53,278 nt of DNA from a bacterium (lineage in GTDB: Bacteria > BMS3Abin14), in NCBI GenBank assembly GCA_029210965.1, contig JARGFZ010000017.1, forward strand, positions 1 to 53,278, given 5' to 3'. The notes beneath the pieces were generated by a model. It had not been told where the DNA came from, did no database searches, and was given only the letters and a program-made list of their open reading frames with translations. Made by a program: the position numbers and the translations under genes. This document shows, one piece after another, positions 1 to 53,278 of the stretch. How positions within the stretch are numbered: the stretch's first letter is position 1; every line of letters starts with the position of its first letter.

Positions 1-289
1 GACCCCGTTAAAAGTTGGGAGCTATTTTAGCATCCCGTTGACAGGTGGTACCGGCCTACTTCATCCCATCTGTGGTGGAAAACATCGCTTGTATAGTAAC
101 CCTGGCTTACCCCAAGTTCCTGGATTTTACCCTGCGATGCGGCCTTCAAGTGGCCGCGCTGCGTACCCTGCGGTTAAGCTTCCATCAATTAAATGCTGGA
201 TTCCGGGTCATCGCTGTCGCTCTGCCCGGAATGACAGCGGACAAGTATGGGGATTCCTTATCCCATTTATCCCCTTCATCCCTTAAGCT
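1..289. repeat. Intergenic repeat mosaic at the left edge
   Basis: No gene is supported here. The stretch holds one copy of a dispersed unit reading GTGGTGGAAAACATCGC...TATAGTAACC near 70-105, a unit of the type 'ctgcg-gcc...gcggttaagc' near 133-180, and a palindrome at 196-235 that begins CTGGATTCCGGG and ends CCCGGAATGAC. The same units recur in most other gaps of this window. The two 82-codon plus-strand ORFs are made only of these units and were not called. Confidence 0.7.
196..235. repeat. Palindromic element, CTGGATTCCGG...CCGGAATGAC type
   Basis: A 40-base inverted repeat whose arms are TGGATTCCGGG and CCCGGAATGAC around a variable centre. Eight further copies of the same design are visible at 13208-13245, 13288-13332, 14638-14683, 20780-20818, 20829-20872, 23403-23447, 23471-23499 and 23930-23968. 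Similar GTCATTCC...GGAATCCAG palindromes are widespread in proteobacteria; what they do is not known from the sequence. Confidence 0.75.
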
Positions 290-697
290 TTAATCTCCAA
301 ATTTGTTATAAATCCTGAGAGTTGTACACGCCTCAATGAAATCAAAGTCCGCATCCTTGTGAAGCAGCATCAACCCGTTTTCAATACAGACCGCGGCGAT
401 AATACAGTCCACCGTTTTCCTGACTGTTTTTCCTTTTTTCCTGCAATCCCGGTAGAGTTGAGCTGCCATGATATATGTTTCGATACCTCGCGGCACGTAT
501 ATCGGAAACTCGAGAAGATAATCTTTGGCGCTCTTAAAATCCCTGTCGTTCTTTATCCCCTGAAGAATTTCCGTGAGGATGATATCTGTAATGGAGATAT
601 CCGCATCTTCTTTTATGAGGTTGTGTAATATCCGGCGATGAGGTGAATTAGCGCCCTTGAGGAAATCCACCCACACACTGGTGTCCACAAGTATCAT
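290..697 (-). CDS. vapC: VapC-type PIN-domain RNase toxin
   Basis: A 135-residue PIN-domain protein, the usual VapC length. VapC toxins are Mg-dependent endoribonucleases that cleave initiator tRNA, other tRNAs or 23S rRNA. The acidic residues expected of the active site are present: D5 in the N-terminal MILVDTSVWVDF motif, E43 in LTEILQG, D97 in TVDCIIAA and D115 or D117 in KDADFDF. The start codon overlaps the stop of the antitoxin gene by 4 bases (ATGA), so the two are translationally coupled. The pair is assigned with good confidence from order, sizes and motifs; the target RNA cannot be told. Confidence 0.9.
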   Translation of the reverse strand: MILVDTSVWVDFLKGANSPHRRILHNLIKEDADISITDIILTEILQGIKNDRDFKSAKDYLLEFPIYVPRGIETYIMAAQLYRDCRKKGKTVRKTVDCIIAAVCIENGLMLLHKDADFDFIEACTTLRIYNKFGD

Positions 698-894
698 GAC
701 CTGCTTTTTCTCATTTCACTAAGGCTACCCGTCCATTCTACCTTGCCTTCGAGCTCGAGAATTTTTTTCCTCTTCAAACCACTTACGAGTTCCTGGAGGG
801 CGTAATTTACAAGCTCCTTTTTGGTCTTTTTGTCGGTAAGCTGCATGGCCTCATCGACCAGCTTTTCGTCAAGTTCGATATTTGTCCTTAACAT
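694..894 (-). CDS. vapB: VapB-type antitoxin
   Basis: A 66-residue protein starting MLRTNIELDEKLVDEAM, the ribbon-helix-helix N-terminus typical of antitoxins of the VapB (DUF2191-like) kind, followed by a basic, charged C-terminus that would wrap the toxin. The first ATG after the AGGACGT ribosome-binding stretch was used; a 7-residue N-terminal extension is possible but lacks family support. It lies directly upstream of vapC. Antitoxins of this type bind their own promoter, and a palindrome suitable for that lies about 100 bases upstream at 992-1021. Confidence 0.88.
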   Translation of the reverse strand: MLRTNIELDEKLVDEAMQLTDKKTKKELVNYALQELVSGLKRKKILELEGKVEWTGSLSEMRKSRS

Positions 895-932
895 ACGTCC
901 TATCCCCCTTTCCACTTAACTTATTGGATTTT

Positions 933-970
933 GATAGGGTCACAAAAAGTCCGTTATCGGCTTTTTGCTC
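933..970 (-). repeat. Leader hairpin repeat, copy 1 (vapB 5' region)
   Basis: A 38-base unit that folds into CAAAAAG...CTTTTTG arms. It is nearly the same as the unit at 30190-30227, which lies upstream of the thioredoxin-decahaem gene. Both copies are in the same orientation relative to the downstream gene. Function unknown; it could be a mobile palindrome or a shared leader element. Confidence 0.65.
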
Positions 971-991
971 TTCGATACAAACCACAAATCT

Positions 992-1028
992 ATACACCAA
1001 ATATATTAAATTTATGTGTATTACGCAA
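992..1028 (-). promoter_or_regulatory. Candidate vapBC promoter and operator
   Basis: On the plus strand 992-1021 reads ATACACCAAAT...ATTTATGTGTAT, an imperfect inverted repeat (ATACAC/GTGTAT outer arms, AAAT/ATTT inner arms). Read on the minus strand, TTGCGT then 17 bases then TATATT gives a possible sigma70 promoter that overlaps the palindrome, which is where an autoregulated toxin-antitoxin operator would be expected. The -35 match is weak, so this rests mainly on the palindrome and position. Confidence 0.4.
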
Positions 1029-1160
1029 GTAGAGGTTTGAGCCCTTCTCAGACTTTCTCAGATTTGCTCCGTGGTGAAACCATCGCATTTATAGCAACCG
1101 TGCTTTCCCCAGGTTCAAAAGCCTTCCTCTGCGGCCCTCTGCGTTAAAGCTTTCATCGCC

Positions 1161-2093
1161 TCAGGTTTCAATAAGCTGTACCTTTTTCAGATCCATCTCG
1201 CCCAACCCCATCTTGTAGGCAGCCGTAACGAAGGAAAGATCACCGGGGGTAATGCCGAAAAGAGTCGCCCCGTAGGCATCTATGGCTACCGGGTCCCTGC
1301 CTGCCGCGACCCGGTTGAGGACCTTGACATCTTCGAGTCGGCCTCCGGTAGGCCCGTTCCTCACCATGATCCTGGTAGCGTCCAGAACGGTCAGCCCCGG
1401 ATCAAGGGCTGAGGTCAGATCTGCCAGCTTCTGCCCTATTCCCGAGTGGAAAGACCCCCGGTTCCCCCCCATGAGCCCCATGAGGTTTTTCATGCCCAGG
1501 GTGAGGCGGCTGATACTGTGATGCTTTGCTACAGGAATGTTAATGATGATATCCGCCTTCAGGGCCTCCTCGTACAGGGGCCACTTCTTTATAACGATTC
1601 CCCAGGGAATATCAGTCGTGAGGAAACGGTTATCACGGACAAATTCCAGGCTGATGCGCCCATCGGAAAGGCCCTTCACCATGTCCTGGATCCCGCTGGT
1701 ACGATAGGTGCGCCTGGCGTCATTGCATGGCCGGTCCAGGATGACGACTTTAGCCGCTCCCGCCTCGAGACACATCTCACCTATAGCTCGCACGACCTCC
1801 GGGTGTGTGTTGGCTCCTTGCTCCACCCGCCTGTCCCATCCAATATTGGGCTTAAGCAGGACACTGTCACCCCTGCTCACGAAGGCGGACATCCCGCCCA
1901 ACCCCTCGATGCATGAAACCGTAGTTGCATAGGGGTCACCACCTTCGGACAAGGAGATTGTTGAGACAGGACCCGGGAAATTTACGGCAGCACGGCCAAC
2001 GGATGTCGGGATCACGGACCCTGGAGCAGCAAGGAGGATCAGGGAACCCTTTATGAACTGCCGTCTGGTGAGACACCCCTTCCCCCGGTTCAT
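1161..2093 (-). CDS. DUF362-family protein with Tat signal
   Basis: A 310-residue protein of the DUF362 family. The N-terminus carries a twin-arginine signal, TRRQFIKGSLILLAAPG, so it is probably exported folded, perhaps with a cofactor. Family hallmarks seen include LLKPNIG near residue 80, an invariant-looking AKHH and GMKNLMGLMGG in the second half, and DPVAIDAYGATLFG near the C-terminus. Many family members carry a ferredoxin domain, which this one lacks. The family's reaction is not established. The start overlaps the stop of the upstream binding-protein gene by 4 bases (ATGA), so the two probably act together. Confidence 0.8.
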   Translation of the reverse strand: MNRGKGCLTRRQFIKGSLILLAAPGSVIPTSVGRAAVNFPGPVSTISLSEGGDPYATTVSCIEGLGGMSAFVSRGDSVLLKPNIGWDRRVEQGANTHPEVVRAIGEMCLEAGAAKVVILDRPCNDARRTYRTSGIQDMVKGLSDGRISLEFVRDNRFLTTDIPWGIVIKKWPLYEEALKADIIINIPVAKHHSISRLTLGMKNLMGLMGGNRGSFHSGIGQKLADLTSALDPGLTVLDATRIMVRNGPTGGRLEDVKVLNRVAAGRDPVAIDAYGATLFGITPGDLSFVTAAYKMGLGEMDLKKVQLIET

Positions 2094-2704
2094 ATGAGTT
2101 TTACCTCTTTCAGGTAGTTGCGCGCCACCTTCGCCCGTTTTTCGGAGCGGGATTTACCCACGAGACTGTCCAGACGTCCATCGTCCAGTACCACTCTGGT
2201 CCCGATCTTTTCCAGAAGCCGGGGCAGGGCCGGGAACTTCTTGAGGGTTTCCTTGTGAACGACGGTAGAGGCCGGCCCCAGTGATCTGCCATTGCCATCC
2301 AGCCCGGAGTACCCCATGGGCTTTAGCCAGATGAGGTTCAGCTCTTCCTCGAACCGCCGCTTGACAGCTTTAAACCTGTCGGCGGCTTCTGCTGAGGACA
2401 CCTCTACCTCAAGGCGGTCTACGGCACTTTCCACGTAATCCACGTAAAGATCCACTTTGCCTTTCTTTACCGCCTCAAGCAGTTTTATCTGGTCGGGGAA
2501 AAACTTCACTTCCACCGTAGTCCCGGTGCGATCGTGGATCAGGATGGAGAGGATCCGGGTCACCATTGCAGGCCTGTCTGCCTCCACAGACCCGAGGACC
2601 AGTTTTCGGCCAACACAGGCTTGGGCCGAAAAGGAGGGTAATGCCACAGCAATTACTACCACAAGTAATAAAATGACCCGTATCTGTTTATTAATATTCT
2701 GCAT
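2090..2704 (-). CDS. OpuAC-like periplasmic substrate-binding protein, short form
   Basis: A 204-residue exported protein: a hydrophobic signal peptide at about residues 8-28, then a fold recalling the OpuAC/ProX glycine-betaine binding domain. Seen: KLVLGSVEADRPAMVTRIL at the start of the mature part, and KKGKVDLYVDYVESA, the counterpart of the family motif for the hinge region. OpuAC domains are usually about 250 residues, so this one is short and its C-terminal lobe may be trimmed. No transporter gene is next to it; the only partner is the coupled DUF362 gene. It may therefore sense or bind a ligand without transport. Ligand unknown. Confidence 0.55.
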   Translation of the reverse strand: MQNINKQIRVILLLVVVIAVALPSFSAQACVGRKLVLGSVEADRPAMVTRILSILIHDRTGTTVEVKFFPDQIKLLEAVKKGKVDLYVDYVESAVDRLEVEVSSAEAADRFKAVKRRFEEELNLIWLKPMGYSGLDGNGRSLGPASTVVHKETLKKFPALPRLLEKIGTRVVLDDGRLDSLVGKSRSEKRAKVARNYLKEVKLI

Positions 2705-2814
2705 AACGTATCCTCATTTTCGTAGTTCCAGCTTTCAAATTTCAAGATGCTTCTGTTGTTGTCATCGCGAGGCAATATACTGTGCCAAAGCGATCTCAGG
2801 ATGAGATTGCCGCG

Positions 2815-3675
2815 TCACGGAGTTTGAACCATATTCGGTCTATCAGTAAGAAACGGTTCGAACAATACACGTCCCAGTCCCGGTTCGAACTTTCCATCGA
2901 AGAAGAACTCCCTGATCTGTTCCGGGTCAGCCCCCCCCCACCAGTTTCCCTTCATGGGGATGTCGTCCCTTTGCTCCATGCCCATCTTGACGGCGTAATC
3001 GCTGTTGCCGGCAATGCTGTTGTTTCCAAAGGTTGTAAGACCTTCGCACTTGATTACGGCGAAAACACCGATTCGGTTACGTGTGATGTCATTATTTCGG
3101 ATGACAGCGCCCGCTCCCCGCTCCTCGAACCGTATGCCGTTGACGTTTTTCGTCAGCAAACTGTTTTCCAGGGTAACCGGTGCTGTGGAAAACCGGAACC
3201 CGTCCACGTTGTGCCGCGACACAAGTCCGGAGAAAGAGCCGCGGGTGTAGTGAACCTGGATCCCGCTGTAGGCGTACTCCACAACAGCGTTGCTGACGCT
3301 GGCGCTGTCAGCGTGATTGATCATGATATATTTCCAATCAGCTGGCCCAGGCTCGGCCGCAGCCGAGGTAAAAATAACAGGAACTTTTTCGGTACCAGTT
3401 ACCTCCAGGCTGCCCTCGACCCGGAGCTCGCTGTCACCGATCCCGTCACCGTCATCGTCCCGCACAGAGAAAACCACCCTGGTGCCAGGAGCGATGTTAA
3501 GGATTCCCCCTTTGGCTACGATGACGATCCCGTCCACCTTGACTTCTTTTCTCCAGGTTTCCTTCTGCCTGATAACCTGCTGGATAGGTGTCTCCTCACC
3601 GGCAATTCCCCGGCCAGGAATGACCCCCGCTGCAATGACCAACAGCATCAGACCGTAGACAAGGTTATGCTTCAC
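2815..3675 (-). CDS. Secreted right-handed beta-helix protein (NosD-like)
   Basis: A 286-residue exported protein with a signal peptide at about 1-25. The body shows parallel beta-helix rungs such as NGIRFEERGAGAVIRNNDITRNRIGVF and a closing GNWWGG motif typical of this class. A DDDGDGIGDSEL insert near residue 75 looks like a calcium-binding loop and is matched by DPDGDGVNDSRL in the 640-residue protein at 11175-13097, so the two are paralogues. The GTG start overlaps the upstream stop by 4 bases (GTGA). No catalytic site could be identified; a structural or glycan-binding envelope role is an inference. Confidence 0.75.
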   Translation of the reverse strand: MKHNLVYGLMLLVIAAGVIPGRGIAGEETPIQQVIRQKETWRKEVKVDGIVIVAKGGILNIAPGTRVVFSVRDDDGDGIGDSELRVEGSLEVTGTEKVPVIFTSAAAEPGPADWKYIMINHADSASVSNAVVEYAYSGIQVHYTRGSFSGLVSRHNVDGFRFSTAPVTLENSLLTKNVNGIRFEERGAGAVIRNNDITRNRIGVFAVIKCEGLTTFGNNSIAGNSDYAVKMGMEQRDDIPMKGNWWGGADPEQIREFFFDGKFEPGLGRVLFEPFLTDRPNMVQTP

Positions 3676-4778
3676 GGGACCAGGACCCTGTATACAGTTA
3701 TTCCGATCTCTTCGAGAAGCCGGTTGGATTCGACATTCAGGCTGTGATCGGGGGTGCCTTCATAATAACCGAACATTTCACCAGGTGCCGGGTTGTCACC
3801 GTATCCATGACGGGCACCGACGTAATACTTGCCAGCCTCCGGCAGAAATAATTGGTACCTTCCCTGTTCATCCGTGATCGTGGACAGGGCAGCCGGTTTG
3901 TGGTGACCCATTTCCGGTTCCAGATAGGCGAATACATGTACGCCCTGGACCGGACGGCCCTCCCTGTCCATAACGACCCCTTCAAAACCCGGGCGGGCCC
4001 CCGCCATCCTGGTCCCATGGATATCCCTATCCAGGCGCTTTACCACCATGGGAAGGACGATCTCCAACTCCTTGCCATCCTCAACCCTGATGGGGTTGAA
4101 CCGGTACCAGGATATGAGATCGCCCTTCATCATGGGCCCGACACCTTTGCCTGAATCACGTTTTCGGGCTATCAGGAAATAACGTCCTTCCGGGACCATA
4201 TCCATCCTGAAGATCCCGTCGGCGCCGGTGGGAGGTGTCCGCATGAACCCCATACCCCTGAACCCGTCGCTTTCATCAAAATAAAGGGACACCGTGACAT
4301 CCTCAAGGGGCTTGCCGTCCCTGAGAACTTTACCCAGGATCGTCCCCTCCATGCTCTGTTCACCAGTGGAATGAACCACCGGGTCGGACCATGGGGCAAG
4401 ATCAAAACCGATCCATGGTCTTTCGCCTGGGGCCACGGAAACCGGGTTCTGTCCACACCACGTCCACATATCCCCTGCCGATGCAGCAAGGTAGTAGGTC
4501 CCGGGTTTAAGATCCAGGCTGTACTTCCCATCGGGACCCGACGGAGGCGATACAGCCGCCGGTTCACCAGAAAAGTCGATGGTCTGGTACGCTGACACCA
4601 GGCCCCCGGCAACTTGCTCTTCTCCTCGCACAAGGCGCCCATCGACTCCAGGGCGGATTTCAACAGTACCTGCCGCGGCCCACCCGGGAGCGGGTCCGGT
4701 AAAAACAAGAACCGCCATGAGGAGAGCCGCAACCCCTCTGCAGGCGCCGGCGTTATAGAACGGGCAACAGTTCATCAT
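3672..4778 (-). CDS. Carboxypeptidase-regulatory-like domain protein (paralogue A)
   Basis: An exported protein of about 368 residues. The start was placed at the ATG pair at 4773-4778, which puts a signal peptide (GVAALLMAVLVFTGPAPGWA) near the N-terminus; a longer reading frame upstream only overlaps the previous gene. It contains three tandem transthyretin-like, carboxypeptidase-regulatory-like domains, each ending in a G-x-Y-x-L-x-L-x-P-G-x-Y type strand. Two extra motifs recur in its four paralogues here: GPMMKGDLISWYRFNPIRV between domains 2 and 3, and a late GEMFGYYEGT. It overlaps the beta-helix genes on both sides, which argues for joint production. Such domains usually bind protein or glycan rather than catalyse. 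Confidence 0.75.
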   Translation of the reverse strand: MMNCCPFYNAGACRGVAALLMAVLVFTGPAPGWAAAGTVEIRPGVDGRLVRGEEQVAGGLVSAYQTIDFSGEPAAVSPPSGPDGKYSLDLKPGTYYLAASAGDMWTWCGQNPVSVAPGERPWIGFDLAPWSDPVVHSTGEQSMEGTILGKVLRDGKPLEDVTVSLYFDESDGFRGMGFMRTPPTGADGIFRMDMVPEGRYFLIARKRDSGKGVGPMMKGDLISWYRFNPIRVEDGKELEIVLPMVVKRLDRDIHGTRMAGARPGFEGVVMDREGRPVQGVHVFAYLEPEMGHHKPAALSTITDEQGRYQLFLPEAGKYYVGARHGYGDNPAPGEMFGYYEGTPDHSLNVESNRLLEEIGITVYRVLVP

Positions 4779-6171
4779 CCGTCCCTTTCCAGCCTTTGAG
4801 GCCGGCAGCTTCAGGTTCCGTTTCAAGGGCGGGGAGATAGAGGACCTTGTCAAGGCGGTAACTTTCCTCACCGAAACCTTCGTAGGTCACCTCGGGCAGA
4901 TCGTGACCATCGTACAGGGTGGAGATGTCGGCATCCGCACCCTTTTCCATCATCTCCCGGAGGGTTTTTTTATCCCACCAGTTCCCGGTGGCGTCCACCG
5001 CCTCGGGAAACTCCATGGGCCCCTGGCCGAGCCTGGGGTTGCGGCTATTCTGCCGGGCCGCTGTTTCCAGTACAAAGTTCTTGGATCCAGCCCTGGATTC
5101 CCAGTTGGATGACTGGAACTTGCCCAGTTTCAGATGCGCACCGTTATCGGAAAAAAGGTTACCCCTGATGAGGGGATAGGAAGAAAAGTCGCAGAATATC
5201 CCGATCACGGAATCAGCGACTACATTGCCTTTGATCTGGGAGAGGTTCTTCTTGTTAAGGTGCACGGCCTCCTCCATCTTCCGGATCATATTATCCGCAA
5301 TAGTGGGAGAGGAAAACTGGTTGGCATAGATGCCGTACTTGCCGGCCGTCATGTAGTTGTTCCTTATCACAGGGGATGTGTAGGACAGCGCCAGAACCGC
5401 AGCATCGGCATTGTTTACGAACCGGTTCCGCTCTACGATCGTGTCGGGTCCGTTCTGGTAGAGCCTGATCCCCGCCTTGTTGCCCTCGAAGATGTTCCCT
5501 TCGATCTTCCCGGGATACCTCTGCAGGACCTGGATCCCAAGACCGTTTCCAACAAAACGGTTCCCTTTCACCGTGGGCGTACCCCCCGAAGCGATACCAA
5601 GACCCACATTGTTGTCCTTGAAAATACATCCGGAGATCTCGCCAGTGGACCTCATCTCCGCTGCCAGACCCACCTTGTTATTGGTGAAACGAACCCCTTT
5701 TATCTCAGCCACAGCCTCTCTGACGAGGTGAATAGCTGTTTCGGAACCGGATATCGTGGTCTCCGATACTTCCAGACGGGCGGCCAGAATACTTATCCCC
5801 TTTTGGGCTCTCAGGATACGCCCATTTGTGATCTCACCCCGGGCGCCGGAAAGCATGGTGATCCCTTTCCAGACAGCCCCATCAGGTGATGACATCTCCA
5901 CCGGCTTATCTTTACTCCCATCGACCCGAAGGGTGCCCTGAACGGTGAGGGAGGTATCCGGAGCGGCCCGGAGTCGGGCCCCCGCCTTGAGGACGAGAAC
6001 GCCCTCTTTGGCCACGGTGACACTTTTTTCCATGAGATGCTGCCCAGTGAGAATCAGTTCACCGGTGATCACTTCTGGAACAATTTCCTGGCCCAATGCC
6101 GAAAGAGCTGTCACCGGCAGCAGCAACACCACGAGAAAAAAGAACGCTCCTTTGATCCCTGACAGGGTCAT
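4753..6171 (-). CDS. Secreted right-handed beta-helix protein
   Basis: A 472-residue exported protein with signal peptide at about 5-28 and a long run of parallel beta-helix rungs (for example GNRFVGNGLGIQV, GNIFEGNKAGIRLYQ, RNRFVNNADAAVLA). A GNWWDKKTL motif closes the helix, as in NosD-like proteins. It starts with an ATGA overlap on the upstream paralogue B gene and its own end overlaps the next start by about 23-26 bases. No catalytic triad or pectate-lyase site was recognised. The setting suggests a surface or periplasmic scaffold. Confidence 0.75.
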   Translation of the reverse strand: MTLSGIKGAFFFLVVLLLPVTALSALGQEIVPEVITGELILTGQHLMEKSVTVAKEGVLVLKAGARLRAAPDTSLTVQGTLRVDGSKDKPVEMSSPDGAVWKGITMLSGARGEITNGRILRAQKGISILAARLEVSETTISGSETAIHLVREAVAEIKGVRFTNNKVGLAAEMRSTGEISGCIFKDNNVGLGIASGGTPTVKGNRFVGNGLGIQVLQRYPGKIEGNIFEGNKAGIRLYQNGPDTIVERNRFVNNADAAVLALSYTSPVIRNNYMTAGKYGIYANQFSSPTIADNMIRKMEEAVHLNKKNLSQIKGNVVADSVIGIFCDFSSYPLIRGNLFSDNGAHLKLGKFQSSNWESRAGSKNFVLETAARQNSRNPRLGQGPMEFPEAVDATGNWWDKKTLREMMEKGADADISTLYDGHDLPEVTYEGFGEESYRLDKVLYLPALETEPEAAGLKGWKGTDDELLPVL

Positions 6172-7262
6172 GGCAGGATCTCCTTTTTAACTACGATGAC
6201 GATCTTTTCCATGCCCCGCTCAGGGGGCAGGTGCAGATCATCCGTGCGGCCGGTAAACTCACCTTCAGCCGCCGGCCCCCCGAACCGTTCCTTGGCCACG
6301 AGAGTGAAATCACCGCTTACGGGCACAAGGAGAGAATACTGACCAGTTGAATTGCTGGGCTTTGAAAAATATAAAGGACGGCCCGTGACTTCCCCGGACC
6401 TGTAGGCAAAGACTCTCAGCCCGGGCACGGGGTTCCCGTCAGCATCCACCACAGTTCCCTGAATCGTTGGCGTGGGCGCCTCTCCCTCTTCCAACTGGCT
6501 CACACGGGTCACCGTCTCAAGCCGGATGCGGACCTTTTCACCATCGCTCACCATCACCGGGTTTCCCGGGTAGTAGTTAAAATAATCCCCGATCTCCATG
6601 GGGCCGTACATCCCTCCCCGGTTCCTCTTCCTTGCTATGACAAAGTATTTCCCGGGCTTTACCGACACCCGGAAGCGACCGCCCTTGCCCACAGGGATGG
6701 TGGCCATTCCGGGGCCTCTGAAACCCTCCAGAGCCTCATCGTAAAGAGTGAGGTAAAGCTTTTCCAGAGGTTCGTCACGGTAGGAAACAATCCCCTCAAT
6801 GGAGGTTTTCGAGTCCGGGATACGTTCTTCAACCGCGGTTTTAACCAGGTTGAACCCTACAGGGGTCCAGCTGCCCGCAATGACAATGACGGGACTGCCG
6901 CTGTAGTAGCAGTAATAGTCACCTGTATCAGGTCGGGCATCCGGACGAAGGTTCCCAGATGCAGAACTCCTCGCTACCAGTGTGTACTGCCCAGGGGGAA
7001 GGGAAAGCCGGTAGGTGCCATCGGTGGCAACGGGATCTGAAACCGCCACAGGGTTCGCGAGATACTCACTATCCCCGTCGGAATAGGCGCTGACGATGAC
7101 CCCCGGAACCAGTTCACCTCTGTAGGCAACGCGGCCGTATATGCCGGAATCTGAACCGGCCAGGGTTGACGGAGGGCTGGCAAGTATAAGGCATAGGAAC
7201 CCAACCCAGAAGCCGGGAGCCGGGAGCCCGGAGCCAGTAACTTTCTTTATCTCAGATCTCAT
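6168..7262 (-). CDS. Carboxypeptidase-regulatory-like domain protein (paralogue B)
   Basis: A 364-residue exported protein with three regulatory-like beta-sandwich domains (GIYGRVAYRGELVPGVIV..., SIEGIVSYRDEPLEKLYL..., TIQGTVVDADGNPVPGLRV...). It keeps the family motifs GPMEIGDYFNYYPGNPVMV and a late GEFTG. The only in-frame ATG lies inside an ATCTCAN heptad tract, and the first 19 residues (MRSEIKKVTGSGLPAPGFW) are encoded by intergenic-type repeats before the hydrophobic core VGFLCLILASPPSTLAG. It is the first gene of a four-gene run with 4-base overlaps. Confidence 0.75.
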   Translation of the reverse strand: MRSEIKKVTGSGLPAPGFWVGFLCLILASPPSTLAGSDSGIYGRVAYRGELVPGVIVSAYSDGDSEYLANPVAVSDPVATDGTYRLSLPPGQYTLVARSSASGNLRPDARPDTGDYYCYYSGSPVIVIAGSWTPVGFNLVKTAVEERIPDSKTSIEGIVSYRDEPLEKLYLTLYDEALEGFRGPGMATIPVGKGGRFRVSVKPGKYFVIARKRNRGGMYGPMEIGDYFNYYPGNPVMVSDGEKVRIRLETVTRVSQLEEGEAPTPTIQGTVVDADGNPVPGLRVFAYRSGEVTGRPLYFSKPSNSTGQYSLLVPVSGDFTLVAKERFGGPAAEGEFTGRTDDLHLPPERGMEKIVIVVKKEILP

Positions 7263-7345
7263 ATCTCATATCTCAAATAAGCACTCGCTAGTCATCGCGA
7301 ATCACGCCGCTGGCGTGATGAAGCGATCCCGGTTCTGAGATTGCC
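7249..7345. repeat. ATCTCAN heptad tract plus linked palindrome
   Basis: The tract ATCTCAGATCTCATATCTCA... has a 7-base period and is followed by TAAGCACTC and then GTCATCGCGAA, which begins a longer imperfect palindrome ending in CGCAATGAC near 7388. The same order (heptad, AAGCACTC, GTCATCGCGAA) occurs at 13082-13150, so the whole is a composite repeat. The gene at 6168-7262 starts inside the tract. Confidence 0.7.
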
Positions 7346-7592
7346 GCGTCACCCTCGCTCACGCCAACGGCGTGACTCCTCGCAATGACAAAAGCTCATT
7401 CAACTTCCAACATCAAACATCAAATTTAAAACGATCTTTCTTCGCGGACTTCGCGATCAGGCAGAATTTGCTCTTCTCCTGCGTTCTGCGTTATGCATTC
7501 TCCGTTCTGGATTAAGTTCTTGCCAGACCCTAGACCCCAGACTCTAGACACTGGTTTCCAGGATGCTGTTGCCCTATGCATTATGGAAACCA
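7346..7592. repeat. Gap with short-period repeats, no gene
   Basis: This holds the right arm of the composite palindrome (to about 7390), then heptad-like text such as TTCCAACATCAAACATCAAA and TGCGTTCTGCGTTATGCATTCTCCGTTCTGG near 7480-7513. No open reading frame, tRNA or terminator with a clear U-tract was found. Confidence 0.6.
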
Positions 7593-8666
7593 TTACCATA
7601 CTTCCCTCACTACTATATCGCAGGTGGCCGAGGTCGTGCCCTCCTTAAGGGTCACGGGCCGTGGACCTTTTTCGTCCCATGCTCCCATAAACTCACCGGG
7701 TTCCACCGGTCCCCCGAACCTGGTGCGCGCGCCGATATAATACTCCCCCGGCTGTGAGATGGAGACGTTGTATCTCCCGTCCTCCCCGGTGGGAGCTGAA
7801 ATTGATACCGGCTTTCCAACCATCCTGCGGTCATCGTAAAGAAAAACATAGGCACCTGCCATGGGAGAGCGGTCCTCGCCCACCACCAGTCCCGTAACTA
7901 AAAAATCTCCCTGCACATTGGCCCACTGCTTTTCCTCCCACATGCGCGGGTCTACTGAGCGAAGCTGGATCTGCCCCATTTCCACAGGTGCGTTCCCCAC
8001 CTGAATGGGGTTGGACCGATAATCCCCCACCAGATCCCCGATGCTCACCGTACCCATACCGTCACTGCCCATACCGTTACCGCCAATACCATCACCAGAT
8101 GCCTCGAAGCGAACCGTTACCGTGTAGGCCCCCGGCGCGAGACCGGCTGTAAATCGACCATTTTCTCCAGCCCTCGCACGGCCCAGATACCCTGGTCCCC
8201 GCCTGGTGCCATCGGGGTAGAAATAGACGTAGGCGCCGGCCAGGGGCCCCTCGGGTCCGTGAACAGATCCAGACACCGGGATATCACCGGCCATACCCGC
8301 CCCTACACCCATATCTCTGAGCTGGATAGGGGAAACTTGAAGCACATCCCGGCCCACTTCAAGAGGACTTTTCCCGGTGGAACCAAACAGCATCCCCCCC
8401 GACCCGGGACCTTCCGGCCGTTTCCTGGCGGTCACCCGGTAGGAACCCGGCGGGAGGGAAAGGTTGAACCGGCCGTCCGAACCGGTGTTCGTGGATCCGA
8501 CAGCATCGGAATTGGGCTTACGTGTGTCGAAAAGCTCCACATATACGCCGGGTACGATCTCACCGCGATACTCAACCGCTCCTTCCACACCGCCCCCTGC
8601 CCCGAAGGTCAGACCGGGAAAAAAGAGGGTCAAAAACATAAAAAACAGCAAAGGACGTATAGTCAT
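7593..8666 (-). CDS. Carboxypeptidase-regulatory-like domain protein (paralogue C)
   Basis: A 357-residue exported protein beginning MTIRPLLFFMFLTLFFPGLTFG, a clear signal peptide; the longer reading frame upstream was rejected because it runs back through the hairpin and the micro-ORF. Three regulatory-like domains follow (VEGAVEYRGEIVPGVYVEL, VSGSVHGPEGPLAGAYVYF, VTGLVVGEDRSPMAGAYVFL). The family motifs GDLVGDYRSNPIQV and EPGEFMGAWD are present, and the C-terminus DIVVREVW matches DIVVKEVW of paralogue D. No ribosome binding site is next to the start; a GGGAGG sequence sits 23 bases upstream in the 5' arm of a hairpin, so its translation may depend on the micro-ORF before it. Confidence 0.78.
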   Translation of the reverse strand: MTIRPLLFFMFLTLFFPGLTFGAGGGVEGAVEYRGEIVPGVYVELFDTRKPNSDAVGSTNTGSDGRFNLSLPPGSYRVTARKRPEGPGSGGMLFGSTGKSPLEVGRDVLQVSPIQLRDMGVGAGMAGDIPVSGSVHGPEGPLAGAYVYFYPDGTRRGPGYLGRARAGENGRFTAGLAPGAYTVTVRFEASGDGIGGNGMGSDGMGTVSIGDLVGDYRSNPIQVGNAPVEMGQIQLRSVDPRMWEEKQWANVQGDFLVTGLVVGEDRSPMAGAYVFLYDDRRMVGKPVSISAPTGEDGRYNVSISQPGEYYIGARTRFGGPVEPGEFMGAWDEKGPRPVTLKEGTTSATCDIVVREVW

Positions 8667-8675
8667 TTTGAATAA

Positions 8676-8697
8676 GGCGGGAGGTCGCCCTCCCGCC
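8676..8697 (-). terminator. Hairpin between micro-ORF 1 and paralogue C
   Basis: Minus-strand GGCGGGAGG, loop GCGA (a GNRA tetraloop), CCTCCCGCC: a 9-bp perfect stem starting 4 bases after the stop codon of the micro-ORF and followed by TTATTC, then the next ATG 9 bases on. It could be a weak terminator, but the poor U-tract and the GGGAGG/CCTCCC pairing also fit a translational switch in which the ribosome ending the micro-ORF opens the stem. Confidence 0.55.
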
Positions 8698-8701
8698 TCC
8701 C

Positions 8702-8764
8702 TCAGCACGGGTGTACGCTGCTGCTGCCCACCAGTGTGGGCCTGATGTAACGCATTTTCTTCAC
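8702..8764 (-). CDS. Micro-ORF 1, 20-residue peptide ending VGSSSVHPC
   Basis: GTG-started ORF encoding (V/M)KKMRYIRPTLVGSSSVHPC then TGA. A near-perfect ribosome binding site, AAAGGAGGT, lies 7 bases before the GTG, and the GTG overlaps the TGA of the upstream membrane-protein gene, so it is translationally coupled. A second ORF at 36128-36187 encodes a peptide with the same last nine residues using different codons at almost every position, which is strong evidence that the peptide is real. There is no signal peptide or membrane segment. The Y-x-x-P-x-L start resembles leader motifs read by RRE domains in lasso-peptide and other RiPP systems, but no maturase is in this window. Function unknown. 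Confidence 0.8.
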   Translation of the reverse strand: MKKMRYIRPTLVGSSSVHPC

Positions 8765-11178
8765 AGGTCGACCTCCTTTCGTGCAGCCTCCCCCTCCCGG
8801 CCCAGAGACCGGATAAGAGGAAAGGTAAGGGCATAACACAGGACGCCCAGGACCAACGCCCTGGAGTAGCCAAAGTTCATGGCCATGACAATGGATCCGA
8901 GGGAACCTGCCACCGAAGCGGCCCCGTTCACAGCCCATGCCCACGGAACGAATGATCTACCGTTCCGGGAAAGGTAGGACAGGCCTACGGGAAGGAATAT
9001 CCCCATCACGAATCCGGGGGGCACCATTATCAGAACCGAGATCAGCACCCTCAAACCGGTTGAAAGGTTTAAGGATGGCGACAGGGCGCCCGACAACATC
9101 CATATACCTGGAATGAGCAAGAACAGTGCCACCTGTAATCGGGTCAGCATGGTCTCTACGTGGGTACCCTTTTTCCCCGCCCAGAAGCTGCCTGCGGCCG
9201 AAGATAGCAGAAGAGCGGCCAGAACAACCGTGAGGGAATAGGTGGGGTTTCCAAGAAAAAGCGCCAGCCGGTGCATCATGACAAGTTCCACGATAATGTA
9301 GCCCAGCCCTATGCCGGCAAAGTAGATGGAGGCCCTCCACACAGGCAGTTCATGTTGTTTACGGGCCCCTTTTCCTTGTAAAAAAGGGAGCAGCAGGAGG
9401 GCCAGAAGAGGCAGCGCCAGGAGCAGCGCCATGGTCCGAAGCACGACAATGTGCCTCTCACCTCTTTCCGTTGGCTTGAAAAAGACGTTGAAAAACCTTG
9501 ACTTGGGGACGTTGTTGTAGAAAAACGGCCTGTCGTCGGTAGGGGGCGAAAGATCGAAGCGCCCGGCGGTGATATCAATACCCCTTACCACATCACCGAA
9601 ACGTCCCTCAGTCACCATGCCGGGCAGGTACTCGATGGTAAATCCGCGTTCCAAGGTCAATCGATGAAGCTCTTTAATATCGAAGGAAGTGAAACCGCGG
9701 CGACTCACAAGGACCGTGGCCAGCCCACGTTCCCTGATCACAGCGATGGATTCTTCCGGGTTAACTGCGCCCTGGTCTATCAACAGGTCCCTGGCAAGGG
9801 ACACCAGGCGAAGGGCCCGGAGACCGAAAACCGACCGTGTAAGTGACAAAATCCCGTCATCTGTAAGGTGATCCCAGTACTCTTTAAAAGCCTCACTGGT
9901 ATAGAGGAAGTTGGCGCTCAGGCTGAAAGCGCCCGCAGAGGGGCTGATCTCCCCGAAAACAGAAGAGGCCTGGATGACATCAAATCGCTTTCCAAGCCGC
10001 GCCAACTCGGATCGTCCCTCTCCAATGATAACCTTCACCCCTGGCAAAGAGTAAGGCCCTCCGGAATATTGACGGAAGGTCTCATCAGCGGCCTGAACGA
10101 TTAGGGGGTTAAGTTCAATGGCCGTGACCTGACTGGCTCGGGTGCCGAGGATCGCGAGAATGTCTCTACCGCCGCCAGGACCAATAATGAGGGTGTCGGC
10201 CCCGGGCCTGAGGTGCGGGCCAAGAGAAATAATGTGCCACGGAGCCCATTCAGGAGATGGATCCCCATCACGGTTTTCAATAATGGGTGTGTATCCGGCA
10301 TCGTCCACCAGCATTCCCATGTTGCCCGGCTGGGCCCCCGTGTACCGGCGGCTGATCCCCCAGGACTGTTCAGCCTCCCAGCGGCTGAGAGGATAGACGA
10401 CCACCCTGGAAAGGGCGTTCCAGGCTGAATAACGGATGTCAGGTTCGTACTGGCCCCTGGCATACTGAAGCCGGACCAGCCGGTCACCGGGACCGTTGTA
10501 TAGAGCCAGGGCGGCCGTCACCAGGACCAGGGCCACCGCTATGTACCTCCCGGTTTTTTTTGACAGGATGGCCACCGCACCAAAGGCCCCCACACCTGCA
10601 ATGAGCAATAGTGAAGGTGCCCCCAGCACCTGCAGTCCGGGTACGAAGATCACACAACCCGCAGCTGCCCCCGCAAGGTCCGCCGCGTAAATGGCTCCTA
10701 TCCGGCGGTCGCCAAGCCGCAGAAAAAGTCCTGCCAGGACGATCCCGGCAGCGGTGAAAGGCACTGTGATGACCGTGTACAGTACAACCATGGAAAGAAC
10801 GGCCGCCATATCGGGACCCGGAGGCACCTGGCGAAATGGCTGAAAATAAGGCTGATGGAAAAAACTCAGGAGCGGAAACAGGATGTCCGGTTTAAGACGT
10901 GCAATTCCCAGAATGAGGAAGGGCACCGCCGCCGAAACGCCGAACAGGGTCGTCCACGGGATCAGGCCGGACGGAAAATCCCGCTCCGGCACCAGAGAGG
11001 GCCTCAGGTGTACCAGTACACCCCCCAGCGCGAACCCCAGGAGAGCCGCGGCGATGGACAGGGAGGCGAAATGGTACCACATGAGCACCGAGAACAACCT
11101 CGTGAGGGTCAGTTCATACAAAAGGACACCGAAGCTCAGGAGGAAAATGGCGGCGCCGAGGCGGCGATGAGGGTTCAC
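8761..11178 (-). CDS. Membrane spermidine-synthase-like (SpeE-like) protein
   Basis: An 805-residue protein: about seven hydrophobic segments in the first 240 residues, a Rossmann methyltransferase-type domain at roughly 300-540, then about six more membrane segments from 585 to the end. The SAM-type glycine loop LIIGPGGGRDIL and the following acidic position in TAIELNPL are visible. Where true aminopropyltransferases have catalytic aspartates, this one reads FDVIQASSVFGE, so spermidine synthesis is unlikely. The GTG start at 11178 was chosen because GGTGGGAG precedes it and because it gives a 4-base overlap (GTGA) with the upstream gene. Its stop overlaps micro-ORF 1. Membrane SpeE-like proteins are known in envelope clusters, with unproven reactions. 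Confidence 0.75.
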   Translation of the reverse strand: MNPHRRLGAAIFLLSFGVLLYELTLTRLFSVLMWYHFASLSIAAALLGFALGGVLVHLRPSLVPERDFPSGLIPWTTLFGVSAAVPFLILGIARLKPDILFPLLSFFHQPYFQPFRQVPPGPDMAAVLSMVVLYTVITVPFTAAGIVLAGLFLRLGDRRIGAIYAADLAGAAAGCVIFVPGLQVLGAPSLLLIAGVGAFGAVAILSKKTGRYIAVALVLVTAALALYNGPGDRLVRLQYARGQYEPDIRYSAWNALSRVVVYPLSRWEAEQSWGISRRYTGAQPGNMGMLVDDAGYTPIIENRDGDPSPEWAPWHIISLGPHLRPGADTLIIGPGGGRDILAILGTRASQVTAIELNPLIVQAADETFRQYSGGPYSLPGVKVIIGEGRSELARLGKRFDVIQASSVFGEISPSAGAFSLSANFLYTSEAFKEYWDHLTDDGILSLTRSVFGLRALRLVSLARDLLIDQGAVNPEESIAVIRERGLATVLVSRRGFTSFDIKELHRLTLERGFTIEYLPGMVTEGRFGDVVRGIDITAGRFDLSPPTDDRPFFYNNVPKSRFFNVFFKPTERGERHIVVLRTMALLLALPLLALLLLPFLQGKGARKQHELPVWRASIYFAGIGLGYIIVELVMMHRLALFLGNPTYSLTVVLAALLLSSAAGSFWAGKKGTHVETMLTRLQVALFLLIPGIWMLSGALSPSLNLSTGLRVLISVLIMVPPGFVMGIFLPVGLSYLSRNGRSFVPWAWAVNGAASVAGSLGSIVMAMNFGYSRALVLGVLCYALTFPLIRSLGREGEAARKEVDL

Positions 11179-13097
11179 TCGGGGATCTCCCACCGTATTT
11201 TCGACAAGGTCAGGCTAAAGGCACGCACAACACCATCCCTGGCACCATAAACAACAAGAGCGTCATTTTCTCTGCCAAAAAAAGCTATGCCGTGAACTGC
11301 TCCCCGAGATTCAAGAGTTCCCAGGAACCTTCCGGTACCGGTAAAGATACCGACTCCGTTGCTCTCAGTACCGGCCAGCATCAGACCATAGGCCGGTCCA
11401 CTGACGACGTGGACAGCGGAACCCATATCCAGGCTCCACATCAGAGCGCCGCTCCCTGTGAAGGAGGAAACAGTCCCGCTCCCGTCTCCCACCATTATCT
11501 GATCATGATGATGCCGCAGCACAACTGGAGCGCCATAGGTCCCCGACCCGGAGAGCTTTCGACGCCATGAGATCAGCCCCTCTTTCAGGCGGTAAAGAAC
11601 CCCGTCCCAGGTCACCGCAACCAAACCATCCTCGCCGATAAAGGCGGGTGCAGCCCTGACAGGACTACCCAGGTCAAGATGCTTGAGAACTTCTCCTTCG
11701 CGGCTCACCTTGAATAGGGAACCTGCGTCTGTACCGACCCACAGGAAATCCTGGGCCAGGGCTGCCGCCCCCCTGACAGGACCGTCCAGGGGAACGCTCC
11801 ACGTCCATTCCATTTTTGCTGTATCCAGCCCCCTGAAGTCGCCGTTCCATAGCCCCATATAGATCTGGCCCGTCCAGCTTCCCACAGGAGATGCCTGCCT
11901 GTGATCATCCACCATGGAAGGGGCCCATTCAACGGTAGTCAGGATCTCGCCTGAATCCATATCAACCGCCCGTACTGCTCTATCCCATGATGGAAAATAT
12001 AAAACACCATCAATGAATTCAGGTGTAGCATCGGTTACATCGGGTATGGAAACACGGGCAACTTCAGCCCCGGTTTCCGTTTCCAGAACCAGCAACCCCT
12101 CCTCCCAGCTGAGCACAGCGATCTTCTCATGATCGGGTTCCTTAAAAACAGGTGCCGCATCAATGAAGGATCCGACACGTTTCCTCCATATCTCCTTTGC
12201 ACTGTGTTGCCAAACCATGGGACCCGGTGTCCATTGGGACCAGGGAAAGCCTTCAATGGCCTTCCCAGGATCGATCTCACCCTGAAACCCTTCGACCTGG
12301 AGAGAAACGCCATCCTCCCTCCGGTTCCCCATCGTTGCCGGCGGTTCTCCTTCGTAGAAGTCGCCGAACCTGATATCCGATCTCTCATTTCCCTCAAACA
12401 GGTTAAACCCGATATTCGAGCCTCCTGCATTTTCGAAAAGGAAAATCCCGTGACCATTATTTTCAATCCGGTTATCCGCGATGTTTATCCTGGAGTCTCT
12501 CAGGTTTATCCCCTTACCTTCATTCCCCCGGATCAGGTTAAAAATAAACTCAAAGCTGCTGTTGCCGAAGCGTGTCCCGTCTATATTGTCCCGAAAAACC
12601 GAATTCATGACATATCCTGAGCTGAAATGAACATGCAGGCCGTATCGGGAATGCTCCAGGATGCAGTATTCCAGGACACTGCCCTCGCTGTGATCCATTC
12701 TCAGCTCAAGCCAGTCTCCCGGTTCCGGCTGTGACGCTGCGCTGGAAAAGTATATGGGCGCGTCCGGATCACCCCGGGCAATAAGCACCCCTTCGATGAT
12801 CAGTCGTGAATCGTTGACGCCGTCCCCATCGGGATCAAAGGGCTCGAAGAGGAAACGGGTACCGGGCTTGACCGTCAAGGTGGCTTTGGGAAAGACTTTT
12901 ACCTCACCCTTCACCCGGATGGTACCGGAGACAGTTGTGTCCTGATGGATCTCGGGGGGAATGGTGTTAATAGACATGCCCTGCTGCTTCACCTGAAGGC
13001 TGGAACAGGCAAAAAGCAGAAGGAATAGGGCCACAAAGCAGGAGCCAGTACCCGGGAGCCGGTACTCAGTAATATTCTTTAAGATCTCAAATCTCAT
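11175..13097 (-). CDS. Lipoprotein: beta-helix fused to a PQQ-like beta-propeller
   Basis: A 640-residue protein. Residues 20-32 hold a lipoprotein signal (FLLLFACSS). Residues about 45-270 are a right-handed beta-helix paralogous to the protein at 2815-3675, with the DPDGDGVNDSRL insert and repeated GNxxxxN rungs. From about 310 to the end come repeated strands of an outer-membrane BamB/PQQ-like propeller (AVLSWEEGLLVLETETGAE, FIDGVLYFPSWDRAVRAVD, LWVGTDAGSLFKVS, GDGSGTVSSFTGSG). The joining of the two folds in one chain is unusual. The ATG lies in an ATCTCAN tract, and an internal GTG near residue 22 could be the true start. Confidence 0.75.
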   Translation of the reverse strand: MRFEILKNITEYRLPGTGSCFVALFLLLFACSSLQVKQQGMSINTIPPEIHQDTTVSGTIRVKGEVKVFPKATLTVKPGTRFLFEPFDPDGDGVNDSRLIIEGVLIARGDPDAPIYFSSAASQPEPGDWLELRMDHSEGSVLEYCILEHSRYGLHVHFSSGYVMNSVFRDNIDGTRFGNSSFEFIFNLIRGNEGKGINLRDSRINIADNRIENNGHGIFLFENAGGSNIGFNLFEGNERSDIRFGDFYEGEPPATMGNRREDGVSLQVEGFQGEIDPGKAIEGFPWSQWTPGPMVWQHSAKEIWRKRVGSFIDAAPVFKEPDHEKIAVLSWEEGLLVLETETGAEVARVSIPDVTDATPEFIDGVLYFPSWDRAVRAVDMDSGEILTTVEWAPSMVDDHRQASPVGSWTGQIYMGLWNGDFRGLDTAKMEWTWSVPLDGPVRGAAALAQDFLWVGTDAGSLFKVSREGEVLKHLDLGSPVRAAPAFIGEDGLVAVTWDGVLYRLKEGLISWRRKLSGSGTYGAPVVLRHHHDQIMVGDGSGTVSSFTGSGALMWSLDMGSAVHVVSGPAYGLMLAGTESNGVGIFTGTGRFLGTLESRGAVHGIAFFGRENDALVVYGARDGVVRAFSLTLSKIRWEIPE

Positions 13098-13150
13098 ATC
13101 TCAGGTAAGCACTCCCTTGTCATCGCGAACCATAGCTTGCGTGAAGCGAT
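13082..13150. repeat. Composite repeat: heptad tract, AAGCACTC, GTCATCGCGAA arm
   Basis: AGATCTCAAATCTCATATCTCA (7-base period) followed by GGTAAGCACTC and GTCATCGCGAACC...GCGTGAAGCGATCTC. It matches the unit at 7249-7345 over about 100 bases, including parts that encode the N-termini of both neighbouring genes. Confidence 0.7.
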
Positions 13151-13434
13151 CTCAGGTCTCATATGCTCTCTTGCTTACTTCGCTCGAATTTCAGGTTTCA
13201 GTCTTTTGTCATTCCGGGCCAAGTGAAACAAGGACCCGGAATCCATTTCAAACTCTAAACGTCCAACCTCAAACTTCAAACCACAAACTGGATTCCGGAT
13301 AATCACGCTGTAGGCATGATTTCCGGAATGACACAGTGTTACTCACCTGCTCACCACCTCCATACTCCCGTACTGATCTTTTTCAACATTCCCCTGCCCT
13401 GAGCTTGTCGAAGGGTGCGTTCTGCATTCTGCTC
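13151..13434. repeat. Gap with two palindromes and short-period text, no gene
   Basis: Contains the palindromes at 13208-13245 and 13288-13332 and, between them, heptad-like text (AACGTCCAACCTCAAACTTC, then AAACCACAAACTGG). A CCCTGAGCTTGTCGAAGGGTG hairpin lies near 13397-13417. No gene is supported. Confidence 0.6.
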
Positions 13435-14484
13435 CTACCAAACCTCTTTCACAACTATATCCACCCCCTCCACCCTGTCCCCCCATTGAAGAGTCAGGGA
13501 GTGGTCCCCGGTACCGTCGTAAAAACCCATGAGTTCCCCCGTCTCCGGAGGTCTGCCGATCACAGATCTGGCAGCGGCATAAAATTTTCCGCTCCTGGAA
13601 ACTTCAAGCCGGTAGGTACCGTCCTCCCCGGCAGGTGATGAGATAAACGCGGGCCTGCCCAACATCTCGGGGATACTGTACAGAACGACCCGAACACCGA
13701 TGGCGGACTCCCCCGTTACGGTCCTTACCTTACCCTGAACGATGATCGATTCGCCGTGGGCAAGAGACCCTTCACCACGGGGCCGGTTCACCATGAGCAT
13801 AGGTATATCCAGGACAAGCCCTTCTCCGGTGCGAAGAATAATCGGACTGTAAGAATAAAAACCGGCCAGATCACCTTTCAGCAAAGGTCCCTGGTAGGAG
13901 TCCCTTCCGGCCTTCGATCTCGCCAGAATAAAGTATCTTCCGGGCGGCACGGTGAGAATAAACTTACCGCTGTCATCGGATGGATCACTCTCTGCATAGG
14001 GTAATCCATGGAATTCATCGCGGGCGTCCAGAAAAGCGGCCACAACGGCTCCCGGAACCGGTTTCCCCTCCAGAAGAACCCTACCCCGTATCCCTTCCCC
14101 GGGGACAACTGCTGGTGGATCAGTGGATTCCACAAAGGGGAGGACCACAGGATCCTTCAAGTCCCCATGAACCCGAACAGGGTTATTGGTATAGAAGGCG
14201 AAAAGTTTTTTACCGGAAAAGGGATCGGAGCTCCATCCCATCAGGAAGTATGGACCTGGGGGCAGATCGATGTCAAAAGCGCCGTCCTGCCTGATTGCAG
14301 TCTTGTATACAACTCCTCCGGGTTCGGCTCTCATGAGGATCACCTCGCCAGATGGCAGGCTCTTTCCTTGATATCGAGTTATTCCGGTGAGCGTAAAAGT
14401 GTTTGAAGTCACTTCGGGCGTCGTGGTGCAGGAAAAGACCACAAATAGCAATGGTAATAGTAATAGGGCTCTCGAATTATTCAT
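13435..14484 (-). CDS. Carboxypeptidase-regulatory-like lipoprotein (paralogue D)
   Basis: A 349-residue lipoprotein starting MNNSRALLLLPLLFVVFSC, with the lipobox cysteine at residue 19. The longer frame upstream is repeat DNA and was rejected. It has three regulatory-like domains, GPLLKGDLAGFYSYSPIIL between domains 2 and 3, GELMGFYDGTGDHSL near the end, and the C-terminus DIVVKEVW. It is separated by 337 bases of repeats from the downstream beta-helix/propeller gene, but family and strand place it in the same cluster. Probably anchored in the outer membrane. Confidence 0.76.
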   Translation of the reverse strand: MNNSRALLLLPLLFVVFSCTTTPEVTSNTFTLTGITRYQGKSLPSGEVILMRAEPGGVVYKTAIRQDGAFDIDLPPGPYFLMGWSSDPFSGKKLFAFYTNNPVRVHGDLKDPVVLPFVESTDPPAVVPGEGIRGRVLLEGKPVPGAVVAAFLDARDEFHGLPYAESDPSDDSGKFILTVPPGRYFILARSKAGRDSYQGPLLKGDLAGFYSYSPIILRTGEGLVLDIPMLMVNRPRGEGSLAHGESIIVQGKVRTVTGESAIGVRVVLYSIPEMLGRPAFISSPAGEDGTYRLEVSRSGKFYAAARSVIGRPPETGELMGFYDGTGDHSLTLQWGDRVEGVDIVVKEVW

Positions 14485-14828
14485 GTATTTGAGGCAATCT
14501 AAAATCCAATAAGTGGAGTAATGTTCGTCCCTCCGGGCCAACCAATAGTCACCTTCCTTTCTCTTCCTCCCCCTATTGAGGGGGGAGGATTGAGGTGGGG
14601 GTGAAAGAAAAGGACCCGGAGTCCAGTGACGTTTTTCATGGATTCCAAATAATCACGCCACTGGGGCTGATTTCCGGAATGACAACACAAAGCAAAGGCT
14701 GCCACAGTAAACAGCGACAGCCTTGCAAGAACCATGTCTAAATCCAAAAACCTGCGGTTATTAGGGCAGGTTTTTGGAAACAAAATAAGCATTTAAACTC
14801 TATCAGTTTAATAAACCAGAGGACCAGC
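14485..14828. repeat. Gap with composite and palindromic repeats, no gene
   Basis: Holds a 42-base repeat at 14562-14603 (TCTTCCTCCCCCTATTGAGG and following GGTGGGGGTGA) that recurs at 35266-35308 and, inverted, at 26493-26535, and a palindrome at 14638-14683. No ORF or RNA gene could be supported. Confidence 0.65.
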
Positions 14829-16289
14829 CTAACTTCCTTCTACGATGGTGACGGTCTGGCCGTTGCTGTAGGTCCCGGAAGCCTTGAGCCCGCTGGGGAA
14901 CACCACATCCACCTGGTAATCGCCGGCCGCGGGTAGTCCGAAGTGAAGTTCCAGGGGAGCCTGGGAACAGAAACCGGTCATGGTCCTGACCTCCTGTACA
15001 CCGACGAGCTTCCCGGCGCTGGACACGCTCACTCTGGCGCCCACCGCATCGGCGTTGCTCACGGTCCCTTTGAGTTTGATCTTCAGGAAGCGACTGTCGT
15101 TCTGATCGTTGCGGTACAGGCGGTTGCTCACGCCCCAGTTGACCACGTAAAGATCAAGATCTCCATCGTTGTCGATATCGGCGAAGGCAGTCCCTTTGGT
15201 CCTTACAGTCTCGTTCTTGAGTTCCGGGTTCTGGTCGGCCACGTCTGTGAAAACCCCTGAACCGTCGTTAAGGTAGAGTTTATTGGCGAGTTTACAATCC
15301 CCTTCGTACAGATCCAGGTCACCGTCGTGATCCACGTCACCGAAAGACGGGCCCTTGCCCCAACCCTCATCGGCGAGGCCGGAAACCTCAGAAGCATCGG
15401 TAAAGACACCGGAGCCGTCGTTGAGAAACAGTTTATTGGAGCCGACATAGTTGGAGACGAAGAGATCGAAGTCACCGTCCCTGTCCACATCAGCGAAAGC
15501 GGCTCCCAGCCCCCAGTTCCCGTCGTCCACTCCTGATTCCCTGGAAACATTCCGGAAAGAACCGTCCCCCTTGTTCATATACAGATGATTGGGTTCACCG
15601 GCAGGATAACGTCCGTTGACCACATAAAGATCCTGGAAACCATCACCGTTAACGTCTGAGAAAACGGCACTCCAGCTCCAGCTGCGATCCCCCACTCCCG
15701 AGGTATCAGTGACGTCCTCGAAGGTCCCATCCCCATTATTCCGGTAAAGGGTATTTTTGGCCCCAACGCCGTAGTTAGCCAGGTAAAGATCCAGGAATCC
15801 ATCGTTATCCACATCCGCAAAAGCGGCGGAGTAGGTAAACTCCTTGGAACCGACACCCGCTTTTCGGGTCACATCCACAAAGCGCCCGTTCTCATTGAGC
15901 AGAAGCCTGTTGGCCTCGATCTCGTAACGGCCTCCCTTGACGATGTAAAGGTCCTGGTCCCCGTCGTTGTCAATGTCCCCGAAACACGAACCCATGGACA
16001 TGCCGCTGTCATCGAGCCTGTCACCCGCCTCCCGGGTAGCGGGCACGAAGGTACCGGTGCCATCGTTAAGGAAAAGGCCGTTCTCGCCCCCCTTGTTGGA
16101 AACGTACAGGTCCAGATCGCCATCCCCGTCAACGTCTGCAAAGGCAACACCCTTGCCGTGTCCCCTGTCACCAACCCCGGCCACATCGGTGATATCGGTA
16201 AACTGGAGAGCATAGGCAGCAGCTGGAAGAACCAGGAAGGCAAAAGCGATCGCCGCGTTACAGAATATAGATCTTCCCCTCAGCTTCAT
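14829..16289 (-). CDS. FG-GAP/VCBS-repeat protein with ASPIC/UnbV domain (CRTAC1-like)
   Basis: A 486-residue exported protein. The start is fixed by AAGGAGGAATTTC directly before ATG at 16289; the signal peptide is at about 8-28. Seven FG-GAP blades of the type FADVDGDGDLDLYVSN make a calcium-binding beta-propeller, and the C-terminal about 90 residues (RFLKIKLKGTVSNADAVGARV..., LELHFGLPAAGDYQVDVVFPSG) are an ASPIC/UnbV domain. This architecture is common in secreted proteins of environmental bacteria and binds ligands or other proteins; no enzyme activity is established. It stands alone behind its own candidate promoter. Confidence 0.88.
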   Translation of the reverse strand: MKLRGRSIFCNAAIAFAFLVLPAAAYALQFTDITDVAGVGDRGHGKGVAFADVDGDGDLDLYVSNKGGENGLFLNDGTGTFVPATREAGDRLDDSGMSMGSCFGDIDNDGDQDLYIVKGGRYEIEANRLLLNENGRFVDVTRKAGVGSKEFTYSAAFADVDNDGFLDLYLANYGVGAKNTLYRNNGDGTFEDVTDTSGVGDRSWSWSAVFSDVNGDGFQDLYVVNGRYPAGEPNHLYMNKGDGSFRNVSRESGVDDGNWGLGAAFADVDRDGDFDLFVSNYVGSNKLFLNDGSGVFTDASEVSGLADEGWGKGPSFGDVDHDGDLDLYEGDCKLANKLYLNDGSGVFTDVADQNPELKNETVRTKGTAFADIDNDGDLDLYVVNWGVSNRLYRNDQNDSRFLKIKLKGTVSNADAVGARVSVSSAGKLVGVQEVRTMTGFCSQAPLELHFGLPAAGDYQVDVVFPSGLKASGTYSNGQTVTIVEGS

Positions 16290-16328
16290 GAAATTCCTCC
16301 TTATTGTGCTCACATTATTTCGGTCTGC

Positions 16329-16364
16329 TTAGTAAAAAATAGTACCATAAACAGGCTGTTTCAA
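16329..16364 (-). promoter_or_regulatory. Candidate sigma70 promoter for the FG-GAP gene
   Basis: On the minus strand TTGAAA (16364-16359), 17 bases, then TATTTT (16341-16336). The predicted start of transcription near 16329 would leave a leader of about 40 bases with a strong AAGGAGG ribosome site. Confidence 0.45.
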
Positions 16365-16421
16365 AAAGATATGATATCTCCGGTGATCACTTTTCAAAAT
16401 TCCATAAGGCTCAACTGCGGT

Positions 16422-17375
16422 TCAGGTCACCAGCCTGAAAATCAGCCCTGTAGCAACTGCACCGGTAAGGCACAACCCCAGGTACAGATAGAACAGTCTG
16501 CGTTCGAACACTTTCCAGAGCACCAGGAGCGCCGGAATGCTGGTCACCGGCCCGGCTACCAGAAATGTAGCGGCCGCCCCCGGATCCATCCCCAGATCCA
16601 GCAACCCCCTTGTGATGGGTACTATCGGTATCTGGTGAGCGGGCAGCGGCGCTCCCAGGATCGCTGCCCACAGGAGCGAGGTCACACCCGAACCACCCGC
16701 GATGGATTTTATGGCATCCACCGGTACCGCAAGCTCCAGAACAACCTGCAGGGCAACCGCCAGAAGAAGGAACTTGCCGACGAACCACGATGTATCCCGG
16801 GCCCGCTCCAGAAAAAACAGTACCTTGCTGTCCCTCTGCTTCACAACCATGGTGGGAACCGTGATGTCGTTGGCACACGCTATATCGTAGGCGGAGGCCA
16901 GGGACCCGTCTTCCTCGAAAACAGGCTTGATCCTGACAATATCCTTTGAAAAATTACTACGTTTTTCAAGGATATATGTTACGCCACCCACCAGGAAACC
17001 CATGCCCACGGCACTGACGATCTTGGTCCACGCCAGAGCGGGCCCCAGGCCTGCCCAGGTGATCGTCAACGCATCGGGACTCATGAGGGGAGATGTGGCG
17101 AGAAGGGCCAGCAGTGGGGGGAGAGGAACACCTGACAGGGCCAGGGGAATGACGATGGGCAGGACGCCGCAGGCACACAGGGGGCTGAAAACCCCCAGGA
17201 AAACAGCCAGGGGAATGGTAGCGGCCCCTGAATCCCTCATGTAGGCCCGAAGCTTAAGATCCCATTTGAATGTCTTGATAGTGGCGGCAAGGCCTACCCC
17301 AAGGATAAAGGCTGGAAGGAGCTGATAAAGCTCCCTTCCGTACATCCCGATCGCTTCAAGGATCAACCTGTTCAA
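16422..17375 (-). CDS. ArsP/DUF318-family membrane permease
   Basis: A 317-residue integral membrane protein with about eight hydrophobic segments. The SPLCACGVLPIVIPLALSG stretch near residue 65 matches the CxCG motif of the permease family (DUF318) that includes ArsP, which exports organoarsenicals; other members are linked to heavy metals. A second family-like segment, GAPLPAHQIPIVPITRGL, lies near residue 240. The start is a TTG two bases after the stop of the FmdE-like gene; an ATG ten codons later is possible. Its place behind the FmdE-like and AAA-like genes suggests that the three handle one metal or small molecule. Substrate unknown. Confidence 0.8.
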   Translation of the reverse strand: MNRLILEAIGMYGRELYQLLPAFILGVGLAATIKTFKWDLKLRAYMRDSGAATIPLAVFLGVFSPLCACGVLPIVIPLALSGVPLPPLLALLATSPLMSPDALTITWAGLGPALAWTKIVSAVGMGFLVGGVTYILEKRSNFSKDIVRIKPVFEEDGSLASAYDIACANDITVPTMVVKQRDSKVLFFLERARDTSWFVGKFLLLAVALQVVLELAVPVDAIKSIAGGSGVTSLLWAAILGAPLPAHQIPIVPITRGLLDLGMDPGAAATFLVAGPVTSIPALLVLWKVFERRLFYLYLGLCLTGAVATGLIFRLVT

Positions 17376-17377
17376 GA

Positions 17378-17839
17378 TCAGTTCCCGGGAAACCCGCTGA
17401 TGGTGCCCATATCCACTACGGCCTCTGTCTCAAGGATCTCCTCATCGGGCGCCGATGTGAACATTTCCATCAGGGCAGACCTGCTCTCGGGTGTTTTTTC
17501 TTTCCGTATCTGCTCCAGAAGCTGCGGCCTCGGTAAGACCATGACACCCTCCCGGGCCCCTTCCACAGTAAGGATGAAAGAAAAGTTCCGGCCCCTCAGC
17601 AGGACCAGGTTCTGGTTCCCCCAGGTGCATCCGGTAAAGATCTGGATGCCGTCGATGGCGCATCCGTATCCCCTGTAATAACCGTAGAGGTGGAGGGCAT
17701 CACCCGGGATTGCGACCAGCTGCCGGGCCGTTTTCGCTGTCCTGGCGCCCAGGAGGACCATGGGGCACAGGTGCCCGTGGACCTGTTCGATAAGAGCCAG
17801 GTCGGTCTCAGAAAGCGTAGTGGTGAGGGCAGTCGTCAC
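17378..17839 (-). CDS. FmdE-like protein
   Basis: A 153-residue cytoplasmic protein with the FmdE-type motifs HGHLCPMVLLGARTAKTA at about residues 22-39 and GYGCAIDGIQIFTGCTWGN at about 60-78. These supply His and Cys residues that bind metal in the family named after formylmethanofuran dehydrogenase subunit E. Many bacterial members occur without that enzyme. The GTG start at 17839 follows GGGAG at a 7-base spacing and overlaps the AAA-like gene by 32 bases; an extended frame upstream is only that overlap. The metal and partner are unknown. Confidence 0.82.
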   Translation of the reverse strand: MTTALTTTLSETDLALIEQVHGHLCPMVLLGARTAKTARQLVAIPGDALHLYGYYRGYGCAIDGIQIFTGCTWGNQNLVLLRGRNFSFILTVEGAREGVMVLPRPQLLEQIRKEKTPESRSALMEMFTSAPDEEILETEAVVDMGTISGFPGN

Positions 17840-18689
17840 GGTAGATCTCCCAGTATTTCTCATACATATCGGGCGAGATCCAGGGCTCCACCTGCCCGGC
17901 CGCCACAACGAAATCATCCATTTCAACCTTGTCCGAATCCCGTTGTACAGCGTTCAAAACGGCTCTTTTACATAGGTTTTCTATGTCCCAACCAACGAAA
18001 CCTTCCGTGATCTCAGCCAGTCGGGTAATGTCCACCTCCCCGCCAAGGGTCGGGATCCTCTCTATGTAGATCTTCAGCATCGCCTCCCTGTCTTTTCCGG
18101 TGGTGGGGGCTACGAATATCTTTCGATTAAAGCGGCTTTTCTCTTTGATAATGGCCTGATCAACCGCATCCACCCGGTAGGCTGAACCAACCAGCATAAT
18201 ATCATCCCGGTCATGGATACCATCGATCTCCCGTATGAACACCTCCGTGAGCGCCTTGTCCGCAAAAGTGGGTGGTTTACCCCTGAAATTACCCGGGCCC
18301 CACTCATAATCCGCACCGGCCCTTGGCGCCAGCCACTCCGTATCGGAAATGTAAAGGACGCAGGGAGCCTCGTGTTTGGCGTCATGGAAGGCCTGCTGAA
18401 GCTCGTCGGGCTTGCCGAGCATCTCCTGCCCTGAGACATATACATAGGAAACTCCTGCCTCCGTGGCGGCAGCTTCGGCCAGCATGGTGATACCTACACC
18501 CAACGGCCCCCAAATGAGTACACCAGACGGGAGGGTAAGGTGGTGTTTGGCCAGCTGTTCCTTTTTCTTCAAGGGAAGGCTCACCATCTCTTTGACATGC
18601 TGCTTGGGTCCCTCCAGGCCTCCGATATCGTCCCAGGTCATGGTGGGATCCTTGACTTCATAGTAGATGCGGTTGAGTTTACGATGCAA
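17808..18689 (-). CDS. Degenerate AAA-family (CDC48-like) pseudo-ATPase
   Basis: A 293-residue single AAA module. The fold is clear: WDDIGGLEGPKQHVKEMVSLPL at about 19-40, a sensor-like GSAYRVDAVDQAI, and a C-terminal helical domain ITEGFVGWDIENLCKRAV. But the Walker A motif reads GPLGVGIT (residues 61-68, lysine replaced by isoleucine), and Walker B reads VLYISDTEW (the DE pair is gone). An arginine in EKSRFNRK remains at the arginine-finger position. It therefore probably neither binds nor hydrolyses ATP normally and may act as a scaffold or regulator. It overlaps the FmdE-like gene by 32 bases. Confidence 0.8.
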   Translation of the reverse strand: MHRKLNRIYYEVKDPTMTWDDIGGLEGPKQHVKEMVSLPLKKKEQLAKHHLTLPSGVLIWGPLGVGITMLAEAAATEAGVSYVYVSGQEMLGKPDELQQAFHDAKHEAPCVLYISDTEWLAPRAGADYEWGPGNFRGKPPTFADKALTEVFIREIDGIHDRDDIMLVGSAYRVDAVDQAIIKEKSRFNRKIFVAPTTGKDREAMLKIYIERIPTLGGEVDITRLAEITEGFVGWDIENLCKRAVLNAVQRDSDKVEMDDFVVAAGQVEPWISPDMYEKYWEIYRDDCPHHYAF

Positions 18690-18914
18690 AGTGTACGCTC
18701 CTTAGCGATTGTAGAAGGATGAATAGTTAAGGAGGAAGAAGGAATATCACATTAGTTTCTTATATTCCAGAGACCCATGCAGGGTCGGGCCTGATTTGGG
18801 AAATTACAGTAAAAGGATCACTTTCGATTTTCTTTCACCCTTCATCCTTCGTCCTTCATCCTTCATCCTTCCTCATTCCTCATTCCCACGTATTATACAT
18901 TTCCCGTGCCAAAT
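18690..18914. repeat. Gap with TTCATCC heptad tract
   Basis: The tract at 18834-18890 (TTCATCCTTCGTCCTTCATC and on, with CTCATTCCTCATTCC) has a 7-base period. The rest of the gap shows no gene. It separates the UbiU/UbiV-like genes from the AAA-like gene. Confidence 0.7.
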
Positions 18915-19706
18915 TCAGGCTTTTCTGTCGTAAATGAATCTATCCACACAATCCGGCAATTCCAACTCGTCAATCTTCACATCGACCCGCTCGAGGATGG
19001 CCCTTCCTCTCAGGAGGAGAGGCCCCTTGAGCGCAGGACTGGTCATCACGATATCCTTATGGGCAGTACAGGTGCGTCCGCAGTCCTTTATGGGGTTCCA
19101 AACTCCTTTATCCTCTTTATAGAGCCAGGAACATGCCCCTGACACCGCAATCAGGCGCGTGTCCCGGTGAAAGGAAAACAGGAACCCGTCCATATCCGGC
19201 AGCGGCAGCCAGTGCCTGGGGGGATCCAGTTCAATACGATCGACCCCTTTGACCTTGAGAAAGGCAAGAAACGGACTATCGTACAGAGGTCCCCAGGCAA
19301 AATACCGTCTTGTGGGAAGATCGGATTCATCCCGGGAGTCGAAGACTCCAGGTCCCCTTCGAAACCTCATCAGCAATCGGCCTGCAGTGATCCCAACCCC
19401 CTCCATGCCCCCCGCCTCATCGCCAAGCTCATTAAGGACTCCCCAGTCGTTGACCACCACCTCGCCCCATCCATGGGAAACCGCAGTGGTAACGGCATTC
19501 AGCACATCGGCAACCTCGTCCGGCCCCGCGACGGGGGTCACCAGGCTTAAGGCGGCAGGATCCATTTGTCGGGACAGGTGCCGAACTTTCCCGGCAGAGG
19601 GAACCAGCTGCGGGCAAAACTCAGACCCGATCCTGATACCATCGAACCCTTCCGGCAGCGAATCCCTTTCCCGGCCCTCAAGGTAGCTTGACCTGATCCC
19701 AGTCAT
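18915..19706 (-). CDS. UbiV-like U32-family protein
   Basis: A 263-residue protein resembling UbiV. It has the expected cysteine layout for a 4Fe-4S cluster: one Cys early in GSEFCPQLVPS, then TRLIAVSGACSWLYKED...DCGRTC with C-x16-C-x3-C, aligning with the UbiV segment that reads LAYSARC...CETCC. UbiV works with UbiU in oxygen-independent hydroxylation of ubiquinone precursors, with prephenate as oxygen donor in E. coli. The start overlaps the stop of the UbiU-like gene as TGATG; an in-frame ATG two codons further upstream is also possible. Whether the product here is a quinone is not shown. Confidence 0.72.
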   Translation of the reverse strand: MTGIRSSYLEGRERDSLPEGFDGIRIGSEFCPQLVPSAGKVRHLSRQMDPAALSLVTPVAGPDEVADVLNAVTTAVSHGWGEVVVNDWGVLNELGDEAGGMEGVGITAGRLLMRFRRGPGVFDSRDESDLPTRRYFAWGPLYDSPFLAFLKVKGVDRIELDPPRHWLPLPDMDGFLFSFHRDTRLIAVSGACSWLYKEDKGVWNPIKDCGRTCTAHKDIVMTSPALKGPLLLRGRAILERVDVKIDELELPDCVDRFIYDRKA

Positions 19707-20707
19707 CAACATCCTGGTCCCTGCCCACATGGGTCAACGTCAGGGTAGTAGCAGTTATGCTCGCAGCAACGGCGGCCGTACAGCCTTTGGTAACTCTCCC
19801 TGCATGCTCTGAACCAGGCCTCATTGGGGTGGGCAGGCACCTCTTTCAGAAGTCGGCCTAGCTGTCCCACAAGCTGAAGTTTGCGCTGCAAGGGAGCCCC
19901 TCTACCAACAACCTTGAAGGTGGAAACACCAGCGGCCTTCAGTGCCGGGAGGGCGCACAAACCGCAGCCGTCCCGCCTGTCGCTTTTCCTGATCCCGGAA
20001 AAGTGGCCCGAGATGTTTAGCGGCGGGCGATCCCCGGCTTCATCAGCCAGGTCCCATTCCCATTCGCAAGGCCATCGCCTGTCCGGGCTGTCGTGGAGGA
20101 AGGTGCAGATCCCTTCGATATTAGGGCACTTGCCCACAAGGATAAAAGCCTCGTACTCCACCGAAGGCATGGCCCCTGTCAGGGCAGAGATCTGTTCAAG
20201 GTTCAGAAACCTGGGGAGGATGACTCTGGTGATCCCCTGGTCGACATAAAAACGCACGGAGTGGGCATTGGCGGCGATCCCCATGGTACTCAGATGCAGA
20301 GGGAGTTCGATCCCCTCATCTCCGAGACGGACAATAAGTCCCGGATCAGCTACGATGAGAGCCCCTATACCGGCATGGGCTGCCCAGCGGGCCAACTCAA
20401 CAACGAGGGGCATCTGCTCATCCATGTAAAACGGTGCGTTCAGGGTCAGGGCGAAGGCCCCGCCGTGCTCCCTGGTTTTAAGAACTGCATCCTCCAGTTG
20501 GGCCATGTCGGGGAACTGGGCACTTTCAAAGGTTCTCTGGTTGAGTAGGACCGTTGAGGGGAACCGATCTGCCCATTCGATGGGAAGAACGCCACCGTAC
20601 AGCCAGTGCGCGCCCGCCTCCATGAGGGGTGTTACCTCCTCGATGGCGTTCACGGGTGCGAGAATTTCTGGCTGCGTGTTGTCAGCACGACTGATCTCAG
20701 ATCTCAT
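19706..20707 (-). CDS. UbiU-like U32-family protein
   Basis: A 333-residue member of the U32 'peptidase' family. Signature: PEILAPVNAIEEV at the N-terminus and a cysteine cluster KCPNIEGIC (C-x6-C), then C twelve residues on in RRWPCEWEW, and GCGLCALPALKAAG followed by TFKVVGRGA, the layout that holds a 4Fe-4S cluster in UbiU. Extra cysteines (RRCCEHNCYYPDVDPC) sit at the C-terminus. The ATG lies in an ATCTCAN heptad tract; the first 13 residues are repeat-encoded. It forms a coupled pair with the UbiV-like gene. Roles in RNA hydroxylation (as in RlhA or TrhP) are alternatives to quinone synthesis. Confidence 0.78.
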   Translation of the reverse strand: MRSEISRADNTQPEILAPVNAIEEVTPLMEAGAHWLYGGVLPIEWADRFPSTVLLNQRTFESAQFPDMAQLEDAVLKTREHGGAFALTLNAPFYMDEQMPLVVELARWAAHAGIGALIVADPGLIVRLGDEGIELPLHLSTMGIAANAHSVRFYVDQGITRVILPRFLNLEQISALTGAMPSVEYEAFILVGKCPNIEGICTFLHDSPDRRWPCEWEWDLADEAGDRPPLNISGHFSGIRKSDRRDGCGLCALPALKAAGVSTFKVVGRGAPLQRKLQLVGQLGRLLKEVPAHPNEAWFRACRESYQRLYGRRCCEHNCYYPDVDPCGQGPGC

Positions 20708-20970
20708 ATCTCAAATCTCATATACTCGCTTCGCTCGAGTTCCATGTTCCAGGTTCCACGTTCCGACTTTCAGCCTATCGTCATTCCGGGCCGAGTGAAA
20801 TGATGACCCGGAATCCAGCCTTATGCTGTGGATTCCGGATAATCACGACCTGTCGTGATTTCCGGAATGACACCGCGCTATTTTTGCACCTCGACACTTC
20901 GATACCTAGATACATAGATACATAGATACTTGATTTCTCCCATACTCCCACGCTCCCCTGAACCCCCGCG
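20693..20970. repeat. Gap with four kinds of repeat
   Basis: ATCTCAN heptads at 20693-20723, TTCCANG heptads at 20739-20767 (TTCCATGTTCCAGGTTCCAC), palindromes at 20780-20818 and 20829-20872, a GATACATA octad run at 20893-20935, and GCGTCNCC octads from about 20960 that continue into the 3' end of the methylase gene. No gene is supported. Confidence 0.7.
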
Positions 20971-21774
20971 TCACCGCGTCCCCGTGTCCCCGCGTCCGCC
21001 TTTCTTCTTGTTCCAGAATTTTTCCTTCCTCTTGTTCCAGAAGGTCGGATCTGATTTTGCTGTAAGCACATCACCCACGATGATGATGGCCAGGGACGGG
21101 TCACCGGAAACAAGTCCGAAAATATCATCCTCCCCCACCACCTCGGCCATGGTGGAAACGGTACACCGGTAAACCTTTTCACCTTCCATCCCCACACGGG
21201 ACAGGATGGCCGCAGGAGTCTCGGGTGCAAACCCTCCGGACAGCTCCTCAGCCAACTGCTCCAGCGGGCGGTTGTTCATGTAGAGAACCATTGTTCCGGC
21301 GGCCCTGGCAAGCCGGCCTAGATCCATGGCATCACCCGCTTTATCGATATGCTTGGGGCTGGTGAGAACAACGGAGTGACTGACACCCGGCATGTCCAGG
21401 GTCTGTTTGATGAGAGCAGCAGCAGCGTTTAAAGTCCCCACCCCGGCGATGACTTTCGATCTCTCGGCAAAATGCTCGACGATGGGCAGGAAGGGTGAAA
21501 AAACCGTAATGTCCCCCGGCACGAGAAAGCCCACCGGAGCGGATCGGGACGCCTCGTCAATCTCCTGGATAAGCTCCTCAAACACCCTTTCGAGGGGGTC
21601 TGACACAGTCATGCCTGAAAGCAGCCTGGCAAAGGTTTCCGGATAGGGGTCGACAGCATAAACGAGAGAACATCTGGCCAGGGCTTCACTCCCCTCCAGG
21701 GTGAGGTATTTCGCGTCACCCGGGCCTGCGCCGATGAAGTAGATGGGGTGGGGTTTTTTGTTATTTAGTGTCAT
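20971..21774 (-). CDS. SAM-dependent tetrapyrrole methylase family protein
   Basis: A 267-residue protein with the family's N-terminal motif IYFIGAGPGDAKYLTLEGSE, then PVGFLVPGDITVFSP and the later TMVLYMNNRPLEQL and GLVSGDPSLAIIIVGDV segments. It resembles the cobalamin-pathway methylases (CobM/CobI type) but no other corrin gene is present, so its substrate cannot be assigned. The last 12 or so residues (KKKGGRGDTGTR) are encoded by the octad repeat next to the gene, and FWNKRKEKFWNKKK just before is a small duplication, so the natural C-terminus may have been extended. Confidence 0.8.
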   Translation of the reverse strand: MTLNNKKPHPIYFIGAGPGDAKYLTLEGSEALARCSLVYAVDPYPETFARLLSGMTVSDPLERVFEELIQEIDEASRSAPVGFLVPGDITVFSPFLPIVEHFAERSKVIAGVGTLNAAAALIKQTLDMPGVSHSVVLTSPKHIDKAGDAMDLGRLARAAGTMVLYMNNRPLEQLAEELSGGFAPETPAAILSRVGMEGEKVYRCTVSTMAEVVGEDDIFGLVSGDPSLAIIIVGDVLTAKSDPTFWNKRKEKFWNKKKGGRGDTGTR

Positions 21775-22312
21775 ATTTTAAATACCAAACAGCTAAAAGC
21801 CTTAACGCAGAGGGCCGCATGAAGCGCCATTTTACAGGCGCTGTCGCCGAGGGCCGCGGTTAAACCGATATCAACATTGCGTCCATTTCTACTGGGTAAC
21901 TGTCTTCCTATATGGTCAGAAACATGGTTACTATCGCAGCCATGTTTTAACCTGGATTTAGCTTTTCTCTGTGTCCTCAATAACTCTGTGGTGAAAACCA
22001 TCGTTTCAATAGTAACCATGCCTTTAACCAGGACTAAGGGTTTAAACAGCGGCCCTTTGCGGTGCAGCCTGAAATGGCTGCTCTGCGGTCCTCAGCATTA
22101 AAGCTCTGATCGCTTTTACAGGATCCGCGCTTTCAGTTTAAGGTTTTGCCCTTTCACCAAGTCGCTCAGTCGCCAAATCTAAAATCTCCCCGCCTCTCGG
22201 GTCTTTCCCCCCCTCCAACTCTATCCCCGTGTCTCCGCGTCCCCATGTCTCCGCGTCTACGTGTCACCGTGTCCCCGCCTGCCCTGAGCAAACGTCAGTG
22301 CGTCGATGGGTG
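21775..22312. repeat. Gap with dispersed units and octad tract, no gene
   Basis: Near 21960-22020 lies a copy of the CTGTGGTGAAAACCATCG...AATAGTAACC unit, with 'ctgcggtcctc..cattaaagc' units around it. From about 22213 to 22330 runs a GYGTCNCC octad tract (GTGTCTCCGCGTCCCCATGT and on) that continues into the end of the next gene. No cobalamin or other riboswitch was seen. Confidence 0.65.
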
Positions 22313-23167
22313 TCACCGTGTCCCCTCGTCTCCATAGGGCGTTACCACGATCCTCACTCCTTCAGTAACCGACCCCTCCATGATCTCCCGGGGCTGATCC
22401 TTTCCTCCCCAGAACCCCATACTGTCTTCCGGCCGCGGTTTTCCTCTCAGACCTGTCCTGGCCCCTATGGTATAGAAGCCGCCCCCTGGAAGGCTGATCT
22501 CGAACTGCCCATCCAGGCCTGTAGCCGGTGAAAGAAAATCCGGGGGATCCGATCGAAAGGCTCCCCTGTAGGCAAAAACGTGGGTGCCATCCATTACCTT
22601 CCCAGCCGGATCGGTCACGATCCCCTTTATCCGGGTGTGGGTGTTCAGTATCCGCTTTGGATCCCCATCCGAACCCTGTCGAAAAACAGTCAACTTTAAA
22701 TCCACTCCGGTTCGATCCCCCGGCCCGGCCAGTAGCGGTTTTGACATCTGCCCGGACATGTCACCGTTTCGCAGGGGTCCGCTGATGGATCCGGATATCC
22801 GCCTGCGGGCAACGAGAGTATAAATGCCTTCGGGAAGTACGAGAATATATGCGCCATCTGCTCCTGTGGGCTCGCTCATACCTTCCGCCGGCCCAAGGGT
22901 ATTGGACTTACCCTGACGATAAGCGTAAACGTGGGCACTTTCAACAGGATGCCCGTCCTCATCTGACAGCTTTCCCCTGATCCTTATCCCGGACCAGTCT
23001 GTTATATCGGGACCTGCGCAGGAGGAAGATATTAGTATAAGTATAAGTAGAAGTAGAAGGAGAAGTTGGAGAAAAAACGACGATATTGGAGGCCGACGGT
23101 CCTTAGTAAAGGCACATCGACTCCCATCACGATGAGAACCAATTATGTGATCAACTACCTTCATCAT
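22313..23167 (-). CDS. Carboxypeptidase-regulatory-like lipoprotein (paralogue E)
   Basis: A 284-residue lipoprotein: a hydrophobic core at about 33-46 made almost only of Leu and Ile, then lipobox ISSSC. Two regulatory-like domains follow (IRGKLSDEDGHPVESAHVYAY and IKGIVTDPAGKVMDGTHVFAY) instead of the three in paralogues A-D. GPLRNGDMSG and EDSMGFWGG are degenerate forms of the two family motifs. The Leu/Ile core is encoded by a hexanucleotide tandem tract at 23024-23071, and the C-terminal GDEGTR by an octad tract. It stands apart from the main cluster, between repeat-filled gaps. Confidence 0.74.
   Translation of the reverse strand: MMKVVDHIIGSHRDGSRCAFTKDRRPPISSFFLQLLLLLLLILILISSSCAGPDITDWSGIRIRGKLSDEDGHPVESAHVYAYRQGKSNTLGPAEGMSEPTGADGAYILVLPEGIYTLVARRRISGSISGPLRNGDMSGQMSKPLLAGPGDRTGVDLKLTVFRQGSDGDPKRILNTHTRIKGIVTDPAGKVMDGTHVFAYRGAFRSDPPDFLSPATGLDGQFEISLPGGGFYTIGARTGLRGKPRPEDSMGFWGGKDQPREIMEGSVTEGVRIVVTPYGDEGTR
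23024..23071. repeat. Hexanucleotide tract inside a lipoprotein signal peptide
   Basis: On the coding strand the tract reads CTTCTC-CTTCTA-CTTCTA and then CTTATA-CTTATA-CTAATA, a degenerate 6-base repeat that encodes alternating Leu and Leu/Ile. Because 6 is a multiple of 3, gain or loss of units would lengthen or shorten the hydrophobic core without a frameshift. Confidence 0.7.
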
Positions 23168-24126
23168 GCCTTTTAAGCCTTTGCACGAGTTGTGCCGTTA
23201 CCCACCTCCAGCCAGGCAAATATAGTGGCTATGCGGGAGTTTACGGTAAAGGGGAGGGAGAGACAAGGTATCCAGGTATCCAGGTATCTAGGTGACTAGG
23301 TGTGTAAGTAAAAGCTGGAACCTGAAACGTGGAACCTGAGCAGACCGAGCGAACCTGAGGTTTGACAGCGACGAGCACTTGAGACTCCCACAGAAGGCTG
23401 GCGTCATTCCGGAAATCACGCCAACAGCGTGATTGTCCGGAATCCAGTGGCACAGGTCTTATAAAAGCGACTGGACTCCGGGTCAGGGCCCGGAATGACC
23501 CGTCTTCGCTTTGGGGCGTCGCTTACGGCTTCCGTCGCCGCCTTAGGCTATGACGTGACAAGGTGCCCTCACTAGTCAGCTATGGCGTGACAAGTCGCCG
23601 TGGCAAGCTGCGGTGAAAAAGCATAATCCTTGATCCGTAAAACCTGGACTCCTAAACATTTTAATACCGCTCATTCCCCCGAATTTAGCCTTACCCTGCG
23701 TAACCCTGCTTGCCGAGGCGTAGCTTCAGCGAAGACTGGCGGTACGGCCTTCAAATGGCCGTTCTGCGGTCCTCTGCGTTAAAAAAAACGTTGCATTTAA
23801 TAGTAACCGGGATTGCTTCGGCCATATCTTTGGCCTCGCAATAACAGGCTATTTATCTTCCGGTTTTGGATTCGCCTTTCTCAGTGTCCTCATTTTCCTC
23901 TGTGGTGAAAAACATTGATTTTATAGCGACTGGATTCCGGGTCTCGGCTCCGCTTCGCCCGGAATGACGGAAGAAGAAGTACCTGGTTCGATTTTCCTGC
24001 CGCTTAAGCCTTCCTTCCGTCTTCGTTCTTCGAACTTCGCCGCGACAAGCTGCGTCCGAAGCCTGTCACGCCATCCGTCTTAGCTGAAGCTACGCCGTGA
24101 CAAGCAGGCGTGACGGCCTCTGCGTT
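23168..24126. repeat. Long gap of dispersed repeats, no gene
   Basis: Holds a GGTATCCA/GGTATCTA octad run at about 23268-23305, TGGAACCTGAAACGTGGAACC heptad-like text near 23310-23350, palindromes at 23403-23447, 23471-23499 and 23930-23968, and a copy of the GTGGTGAAAAACATTG...TATAGCGACTGG unit near 23902-23932. Several GACAAGCTGCG/TGACGC segments repeat between 23510 and 24110. No protein or RNA gene could be supported. Confidence 0.65.
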
Positions 24127-24172
24127 AAAAACAAAAAAATGGCTCCTCAGCGTTGGGGGTCGCCGAGGAGCC
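24127..24172 (-). terminator. Rho-independent terminator
   Basis: Hairpin III of the C-rich RNA: a 12-bp stem with one G-U pair and an 8-base loop, followed on the minus strand by ATTTTTTTGTTTTT. It is one of the two strongest intrinsic terminators in the window. Confidence 0.85.
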
Positions 24173-24239
24173 GGCTCGGTTAGACCGAGCTTGGGGGTGC
24201 ATCTCCGATCACGACAAGCGCGATCAGAGTTGGGGGATG
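24127..24239 (-). ncRNA. Structured 3' RNA with three CCCCCAA segments, ending in a terminator
   Basis: Begins right after the stop codon of the 93-residue gene. Hairpin I: outer stem GCAT/ATGC, a CCCCCAA bulge, inner stem CTCTGATC/GATCGGAG. A single-stranded ACCCCCAA linker (24198-24191). Hairpin II: GCTCGGT-CTA-ACCGAGC. Hairpin III: GGCTCCTCGGCG, loop ACCCCCAA, CGCTGAGGAGCC, then ATTTTTTTG and more U. Two pairs (in I and III) are U-G or G-U on the minus strand and A-C mismatches on the plus strand, so the minus-strand RNA is the folded one. The three C-rich segments, 38-39 bases apart, are all unpaired, as in sRNAs that bind G-rich ribosome sites. Family not recognised. Confidence 0.7.
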
Positions 24240-24521
24240 CTAATGAAAATATACCTCTTTTTTCCGCTTTGCAATCTTCTTCTTTACCCGCGTGCTCAAG
24301 TAACGGTCGCCGGCTGCCTTTTGAACTCCCTTGATGTATTCTTCCCTGCTGACAGACTGCACCACCTTGACTCCTGTGCTGCTATTCTTGCCTTTGACCC
24401 TCGGCACTCTAGCTGCGATACTGAACATATCTACCGGATTTTCACCCCTGAAGTAACGAACAGTCTCAAGAGATTTCCCGGATCCAACATGCCCATTTTC
24501 CAGGATCAATTTAAAGTACAT
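24240..24521 (-). CDS. Small basic protein of unknown function, sigma54-controlled
   Basis: A 93-residue basic protein starting MYFKLILENGHVGSGKSLE, with AAAGG 8 bases before the ATG (a GTG three codons earlier is possible but has no spaced ribosome site). It holds VRYFRGENPVDMFSIAARVPRVKG and a lysine/arginine-rich tail (RVKKKIAKRKKEVYFH). I do not recognise a domain; the GSGKS string is not a full P-loop. A near-consensus sigma54 promoter lies at 24564-24579, about 45 bases upstream of the ATG, and the next gene upstream is a sigma54 activator. The structured C-rich RNA follows directly, so this may be an mRNA with a regulatory 3' end. Confidence 0.7.
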   Translation of the reverse strand: MYFKLILENGHVGSGKSLETVRYFRGENPVDMFSIAARVPRVKGKNSSTGVKVVQSVSREEYIKGVQKAAGDRYLSTRVKKKIAKRKKEVYFH

Positions 24522-24563
24522 CCTAAACACCTTTCTGCATTAAGTGTAGCACAATCAGACATA

Positions 24564-24579
24564 TGCAGAGCTCGTGCCA
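24564..24579 (-). promoter_or_regulatory. Sigma54 promoter of the 93-residue gene
   Basis: The minus strand reads TGGCACGAGCTCTGCA. Compared with the sigma54 consensus TGGCAYRNNNNTTGCW, 11 of the 12 specified positions match, with one T replaced by C. The GG and GC pairs are exactly 10 bases apart. Transcription would begin near 24553, leaving a leader of about 30 bases. Position, spacing and the neighbouring activator gene all fit. Confidence 0.7.
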
Positions 24580-24658
24580 ATGGATGAACCTTTTGTCAAA
24601 GAGCTGTAAACGGCCTTAACTTAAACGATTTTATAAATTTTGCAAGATGTAAAACACC

Positions 24659-24713
24659 ATAATTCCTCATGGATGGTGAATTATTTGCATGCGCACCAGA
24701 CCACATATGCGCA
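24659..24713. promoter_or_regulatory. Candidate activator-binding palindromes (UAS)
   Basis: Two dyads lie 85-140 bases upstream of the sigma54 promoter: ATAATTC-12-GAATTAT at 24659-24684, and TGCGCA-12-TGCGCA at 24690-24713. That distance is normal for enhancer sites of NtrC-type activators, and they sit just past the stop codon of such an activator. Which dyad is used is unknown. Confidence 0.45.
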
Positions 24714-24790
24714 TTAATTGCCCACCTTTAAGAATCCTGGAAGGTTTTTCACATTCAAAATCCGGTAGTCTCCTGTGATGAACAAAAAGA

Positions 24791-26149
24791 CTACTGGATT
24801 TTAAATTCTTTGAGCTTATATTGAAGTGTCCTTCGGCTGATTCCGAGAAGTTTGGCAGATTCTGTCCTGTTGCCCCCTGTCATTTCCAGGGTACTCAGGA
24901 TCGCTTCACGCTCAAGATCGCTCAGGGGCCGCCCGGGGATAATTCCGGAGGATGGAGCGCTCCCCTCCTCCGTGATATGGCCGGGGAGGTCACCGGGTTG
25001 AATAACATCTCCTCTGGCCATAATGACAGCACGCTCAACCACGTTTTCAAGCTCTCTCACATTTCCTTTCCATTTGTTTCTCACCAGAAGATCCATGGCC
25101 TGAGGGGAGAACCCCCTGATCAGCTTACCGTTTCGTTCCGCAATTACGGAAAGGAAGTGATCAGCCAGAAGCGGGATATCCTCCCTTCGCTCCCGAAGAG
25201 GGGGAAGGGTAACCGGAACCACGTTCAACCGATAGAAAAGATCCTCCCTGAAACGCTTCTCCCTGACCTCATCCTCAAGATCCCGGTTGGTAGCGACGAT
25301 AAGGCGAACATCCGAAGATATGGTCTCGGTGCCGCCAACCCTCTCGAAGGATCTGGACTGGATCACCCGCAGCAGCTTGGCCTGCAGGAGCAGGCTCATC
25401 TCAGCGATCTCGTCCAGAAACAGTGTACCCCCATCGGCCAGTTTGAACCTGCCCTCGCGCCTTGCAACGGCTCCCGTAAAGGACCCCTTTTCGTGACCGA
25501 ACAGCTCGCTTTCCAGCAGGGTCTCCGGAAGCGCCGCGCAGTTCACCTTCACAAGGGGACCTTTTTTTCGGGGACTGTTAAGATGTACGGCATCGGCCAC
25601 AAGTTCCTTGCCTGTGCCGCTCTCTCCCAGAATCAGAACGGTGGCCTCCGTAGGCGCAACCATACGAAGCGTATCGAAAAGTTCCAGGATCCTGGAACTT
25701 TTCCCGATGATCTGAGTGGCCTCAAAGGCCCCCGTCACCTGAGCTTTTAAGGATTCGTTTTCGGCCACCAGGTGGGAAAACTGCAGCGTTTTTTCTACCT
25801 GGACCTTAAGTTCTCCAAGATCGATGGGTTTGGTGAGATAGTTAAGGGCTCCTGAACGCATTGCGTCCACTGCGGTATCTACACTTGCGTAGGCCGTAAC
25901 GATGAGAACCTGAACCGCAGAAGATATATCCTTGATCCGTTTGAGAGCCTCCAGCCCATTCATGCCACCCATATTCATGTCCATGATGACAAGTTGGTAG
26001 AAACCGTCCTCCACCTTCTGGACTGCCTCTTCCCCGCTGGAGGCGGTTTCAACGGCATACCCCTCATCGGTAAGGACAAGGTGAAGAAGGTCTCGCTGGG
26101 AGGCCTCATCGTCCACCACAAGGATCCGGTTGTTTTTATTGTTGGTCAT
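24791..26149 (-). CDS. Sigma54-dependent response regulator (NtrC family)
   Basis: A 452-residue protein with the three standard parts. Receiver domain at 1-120: acidic VVDDE pocket, phosphorylation site D57 in VIMDMNM, and conserved K in LTKPI. AAA activator domain at about 145-380: Walker A GESGTGKE, GSFTGA loop for sigma54 contact, Walker B GGTLFLDE. C-terminal Fis-type helix-turn-helix: GGNRTESAKLLGISRRTLQYKLKEF. The ATG at 26149 gives a normal receiver start; an N-terminal extension is repeat DNA. It pairs with the kinase upstream and probably drives the sigma54 promoter at 24564-24579. Confidence 0.93.
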   Translation of the reverse strand: MTNNKNNRILVVDDEASQRDLLHLVLTDEGYAVETASSGEEAVQKVEDGFYQLVIMDMNMGGMNGLEALKRIKDISSAVQVLIVTAYASVDTAVDAMRSGALNYLTKPIDLGELKVQVEKTLQFSHLVAENESLKAQVTGAFEATQIIGKSSRILELFDTLRMVAPTEATVLILGESGTGKELVADAVHLNSPRKKGPLVKVNCAALPETLLESELFGHEKGSFTGAVARREGRFKLADGGTLFLDEIAEMSLLLQAKLLRVIQSRSFERVGGTETISSDVRLIVATNRDLEDEVREKRFREDLFYRLNVVPVTLPPLRERREDIPLLADHFLSVIAERNGKLIRGFSPQAMDLLVRNKWKGNVRELENVVERAVIMARGDVIQPGDLPGHITEEGSAPSSGIIPGRPLSDLEREAILSTLEMTGGNRTESAKLLGISRRTLQYKLKEFKIQ

Positions 26150-26726
26150 AAATGAGATTCCATATTTCAAATTCCAGATGTTTATTCGTGAAGAGTTAAC
26201 AGTGAACTGTGAACAGTTTTTTGTCCAATTCACGATTCACGATTCACAGTTTGCAGACTTATCCCTTCGTTTGTGCTCTTTCCCCGATACGCCGTTACAG
26301 GTTTTTCCTGTCCCCTGTATCCCCTTCATCCCTGTTAGAAAAACGAATCTCAAATCTCATCCGCCGTCGCTAACGCCCGCCGACCAGCTATGGCGGACAG
26401 GGATCTCAAATCTCAAAAACCCGGGATCGCTTCCGTCTTCGTTATACCTGCGGCATAACTTCGCCGCGACAGGTCACATGGTTAAGTTCCAATCACCCCC
26501 ACCTCAATCCTCCCCCCTCAATAGGGGGAGGAAGAGTTCGGAAAGGGGACTATTTTAGGGTTCGCGATGACTGCGTGTATTTCTAAGATTCTCGCTCCAC
26601 GCACGCACGCTCCACGCACGTACGAGATCTTTCCCCCACTCGCCCCCTCCAGTTCTTACTCCGTTTCCCTGCGTCCCCGCCTGCCCTTCTCCTGCGTTCT
26701 GTGTTCTGCGTTCTGCATTCTGGAAA
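26150..26726. repeat. Gap between kinase and regulator genes, repeats only
   Basis: Contains TTCACGA heptads (26230-26252), ATCTCAN tracts (about 26346-26365 and 26401-26420), an inverted copy of the 43-base composite repeat at 26493-26535, CTCCACGCACG text near 26592-26622, and TTCTGCG heptads at 26690-26722. No gene. Some of this text encodes the rejected N-terminal extension of the response regulator. Confidence 0.65.
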
Positions 26727-28475
26727 TCAGCTATCAGCTGATTCCCCACCCGGGAATCGTACAACAAAGCTCGCCCCGGCACCTGGAGATGATTCTACCC
26801 GTATTTCCGCCCCATGGTCCAGCACGATCCTGTGGACAATGGCAAGACCGAGGCCTGTTCCCGACTCCCGGGTCGTATAAAACGGTTCAAAGATACTTTC
26901 CTGCTTCTCCTCCGGAATGCCCGGCCCGGTATCAGATACTTTAAGGAAAGGGCGCGTTCCATACACACCAGCCTGTATAGTCAGAACACCCCCTTCAGGC
27001 ATCGCCTGCAGGGCATTGAGCAACAGGTTCAGAAGAAGCTGCTTCAGAGTATCGGCATGGCCCATGACCACGACCTGGGTTTCAGGGAGTTCCTCAACCA
27101 CGGTTACTCCCTGGCTGGATGTTTCCCTTGCGATAAGGGCGTGAGTCGAGCGTACTATCTCGCACAGGTCCAACGGTTTTAATTCCGGTTCCCGGGGACG
27201 GCTGAAATCAAGAAGTTCGGTGATGACCCTGTTGAGCCGATCCACCTCTTTAACGATGACATCAAGGGCCCTGCCTTCAGAGGTATCTGAATCAAATTTG
27301 CCTTTCAGATGCTGACTGTACCCGCTGATAGAGTTCAAGGGGTTGCGGATCTCATGGGCCATCCCGGCAATGAGTCTCCCGAGGGCTGCCAACCTCTCAG
27401 ACCTTCTCACCTCTGCCTGAAGGCCCTTTACCTCGCCCATGTCCCTGAGGAAAAGGACCATCCCGTTGGCGCCTTCCTGGACTCTGACAGGGATCATGGA
27501 CGCTCTCAAGTGGCTCCTGTCTGAACTGCCGGGAGGCACTTCAATATCATAGAAAGAGGTGTTGCTCTCAAGAAGCCCTGTTAACTGATCCCACTCTTCC
27601 CCGACAAACAGGTGCCGCCAGTGCTTCCCGATGTAATCCCTGGCCCTGACATTGAGTATTGTCTCTGCTTCAGGATTGATCGATCTGAGGATACCTGCGG
27701 GATCCACATTAATGAACCCTTCGGCCATACCCTCGATAACATCCAGAGTGTACTGTCTGAAATCAGCCAGGGCACTACGGGTCGAATAATAACCCTGCAC
27801 GAGGATCAGGAAATAAAATCCGATGGTACCCAGGAGCAGAATGAGAAAACCGTTTAGAAGGGCCTGCCTCATTCCCTCTGCCACAGCATCATCCAGATCT
27901 CCGGTCGCCATAGCTATGAGTACAATGTTTGAAGAGTCTTCAACAGGTGTATCTGACTCCTCATTTATCCCGGGAATGGATGGTATCTCCAACATGCGTA
28001 AATGGACCCAGGCGCTGTCCATGGGATGATATTTTCCAACATATAGGAAAACTGATCCCAGATCCCCGAAATTTTCCACTGCGGAAGTATGATCCAGGTC
28101 CCCGAGCCTCTGGCGCATCTCCTGCACAGACAATCTGGGCTCCTCACTTTGAAAACCGGGGCTTGCAGCCAGCAGATCATCCCGATTGCCATATACAGCG
28201 ATAAAGAGAACCTCTTCGGTCTGGGCCGTGTCGCTGATAAACCGGTTTAGTTGCTGCCCTCTTTCCCCCATCATGGCGCTGATACGGCTGGCGGACGCAA
28301 TGGACCTCACCATTGTTCTTGCTTGACCTTTTTTAAGATCAAGAAGCAGCTGTTTTTCTCTCTCAAGAGTCTGGCGGCCCAATGAGGCAAGGATCACTGT
28401 CAGGAGAAGTATGATCGATAACAGAAGAATAGCTGGTATAAATCTGGCAGCTGCAAGGTTTTCACCAGGTCTCAT
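26727..28475 (-). CDS. Membrane sensor histidine kinase with PAS domain
   Basis: A 582-residue kinase: membrane segment at about 13-32, a periplasmic sensor part of about 170 residues, a second segment at about 207-228, a PAS domain at about 240-350, a HisKA domain with the phosphorylated H374 in MAHEIRNPL, and an ATPase domain with NLLLNALQAM (N box), DTGPGIPEE and GTGLGLAI (G boxes). This layout is that of the NtrB/ZraS/AtoS group that phosphorylates sigma54 regulators, matching the next gene. The signal is unknown; the neighbourhood of thioredoxins and cytochromes suggests a redox or envelope cue. Confidence 0.92.
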   Translation of the reverse strand: MRPGENLAAARFIPAILLLSIILLLTVILASLGRQTLEREKQLLLDLKKGQARTMVRSIASASRISAMMGERGQQLNRFISDTAQTEEVLFIAVYGNRDDLLAASPGFQSEEPRLSVQEMRQRLGDLDHTSAVENFGDLGSVFLYVGKYHPMDSAWVHLRMLEIPSIPGINEESDTPVEDSSNIVLIAMATGDLDDAVAEGMRQALLNGFLILLLGTIGFYFLILVQGYYSTRSALADFRQYTLDVIEGMAEGFINVDPAGILRSINPEAETILNVRARDYIGKHWRHLFVGEEWDQLTGLLESNTSFYDIEVPPGSSDRSHLRASMIPVRVQEGANGMVLFLRDMGEVKGLQAEVRRSERLAALGRLIAGMAHEIRNPLNSISGYSQHLKGKFDSDTSEGRALDVIVKEVDRLNRVITELLDFSRPREPELKPLDLCEIVRSTHALIARETSSQGVTVVEELPETQVVVMGHADTLKQLLLNLLLNALQAMPEGGVLTIQAGVYGTRPFLKVSDTGPGIPEEKQESIFEPFYTTRESGTGLGLAIVHRIVLDHGAEIRVESSPGAGASFVVRFPGGESADS

Positions 28476-28513
28476 AAATTTGACTTTCCGTGTAATTTGG
28501 CAATAGCTGTTGT

Positions 28514-28528
28514 GCTGCCTTTGGCAGC
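28514..28528 (-). terminator. Weak hairpin after the thioredoxin-cytochrome gene
   Basis: GCTGCC-AAA-GGCAGC on the minus strand, about 40 bases after the stop codon and before the kinase gene. There is no U-tract, so termination is doubtful. Confidence 0.3.
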
Positions 28529-28566
28529 CTTCCCACGGATTATAGCAAATTTACTGTCAGAGATTG

Positions 28567-30171
28567 TCAGTAAGAATGGCAGGCTTCGCAGCCCTTTTCA
28601 GGAAGCAGATATTCGCTGTCGGTTGCGTGGGGACTGTGGCATGAGGAACAGGTCGTTTCGCCCTCTTCCGTTAATTTTATCCCCGGGAACGTGTTCGTGG
28701 GAACGGTGCCGACAGGATGGCGATGCTCCTCCATTTCTAACTCATCATGGCAGATAAAGCACAGGTCATTCCCCGAGTCACGAAGAAAGAATTTTGGGTT
28801 CATGCTCGAGTGGGGATCGTGACAGCCTGAGCATAAACCTTCTTCAAAGGGTTTGTGCTGACTGGCCAGGTAGGTCAACTCCCTAACATTCTGGTGACAC
28901 AGCAGGCACATCTGCCCCTGAGGCAACCGCAGCAGATACTTCTCATTGGTGCCGTGGGGACTGTGACAAATTGTGCAGACACCAGCAGCCAAAGGACCGT
29001 GGATATAGTCCTGGGCGAATTCAGATCTTTTTTCTTCATGGCACCCGTAGCAGAGTTCCGATCCGGTAGAAACCAGATCGTATCTTTCCGGTTGACTGGC
29101 AAAATCGTGGCACGGGGCGCAACCACCCACCGTGATGGGCCCGTGTACATAGTTTTTCTGGGACAGTTCCTGGTGGCATTCCAGGCAGGTCTGGGTGATC
29201 ATCATAAAGTTCCCACCGGAAGATTCAGCCGGTGTCACTTCATGGCACTCGGAACAGTTCTTCTCGTTTTCCTCCAGGTGAAAATGGTACATGGGGAAGG
29301 GAACCTTGAACCCCTGCCCGACCTTGGGATCTCGGAAAACGACCAACGCCTGGCTGATCTTGCTCCCGTCATCCCGGGGCAGACTGACCTCGATAAAGTT
29401 GCTCCCAAGGGACACGGGAGTGCGGAAATAGAAGATGGGCCGCTTCGTGACCAGTTCCTGCCTGCTTCCCCCATTGAGAGTCAGCTGGACCCTGGTACCG
29501 GTCTTTTTTACCTCACCGACAACATAGAAGGAATCCTGCTGTGTCTTGGTAAAGTTTGTCGGGAAGAGGATCGATAGAGGCCTTTCCTGGGTCGACAGGA
29601 TGCCGGCTAATTCAGAGGAACTTTTGTCAAGGGCAAGTTTCTGGGCATATTCAATGATCGATCCCAACTCGGATTCCTGATATCCGATCATCTTCCTAAG
29701 GATCTTACCTTCCTTGTTGATAATAATAATGGACGGTAAAGTCGCCACACCATAGGTGCGGCTGATATTAAGCGCCTCGTCGATAACTACAGGGAAATTG
29801 ACCACATCCCGATAGCCCCGATAGAACCTTTTCACCCTGAACACACCGTAGATGTCCAGGTTGATACCGATAACTTTGAGCTTGTTTTCCGGCTGCCTCT
29901 TCTGAAGATCTGCAAGGTTGGTAATGGATTTGACACAGGAAGAGCAGTAGATAGATCCGAATTTGAGGACAATGACCTGTTTTCCAAGAAGGGGAGCGAT
30001 ATCTACAGGTTTGCCAAAAAGGTCAACACCGGTGAAAGCCGTTGCATCATCACCTTCTTCAAGACCCGCCCCGAAAGATGGGACAACGAAGGCAAGAAGC
30101 AGAAGCGCAAGAACAGATAGTATAACAGCTATGCGGACGGAGCCTGAGCTTTTAGATGTTGACTCTGACAA
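28567..30171 (-). CDS. Thioredoxin-like domain fused to a ten-haem c-type cytochrome
   Basis: An exported protein of about 534 residues: signal peptide (IAVILSVLALLLLAFVVPSFG), a thioredoxin/TlpA-type domain with redox pair CSSC, a linker of about 130 residues with beta-sandwich character (STQERPLSILFPTNF...), then ten CXXCH haem sites: CSECH, CLECH, CAPCH, CYGCH, CTICH, CLLCH, CSGCH, CFICH, CSSCH, CEACH. The haem part resembles the doubled-CXXCH family. The TTG at 30171 gives a normal signal peptide; an open frame goes on upstream to 30354 but only through hairpin repeats. It could link dithiol chemistry to periplasmic electron transfer. Confidence 0.82.
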   Translation of the reverse strand: MSESTSKSSGSVRIAVILSVLALLLLAFVVPSFGAGLEEGDDATAFTGVDLFGKPVDIAPLLGKQVIVLKFGSIYCSSCVKSITNLADLQKRQPENKLKVIGINLDIYGVFRVKRFYRGYRDVVNFPVVIDEALNISRTYGVATLPSIIIINKEGKILRKMIGYQESELGSIIEYAQKLALDKSSSELAGILSTQERPLSILFPTNFTKTQQDSFYVVGEVKKTGTRVQLTLNGGSRQELVTKRPIFYFRTPVSLGSNFIEVSLPRDDGSKISQALVVFRDPKVGQGFKVPFPMYHFHLEENEKNCSECHEVTPAESSGGNFMMITQTCLECHQELSQKNYVHGPITVGGCAPCHDFASQPERYDLVSTGSELCYGCHEEKRSEFAQDYIHGPLAAGVCTICHSPHGTNEKYLLRLPQGQMCLLCHQNVRELTYLASQHKPFEEGLCSGCHDPHSSMNPKFFLRDSGNDLCFICHDELEMEEHRHPVGTVPTNTFPGIKLTEEGETTCSSCHSPHATDSEYLLPEKGCEACHSY

Positions 30172-30189
30172 GTTGCCCCCGGGCCTTTT

Positions 30190-30227
30190 ACAGGGTCGCA
30201 AAAAGTCCCTTATCGACTTTTTGCTCC
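30190..30227 (-). repeat. Leader hairpin repeat, copy 2
   Basis: Matches the unit at 933-970 (arms AAAAAGTC/GACTTTTT, flanked by GAGC and GACCCTGT). It lies just upstream of the thioredoxin-cytochrome start. Two more hairpins lie beyond it: TCAATGACT/AGTCATTGA between about 30268 and 30307, and GATGACTT/AAGTCAT near 30332-30352. Confidence 0.65.
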
Positions 30228-30362
30228 ACGGAAAGTGAAAACTGTCATTTTCCCTTTCCTCACAAATCAATGACTCACCCTGTACACGATAAAGACAGTC
30301 ATTGATCTGGGCGCCCCCTCGGGGCGGGTTTATGACTTTTTGCGAAGTCATCAACCTTTAAC

Positions 30363-30947
30363 TCACAGCATCTGCTTTATGACTTTTTCCAACTCCTCCT
30401 CAGACGCACGACCGACCTTGGCAAACTTCACCACACCGTTCCCATCGATAATGTAAACCGTGGGTGTACCTGCAACACCGTAAGGATCCGAGACCTTGAA
30501 CGACTCGTCAGGGTTAAGTTCATCAATTAGCGGCAGGAAACCAAAATCCTCCTGTTTTACAAAAGCGGATATGGCATCCTTCATGGGGGAACCATCAATG
30601 GACACCCCCACAAACGAGATCCCTTTGGGTTTGTATACTTTAGAGAGGCTCTGGATGACCGGGAGTTCAGCCTTGCACGGTTCACAGAAAATGGACCAGA
30701 AGAATATCAGTACACCCTTTCCTGATTCGAGGGTTGCCTGCATGTTGAAGCTGGTACCTGAGATATCACCAACCTCAAAATCAGGGACCTGGTCACCAAC
30801 CTTGAGCATTTCAATGCCGCTGATCATAGGTATGGGAGTCAGATCCTCCTGAGCGAAAACCGATCCAACACCTACAGTAACGAATGAAAACATCAGCAGG
30901 ATGACCAGGATTTTCGGAAAGACCCGGGAAATTAATGAACGCCTCAT
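30363..30947 (-). CDS. TlpA/ResA-like thiol-disulfide oxidoreductase
   Basis: A 194-residue exported thioredoxin-fold protein: signal peptide at about 10-32, then a redoxin domain with active site WSIFCEPCKAELP. The CEPC pair and the later cis-proline segment GVAGTPTVYIID are as in the TlpA/ResA group, which reduces apocytochrome c cysteines before haem attachment or keeps other periplasmic thiols reduced. A GAGGAGG ribosome site precedes the ATG, and the gap to the upstream NHL gene is only 11 bases. Its place among multihaem cytochrome genes fits a role in their maturation. Confidence 0.87.
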   Translation of the reverse strand: MRRSLISRVFPKILVILLMFSFVTVGVGSVFAQEDLTPIPMISGIEMLKVGDQVPDFEVGDISGTSFNMQATLESGKGVLIFFWSIFCEPCKAELPVIQSLSKVYKPKGISFVGVSIDGSPMKDAISAFVKQEDFGFLPLIDELNPDESFKVSDPYGVAGTPTVYIIDGNGVVKFAKVGRASEEELEKVIKQML

Positions 30948-30958
30948 CTAACGCCTCC

Positions 30959-31996
30959 TCAATTCACTTCCATTGGTAATCTGTATACACGATTCCGCTT
31001 GATATCGGAGATGTAAATATTATTGTTCTCGTCCACAGCCAACCCCCGGGGTTGACTCATTTGCATTGAATCACTGGCCAGCAGGTAAACGTTAAAGCTG
31101 CGTGGTTCCATCCTTACCAATCTACCAAGACCTGCATCAAGAATAAAGAGATTGTTGTCCTTACTCGCCTCTAACTTCAACAAATTTGTCCCATTTTCCA
31201 GAATCCGGGGGGGTATGGGGATGATCTCCCTGAAATCGCCATCCCGTTGAAATTTGAGCAGCGCTTTCTTTCCCATATCAAGGACATAAATGATCCCGGT
31301 CAACTCATCCGAGAAGGTGATGGAAATGGGATCATCAAAATCCTTGTCCCCCCGTCCCCTCTTTCCCCACTCTTCTACGAAGGCACCCTTCCGGTGAAAC
31401 TTAAGCACCTTGCATCTTGCCCTGTCGAGCACATAAACATATCCCAAAGAATCAACGGTAAGGTCCACCGGCTTGTCAAGAGTCCCTTTTCGGGTTCCCG
31501 ATTCGCCAAAGGAGTTCAGGAACTCCCCCTTCAGATCGTACCTCTTTACCTCGCCCTCATCCCCATCCAGGACAACGAGAAAGTCCTCATCGTAGCTCAT
31601 GGCCATGGCAACAGGTTCGTCAAACCCCTCTTTTGATGATTCCCGCAGGTTCCACTTCCTCAGGAAATCACCATCCTCATCCATGACCTGGATCCTGTAG
31701 TTCCCGGCGTCCAGGATGAAAAGATCTCCATCCTTGTTAGCGGACAGGTCCATGGGATCATCAAAATAGAGTCGCCCTGTCCCAAAACGACCGGTCTCCA
31801 GATCTATTTCAAGGGGGAAGGAATCGTTAATAATGAGCAGTCTTTCCTGACTTTGAGCCAAAAAGCCCGGCATCGGGATAAGCAACAGACACAAGGTGAG
31901 CATGCATGCCCTGAAAAGCCTACTTGCCCCGAGACCTCTGCATGAATACCCGGCCGCCCGCACGGGTGAGTCAGAAGTCTGCCGACCTGACAACAC
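30959..31996 (-). CDS. Exported NHL-repeat beta-propeller protein
   Basis: A 345-residue protein with an N-terminal hydrophobic segment (ACMLTLCLLLIPMPGFLAQ, about 31-48) and about six NHL repeats, such as DDPMDLSANKDGDLFILDAGNYRIQV, KPVDLTVDSLGYVYVLDRARCKVLKF and QPRGLAVDENNNIYISDIKRNRVYRL. The GTG start overlaps the TAG of the upstream gene (TAGTG). NHL propellers bind proteins or ligands and are frequent beside cytochrome and extracellular electron-transfer genes in Geobacter-like bacteria. No enzymatic residue was recognised. Confidence 0.82.
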   Translation of the reverse strand: MLSGRQTSDSPVRAAGYSCRGLGASRLFRACMLTLCLLLIPMPGFLAQSQERLLIINDSFPLEIDLETGRFGTGRLYFDDPMDLSANKDGDLFILDAGNYRIQVMDEDGDFLRKWNLRESSKEGFDEPVAMAMSYDEDFLVVLDGDEGEVKRYDLKGEFLNSFGESGTRKGTLDKPVDLTVDSLGYVYVLDRARCKVLKFHRKGAFVEEWGKRGRGDKDFDDPISITFSDELTGIIYVLDMGKKALLKFQRDGDFREIIPIPPRILENGTNLLKLEASKDNNLFILDAGLGRLVRMEPRSFNVYLLASDSMQMSQPRGLAVDENNNIYISDIKRNRVYRLPMEVN

Positions 31997-32730
31997 TACT
32001 TGCTCTCAGTCTTGTCATCTTCCAGAAGCATCTCCTCAAGCCGCCTCTTCTCTGCCTCAGCGGCAGCCTGAAGCTTGGCTGATTCCTCTGATTTGATCCT
32101 CTCCAGCTCCGCCTCCCGTCGATCGTTGATCTCTCTGTCCATGCTCTTGAGAAGACCCACAATGACTTCCCTGGCGACTTCAAGATCGGTAGGTCCCTCA
32201 TTCAGACCCAGTGCGCGGGACATAGTGAAGCTGGCCCTCCTGGAACCGTTACCGATCCAGACCGGCTTGCCTGTCTGCGTATCCATGAGAGTCAGGGTGA
32301 TGGAGACCTGCATAGCCGGTGCATCACCCTCGCCCGGACCCCAGGCGTGGATATCACCGAAGAGGACGACCTGGGCACCGGTCTCGGAACCCATCTTCTG
32401 GACAGTTTCAAGATCAAGATCCTCTATTTTTCTGAGTTTCAAGGCCTTGAGAACGCTGCCAACATAGTGCGGGTCCTCCACCAGTTCAAAGGTACCCCGG
32501 ATATTCAGCTCAGCGACAGTGATACTCAGCGCATGCTCCTCGGCACCCTTGATCCCGCCGATATTTGTGAAGGGCAGGACGGCGACCTTCTTCATCCCGA
32601 GATACTGCCTCTTGCTTTCACTGGGTTTGCTGACCTGCCTGATCTCGGGTGCGCCGGCACAACCGGCCAGCGAACCCACAAACGCAGCTAAAATGAACAA
32701 TACGGTAAGACGGGCGGCTTTCATTGTCAT
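31996..32730 (-). CDS. CsgG/TolB-N-like lipoprotein
   Basis: A 244-residue lipoprotein: signal ending LAGC (Cys at about 24), then a domain that starts KKVAVLPFTNIGG and continues with ELNIRGTFELVEDP, the pattern of the CsgG or TolB N-terminal fold used in outer-membrane export channels and in lipoproteins that steer them. The last 50 residues form a charged coiled coil (REAELERIKSEESAKLQAAA). GGAGGAAAAG precedes the ATG. It lies between the barrel gene and the NHL gene, so it may help assemble the surface complex encoded here. Confidence 0.78.
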   Translation of the reverse strand: MTMKAARLTVLFILAAFVGSLAGCAGAPEIRQVSKPSESKRQYLGMKKVAVLPFTNIGGIKGAEEHALSITVAELNIRGTFELVEDPHYVGSVLKALKLRKIEDLDLETVQKMGSETGAQVVLFGDIHAWGPGEGDAPAMQVSITLTLMDTQTGKPVWIGNGSRRASFTMSRALGLNEGPTDLEVAREVIVGLLKSMDREINDRREAELERIKSEESAKLQAAAEAEKRRLEEMLLEDDKTESK

Positions 32731-32772
32731 CTTTTCCTCCTGATACGAATGCGATTCCCCGATTTAATCACA

Positions 32773-34581
32773 TCAGAATTCCATTGTAAATTCGGCCTCA
32801 TAGGTGCGTATTACATCCTTGGGCCCTTCAAAAACCATCTCTTTTATTACCTTGAAGACGAGAGAGGAATTATTCCCGCGCCACTCCAGGTTGGTTTCAA
32901 AATCATCGGAATCTTCAGCATCACCGCTGTACTCAAAATTATATTCAACGTCGAAAAAGATCCTGGGGGTTAATTCCCGGATGGCGCCAATGGTGAAATC
33001 GTGGTCCCAGAAATCAGCATCATCGGTGTCGTAGTTGATGGTCGTTGTAGCACTATGGACGAAATTGAACTCCCATGAGGATGTGATATAGTCGATGTCG
33101 AGATCAGAATCCAGCTCCAGCTCCCGGGTCAGGTTGCCATCTTCCCGGTTCCATGAATAGACTGTCTCGATCTCCCAGCTGATGTTCCGGGGCATAACAA
33201 ACACATAAAGAAAATCCAGTTCCAGATTGAAGATATCTGATTCGATGCTGGCGGAATAATCCTTTTCAGTGGATATCTCCAGTAATGGAGTAAAGGTCAG
33301 GTTGGGAACATCAAGAAGCTCGCCATCGAAAACACCCTCTATTTTAAAGGTATTATCCGACCCGGTCTCTGTTCCGTTGTCTTTGGTGCTGGACCAGTTG
33401 TAAGAGGTGTCCAGTGTGATCTTCTCGTTGGGCGTGAGAGTCACACTCAGGTCAAATTCCTGCCCAACGCTTTTATTGTCGTTGGCAGGGGTAACATCAT
33501 CTTTCAGGTCATCAATGGTGTAATCATATTTAATGGAATAGTCCGCGTATTTGTAGGGAGTGCCAGCCAGTTCGATGGTGAACTCAAAATTGTCCTCGAG
33601 GGTATCCTCTATGGGAGAAGACACAGTGCTGCGCCCCAGATCAATGGTTTCCGTTAAAGTTCCAAGATCTATCAGGGTCTGAATGTACTCGGCCGTAAAG
33701 GTTATTTCATCATCTTCAACACTTTCCACAAAATCCCTGTCCCTGGTGATCTCCAGGTCGGAAGTAAAGTCAGGGAAGGTGTCGAGGGTAAATTTCAACG
33801 CCGCGGCAAAATCATGTTCCTTTTCTTCGAGCAGCAGCGTGCCTGCGTTGTTTCGGGTCTCTTCATTGCGGCCGGACAACCCTGACTGAAAATCAACTTT
33901 GAAGGTCGGTGTCATCGCCTGGTTATAGTTGAAGTTAAAATCCCACTCGTGAGAGGAGATATCGTTGTTGTCAAACAACCGATCGTCCGTATCATCCTCT
34001 ATCCAGGACATATCCACGTCGAAGAATTCAGAAAAAGAATAATCGGAACTTACGTCAAGTTTACGCTCAACCTTGTCCTCCAGGTTGTCCTGGGTATCTA
34101 CAAGCCGTTGCAGCTGTGCTTTTAGCGGCGGCAGGTACAAAGGAGACAGGTCCAGATCCAGCCCAAACTCCAGGGCGTCCTTCCTGGGTGTGTTGAATTC
34201 ATTGGAATAATCAATGGTGTCCTGCACAAGGAAATTCAGGTCCCAGACCAGGCCGGTCAGATCCAGCTCAAAGGAGGGTGTGACATGTTTCTCATCCACG
34301 TCGAGGGACCTGATAATATCCTCCATCTCAAGATCGAAGGTCACCTGGACCGCCAGGCGGCTGCTGTACGTCTCCGCCCAATCAAGGGTGTAAACCTGGT
34401 TATAGGTATCCACGACGTTCCAATCACCTGGAATATATGTCTGCTCACTCTCAAAGGAGTTATCTATGGAAAAGGAAGGAGCGTCTGCCATAAGTGACCC
34501 ATCCGGTATCATGATGATCATCGGAATAAGAATCGCTATGAGGACGGTGACCCATCGTCGATCTAATGTTGACGTCCTCAA
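32773..34581 (-). CDS. Outer-membrane beta-barrel protein, porin-like
   Basis: A 602-residue exported protein: signal peptide at about 10-33, then a mature chain of alternating polar/hydrophobic strands (for example EFDLSVTLTPNEKITLDTSYNWSS) with acidic turns, and a last residue Phe in YEAEFTMEF, the usual signal for barrel insertion. The TTG start follows AAAGGAG at 9 bases. No family name was recognised; size and setting are those of porin partners of multihaem cytochromes, but a cytochrome-porin conduit is only an inference. A gap of 42 bases leads to the lipoprotein gene. Confidence 0.75.
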   Translation of the reverse strand: MRTSTLDRRWVTVLIAILIPMIIMIPDGSLMADAPSFSIDNSFESEQTYIPGDWNVVDTYNQVYTLDWAETYSSRLAVQVTFDLEMEDIIRSLDVDEKHVTPSFELDLTGLVWDLNFLVQDTIDYSNEFNTPRKDALEFGLDLDLSPLYLPPLKAQLQRLVDTQDNLEDKVERKLDVSSDYSFSEFFDVDMSWIEDDTDDRLFDNNDISSHEWDFNFNYNQAMTPTFKVDFQSGLSGRNEETRNNAGTLLLEEKEHDFAAALKFTLDTFPDFTSDLEITRDRDFVESVEDDEITFTAEYIQTLIDLGTLTETIDLGRSTVSSPIEDTLEDNFEFTIELAGTPYKYADYSIKYDYTIDDLKDDVTPANDNKSVGQEFDLSVTLTPNEKITLDTSYNWSSTKDNGTETGSDNTFKIEGVFDGELLDVPNLTFTPLLEISTEKDYSASIESDIFNLELDFLYVFVMPRNISWEIETVYSWNREDGNLTRELELDSDLDIDYITSSWEFNFVHSATTTINYDTDDADFWDHDFTIGAIRELTPRIFFDVEYNFEYSGDAEDSDDFETNLEWRGNNSSLVFKVIKEMVFEGPKDVIRTYEAEFTMEF

Positions 34582-35960
34582 GCGGCCAGGCTCCTTTCGA
34601 CCACTGTTAATGATAAAATCACCTTGGGTATAACAAAACCGGGTCTAGATCGTCTTATGTAAGAATATTCTGCACAGGTTTGTTCTGCAAATGCTATTCC
34701 TAACAACAGGCTACGTGAAACTCGGGTAACCTACCATATCTTTTGAGGTTTTTCTACCAAATCGATAGTGATAAGATTCACCAAGCCCCTTAAAGTGCTA
34801 AATCCCGCAACTATCTGAAAAAAAGCGTTTAATAACGCCACCCACCATTGTCCCCGCTGACCGCAAACTTAAACACCAATGCCCTAATTAACCGAAATCC
34901 GGGATTGATTTTGATCGGCCTCCGGTCGGGGCGTTTGCGGGGCCGTTTTTGCCGTCGGCGGGCACCGGTCGACCCGGATACAACCCTGATCAGCAAAGGC
35001 GCTCAGCGGCTGTCGCCGGGGCCGAAGCGATCCCGGTTACAATAAAGGCGATGTTTTCACCACGGAGTTATTGAGGACACAGAGAAAGTCTAAATCTCAG
35101 GAAAGCGCGGTTGCTATAATTGCGATTTATTTTCACCACTGAGCTCAATGAGAACACTGAGGAAACCTTAAATCTCGGTTATGGCACGGTTACTATAAAG
35201 GCGATTTTTTTAAACACAGAGCGAAGGTGGATCATCGCGAACCCTATTAAAGTTCCCTTCCAAATTCTTCCTCCCCCTATTGAGGGGGGAGGATTGAGGT
35301 GGGGGTGATTGAACTTACCCATGTGAAGCGATCCCGGTTACTATAATAAGCTATATTGTTTTAACGCAGAGGTCGCGAAAGACGCAGAGGGAGGCTTAAT
35401 CTCGGTTAAAGCGCGGTTGCTATAAGGACGATGTTTTCACCACAGAGGCATCACGCCGTTGGCGTGACTCAGGGTAGTCTGAGAAAATCACCGGCTTATT
35501 AAAACAGCGGTTTCTATAAATGCGATCAAAGCTTTAACGCAGAGGGCCGCAGAGGAAGTGACATGAAACCATCGCAGAGTTACGCAGGTTAAACCTGGAA
35601 TCTGGAGGAAGAGCGGTATCCAGGCACCTAGATATCTTAGTGTCTAAGTCTCCAGGTTTTACGGATTACGGATCACGGATTATGTTTTTTTACCACAGGG
35701 TTCACAGGGTGACACAGGGTGAAACCTTTGATCTTGGGGTAAGCACAGTTTCTATTTCTATAAGAAGCGATGTTTTTTACCGCAGCGTACGCAGCGCGGC
35801 CATTGGTAGGCCGCATCGCAGGGTTATTACTTCATCGCCGGGATCACTGGCCCTTTTAAATCACGAATCACTATTTACCAGAGCTCGCCAGGCATCGGTC
35901 TCCCTGGTGAGCGACAATGAAGAAAAAACCTCTGGAAAAATGACCCTCGTATTTGCAGAC
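34582..35960. repeat. Long repeat-filled gap, no gene
   Basis: About 300 bases of AT-rich upstream DNA of the barrel gene come first, then a GC-rich patch (about 34910-35035) with CGGCC/GGCCG arms. From 35040 to 35600 there are five or more copies of the TATAAAGGCGATGTTTTCACC-type unit with ACGCAGAG and GAGGACAC pieces, and the composite repeat at 35266-35308. Near 35630-35645 TCTTAGTGTCTAAGTCTCCAGG gives octad text. The 163-codon plus-strand ORF at 35640-36131 lies across these repeats and the micro-ORF and was rejected. Confidence 0.6.
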
Positions 35961-35989
35961 AAAAAAAAGAGCCCGTCAGGGCTCTTTTT
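35961..35989 (-). terminator. Rho-independent terminator of the cytochrome region
   Basis: GAGCCC-TGAC-GGGCTC followed on the minus strand by eight T; the plus strand also has five T, so it works in both directions. It lies about 140 bases after micro-ORF 2 and closes the large cytochrome gene run. Confidence 0.85.
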
Positions 35990-36001
35990 CACACTACTGA
36001 C

Positions 36002-36017
36002 AGCGGCTTACGCCGCT
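36002..36017 (-). other. GNRA-capped hairpin before the terminator
   Basis: AGCGGC-GTAA-GCCGCT on the minus strand, 14 bases before the terminator stem. A perfect 6-bp stem with a GTAA (GNRA) loop, like the GCGA-capped hairpin after micro-ORF 1. Role unknown. Confidence 0.5.
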
Positions 36018-36127
36018 ATTAACTTACTTCCAATTTCAGGTCTCTCGTTTCAGATGCAGTCCGAAACAGCAGATGAAACAGCGACTGGCGTCTCAGTTCC
36101 TGGTTTTGGGTTCCGGAATATGCAACT

Positions 36128-36187
36128 TTAGCAAGGATGAACGGATGAAGATCCGACGACCTTCGGTGCGATATAGCGCTTTTTCAT
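36128..36187 (-). CDS. Micro-ORF 2, 19-residue peptide ending VGSSSVHPC
   Basis: ATG-started ORF encoding MKKRYIAPKVVGSSSVHPC then TAA, with CTGGAGGATTAAACC before it (GGAGG 8 bases from the ATG). Aligned with micro-ORF 1 it matches at KK, RYI, P and all of VGSSSVHPC, while seven of the eight GSSSVHPC codons differ synonymously, with all three serines TCN here and AGC there. It lies 154 bases after the Ig-like/lipoyl-like gene and is the last gene before the terminator, so it is probably cotranscribed with the cytochrome region. No signal peptide. The terminal Cys and the preceding His could bind metal or haem or be a modification site. Confidence 0.8.
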   Translation of the reverse strand: MKKRYIAPKVVGSSSVHPC

Positions 36188-36204
36188 GGTTTAATCCTCC
36201 AGGT

Positions 36205-36341
36205 TAAGTGCTAATTTCAAATCTCATATTTCAGATCTCAGAAAAAACCTACTTCTGTCATCGCGAACCCTTATTCGTGTGAAGCGATCCCGGGTCGAGA
36301 CTGCTTCGCACGATATCAGCTCGCAGTGACAGACGTTTCCC
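36205..36341. repeat. Heptad tract and GTCATCGCGAA palindrome between two genes
   Basis: ATTTCAAATCTCATATTTCAG (7-base period) at 36211-36241, then GTCATCGCGAACCC...GTGTGAAGCGATCCCGG and its right arm CTCGCAGTGACAG to about 36335. Same order as at 7249 and 13082. Confidence 0.65.
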
Positions 36342-38648
36342 TTATTCAGGTTGTTCAATAATGTACCCTAACGTATCGCCGTATTCTACCCTGTCGCGCT
36401 CTTCTGCTACAAAGGTGGAAACTGTTCCGTCCCTCGGAGCAACAACAGTATAAGAGTTATCGCTGCGGTCTTCAAGCACCACGAGATCCTGGCCTTCAAC
36501 AACCTCATCCCCTGCCTTGACCAACCACTCGATGACCTCCAGGCGCCCCGGGTCGTCCTCAAGTCCGTACAGGAATATGGCACCTTCAGCTGCCGAGAGC
36601 TCCTCGGCCGTCGGCTCGCGGGAAATGACCGTGCCGCGAACCGTGACCAGGCCGGGTTTATCGCCGGCGGTAAAGGTAACCGAGGCATTACCCTTTTCAT
36701 CGGTTGCTACGCTCGGAGAGCTTACGGTCCCTTCTCCCACAGAAATGTCGTACAGCACATCGACATTTCTGTTGGGGTTTTTATTGGTATCAGTTACTTT
36801 CGCCATTACGGTACTCTGTCCGCCGGTTACGACCTCGCCCGGGTCAGCCGCGAGCTCGATGACAGCCGGGGCGTCGGGGCGAAGCTCGATGGGGACGATG
36901 GCGACCATACCCGAGGTCAGGTCCCGCACCTCCACCTGTACCTGGCCCATGAGAGTACCCGCTATGTAGTCGGCATAGGCGCGGCCCCTGGAATCCGTCT
37001 TGCCCTGGACCTCACGGATGGAGCCGTTATCGCCCAGGAGCGTAAAGCGCACGTGGTGTCCGGACAAAGGTTTGCCCGAGGCGTCCTTCACGACAGCTGT
37101 GATCCGGCTGCGGCTCCGCCCGTCGGCGGTCAGCCAGTCCCGGGAGAGGGACACGTCCATGGACCCTGTCACCGAAAGGGCGCTTACCTTCGGTTCGGTG
37201 ACAACGATATCAACTGTCCCGTTGATGAAGGAACGCACCCAGCCCACACCCACGTCCCCGGAAACCATGTCCTTGGCGCTGACAAGTATGGTTTTGGCGG
37301 CAAAACCGCTTATATATTGAGCGGTTACCTCCCCGAAGGAATCGGTGACCCCGCCCCAGTCCACGTCGATGGTCCCGCCAACCTGGTCTTCAAAGGACCC
37401 GCCGCCCACCGTCCCGGTGTACTCGTCGGTGGTGGAGAGGGTCAGCTTCAATCCATGGTTGGGGACGGCTTTACCGTTGGCGTTAATAGCCTTGACGGTC
37501 AGACCTGCCCTGCTTGAGCGATCAGCCGGTATAAGGTCGTTGCTGGGCTGGACTGTTATCAGGGTCCGGCTGTCGATGGTAACCTTCCGGGCTGAGGGAA
37601 GGGGTTCAGCCGCATATCCGAACCGATTCGAAAACCGGCCTACAACCTGGGTCTCTTGCAGGAACAGGCCGGGCGGCACAGTAAAGGTGCCCGTGTAGCT
37701 ACCAGGAGCATCGGCATCTTCCACCATGGGTATACCGGTAAGTGATCCTCCGATGTCAAAAGAAGCCACACCACCTGGTTCGGCTCTTAGCCAGAACTTC
37801 AGAGCATCACCGGAAACCAGCTTCCCAGAGTATCCTACTACATCAAAGGCGTTGTGACCGACGGCCTCGATGGTCGGTCTTCTAGGGTCGACAACGTCAT
37901 TATAGACCTTCACGTCCCTGATGATCGACGTCATCATATTCCATGCCTGATCAGGACCACTCAGGGTCGATCCGAAAACCAGGAAAGCGGAGCGACCGAC
38001 CATATTCGGGATTGTTGAGACACCCTTTATCTCCGCGTTGAGTCTCTTACCATTGAGGAAAATGGAGTTTTCCGTCGGCGTCGGGCCCCAAGTGAACAGA
38101 AAATGTACTGTCTCACCCATCCCGATGTATGGAATGATAAGCCTGGTACTGAGAAGACCCTGGTAGGCTGGGAGGTCCCAGACTCGCTTCATCATCCAGA
38201 CGCTCTCGTCGTTTTGTGCCGTTGACACCTGTAATTCGGGTCTGTCCCCGTTCCAGTAGAAACTCACATCGAAAATCTGGTTGAAGGTTTCGTCAACGAA
38301 GGTGAAGATCGTTTCATCGTCCTTTTTGTTGGCCCTTTCGAGGAGGACCTCGATCGTGCCGCGTCTGAGGTCCAGGGAGGTGATATCGTAGGCAAAATAG
38401 TTGACGGCCCCGTTGTCCCTCGTATCCCCCCCAACAAAACTAGCCCATCCCCCATCACCAGCCAGCTGGATCGCAACGCCGCCTCGCACAAGGGTGGCCT
38501 GAGGTGTTCCTTCAAAGGATTCCGAGAGCACCTCAAGCGGGGCGGCGCAGATACTGTCGACAGACCAGATGGAAAACAGGGCAAGGAACGCCGCGGTTGT
38601 CATCGCCTGAGCAACCCGGAGGAAATATTTTATGGACGTCTTTTTCAT
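36342..38648 (-). CDS. Exported LamG/Ig-like protein with C-terminal lipoyl-like domain
   Basis: A 768-residue exported protein; the ATG at 38648 follows GAGGTCAAG and starts a signal peptide (MKKTSIKYFLRVAQAMTTA...). Parts in order: LamG/concanavalin-like domain at about 40-240 (GTIEVLLERANKKDDETIF, FTWGPTPTENSIFLNGKRL), a beta-sandwich, then three Big_1-type Ig-like domains (for example RITAVVKDASGKPLSGHHVRF, STVMAKVTDTNKNPNRNVDV), and at about 690-768 a biotinyl/lipoyl-like hammerhead: WLVKAGDEVVEGQDLVVLED...VVAPRDGTVS...DRVEYGDTLGYI. The lysine that would be lipoylated or biotinylated is absent (EDRSDNSYTV). A lipoyl-like domain on a secreted Ig-like protein is unusual. Confidence 0.8.
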   Translation of the reverse strand: MKKTSIKYFLRVAQAMTTAAFLALFSIWSVDSICAAPLEVLSESFEGTPQATLVRGGVAIQLAGDGGWASFVGGDTRDNGAVNYFAYDITSLDLRRGTIEVLLERANKKDDETIFTFVDETFNQIFDVSFYWNGDRPELQVSTAQNDESVWMMKRVWDLPAYQGLLSTRLIIPYIGMGETVHFLFTWGPTPTENSIFLNGKRLNAEIKGVSTIPNMVGRSAFLVFGSTLSGPDQAWNMMTSIIRDVKVYNDVVDPRRPTIEAVGHNAFDVVGYSGKLVSGDALKFWLRAEPGGVASFDIGGSLTGIPMVEDADAPGSYTGTFTVPPGLFLQETQVVGRFSNRFGYAAEPLPSARKVTIDSRTLITVQPSNDLIPADRSSRAGLTVKAINANGKAVPNHGLKLTLSTTDEYTGTVGGGSFEDQVGGTIDVDWGGVTDSFGEVTAQYISGFAAKTILVSAKDMVSGDVGVGWVRSFINGTVDIVVTEPKVSALSVTGSMDVSLSRDWLTADGRSRSRITAVVKDASGKPLSGHHVRFTLLGDNGSIREVQGKTDSRGRAYADYIAGTLMGQVQVEVRDLTSGMVAIVPIELRPDAPAVIELAADPGEVVTGGQSTVMAKVTDTNKNPNRNVDVLYDISVGEGTVSSPSVATDEKGNASVTFTAGDKPGLVTVRGTVISREPTAEELSAAEGAIFLYGLEDDPGRLEVIEWLVKAGDEVVEGQDLVVLEDRSDNSYTVVAPRDGTVSTFVAEERDRVEYGDTLGYIIEQPE

Positions 38649-38704
38649 CTTGACCTCTTCGGCACGCTCATGACAATTAATACGTATCGCCACCTAATTG
38701 GTTA

Positions 38705-41700
38705 CTACCAAGGAGTTACCCGGTTCCAACCCCCATCGCTGCCGGTTCCGGGTGTTCCATCGCTGTCCAGCCTGTGGCAGTTGACCGCGGAACTCCAGTC
38801 GGACATCTCCCGGTCAATGGTGACGCCCGTTTCGGCGGACCCCAGGTCGCTTGGCGGCCCAATCCTGGTGTCATCCCAGGTGTTGTGGCTCACATCCAGA
38901 CAGTTGGTGATCATGAGCCTCGGCAGCCTTGAGGCGTGGGGGTTGTGGCACTTGGAGCAGGGGAAGTTGTGATAGTTGTCCTGGGTCGTCGAACTATCCA
39001 CTGTCAGGTTCCAGGCATCTGCACCGAGCCCCTCTACCTTAGCTTGTCCCGTATCCACTAACGGTGGAACCGCGCCTGGTGCCACAGCGACCAGGGGGTA
39101 CCATGTTGGTTTATTACCCGCAGCCTGTCCCCTGATCCACAAACCCTCACCGGTGGACTGTTGGCCTTTCTCGTTCAGGTTCCCCACGATGGTGGAATCC
39201 CAGTTTCTGCCGGTTGTATTCAGGACAGGCACCGGACGACCACCAATCCCGTCTCCAAAGATATTCCTGGCACTGTATTCCGTTCCCGCCCCGGGAATGG
39301 AGCCCCCCTTGACAGCGTTGGCGTGGCCGTTGTAGCCGCTCACCCAATCCGAGCCTGCGCTGCCGAACTCATTGATGGAGTTGATCTCCGTATCGGCCCA
39401 ACTCCCATTGCCTCCCCCGTGGCAGTACTCGCATAGTCCTCCGAAATCATCAACTGTCCAAGAGGAAGTTGGGCTCCCGCTGTTCTGGTCAATCCAGTAG
39501 CCACCCTTGGTCGTAGAAGTATCGTGGACCGGGCGGGCCCTTGGAACATTGCCGAAATCCACGATCTCAACGAATTCGTTGCCGCTCTGGGGCGCACCGT
39601 CCTCGTTGAAGGGGTTGCCTCGCCAGCGGCCCCTCAGGTACGGCTCCCCGTCGGGATCCATAGTGGTCGTGATGACAGAACTCCTGTTCCGGGCCGTGTT
39701 GTGGACGTCGTGGCAGTAGGAGCAGCGGATGTTGGATACTGAGTCCGTTCCCGAGACACCCACTGAACTATCAGCTGAATGAGTGGACTGGACCGTGCTG
39801 TTCTTGTAGGAGAAGTTCGCGCTGGACCACAGCGCCCCCACCCAGTTGACCTGGTTCAGGGAACCGTAATCGAAGGTGATGGAACCGGTGACGACGCTGA
39901 CGTTCGTCCCCCACTCCGAAACATCACCGCTCCCCCACAATCCGTCGTTGTTCTGGTCGTGGCATCCCCAGCAGATCTGGGCCTCTGTGGTGCCTGCGGT
40001 CGCATCTCCACCCAGGACGAACCCATAATTGGTACCGTCAGGCTGGTGGGAATACGTCACTCCAACGGCCGGGTAGTTACGGATAACCACCACTCCCGTG
40101 TCACCGCTTTTAGAGTGTGTGCCTCCCTTCAGGTTACCCGGATGGCATGATTCACAGGCCTGAGGACTTCCCCCGGTCACGGTGGCAAGGTGGGAACTGT
40201 TCGTCCCGACGCCGGCAGACGGATTTGATGCTCCGTGGCAGCTGGTACAGCTCAAAGCAGGCCCTGTGACCGGGTTGACCGTCCAACCGGAATCCTCCAT
40301 GGCGATGGGAGTTCCACCGACATGGCAGTTGCTGGAGCAGTCCCAGTTGGTCTGGCTGTACCCCATGGCGTCGTTCATATCGATCTGATCGTTGCCGTGC
40401 CAGGTGTTGGCCCAGGCGGCGCTGTTGTAGGGAGAGTCGGCGTAAACGTGGCAGATGTTGCACGTGGTTCCGTCTGCAGCCGTGTCGGCATGGTTACCGA
40501 GGACCTCGGAACCACCCGTACCATTATAGTTGAAGTTGTGGGAAACGCTGCCGTCGCCAGTGTCGGCCGCGGCACCAAAGGTCCATGCCTGGCCCACAAA
40601 ACCGCCGTGGCAGTTGGCGCACTCGCTGCCGTCGCTGTTGGCCGCCGAGGTGTCCCACATGCGGGACCAGGATCCCACTTCACCCGGGCCGTCGTGGCAG
40701 CCGGTGGCGCCCACTTCATTCACCCCACCGGTGTTGGAACAGCTGCCGGGAGAGCCATCTGAATAATCGTCATAAAGGCCCCGGCTTTCGGTGTTCGCTG
40801 CCTGGTCGGCCTGCCAGGTACCGTTGATGTGGGTGGCCTGTCCCGCGGCGATAGTGGTGTGACATACCTCGCATCGGCTTGCGGGACTCAGGGCCTCGGC
40901 GTGCCTTATCCCCGAAACTGTCGGTGTGATGGTATGCAGACCGCTGGTCGGAGTGTAGATGCCCGCGATCCAGGACCCACTGTGACAGTTCAGGCAATCC
41001 AGATCCGTGGGCAAATCAAGCCAGTCGCCGTAGGAGGCCGGGACCACGTCGTGGCAGGCGTTGGCGCAATCCGGGGCCGTATAGCTGGTGAGGCTGTTGC
41101 CGTAGTTGGGCGTCCCGCTCCAGTGGGCCGTGTCGCCCAAGGGCGGGTTGTTCGCGTTGGCCCCGTGGCAGGAGGCGCAGTCGTTGGGCACGTAGGTGTT
41201 GCTGGCCACATGGGTTCCGTGCCGGCCGCTGCCCGGATGGGCGTTGACCAGGGTACCAGTATCGTTCCCGTTGTAGTGACACGTCGTACAGTCAGAAGTT
41301 CCACCTCCGTTAAACCAGGTGTCCGGGGTGGTCCGGTTGTAGTGACAATCCACTCCTGCACAGGTCTTGGAGGAGGCAATGGCAGCATCGGTATCGGTTG
41401 TAATGGGAGCACCGGCCGTGGTGTCCCACATGGGGTTCATATCGCCCACGTCGGCGGGAATGACGTTGTCCCAGTGGTCAGAACCACCCACGCCGTTGGC
41501 GTCGTTGTGGCAGTACTCGCACATGTGCCGCTGTTCGGCGTCGTTAGTCGTGTAGACGGCGGGGGTTGCGTCGTATGCGAGCTTCGCTTCGAGGGCGTCG
41601 ATGTGGGCCGCGTGGCTCCCCCTGCGGTCCGGGTAGTCGGTGGTCTGGACCGAGGCGATCTCCGGCCAGTACAGGCCGCTGACTCCATGACAACCGTCGC

Positions 41701-44347
41701 ATCCCACGGGAGGCACGTCGCCTGAGACCGTATCGGCCGTCCATGAAGTCTGACCGAAATCGTAGGCAGTACCGGGGCCGCCGTGACACTGCGGGCATCC
41801 GGAGCGGCCCGCCGCCCGTGTCCAGGCGGTCCCGTTGACGTTCATGCTGATGAGGGCGTTGCCGTGGTTGCTCGTCTCCGCCGCGTTCTGATCCCAGTCG
41901 TTGGTGGACGAAGTAAATGCATAATTGGGGGTGGCATCACCGATGGCGTGGCAGTCGGTGCACTCGTAGGTCAAAAGGCCGGTGTTGGCGTGAGTGCCGT
42001 TGCCCTTGGTGGAGGGCGCCGTGGCGTGCATGGTCCCCGTGGTCCAGCCCACCGTGAAGTCACCATGGCAGCCGGCGCACTCGGTGCCGTCGGTCTGGTC
42101 GGCGCTCTCGTGCCACAAACGCGTCCAGGACTCGCCCACCAACTGCTCCAAATGGCACCCGGCGATGGAGGGTGAACAGGTGGGTGTGGCGGCATCGGCG
42201 AACCCGACGCCGGCCGTCAGCGCAACCGCCGTCGTGGCGGTGCTGTTAATAGTGGAGTTGTCCACACCGTTGAGGTGCCGGGTGGAGGGAGGCGTCGGGT
42301 GACAGGTCTGGCAGTCGCCTGTGAGCGCACCGCTGCTGTATGCGAAGCTCTCGTCGTGGGCGGCAGCCGACACCTTCGGTGTCTCATCGTGCAGGCCTGA
42401 AACAGGGTTGGCGATATTGCCGGCGAAACCGCCAGCGGTGTGGCACATGACGCAGTCGGCGCTGCCGGACTGGTACCACTGATAGACTCCGGAGGTGGAC
42501 TTGTTGTTGTGGCAGTCCACGTCGTTGCAGGTCCCGGCGTCGGTTCCTGCCACAAAGGCAGCGTTGGTCTCGGAAGGCGTCTCGGTGGCGGTGTCCCAGA
42601 TCGCCTTGGCGTAGCCGGCGGGGAACACTTCGGCCCGCGTCGCGCTAGTGTGGTCCGAATCGCCCACCTGGTGACAGTAGCGGCACATGGTCTTCTGCTG
42701 GCCGTCGTTGGTCGTGGTCGGACTGTACCCAAGGGCCGCGGCGATCTCCTGCCTGTGGAGGGGGTGCCGCCCCGCGTTGTTGGGGGTGGTGCCCCCATCG
42801 TCGGCGCTGGAGGTGTCCGAGGGCCAGGAGGAGCCTGATGCCCCGTGGCACTGGTCGCACCCGGTGGCAGCCCAGGAGTACTCCCCGCCCTGGTGTTTGT
42901 GGCAGTTCTCGCAGCCTGATTTCAGGCCGGTGCCTCCTCCGTGAGGGGCCGGGTTGGTCCCGGAAGTGGACATGATCTGGTTCACGGAAAGGGGATGGCA
43001 ATCCGCGCTGTCACAGGCCCAGTTGGTAAAGCCGCTGGACTGGGCGCTGTTGTACCAGTCTCCCGAGTTGGCGTAGGAAAGGGTCACGGTGGGTGAGGCG
43101 ATGGGAGCCTGCTGGCGCATCATTCTGATATTGGAACCCACACCGTAACCGTGGGGATCGTGGCAGTCCAGGCACCCCACAGGATAGGAACCGCTGGTGG
43201 AGGGAGCGTGCTCCAGGTAACCGTCGTGGCAGCTGGAACTGACGCAGATGGACAGGCGGGATTTGGCCGGGGTGGAGAAACCGCTGGGAGTATTGTCCAG
43301 GACGAAGGTGAGCCGACCGGCCGAATCCCCCACGGAAGGGGTCCCGTCGGCCTGGAAGTGTGGGATGGACGAATCGTGGCAGTTCAGGCAGTTGAGCCCG
43401 ATACCAACCTGGCCGTGGCCGTCGGTGGCAAAATCACTGCTTGATCTTGGCAGGGGGCTGGAGGCGCCTCCGTCGTCAAAAACATGGCAGGAGCCGCAGT
43501 TGTCCCTGGCGATGGGAGTTGAAGTTCCCCACGTGACCGCGGTAATGAGATCGGTGTTGCTTCTGGCGTTGTGCACCGCGTGGCATCCGGAGCCAGTGGC
43601 GGTTTCGTTGAGACATCCGGCTATCTGGGAAGCGGTAAAGAAGTTGGAACCGTTCTCAAGGGACACCACAGGGTTGTTGTACTGGTGGTAGACCTGGCCC
43701 GCGTCGAAGCCGGTACCTGTTGTGTTGTCGTGGCACTGTTTGGTGCAGAAGGTGTTGTTCAGTGAGTTGAGGGGAGACACAGAGGCTGCCGTGGAAGCGT
43801 TCATATAGGTGTTGCGATAGTCCAGGTTCCCCGGCTCCGGTGTCCATCCCACTGCAGCCACGTTCTGGTTGTGGACGTTGGGGCTTAAGGTTGTCCCGGG
43901 AGCGGAACCGCCGGCAACGTAGCTCACAACGCTCACATCGTGGCAATCGATGCAATCCAGGGTTGCGTCGGCCCCGGCGGTGTTGGATGTGTAGGGGGCC
44001 ACCGGGTGCTTGGAGATGGAAACGGCCGTGAAGTCTTCCTTGACGCCGATCATGTTCTCCCGGACTGTCCGGGGGGCATCATCATGGCAGTAGATACACG
44101 GCAGCGGGCTGCCTGTACTCCAGCCGCCATTGATGATCTCCGTCATGGCATCCCCGCCCCGTATCAGGCGGGAATTAAGCACCGCGTCGGCAATGGAGCC
44201 GCCTACGATGTGACAGTCGTAACATTGGGAGTCCTGCAGCTTGTGACCCGCAAACAAAGTTCCCGGGGCCGAGAGGCCAAGGAGAACAAGGATCAGCAGG
44301 CACACGCCTAATGTGCTCTCAAAAGAGGCATTCCGGTATCGACTCAT
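38705..44347 (-). CDS. Giant multihaem c-type cytochrome (about 29 CXXCH plus variants)
   Basis: A 1880-residue exported cytochrome; TTGGAG lies 9 bases before the ATG at 44347 and a signal peptide follows. I count 29 CXXCH sites (CYDCH, CIYCH, CIDCH ... CEYCH, CSKCH), three CX3CH (CTKQCH, CANACH, CSSNCH), four CX4CH (CVSSSCH, CDSADCH, CNDVDCH, CAGVDCH) and a few longer C...CH spacings. The CX4CH followed by CXXCH pairing is that of the Geobacter CxxxxCH...CXXCH family. Repeating blocks of about 200-300 residues (SGLYWP.../GSSWP... HAAHIDALEAKL/PLHRQEIAAAL) show internal duplication. It most likely acts in extracellular or periplasmic electron transfer. No membrane anchor besides the signal was seen. 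Confidence 0.9.
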   Translation of the reverse strand: MSRYRNASFESTLGVCLLILVLLGLSAPGTLFAGHKLQDSQCYDCHIVGGSIADAVLNSRLIRGGDAMTEIINGGWSTGSPLPCIYCHDDAPRTVRENMIGVKEDFTAVSISKHPVAPYTSNTAGADATLDCIDCHDVSVVSYVAGGSAPGTTLSPNVHNQNVAAVGWTPEPGNLDYRNTYMNASTAASVSPLNSLNNTFCTKQCHDNTTGTGFDAGQVYHQYNNPVVSLENGSNFFTASQIAGCLNETATGSGCHAVHNARSNTDLITAVTWGTSTPIARDNCGSCHVFDDGGASSPLPRSSSDFATDGHGQVGIGLNCLNCHDSSIPHFQADGTPSVGDSAGRLTFVLDNTPSGFSTPAKSRLSICVSSSCHDGYLEHAPSTSGSYPVGCLDCHDPHGYGVGSNIRMMRQQAPIASPTVTLSYANSGDWYNSAQSSGFTNWACDSADCHPLSVNQIMSTSGTNPAPHGGGTGLKSGCENCHKHQGGEYSWAATGCDQCHGASGSSWPSDTSSADDGGTTPNNAGRHPLHRQEIAAALGYSPTTTNDGQQKTMCRYCHQVGDSDHTSATRAEVFPAGYAKAIWDTATETPSETNAAFVAGTDAGTCNDVDCHNNKSTSGVYQWYQSGSADCVMCHTAGGFAGNIANPVSGLHDETPKVSAAAHDESFAYSSGALTGDCQTCHPTPPSTRHLNGVDNSTINSTATTAVALTAGVGFADAATPTCSPSIAGCHLEQLVGESWTRLWHESADQTDGTECAGCHGDFTVGWTTGTMHATAPSTKGNGTHANTGLLTYECTDCHAIGDATPNYAFTSSTNDWDQNAAETSNHGNALISMNVNGTAWTRAAGRSGCPQCHGGPGTAYDFGQTSWTADTVSGDVPPVGCDGCHGVSGLYWPEIASVQTTDYPDRRGSHAAHIDALEAKLAYDATPAVYTTNDAEQRHMCEYCHNDANGVGGSDHWDNVIPADVGDMNPMWDTTAGAPITTDTDAAIASSKTCAGVDCHYNRTTPDTWFNGGGTSDCTTCHYNGNDTGTLVNAHPGSGRHGTHVASNTYVPNDCASCHGANANNPPLGDTAHWSGTPNYGNSLTSYTAPDCANACHDVVPASYGDWLDLPTDLDCLNCHSGSWIAGIYTPTSGLHTITPTVSGIRHAEALSPASRCEVCHTTIAAGQATHINGTWQADQAANTESRGLYDDYSDGSPGSCSNTGGVNEVGATGCHDGPGEVGSWSRMWDTSAANSDGSECANCHGGFVGQAWTFGAAADTGDGSVSHNFNYNGTGGSEVLGNHADTAADGTTCNICHVYADSPYNSAAWANTWHGNDQIDMNDAMGYSQTNWDCSSNCHVGGTPIAMEDSGWTVNPVTGPALSCTSCHGASNPSAGVGTNSSHLATVTGGSPQACESCHPGNLKGGTHSKSGDTGVVVIRNYPAVGVTYSHQPDGTNYGFVLGGDATAGTTEAQICWGCHDQNNDGLWGSGDVSEWGTNVSVVTGSITFDYGSLNQVNWVGALWSSANFSYKNSTVQSTHSADSSVGVSGTDSVSNIRCSYCHDVHNTARNRSSVITTTMDPDGEPYLRGRWRGNPFNEDGAPQSGNEFVEIVDFGNVPRARPVHDTSTTKGGYWIDQNSGSPTSSWTVDDFGGLCEYCHGGGNGSWADTEINSINEFGSAGSDWVSGYNGHANAVKGGSIPGAGTEYSARNIFGDGIGGRPVPVLNTTGRNWDSTIVGNLNEKGQQSTGEGLWIRGQAAGNKPTWYPLVAVAPGAVPPLVDTGQAKVEGLGADAWNLTVDSSTTQDNYHNFPCSKCHNPHASRLPRLMITNCLDVSHNTWDDTRIGPPSDLGSAETGVTIDREMSDWSSAVNCHRLDSDGTPGTGSDGGWNRVTPW

Positions 44348-44516
44348 CTTATCGGGCTCCAAAGTTCAATTCATCGCTCATTAACGACTCCATTGTTATT
44401 ACGGCCTCTCTTAACTCAAAGTTACATAGAAACAAGGGCTTTTGCCCATTATTTTAAACTTTTAATTTTGCCATTTATGCCCATAGGGCTATTGACAGTA
44501 CTACTGAACCCCTGGT

Positions 44517-46268
44517 TCAAGGCAAAATATAGGTTCCCGCTCCCATAGTCACAGCCCGAAGCTTCCCCTGCTCCGGGACAAGGCGCGTGACGGGAAAGTT
44601 GATATAGCCCACTTTCTGCCACCGCGTACCGTCCCAACTGAAAACCCCTTTGTTGGTCCCTATGTAAGGGGTCTTGTCGAGAAGGGCGACCTGGGTGGCG
44701 ATAACCCTTTCAGGACGGTTTGCAAGCTCAGCGGCCTTCCCTCCCCCGGTGGCCATCATCACCCTGCCGTTGGCAATGGCGAGAAGAACACCATCCTGGG
44801 CCGAGAAGTCCGTTATTCGCCCTTTAAAACCGGGCACAGGGGTAAAATCGCTGTTTCCCTGGGCCTTAAACACTCCGGCCTGTGTGGCGACCCAGTAAGT
44901 ATCATTCTGGCGAACTAAAGAGACTACAGGGAACCGGCCCACTCCGCTATCCCGCCTCTTCCAGTTCGGTTCCTCACCGATCTCGGTCCAAACAAGACCG
45001 TTCTCAGTCCCGGCCAGAACACCGCCATCGTAAAGTGCCAGTCCCTTGATGGTGTTGGAGGTGCCCAGGCGAATATTCCAGCTCCTCCAGGTTTTTCCAT
45101 TATCCTTGCTGACAAAGACACCGGCGCCGTTGGAACCCAGAAGGATACGACCATCTTCCAAAGGAAGGAACACATTTACAGCAGCTCCCAGCTCCACCGG
45201 GGTCACATCCTCCCAAACCTTTCCGGCGCTGGAGGAAAAGTAAACCCCTCCCTGGGTACCTAACAATCGGTTCCCTGAGACAACGAGGGATGCGTTCACC
45301 GAGGAAAGGTTGGCGGGCAGGCCAATGGGGATATAGCGGTCCCCCTCCAGCTTGACCAACCCCTTACCTCTGAGAATAAGGAAATCGCCGTAGGGAGTGG
45401 ATACCGAATCCAGAGGGATGAAACTTGGGGAATACTGGCCCACCGGGGACCAGCTGCTGCCCTGGCTGTTGCCCAGGTTCAGTTCGGTTGCGGGCCGTGA
45501 TGCCAGGAATCCATTCCTGGCAAACCCGAGAAAAGCAATAGGGTCTCCCGGGGCGCTCTTTAACTTGCTGAATTTGTTATCTTTTTTAGCAAGAAAGATG
45601 CCCTCTCCGGGCAGCGCCATGAGGACCTCGCCGTCAGACACCGATGCCACCGTGGGACGGGATTCATCAGGAAGCCCCTTTTTGAGAAGCTCGTACCGAT
45701 CTTTCTCCTGCCTGTACACACCCCGCCGGGTCACCACGACAGGCTTCCCGTTTGTGTAACCGATGGCGATGACCTCGCGGGCAGCGGGGTTTGACCAGAA
45801 CGGGTCAGTGACAGGCTCCCAGGTCACGCCCTTGTCCCGTGAGCGGATGAGCCCCTGACCGGAACTGGCCAGAATTTCCTTATCCTCCGGGTGGATGGCG
45901 ATGTAACGGATGCCGGAAACAATGCGGCCGTAAGGGTCCTTCGGGGGGTTGACTTCCTGGAATAAACCTCCGTCAACAGACCGGAAGATGGTTCCTGGAT
46001 CTGAGGTAACCACCACGAGGCTTTCCCCGATACCCAGCCCGGTAAGCCTGACAGCTCTGTCGGTAAACCCGGCGGGACTCCACTCCTCCCCGTCAGCGGA
46101 CCAGAAAAGCTCGGAATTGGAGAGGACACCCACTCCGTATTTCTGGGAATAACTCAAGGCAACGAGATCAGCCCCTTGCTGAGGGCTGGCCGACACCGTG
46201 AACGGCATCATGACAACCGCGACAACAAGCAGTAGAATAAAATTGCGCAGCATCGTATAAATCTTCAT
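44517..46268 (-). CDS. Exported BNR/Ycf48-like beta-propeller protein
   Basis: A 583-residue exported protein: AGGAAAGGG precedes the ATG, with a signal peptide at about 7-27. The body is a beta-propeller with sialidase-type Asp-box strands such as TIFRSVDGGLFQEV, LIRSRDKGVTWEPV, VYFSSSAGKVWEDV and VFVSKDNGKTWRSW. Such propellers (like Ycf48, which helps assemble photosystem II) often chaperone cofactor-rich complexes. It lies between another propeller gene and the giant cytochrome gene, and could serve assembly of the cytochrome; that is an inference. Confidence 0.85.
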   Translation of the reverse strand: MKIYTMLRNFILLLVVAVVMMPFTVSASPQQGADLVALSYSQKYGVGVLSNSELFWSADGEEWSPAGFTDRAVRLTGLGIGESLVVVTSDPGTIFRSVDGGLFQEVNPPKDPYGRIVSGIRYIAIHPEDKEILASSGQGLIRSRDKGVTWEPVTDPFWSNPAAREVIAIGYTNGKPVVVTRRGVYRQEKDRYELLKKGLPDESRPTVASVSDGEVLMALPGEGIFLAKKDNKFSKLKSAPGDPIAFLGFARNGFLASRPATELNLGNSQGSSWSPVGQYSPSFIPLDSVSTPYGDFLILRGKGLVKLEGDRYIPIGLPANLSSVNASLVVSGNRLLGTQGGVYFSSSAGKVWEDVTPVELGAAVNVFLPLEDGRILLGSNGAGVFVSKDNGKTWRSWNIRLGTSNTIKGLALYDGGVLAGTENGLVWTEIGEEPNWKRRDSGVGRFPVVSLVRQNDTYWVATQAGVFKAQGNSDFTPVPGFKGRITDFSAQDGVLLAIANGRVMMATGGGKAAELANRPERVIATQVALLDKTPYIGTNKGVFSWDGTRWQKVGYINFPVTRLVPEQGKLRAVTMGAGTYILP

Positions 46269-46339
46269 ATCCCTTTCCTCGTTTCAGTAGTCAGTAGTCA
46301 GTAGTCAAGCATTAAAAGACTGCTGACTGTTGTCAACAG

Positions 46340-49300
46340 CTATTCCTGCCTGGCATGGCTTCTCAGCAGGATCAGTATCCATGTTTTCCTCAAACCTCTA
46401 AAGACCGCTGACAGAAGGACCAAACCTCCTGCCAGGGGAATGAGCACCAACATAAACCCGACGACTACCGGCAGCGCTCCCGTGTGTGCCCCTGATCGGA
46501 CTGTGCCTATTATGGGGCTGAGCATGATCCTGGCGCCCTGTTTCAGCAACGGATGCCTGGCAATGAAATCAGCAGGTTTCGGGCTGACCGTGTAATAGAC
46601 CGCAAGAAGTACACGTCCCCAACCCCTGTGGACAAGGTAATTGTCCCTGTATTCCCTCAGAAGGTCCACTTCTGCTTCCATGGGACTGCCATAGGCCGCG
46701 GTGGCAATGAAGCAGCCTCCCCCACCCCCGCCTCCCGAGGTCACAGGTGGCGGGTCTTCCGTCCCTGCAGCCAGGGGGTTCGTGGCAGCTGTGAGCAGAG
46801 CGGAGACCTGATCCTGTTCATCGTAAGCGGCCAGGGCCAGAAAAAAGCGGGTATCGGTATAGGAACTGATATCCAGTGAATAGGTTTCCACACGGTGAGA
46901 GATGTGGGGAGCCGGCATACCGTTCACCGAAACAACCCCCACATCCGCCAGGTCCCTCGTACCGGCAAAGGCTCGGTCCGTCCTGTAATAAAGCACATAT
47001 CGATCGGCCCACCCCGGCATGTCTCCATCGTCCCCGGGGGCCATCCAGGAAAGCTCCATGGTGCCTGCCATACCTGCCAGGACATCAGCTGTATTCAATA
47101 TTTCCAGTTCACTGCCCCATGGGAACAGAGGCCCGGCCATATCATTGAAATGATCGTTCCTTAAGGTAAAGGCCGACCCGCACTGTGTGGTAACCCAGAG
47201 CAGGTTCCCATCCTTGGGGTGCACCGTGACCGATGTTGGACCGTAGAGGTCGATCTCACCATCAAGCCGGTCCCACTGGGCCCCGGGGCTGCCCTGATAG
47301 GTGCCTGCACGGGAGTGGTAAAGGCCCATGAAGCTGGTCCCGTTCTGGTGGGCTACCGTAAAGGCGTCAGCCAGGCCATCGGCATCCGCCCCGTGGGGGA
47401 TCTCCAACGCTTTTATGATCTGACTCTGGGGCAGACCGTCAGGGTTGGGAACAGCTGTGTCCAGAACCCAGGTGTCGTTGGACCTTGTCAAAGCCATTCC
47501 ACTCACACAGTTTTTGGCCCCGGCCACCGCCTTTTTGGTGCCCAGTTCCGCAGGGTTGAAATCCAGGCCTCCCACGGACTGGTTCATGTAAAGACCTGTT
47601 TCTTCAAACGCTCCAGACCCTTCCAGGAAAAGAACACCGGGGACTATATCCTGTATCGAATCGGTGCCCACGAGGATGGAACGCTGCTCAGGCTCGAGAA
47701 GGTCGGACACCAGGAGGTTGGCCCGGTAATGGCGGGCAGTCGAAAGGTGGGTGGTCATGGAGGCGAAGTTCCCACCACCATCGATAGACCGGTAGATCCC
47801 ATCTTTACTCACGTTCGTGAACCAGATGGTATCCAAGTCAAAGGGATCCACCAGGAGGTCGGTGATGGTGCTCTTTGTATTGATGTCCCAGAATACCTGG
47901 TCGAACCAGTAGCTCACGGGATCCTGGGTTCTCACCACCCCTTTGAGAAGGCCCACACCCGCTTTTCCGCCGACCCAGATGGTACCTGTGTCGTCGAAGG
48001 AAAACTCCGCCGAGATATATCCTTTGTCCCTGATATCCTGCATGACGTCGAGGTTGGAGTCTGCATGGTTGCTCACAAACCGGATATAGGACAGGATGAC
48101 CCTGCTCCAGTCACCGTCTATTCTCTCATACAGGCCACTGGCACCGAAAGCCAGGGCGCGGTCCTGGTGCCGCGGGTTTATGACCATACCGTCCAGGCTC
48201 ACCGCCGCGATACCACGGTCATCTTCCACCGCAGCCCCCTGTCCCCCCATGTAACGCCAGATCCCGGCCTGGTCATAAGCGACCCATTCATCTCCTCCGA
48301 GGGGGAGCACGGCCCGCACACGGCTCGAAACATAATTATAGACGGATGAAGGCCTCCAGGTGGCGTCGTCGAGGTACCAGACACCGCCATTGGGATCGTC
48401 CGCGTTGCTGCCCACATATCCGTGCTTACGCAGGATGCTGACCATGCGGCCCTGGATGTCTATTCCGAAATCCACCACGGGGAACGAGGTGGGAAGACCT
48501 GTCCCGTGTGCTGCCCAGGACCCGGCATCGGATTTTCTGAAAACCTTCCCTCCCCGGGTACCGAAAAGCACGTGCCCTGCCAAGCTGTAACCGAGGGAAA
48601 TGGGCTTCTCCCCTTCGGTCAGGGTCCCCATCTTGTTCATGTCCAATTCCGCACGCCAGGTGGTCCCGCACGATCCCGTTGCATCGCTTACAACCATGTC
48701 GGAATAGGATCCGTCATCGTTGGAGCGTACGAGGTAAACCGTGTTCGATCCCGCACTGCCAAGAGCGCTTTGAATGGGCAGATTGAAAGGATACCATCCG
48801 GGATCGATGCCACTACTGAACGCGCCCCCCGACGCGGCACGTCGGTACACATAACCCACCTGCATTGGAGATACCGCATTGCCGCTGGAGTTGACGCACT
48901 CTCCCTGGGCATTGATGAACTCGGTACACAACTCCTCGTCGTGGGTCGTCACCAGGAGGTCTCCAGGCCCGCAAAGGACCATGGAAGAAACCTCCCTGGT
49001 CTCATCTGTCCCGGCGGTGGCAGGGTCGTCCACGCCGAAAAGTGACTCAAAGGTACCGGACGTCATGTTCAGTTCGTACAGGTACCCCGACCACATGGTG
49101 TCGTCGAAGTTAAAATCGTCCCGGGATCCTCTGACGACGGCGTAAACGACATCGTTGGCCGGGTCAGGGAGAAGCTGCAGGACACGGTAACCGAGAGTAT
49201 TCTCAAAGGGCTGCCAAGCCCCACCCGCATCGGTTACATTTCGCAGGTATATGCCGTTGCCGGTTCCGGCGTAGATGGTATTTCCTTCGGCCGGTGAATT

Positions 49301-49444
49301 TTCCAGGGCGTGGATCACCCCGCCCCACGGACCGGCTGAGGTCCAGGCAAAAACGCCTGCCGGTGTCGCAAGGATGCCAGCAGCGACCATCATCAGCGTG
49401 GCCCCGAAGCCAAACAGGCTATGTAAGACAGGTTTCAATCTCAA
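46340..49444 (-). CDS. Large beta-propeller protein with CFI-box-type C-terminus
   Basis: A 1034-residue exported protein. After a signal peptide (about 8-32) come many propeller strands with Asp-box character (NTIYAGTGNGIYLRN, DGIYRSIDGGGNFASM), then a fibronectin-like segment near 830-900, a poly-Gly linker, and CFIATAAYGSPMEAEVDLLRE...GWGRVLLAVYYTVSPKPADFIA, the CFI-box C-terminal region, followed by two hydrophobic segments and a basic tail. That arrangement is a presumed sorting or anchoring signal. The start is a TTG inside an ATCTCAN heptad tract; no better start is in frame. It is followed 71 bases later by the second propeller gene. Confidence 0.82.
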   Translation of the reverse strand: MRLKPVLHSLFGFGATLMMVAAGILATPAGVFAWTSAGPWGGVIHALENSPAEGNTIYAGTGNGIYLRNVTDAGGAWQPFENTLGYRVLQLLPDPANDVVYAVVRGSRDDFNFDDTMWSGYLYELNMTSGTFESLFGVDDPATAGTDETREVSSMVLCGPGDLLVTTHDEELCTEFINAQGECVNSSGNAVSPMQVGYVYRRAASGGAFSSGIDPGWYPFNLPIQSALGSAGSNTVYLVRSNDDGSYSDMVVSDATGSCGTTWRAELDMNKMGTLTEGEKPISLGYSLAGHVLFGTRGGKVFRKSDAGSWAAHGTGLPTSFPVVDFGIDIQGRMVSILRKHGYVGSNADDPNGGVWYLDDATWRPSSVYNYVSSRVRAVLPLGGDEWVAYDQAGIWRYMGGQGAAVEDDRGIAAVSLDGMVINPRHQDRALAFGASGLYERIDGDWSRVILSYIRFVSNHADSNLDVMQDIRDKGYISAEFSFDDTGTIWVGGKAGVGLLKGVVRTQDPVSYWFDQVFWDINTKSTITDLLVDPFDLDTIWFTNVSKDGIYRSIDGGGNFASMTTHLSTARHYRANLLVSDLLEPEQRSILVGTDSIQDIVPGVLFLEGSGAFEETGLYMNQSVGGLDFNPAELGTKKAVAGAKNCVSGMALTRSNDTWVLDTAVPNPDGLPQSQIIKALEIPHGADADGLADAFTVAHQNGTSFMGLYHSRAGTYQGSPGAQWDRLDGEIDLYGPTSVTVHPKDGNLLWVTTQCGSAFTLRNDHFNDMAGPLFPWGSELEILNTADVLAGMAGTMELSWMAPGDDGDMPGWADRYVLYYRTDRAFAGTRDLADVGVVSVNGMPAPHISHRVETYSLDISSYTDTRFFLALAAYDEQDQVSALLTAATNPLAAGTEDPPPVTSGGGGGGGCFIATAAYGSPMEAEVDLLREYRDNYLVHRGWGRVLLAVYYTVSPKPADFIARHPLLKQGARIMLSPIIGTVRSGAHTGALPVVVGFMLVLIPLAGGLVLLSAVFRGLRKTWILILLRSHARQE

Positions 49445-49949
49445 ATCTCAGATCTCATATCTCAAAGGTAAATTCCAATTCCCAACCGTTCTGGCCGGTG
49501 TTATTTCCAAGATTCAAAGGTTTAGATCCAAGATCCAATATCCAGGATCCAGTAAAACTTCCCTATTGCCGTCGTAACTGTTCGTATCCTGTCATCGCGA
49601 GGCAATTGTTTGTGCCGACTTGTCACGTCGAAGCCTAGGCGAAGACGGAAACGATCCCGATTCGAGACTGCCGCGTCACACTCGTCTATCTCGATGCTCC
49701 TCGCAGTGACAAGCGCTGACATTTATGAACCTCGCACCAGGCACTTCGTAATGGTATTCTCTCCGTGTCTCCGTGTCTCCGTGTCTCCATGTCTCCATGT
49801 CTCCGTGTCTCCGTGTCTCCGTGTCTCCGTGTCTCCGTGCCTCCGCGTCCGGGGATCTCCGTGTCACCGCGTCACCGTGTTATCGTGTCACCGCGTCTCC
49901 CTGCCCGGATGTTTTTACCGCTACTCCCTATTTTCCATTTTCTATTTTC
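49439..49949. repeat. Repeat-filled gap with heptads, composite palindrome and octad tract
   Basis: ATCTCAN heptads at 49439-49466 overlap the start of the propeller gene; AGATCCAATATCCAGGATCCAG heptad-like text lies near 49530-49553; a long GTCATCGCGAGG...CTCGCAGTGAC palindrome spans about 49592-49712; and GTGTCTCC octads run from about 49763 to 49900 (at least eight near-perfect units). No gene was supported; plus-strand ORFs rich in SPCLRVSV repeats are translations of the octad tract. Confidence 0.7.
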
Positions 49950-52900
49950 TTAATTATGACACGCCCCGCAAAGCTCCCCGTCGATGTCCCTGAGCCGCAG
50001 CATCTTGTTGGCCGGGATCTGCGCTTCGGTGCCGGCGCTCCCCGGAGTCCCCCCATTGACGAAAAGATCCGAACCGTGGGGGTTGTGACAGGTAACGCAG
50101 GTGACCCGGTCCCCGGTGTCGTTGTTGGCGTTCCATGCGCTGTCGAGGCTGTCCCCCAGGGGCAGGAACGGCTGGAAATCGTCAGCTGTATCTGTAGTGG
50201 CCTCATTACCCCACTCGAACCAGTGATCCACATACTGATCTATGTGGTAGCCGAGACCGGAAACGTTGACAGGATCATGAGTGCTGTAAACGGACATGCC
50301 TGTGTCACCCACAAAGACATCCACCGTCCCACCGCCGCCCCAAAGGGTAAAGTGATCGCTGGGGTGCTTGGGCGAAGCCCGGAATTTGAAGGAGGTGTTG
50401 TCGGTGTGACAATTGATACACAAGTTGGTCACCGTTGTCTGCAGGGCGTCGTTGGTGATCACTGTTCCCACCCGATACCGGTCAGCGCTGTCTACCGGGA
50501 AGTGATCTGTTGAACTGTCGTGGCACTCGGTGCACGCCAGGGGCAGCGACAAGCCCGGGGCGGTGTCTTCGGCCCACGGGCCGTTGTTGATCAGGGTGTC
50601 ACCGTGGCCGCCGCGGCTGTAGCCGCTGAGGGGCCCGGCGTAGTTGGCTGCGGTGTTGGTGGCCTGGTAAAGGGTTCCGCCCCGGCTGCGGAAGCTGGCC
50701 GAATCGATGGCGCCGTCGCCGTCCACATCCCCACCAAGGCCATGACAGCCGCCGCAGGTAATGTAGGCCTGGGCACTCGCAGGATTGCCTGCGGCATCAG
50801 CGTCCCACGTCCAGGTCACACTCTCGAGACCGTGGCAGTAGACGTTGGAACACTGGAAGGCGTAGGCCGCGGACTTGGTCACTGAAGGCGCCACTGATGC
50901 GCCAGACCTGGTCCAGGTGGTGTTGTAGTAGGCGTTTTCAGCCCCGCGCAACGTCGTGTTCAGGTCGCTGCTCAGTGTGATGTTGTCAAAGTGAACGTCC
51001 GGATCGTAGGTGGATACGCTGGACTGGTTGTGCCATGTAGCCGAACCGGGGTTGGGCCCGTGGCACGTCTCGCAGTTGAACTCCGGCTTGCCGCCAGCGG
51101 TGCCGCCGTGGGCCTGGTGGGCCCCGGAGGTGGGCGGATATGCGTGACAGCCCGCGCAGCCCGCGGTAAAGCCGGTGTCGTGCTTGTGGCACTGATCACA
51201 GTCGCCTGGGTTGCCCGGGTAGCCGGCATGGCCGCTGTAGTTGGCATAGAGGCCGTCGACGAAGCCGAGGCCGCCGCCCGTCTGTGTATGGCACTCCTGG
51301 CAGATACTCGAGTACACCGTCGTGTCCGCGTAGCTCACCTGGGCCGACGTAATGCCGGTGGTGGTGTCGGTGTAGGCCAGGGAAAGCTGTTCCGTGGGCA
51401 TGGCCGGAGGCGTTCCCGTGGTTGTGAAGGTGCCCGTCTCCTCGTCCCAGATCTCCCTGGAGATCATGAAGCTGTTGGAGCCGTCGCCGTGGGGGTCGTG
51501 GCAGTTGAGGCACTCGGGGGCGAGGGACCAGGTGTAGTTCAGTGAGCCGCCTGCTCCGGTAATCGCTGCCGCCGAATGGTTGACCACGGCGATGGAGTGG
51601 CAGCCCGCAGCCTGGGTGTTGCAGCCGGTGCCCGAAGTGAAGGTGCCGTTGAGGCGGAAGGCGTTGCCGGCGCTCAGCGTCGCGCTGAAGTCGTGGGACG
51701 TTCCGGCGAGGTCGTGGCAGTCGGAGCACGCCACGCCGGCTCCCTGTGCCGAGTGGCCGTAGGCAGACCACTCGGCGCTGGCCACAACGCTTGCCGTTTC
51801 GTCCCGGCCGTTGAAGCTGTTCACGTCCAGGGTGTTGTAATGGCAGTCGGCGCAGCCGGTGGGAGCGGCGTTCCACGCGATGTCGGTAATAGCGTCGTGG
51901 CAGGCCCCCGTATCACAGGTGCCGAAGGCTCCGCCGTCACCCACCGTGGTGGTACCGTTGTAGGCGCTGGCTCCGTTTGCCATGGTCACATCGCCGTCGA
52001 TATGCGTTGCCTTACCCGACATCGAGGTGGACGAAGTCGCGTCATGACAATCCATGCAGTCCACCGTCGGGTGGGCCAGGTGCTCATCGTGGGCCACCGT
52101 GACAGGACTCGCTGCGTGGCACAGGGAGCAGTCGGCATAGCTGCTGCCCCAGGTGTAGGCCGTGGCTGACGCGCTGCCCGTCCCATCGTTGTGGCAGTCG
52201 TTGACGCCGCAGGAGCCCCTTGCCGCCGAATTGTCGCCATCCGAGACGGTCCCGGTGTAAAGGATGGACCCGATGAAATTGGGCTGTGTGCCCACAACGT
52301 GGGTACCCGATGCCGGCGTCCCCGGCGTGTGACAGTCGCCACAGCCCAGGGGAGCGATGCCGAAGGTCGATGCCATGGACACGTGCTGTGTGTGGCTCGA
52401 ACTGCCCGGGTCGGACACGCTGTGGCACGCCCCGCAGGCGCCCGATGCTGTGCTGTTCCACACCGGCGTCGTGTCGCTTCCGCCAGCGGATATGGTGAAG
52501 GTGTCCCCGTGGCAGTAGAGGCCGGTACAGATGCCCTGGCCAACTCCGGCACGGCTCCCCTTGGCGGGCGTGTAGGCGCCGCTGGGGTTCGTGGTGTCGA
52601 ACACAACGTCGATGCGGTTCGAAAGGGTCGAATCGGCCAGCGCATTGTAAGCTGTCGTGTTGGCCACCGGTGAGATGTTATTGTGCACTCCCGCGTTCTG
52701 GTGGCACACGTTGCAGTTGTAACCGTAGGAACCAACATGCTTCGGATGGGCATCGCTCGTCGGGGGATACCCGTGGCAACCGTCACACGAAAGAGGCATG
52801 AAACCGTCTACAGTAGACACACTGGCATCGTAATCGTGCTGGTGGCAGGCCACACAGTTGTTGCCCTGCTCGTTGTTGCTGTAATCGTCAAGGCCCGTGT

Positions 52901-53278
52901 GATCGCCGTCAACACTGGCCATGGTCGTCGTCGTACCGTTGGGGCGCGGGTTGTTCTGGTGGCACTGCACGCACACGTTGTTGCCCTGGGTCGATCCGTC
53001 GTCAAAGCTGTCAGCGCCCGTCCTGGACTCGAACACCATGGAGATCAGCGTCGTGGCGTTGCTGCCGGAACCAGGTACGCTGTAGTTCATCACCTCGACA
53101 CTGCCCTTGAGCATGGCGATGTTGGGGTTGCCGTTGGCGTTCATCGTCAATCCGTGGGGCTCGTGGCAAGCGTCGCAGCGGTAAGCGAACTGCTCCGCGT
53201 TGGGATCGTGCTTAACCGCCACTGTAAGGGCAGCCTTGGCTTCCTCCATGTCCCCGGCCAGTATTCGTTCCACCACCC
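49950..53278 (-). CDS. Giant multihaem c-type cytochrome, 5' end outside the window
   Basis: At least 1108 residues, open through the window edge, so the N-terminus and signal are missing. I count 21 CXXCH sites (CDACH, CVQCH, CVACH ... CVTCH, CGACH) plus four CX4CH (CTGLYCH, CGVNDCH, CDTGACH, CSNVYCH) and one CX6CH (CNTQAAGCH). The last codons read ELCGACHN, so the final haem site sits at the very C-terminus. It shares the CxxxxCH...CXXCH pairing and the GYPPTSxAHxxH segment type (YPPTSDAHPKH, YPPTSGAHQAH) with known Geobacter-type cytochromes. The first visible residues (EEAKAALTVAVKHDP) look like a helical, TPR-like region, so more than a cytochrome may lie upstream. Confidence 0.88.
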   Translation of the reverse strand, partial: VVERILAGDMEEAKAALTVAVKHDPNAEQFAYRCDACHEPHGLTMNANGNPNIAMLKGSVEVMNYSVPGSGSNATTLISMVFESRTGADSFDDGSTQGNNVCVQCHQNNPRPNGTTTTMASVDGDHTGLDDYSNNEQGNNCVACHQHDYDASVSTVDGFMPLSCDGCHGYPPTSDAHPKHVGSYGYNCNVCHQNAGVHNNISPVANTTAYNALADSTLSNRIDVVFDTTNPSGAYTPAKGSRAGVGQGICTGLYCHGDTFTISAGGSDTTPVWNSTASGACGACHSVSDPGSSSHTQHVSMASTFGIAPLGCGDCHTPGTPASGTHVVGTQPNFIGSILYTGTVSDGDNSAARGSCGVNDCHNDGTGSASATAYTWGSSYADCSLCHAASPVTVAHDEHLAHPTVDCMDCHDATSSTSMSGKATHIDGDVTMANGASAYNGTTTVGDGGAFGTCDTGACHDAITDIAWNAAPTGCADCHYNTLDVNSFNGRDETASVVASAEWSAYGHSAQGAGVACSDCHDLAGTSHDFSATLSAGNAFRLNGTFTSGTGCNTQAAGCHSIAVVNHSAAAITGAGGSLNYTWSLAPECLNCHDPHGDGSNSFMISREIWDEETGTFTTTGTPPAMPTEQLSLAYTDTTTGITSAQVSYADTTVYSSICQECHTQTGGGLGFVDGLYANYSGHAGYPGNPGDCDQCHKHDTGFTAGCAGCHAYPPTSGAHQAHGGTAGGKPEFNCETCHGPNPGSATWHNQSSVSTYDPDVHFDNITLSSDLNTTLRGAENAYYNTTWTRSGASVAPSVTKSAAYAFQCSNVYCHGLESVTWTWDADAAGNPASAQAYITCGGCHGLGGDVDGDGAIDSASFRSRGGTLYQATNTAANYAGPLSGYSRGGHGDTLINNGPWAEDTAPGLSLPLACTECHDSSTDHFPVDSADRYRVGTVITNDALQTTVTNLCINCHTDNTSFKFRASPKHPSDHFTLWGGGGTVDVFVGDTGMSVYSTHDPVNVSGLGYHIDQYVDHWFEWGNEATTDTADDFQPFLPLGDSLDSAWNANNDTGDRVTCVTCHNPHGSDLFVNGGTPGSAGTEAQIPANKMLRLRDIDGELCGACHN

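Follow-up and report, generated by a model that had tools for sequence, protein, structure and literature searches.

Why do two very short open reading frames in one stretch of bacterial DNA end in the same nine residues, spelled in largely different codons? Both frames lie on the minus strand of the window, by which we mean the whole stretch of 53,278 nucleotides that was analysed. Peptide gene 1 (8702-8764, minus strand) reads GTGAAGAAAATGCGTTACATCAGGCCCACACTGGTGGGCAGCAGCAGCGTACACCCGTGCTGA, that is V(M)KKMRYIRPTLVGSSSVHPC*; it starts with GTG, encodes (M)KKMRYIRPTLVGSSSVHPC up to the stop codon and is recovered from its own genome by the family HMM with an E-value of 5.9e-12. Peptide gene 2 (36128-36187, minus strand) starts with ATG and encodes MKKRYIAPKVVGSSSVHPC followed by a stop codon. 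An earlier note had drawn attention to the common VGSSSVHPC-stop, to synonymous divergence over GSSSVHPC and to strong ribosome sites in front of both frames. All three observations hold: the last nine residues are the same in both peptides, the GSSSVHPC codons differ at seven of eight positions with no residue altered, and the ribosome sites are AAAGGAGGT for peptide 1 (8771-8779, minus strand), located within the 3' end of the upstream gene at 8761-11193, and GGAGG for peptide 2 (36196-36200, minus strand). Both frames are thus real, but the count of two did not stand, as a search of the 157 contigs of the window's own genome (G000) revealed four copies, located at 8.7 and 36.1 kb of contig C17 and at 5.0 and 8.3 kb of contig C66. 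Another match in this genome, on contig C9 (L005, E 1.5), was dropped because its residues differ and no stop codon follows the Cys. Rfam and tRNA scans of the window gave no matches.

The peptides belong to a family of 105 distinct loci and 87 distinct peptides from three phyla. Nearly all members are 18-20 residues long, and nearly all are preceded by a Shine-Dalgarno sequence. The peptide was found in 7 of 12 genomes of the window's own phylum, and a scan of GTDB contigs detected it in metagenome-assembled genomes (MAGs) titled Deltaproteobacteria, Nitrospirae and Actinomycetota. When residues are numbered as codons counted back from the stop codon (-1), Tyr/Phe-16, Pro-13, Pro-3 and Cys-2 are present at all 105 loci, His-4 at 104, and Gly-9 and Val-5 at 100 each. 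Val-5 is encoded by GTG (47), GTT (22), GTC (17) and GTA (14), and all four proline codons are in use for Pro-13. Since the third positions of both codons use all four bases, selection acts on the peptide. Pooled over the loci, pN/pS amounts to 0.30 in the last eight codons (core) and to 0.43 in the eight before them (leader), both values being overestimated because changes between the AGC and TCN codons of serine inflate them. The earlier note had read the codon pattern as selection on the peptide; indeed, the C-terminal residues are fixed and the codons free throughout the family, and the motif does occur in relatives. Moreover, synonymous divergence of the same kind is repeated in another lineage, in genome G013, whose loci L019 and L020 encode the identical 20-residue peptide MKKVKYMKPKVVGSSSVHPC with diverged codons.

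The note had also been unable to name a family. There is indeed no NCBIfam model for the peptide, and searches of NCBIfam and Pfam with the peptides yielded nothing significant, the best result being one sub-threshold Pfam match (HIRA_B, E 0.089). The profile libraries probably missed the family because its members are only 18-20 residues long. A match from Gandjariella (L031) was rejected because it continues past the Cys (HPCD), lacks the KK-Y-P leader and comes from a genome without the GeoRSP genes that are described below. In two other genomes, G280 and G340 (loci L117-L130), arrays of 15 and 14 VHPC-type matches, respectively, were observed, in which the peptides alternate with exported repeat proteins and many end in ...VGSVCVHPC with a second Cys.

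While the earlier note named no function, the present analysis assigns the peptides to GeoRSP, a set of curated models comprising a radical SAM/SPASM maturase (GeoRSP_rSAM, TIGR04303), a PqqD-type chaperone (geo_PqqD, TIGR04302) and a SPASM accessory protein (GeoRSP_SPASM, TIGR04304). Among 623 genomes in two phylum samples, GeoRSP is present in 42, the peptide in 45 and both in 40. The Nitrospirota-type sample (n=326) contains the rSAM gene in 21 genomes, the peptide in 23 and both in 20 (Fisher p 8.8e-28), and the Desulfobacterota-type sample (n=297) contains them in 21, 22 and 20, respectively (Fisher p 7.9e-28); these p values ignore shared ancestry, and the phylum names of both samples are inferred. 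The rSAM call in 40 of the 45 peptide genomes was made at 1e-80 or better, in some cases slightly below the curated cut-off. Furthermore, ten of 12 genomes that were reached through the peptide alone carry GeoRSP above the cut-off, the remaining two being a MAG of 1.5 Mb and an evident false match. The association has exceptions in both directions: no GeoRSP was detected even at 1e-30 in five peptide-bearing genomes (G541, G588, G043, G081 and G102), and no peptide was detected in the GeoRSP-bearing genomes G316, G517, G005 and G010. Many of these genomes are MAGs, and assembly gaps may account for some of the exceptions.

The two genes are also physically linked. In 10 genomes from two phyla, the peptide gene is located about 30-130 nt downstream of a GeoRSP_rSAM gene on the same strand (loci L019, L021/L069, L030/L062, L165-L169, L171 and L173). 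The GeoRSP_rSAM proteins encoded before L019, L021 and L030 score 446-472 bits against an NCBIfam cut-off of 400, and at L030 the gene order is geo_PqqD, GeoRSP_rSAM, peptide. Downstream of the rSAM gene, the seven genomes with loci L165-L169, L171 and L173 encode, for example, MKTRYVKPRVTGQSSVHPC or MKKIPYVKPRIAGTSSVHPC. Within 24 of the 40 double-positive genomes, peptide and rSAM genes lie on one contig at a distance of at most 17 kb; genomes of the window's phylum have the two unlinked or about 20 kb apart. In both G012 and G013, one copy adjoins the rSAM gene and another lies in an envelope operon of the window type. These copies bridge the rSAM-adjacent peptides and the envelope-operon peptides, the two peptides of G013 being the identical pair mentioned above.

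The window's own genome encodes GeoRSP_rSAM on a contig other than that of the window (C7, 16917-17891; 407 bits versus a cut-off of 400). It lies side by side with the genes for geo_PqqD (97.2 bits versus a cut-off of 100, the best match and just below the curated cut-off) and GeoRSP_SPASM (E 5.6e-20, also the best match and below the curated cut-off), and the peptide genes are located in trans. The GeoRSP operon on contig C7 (L052, 5442-12304) also encodes seleno_YedE, which scores over its cut-off, a cysteine desulfurase family protein, a Se/S carrier and a PhnD-like binding protein, a content that possibly links GeoRSP to sulfur or selenium traffic. At another locus (L132 in G102), a peptide copy was seen near a gene that by eye resembles FdhD, the formate dehydrogenase sulfurtransferase, which is another hint of sulfur traffic.

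We consider it likely, with a probability of about 85%, that the micro-ORFs are precursors of ribosomally synthesised and post-translationally modified peptides (RiPPs) for the orphan GeoRSP system, which would modify them in trans. An alignment of 54 GeoRSP rSAMs revealed that all three radical-SAM cysteines are present in every sequence, as are five of the seven SPASM cysteines, the other two being found in 53 sequences and, for the seventh, in 52. This pattern fits a SAM cluster and two auxiliary clusters, as in PqqE. An eleventh Cys outside the SAM and SPASM motifs (NYKCSGM in L052) is invariant in all 54 sequences; it could act in catalysis or serve as a ligand. Matches of GeoRSP_rSAM to MftC (about 1e-52) and PqqE (6e-34) were obtained, and the nearest solved chain is PqqE 6c8v. 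Apart from GeoRSP itself, the curated families that come closest are AhbD, MftC and NirJ, and several of these act by removing carboxyl or propionate groups. The fold of RiPP recognition elements (RREs) has PqqD as its archetype. On the side of the peptides, the motif [Y/F]xxPx[V/I/L/M] is found in 105 of 105 members, as YIRPTL in peptide 1 (8732-8749, minus strand) and as YIAPKV in peptide 2 (36158-36175, minus strand). It has been shown that discrete RREs of lasso peptides bind the leader motif [Y/W]xxPx[L/V/I/F/A] (PMC13381572), and the motif of the family matches it. The N-terminal half of the peptide is probably the leader, with YIRPTL predicted to dock onto the PqqD-type chaperone, and modification is predicted at the invariant C-terminal VHPC. 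The predicted cores are GSSSVHPC of peptide 1 (8705-8728, minus strand), with V-H-P-C at the extreme C-terminus, and GSSSVHPC of peptide 2 (36131-36154, minus strand).

Accommodating these features, GeoRSP could act as follows. A precursor of 18-20 residues would be made from its own strong ribosome site, which is visible in the sequence. Its N-terminal KKxxYxxPxV would be held by geo_PqqD acting as an RRE, as the YxxPx[V/I/L] motif and the PqqD domain suggest, and the radical SAM enzyme with its two auxiliary Fe-S clusters would modify the core, most likely at His-Pro-Cys. A first guess at the chemistry, which we hold weakly, is that the terminal Cys undergoes oxidative decarboxylation or that Cys and His are crosslinked, because the closest characterised relatives are AhbD and NirJ (heme-propionate), MftC (mycofactocin) and PqqE. 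The gene counts suggest that a single GeoRSP set would serve several precursors whose genes lie far apart, as in the window. Conservation of the core across phyla, together with precursors that are dispersed but have not diversified, favours one fixed product, for example a conserved cofactor or carrier, over a diversifying antibiotic. Going by the company that the genes keep, the product may be used in the envelope alongside multiheme cytochromes and proteins of the NosD-like beta-helix and CarboxypepD_reg types, possibly for handling sulfur/selenium or metal. Neither a leader peptidase nor an exporter was identified, which counts against GeoRSP precursors. The C-terminal Cys also brought AviCys/thioamitide and PEARL-scaffold systems to mind, and no such gene was noticed near the peptide.

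The neighbours of the peptide genes (multiheme cytochromes, NosD-like and CarboxypepD_reg proteins, YedE and the Se/S carrier) suggest a function in envelope redox, sulfur/selenium or metal handling, the link to sulfur, selenium or metal being one of gene association only. Directly upstream of peptide 1 lies a gene for a membrane protein with a spermine/spermidine synthase domain (8761-11193, minus strand), and the neighbour comparison revealed that this pairing recurs in L017 and L058. The gene directly downstream encodes an exported protein in which the domain search detected CarboxypepD_reg domains (7593-8666, minus strand). Peptide 2 is preceded by a gene for a protein with Big_1 Ig-like domains and a C-terminal biotinyl/lipoyl-type domain (36342-38693, minus strand), relatives of which precede the peptide in L006, L018 and L020. 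The same-strand run also includes a gene for an MtrC/MtrF-like multiheme cytochrome c with cytochrome c7 matches (38705-44362, minus strand). At 40 of 69 loci, a close same-strand neighbour belongs to one large exported group of the NosD-type beta-helix/CarboxypepD_reg type, as defined by single-linkage BLAST; eight loci neighbour a multiheme protein with at least four CxxCH motifs, three neighbour the rSAM gene, and 58 have a neighbour with a signal-peptide signature according to a crude test. Geobacter-like GeoRSP clusters, a label inferred from high GeoRSP scores and gene content, add ResB, NicO, OpuAC, NosD and multiheme proteins.

The left half of the window (1161-23167) resembles GeoRSP-associated neighbourhoods elsewhere. 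It encodes an OpuAC-type binding protein (2090-2704), an ArsP_1 permease (16422-17375), FmdE (17378-17926), a U32 peptidase (19706-20707) and a TP_methylase (20971-21774), as well as three NosD/beta-helix proteins, several CarboxypepD_reg proteins and an AAA ATPase. Relatives of several of these genes lie near peptides or GeoRSP in other phyla. Two adjacent small ORFs at 290-915 (minus strand) have by eye the look of a VapBC-type toxin-antitoxin system (PIN-like MILVDTSVWVDFLKG).

A bolder proposal, which we put forward only tentatively and would not yet favour, is that GeoRSP converts the VHPC peptides into a new conserved peptide-derived thiol/imidazole cofactor or carrier of the envelope electron-transfer and sulfur/selenium/metal machinery in Geobacter-like bacteria, Nitrospirota and others. 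It would have the rank of PQQ or mycofactocin, and dedicated precursor copies would lie beside individual multiheme cytochrome, NosD-like and CarboxypepD_reg genes.

The main rival explanation is that of a regulatory leader peptide, because strong hairpins follow about half of the copies. The peptides would be cis-acting in arrest or attenuation, the ribosome stalling at ...VHPC-stop and the downstream hairpin controlling the adjacent envelope gene. Indeed, a G+C-rich hairpin (8674-8699, minus strand; 55-nt fold of -26.1 kcal/mol) lies between the stop codon of peptide 1 and the CarboxypepD_reg gene. The mean z-score of the post-stop fold is -2.4 for the family versus -0.35 for control stretches, and it is below -1.5 in 55% of the copies versus 16% of the controls. 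Moreover, nascent-chain arrest would be in keeping with residues that stay fixed right up to the stop while their codons vary freely, and the copies are close to genes for exported proteins. However, judged by fold z, a strong hairpin is absent after the second copy of the window and after both copies on C66, and hairpins following short, highly expressed precursor genes are usual in RiPP operons as well. The neighbouring genes vary widely and often lie upstream rather than downstream, leaving no common regulated gene, and regulation in cis predicts neither the co-occurrence with GeoRSP nor the direct adjacency to the rSAM gene. We regard it as improbable.

It is very improbable that the peptides act unmodified, for instance as a secreted signal or as a thiol/His metal ligand, and merely share a metal-respiring/sulfur-cycling lifestyle with GeoRSP. 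The fixed His and Cys could bind metal, and the envelope and multiheme protein neighbours as well as the five genomes with a peptide and no detected GeoRSP would be in keeping with such a role. Yet it leaves the rSAM adjacency in 10 genomes and the YxxPxV motif unexplained, and in the same phyla most genomes have neither of the two genes. Chance, or a non-coding segment that was recently duplicated, has only the short length in its favour and can be taken as refuted, because 12 Markov-shuffled windows contained no pair of short ORFs with a common C-terminus of at least six residues whereas the real window contains one of nine residues, and because codons have diverged with residues kept at 105 loci and homologues occur in three phyla.

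How do the putative GeoRSP precursors compare with known systems? TnaC is a regulatory leader peptide, and such peptides are alike in being encoded by a short ORF with residues conserved to the stop codon and, for many VHPC copies, a downstream hairpin; unlike them, the VHPC family has no common regulated gene and is tied to a maturase and an RRE-like motif. With 7-8 residues, the VHPC core is too short to form a lasso. Lasso peptides and LPP RiPPs have YxxP leaders, the lasso motif being [Y/W]xxPx[L/V/I/F/A] (PMC13381572) and that of the VHPC family [Y/F]xxPx[V/I/L/M]. However, the maturation genes seen at VHPC loci are those for rSAM/SPASM proteins and not for a lasso cyclase and a protease, neither a lasso cyclase nor a leader protease having been noticed in the lists of neighbouring genes. 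Closer parallels are mycofactocin (MftA/MftB/MftC) and PQQ (PqqA/PqqD/PqqE), both of which combine a short precursor, a PqqD-type RRE protein and an rSAM/SPASM maturase, with a core at or near the C-terminus that is conserved rather than diversified. In contrast to these systems, the VHPC family has many dispersed precursor genes with up to 15 matches per genome, and no link to a glycosyltransferase or nicotinoprotein was seen with VHPC peptides. The core of MftA is VY and that of PqqA is E-x3-Y, and the VHPC core differs from both. Because the maturase of the window's own genome stays below the curated cut-offs for MftC (TIGR03962; 177.7 versus 265 bits) and PqqE (TIGR02109; 117.5 versus 381 bits), the system falls outside both mycofactocin and PQQ. 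The known system with which the peptides probably belong is GeoRSP, since their genes adjoin or co-occur with exactly the proteins of TIGR04302, TIGR04303 and TIGR04304. A search confined to the open literature gave no relevant mention of GeoRSP, TIGR04303/TIGR04302 or the motif strings, and no named GeoRSP substrate peptide was found there or among the NCBIfam models. The peptide family is the new part, the GeoRSP enzymes being already known but substrate-less as far as found. Given the neighbours for extracellular electron transfer and sulfur/selenium handling, a new redox or sulfur/selenium cofactor is one possible product, and a curated maturase set without a substrate gains a specific and testable candidate.
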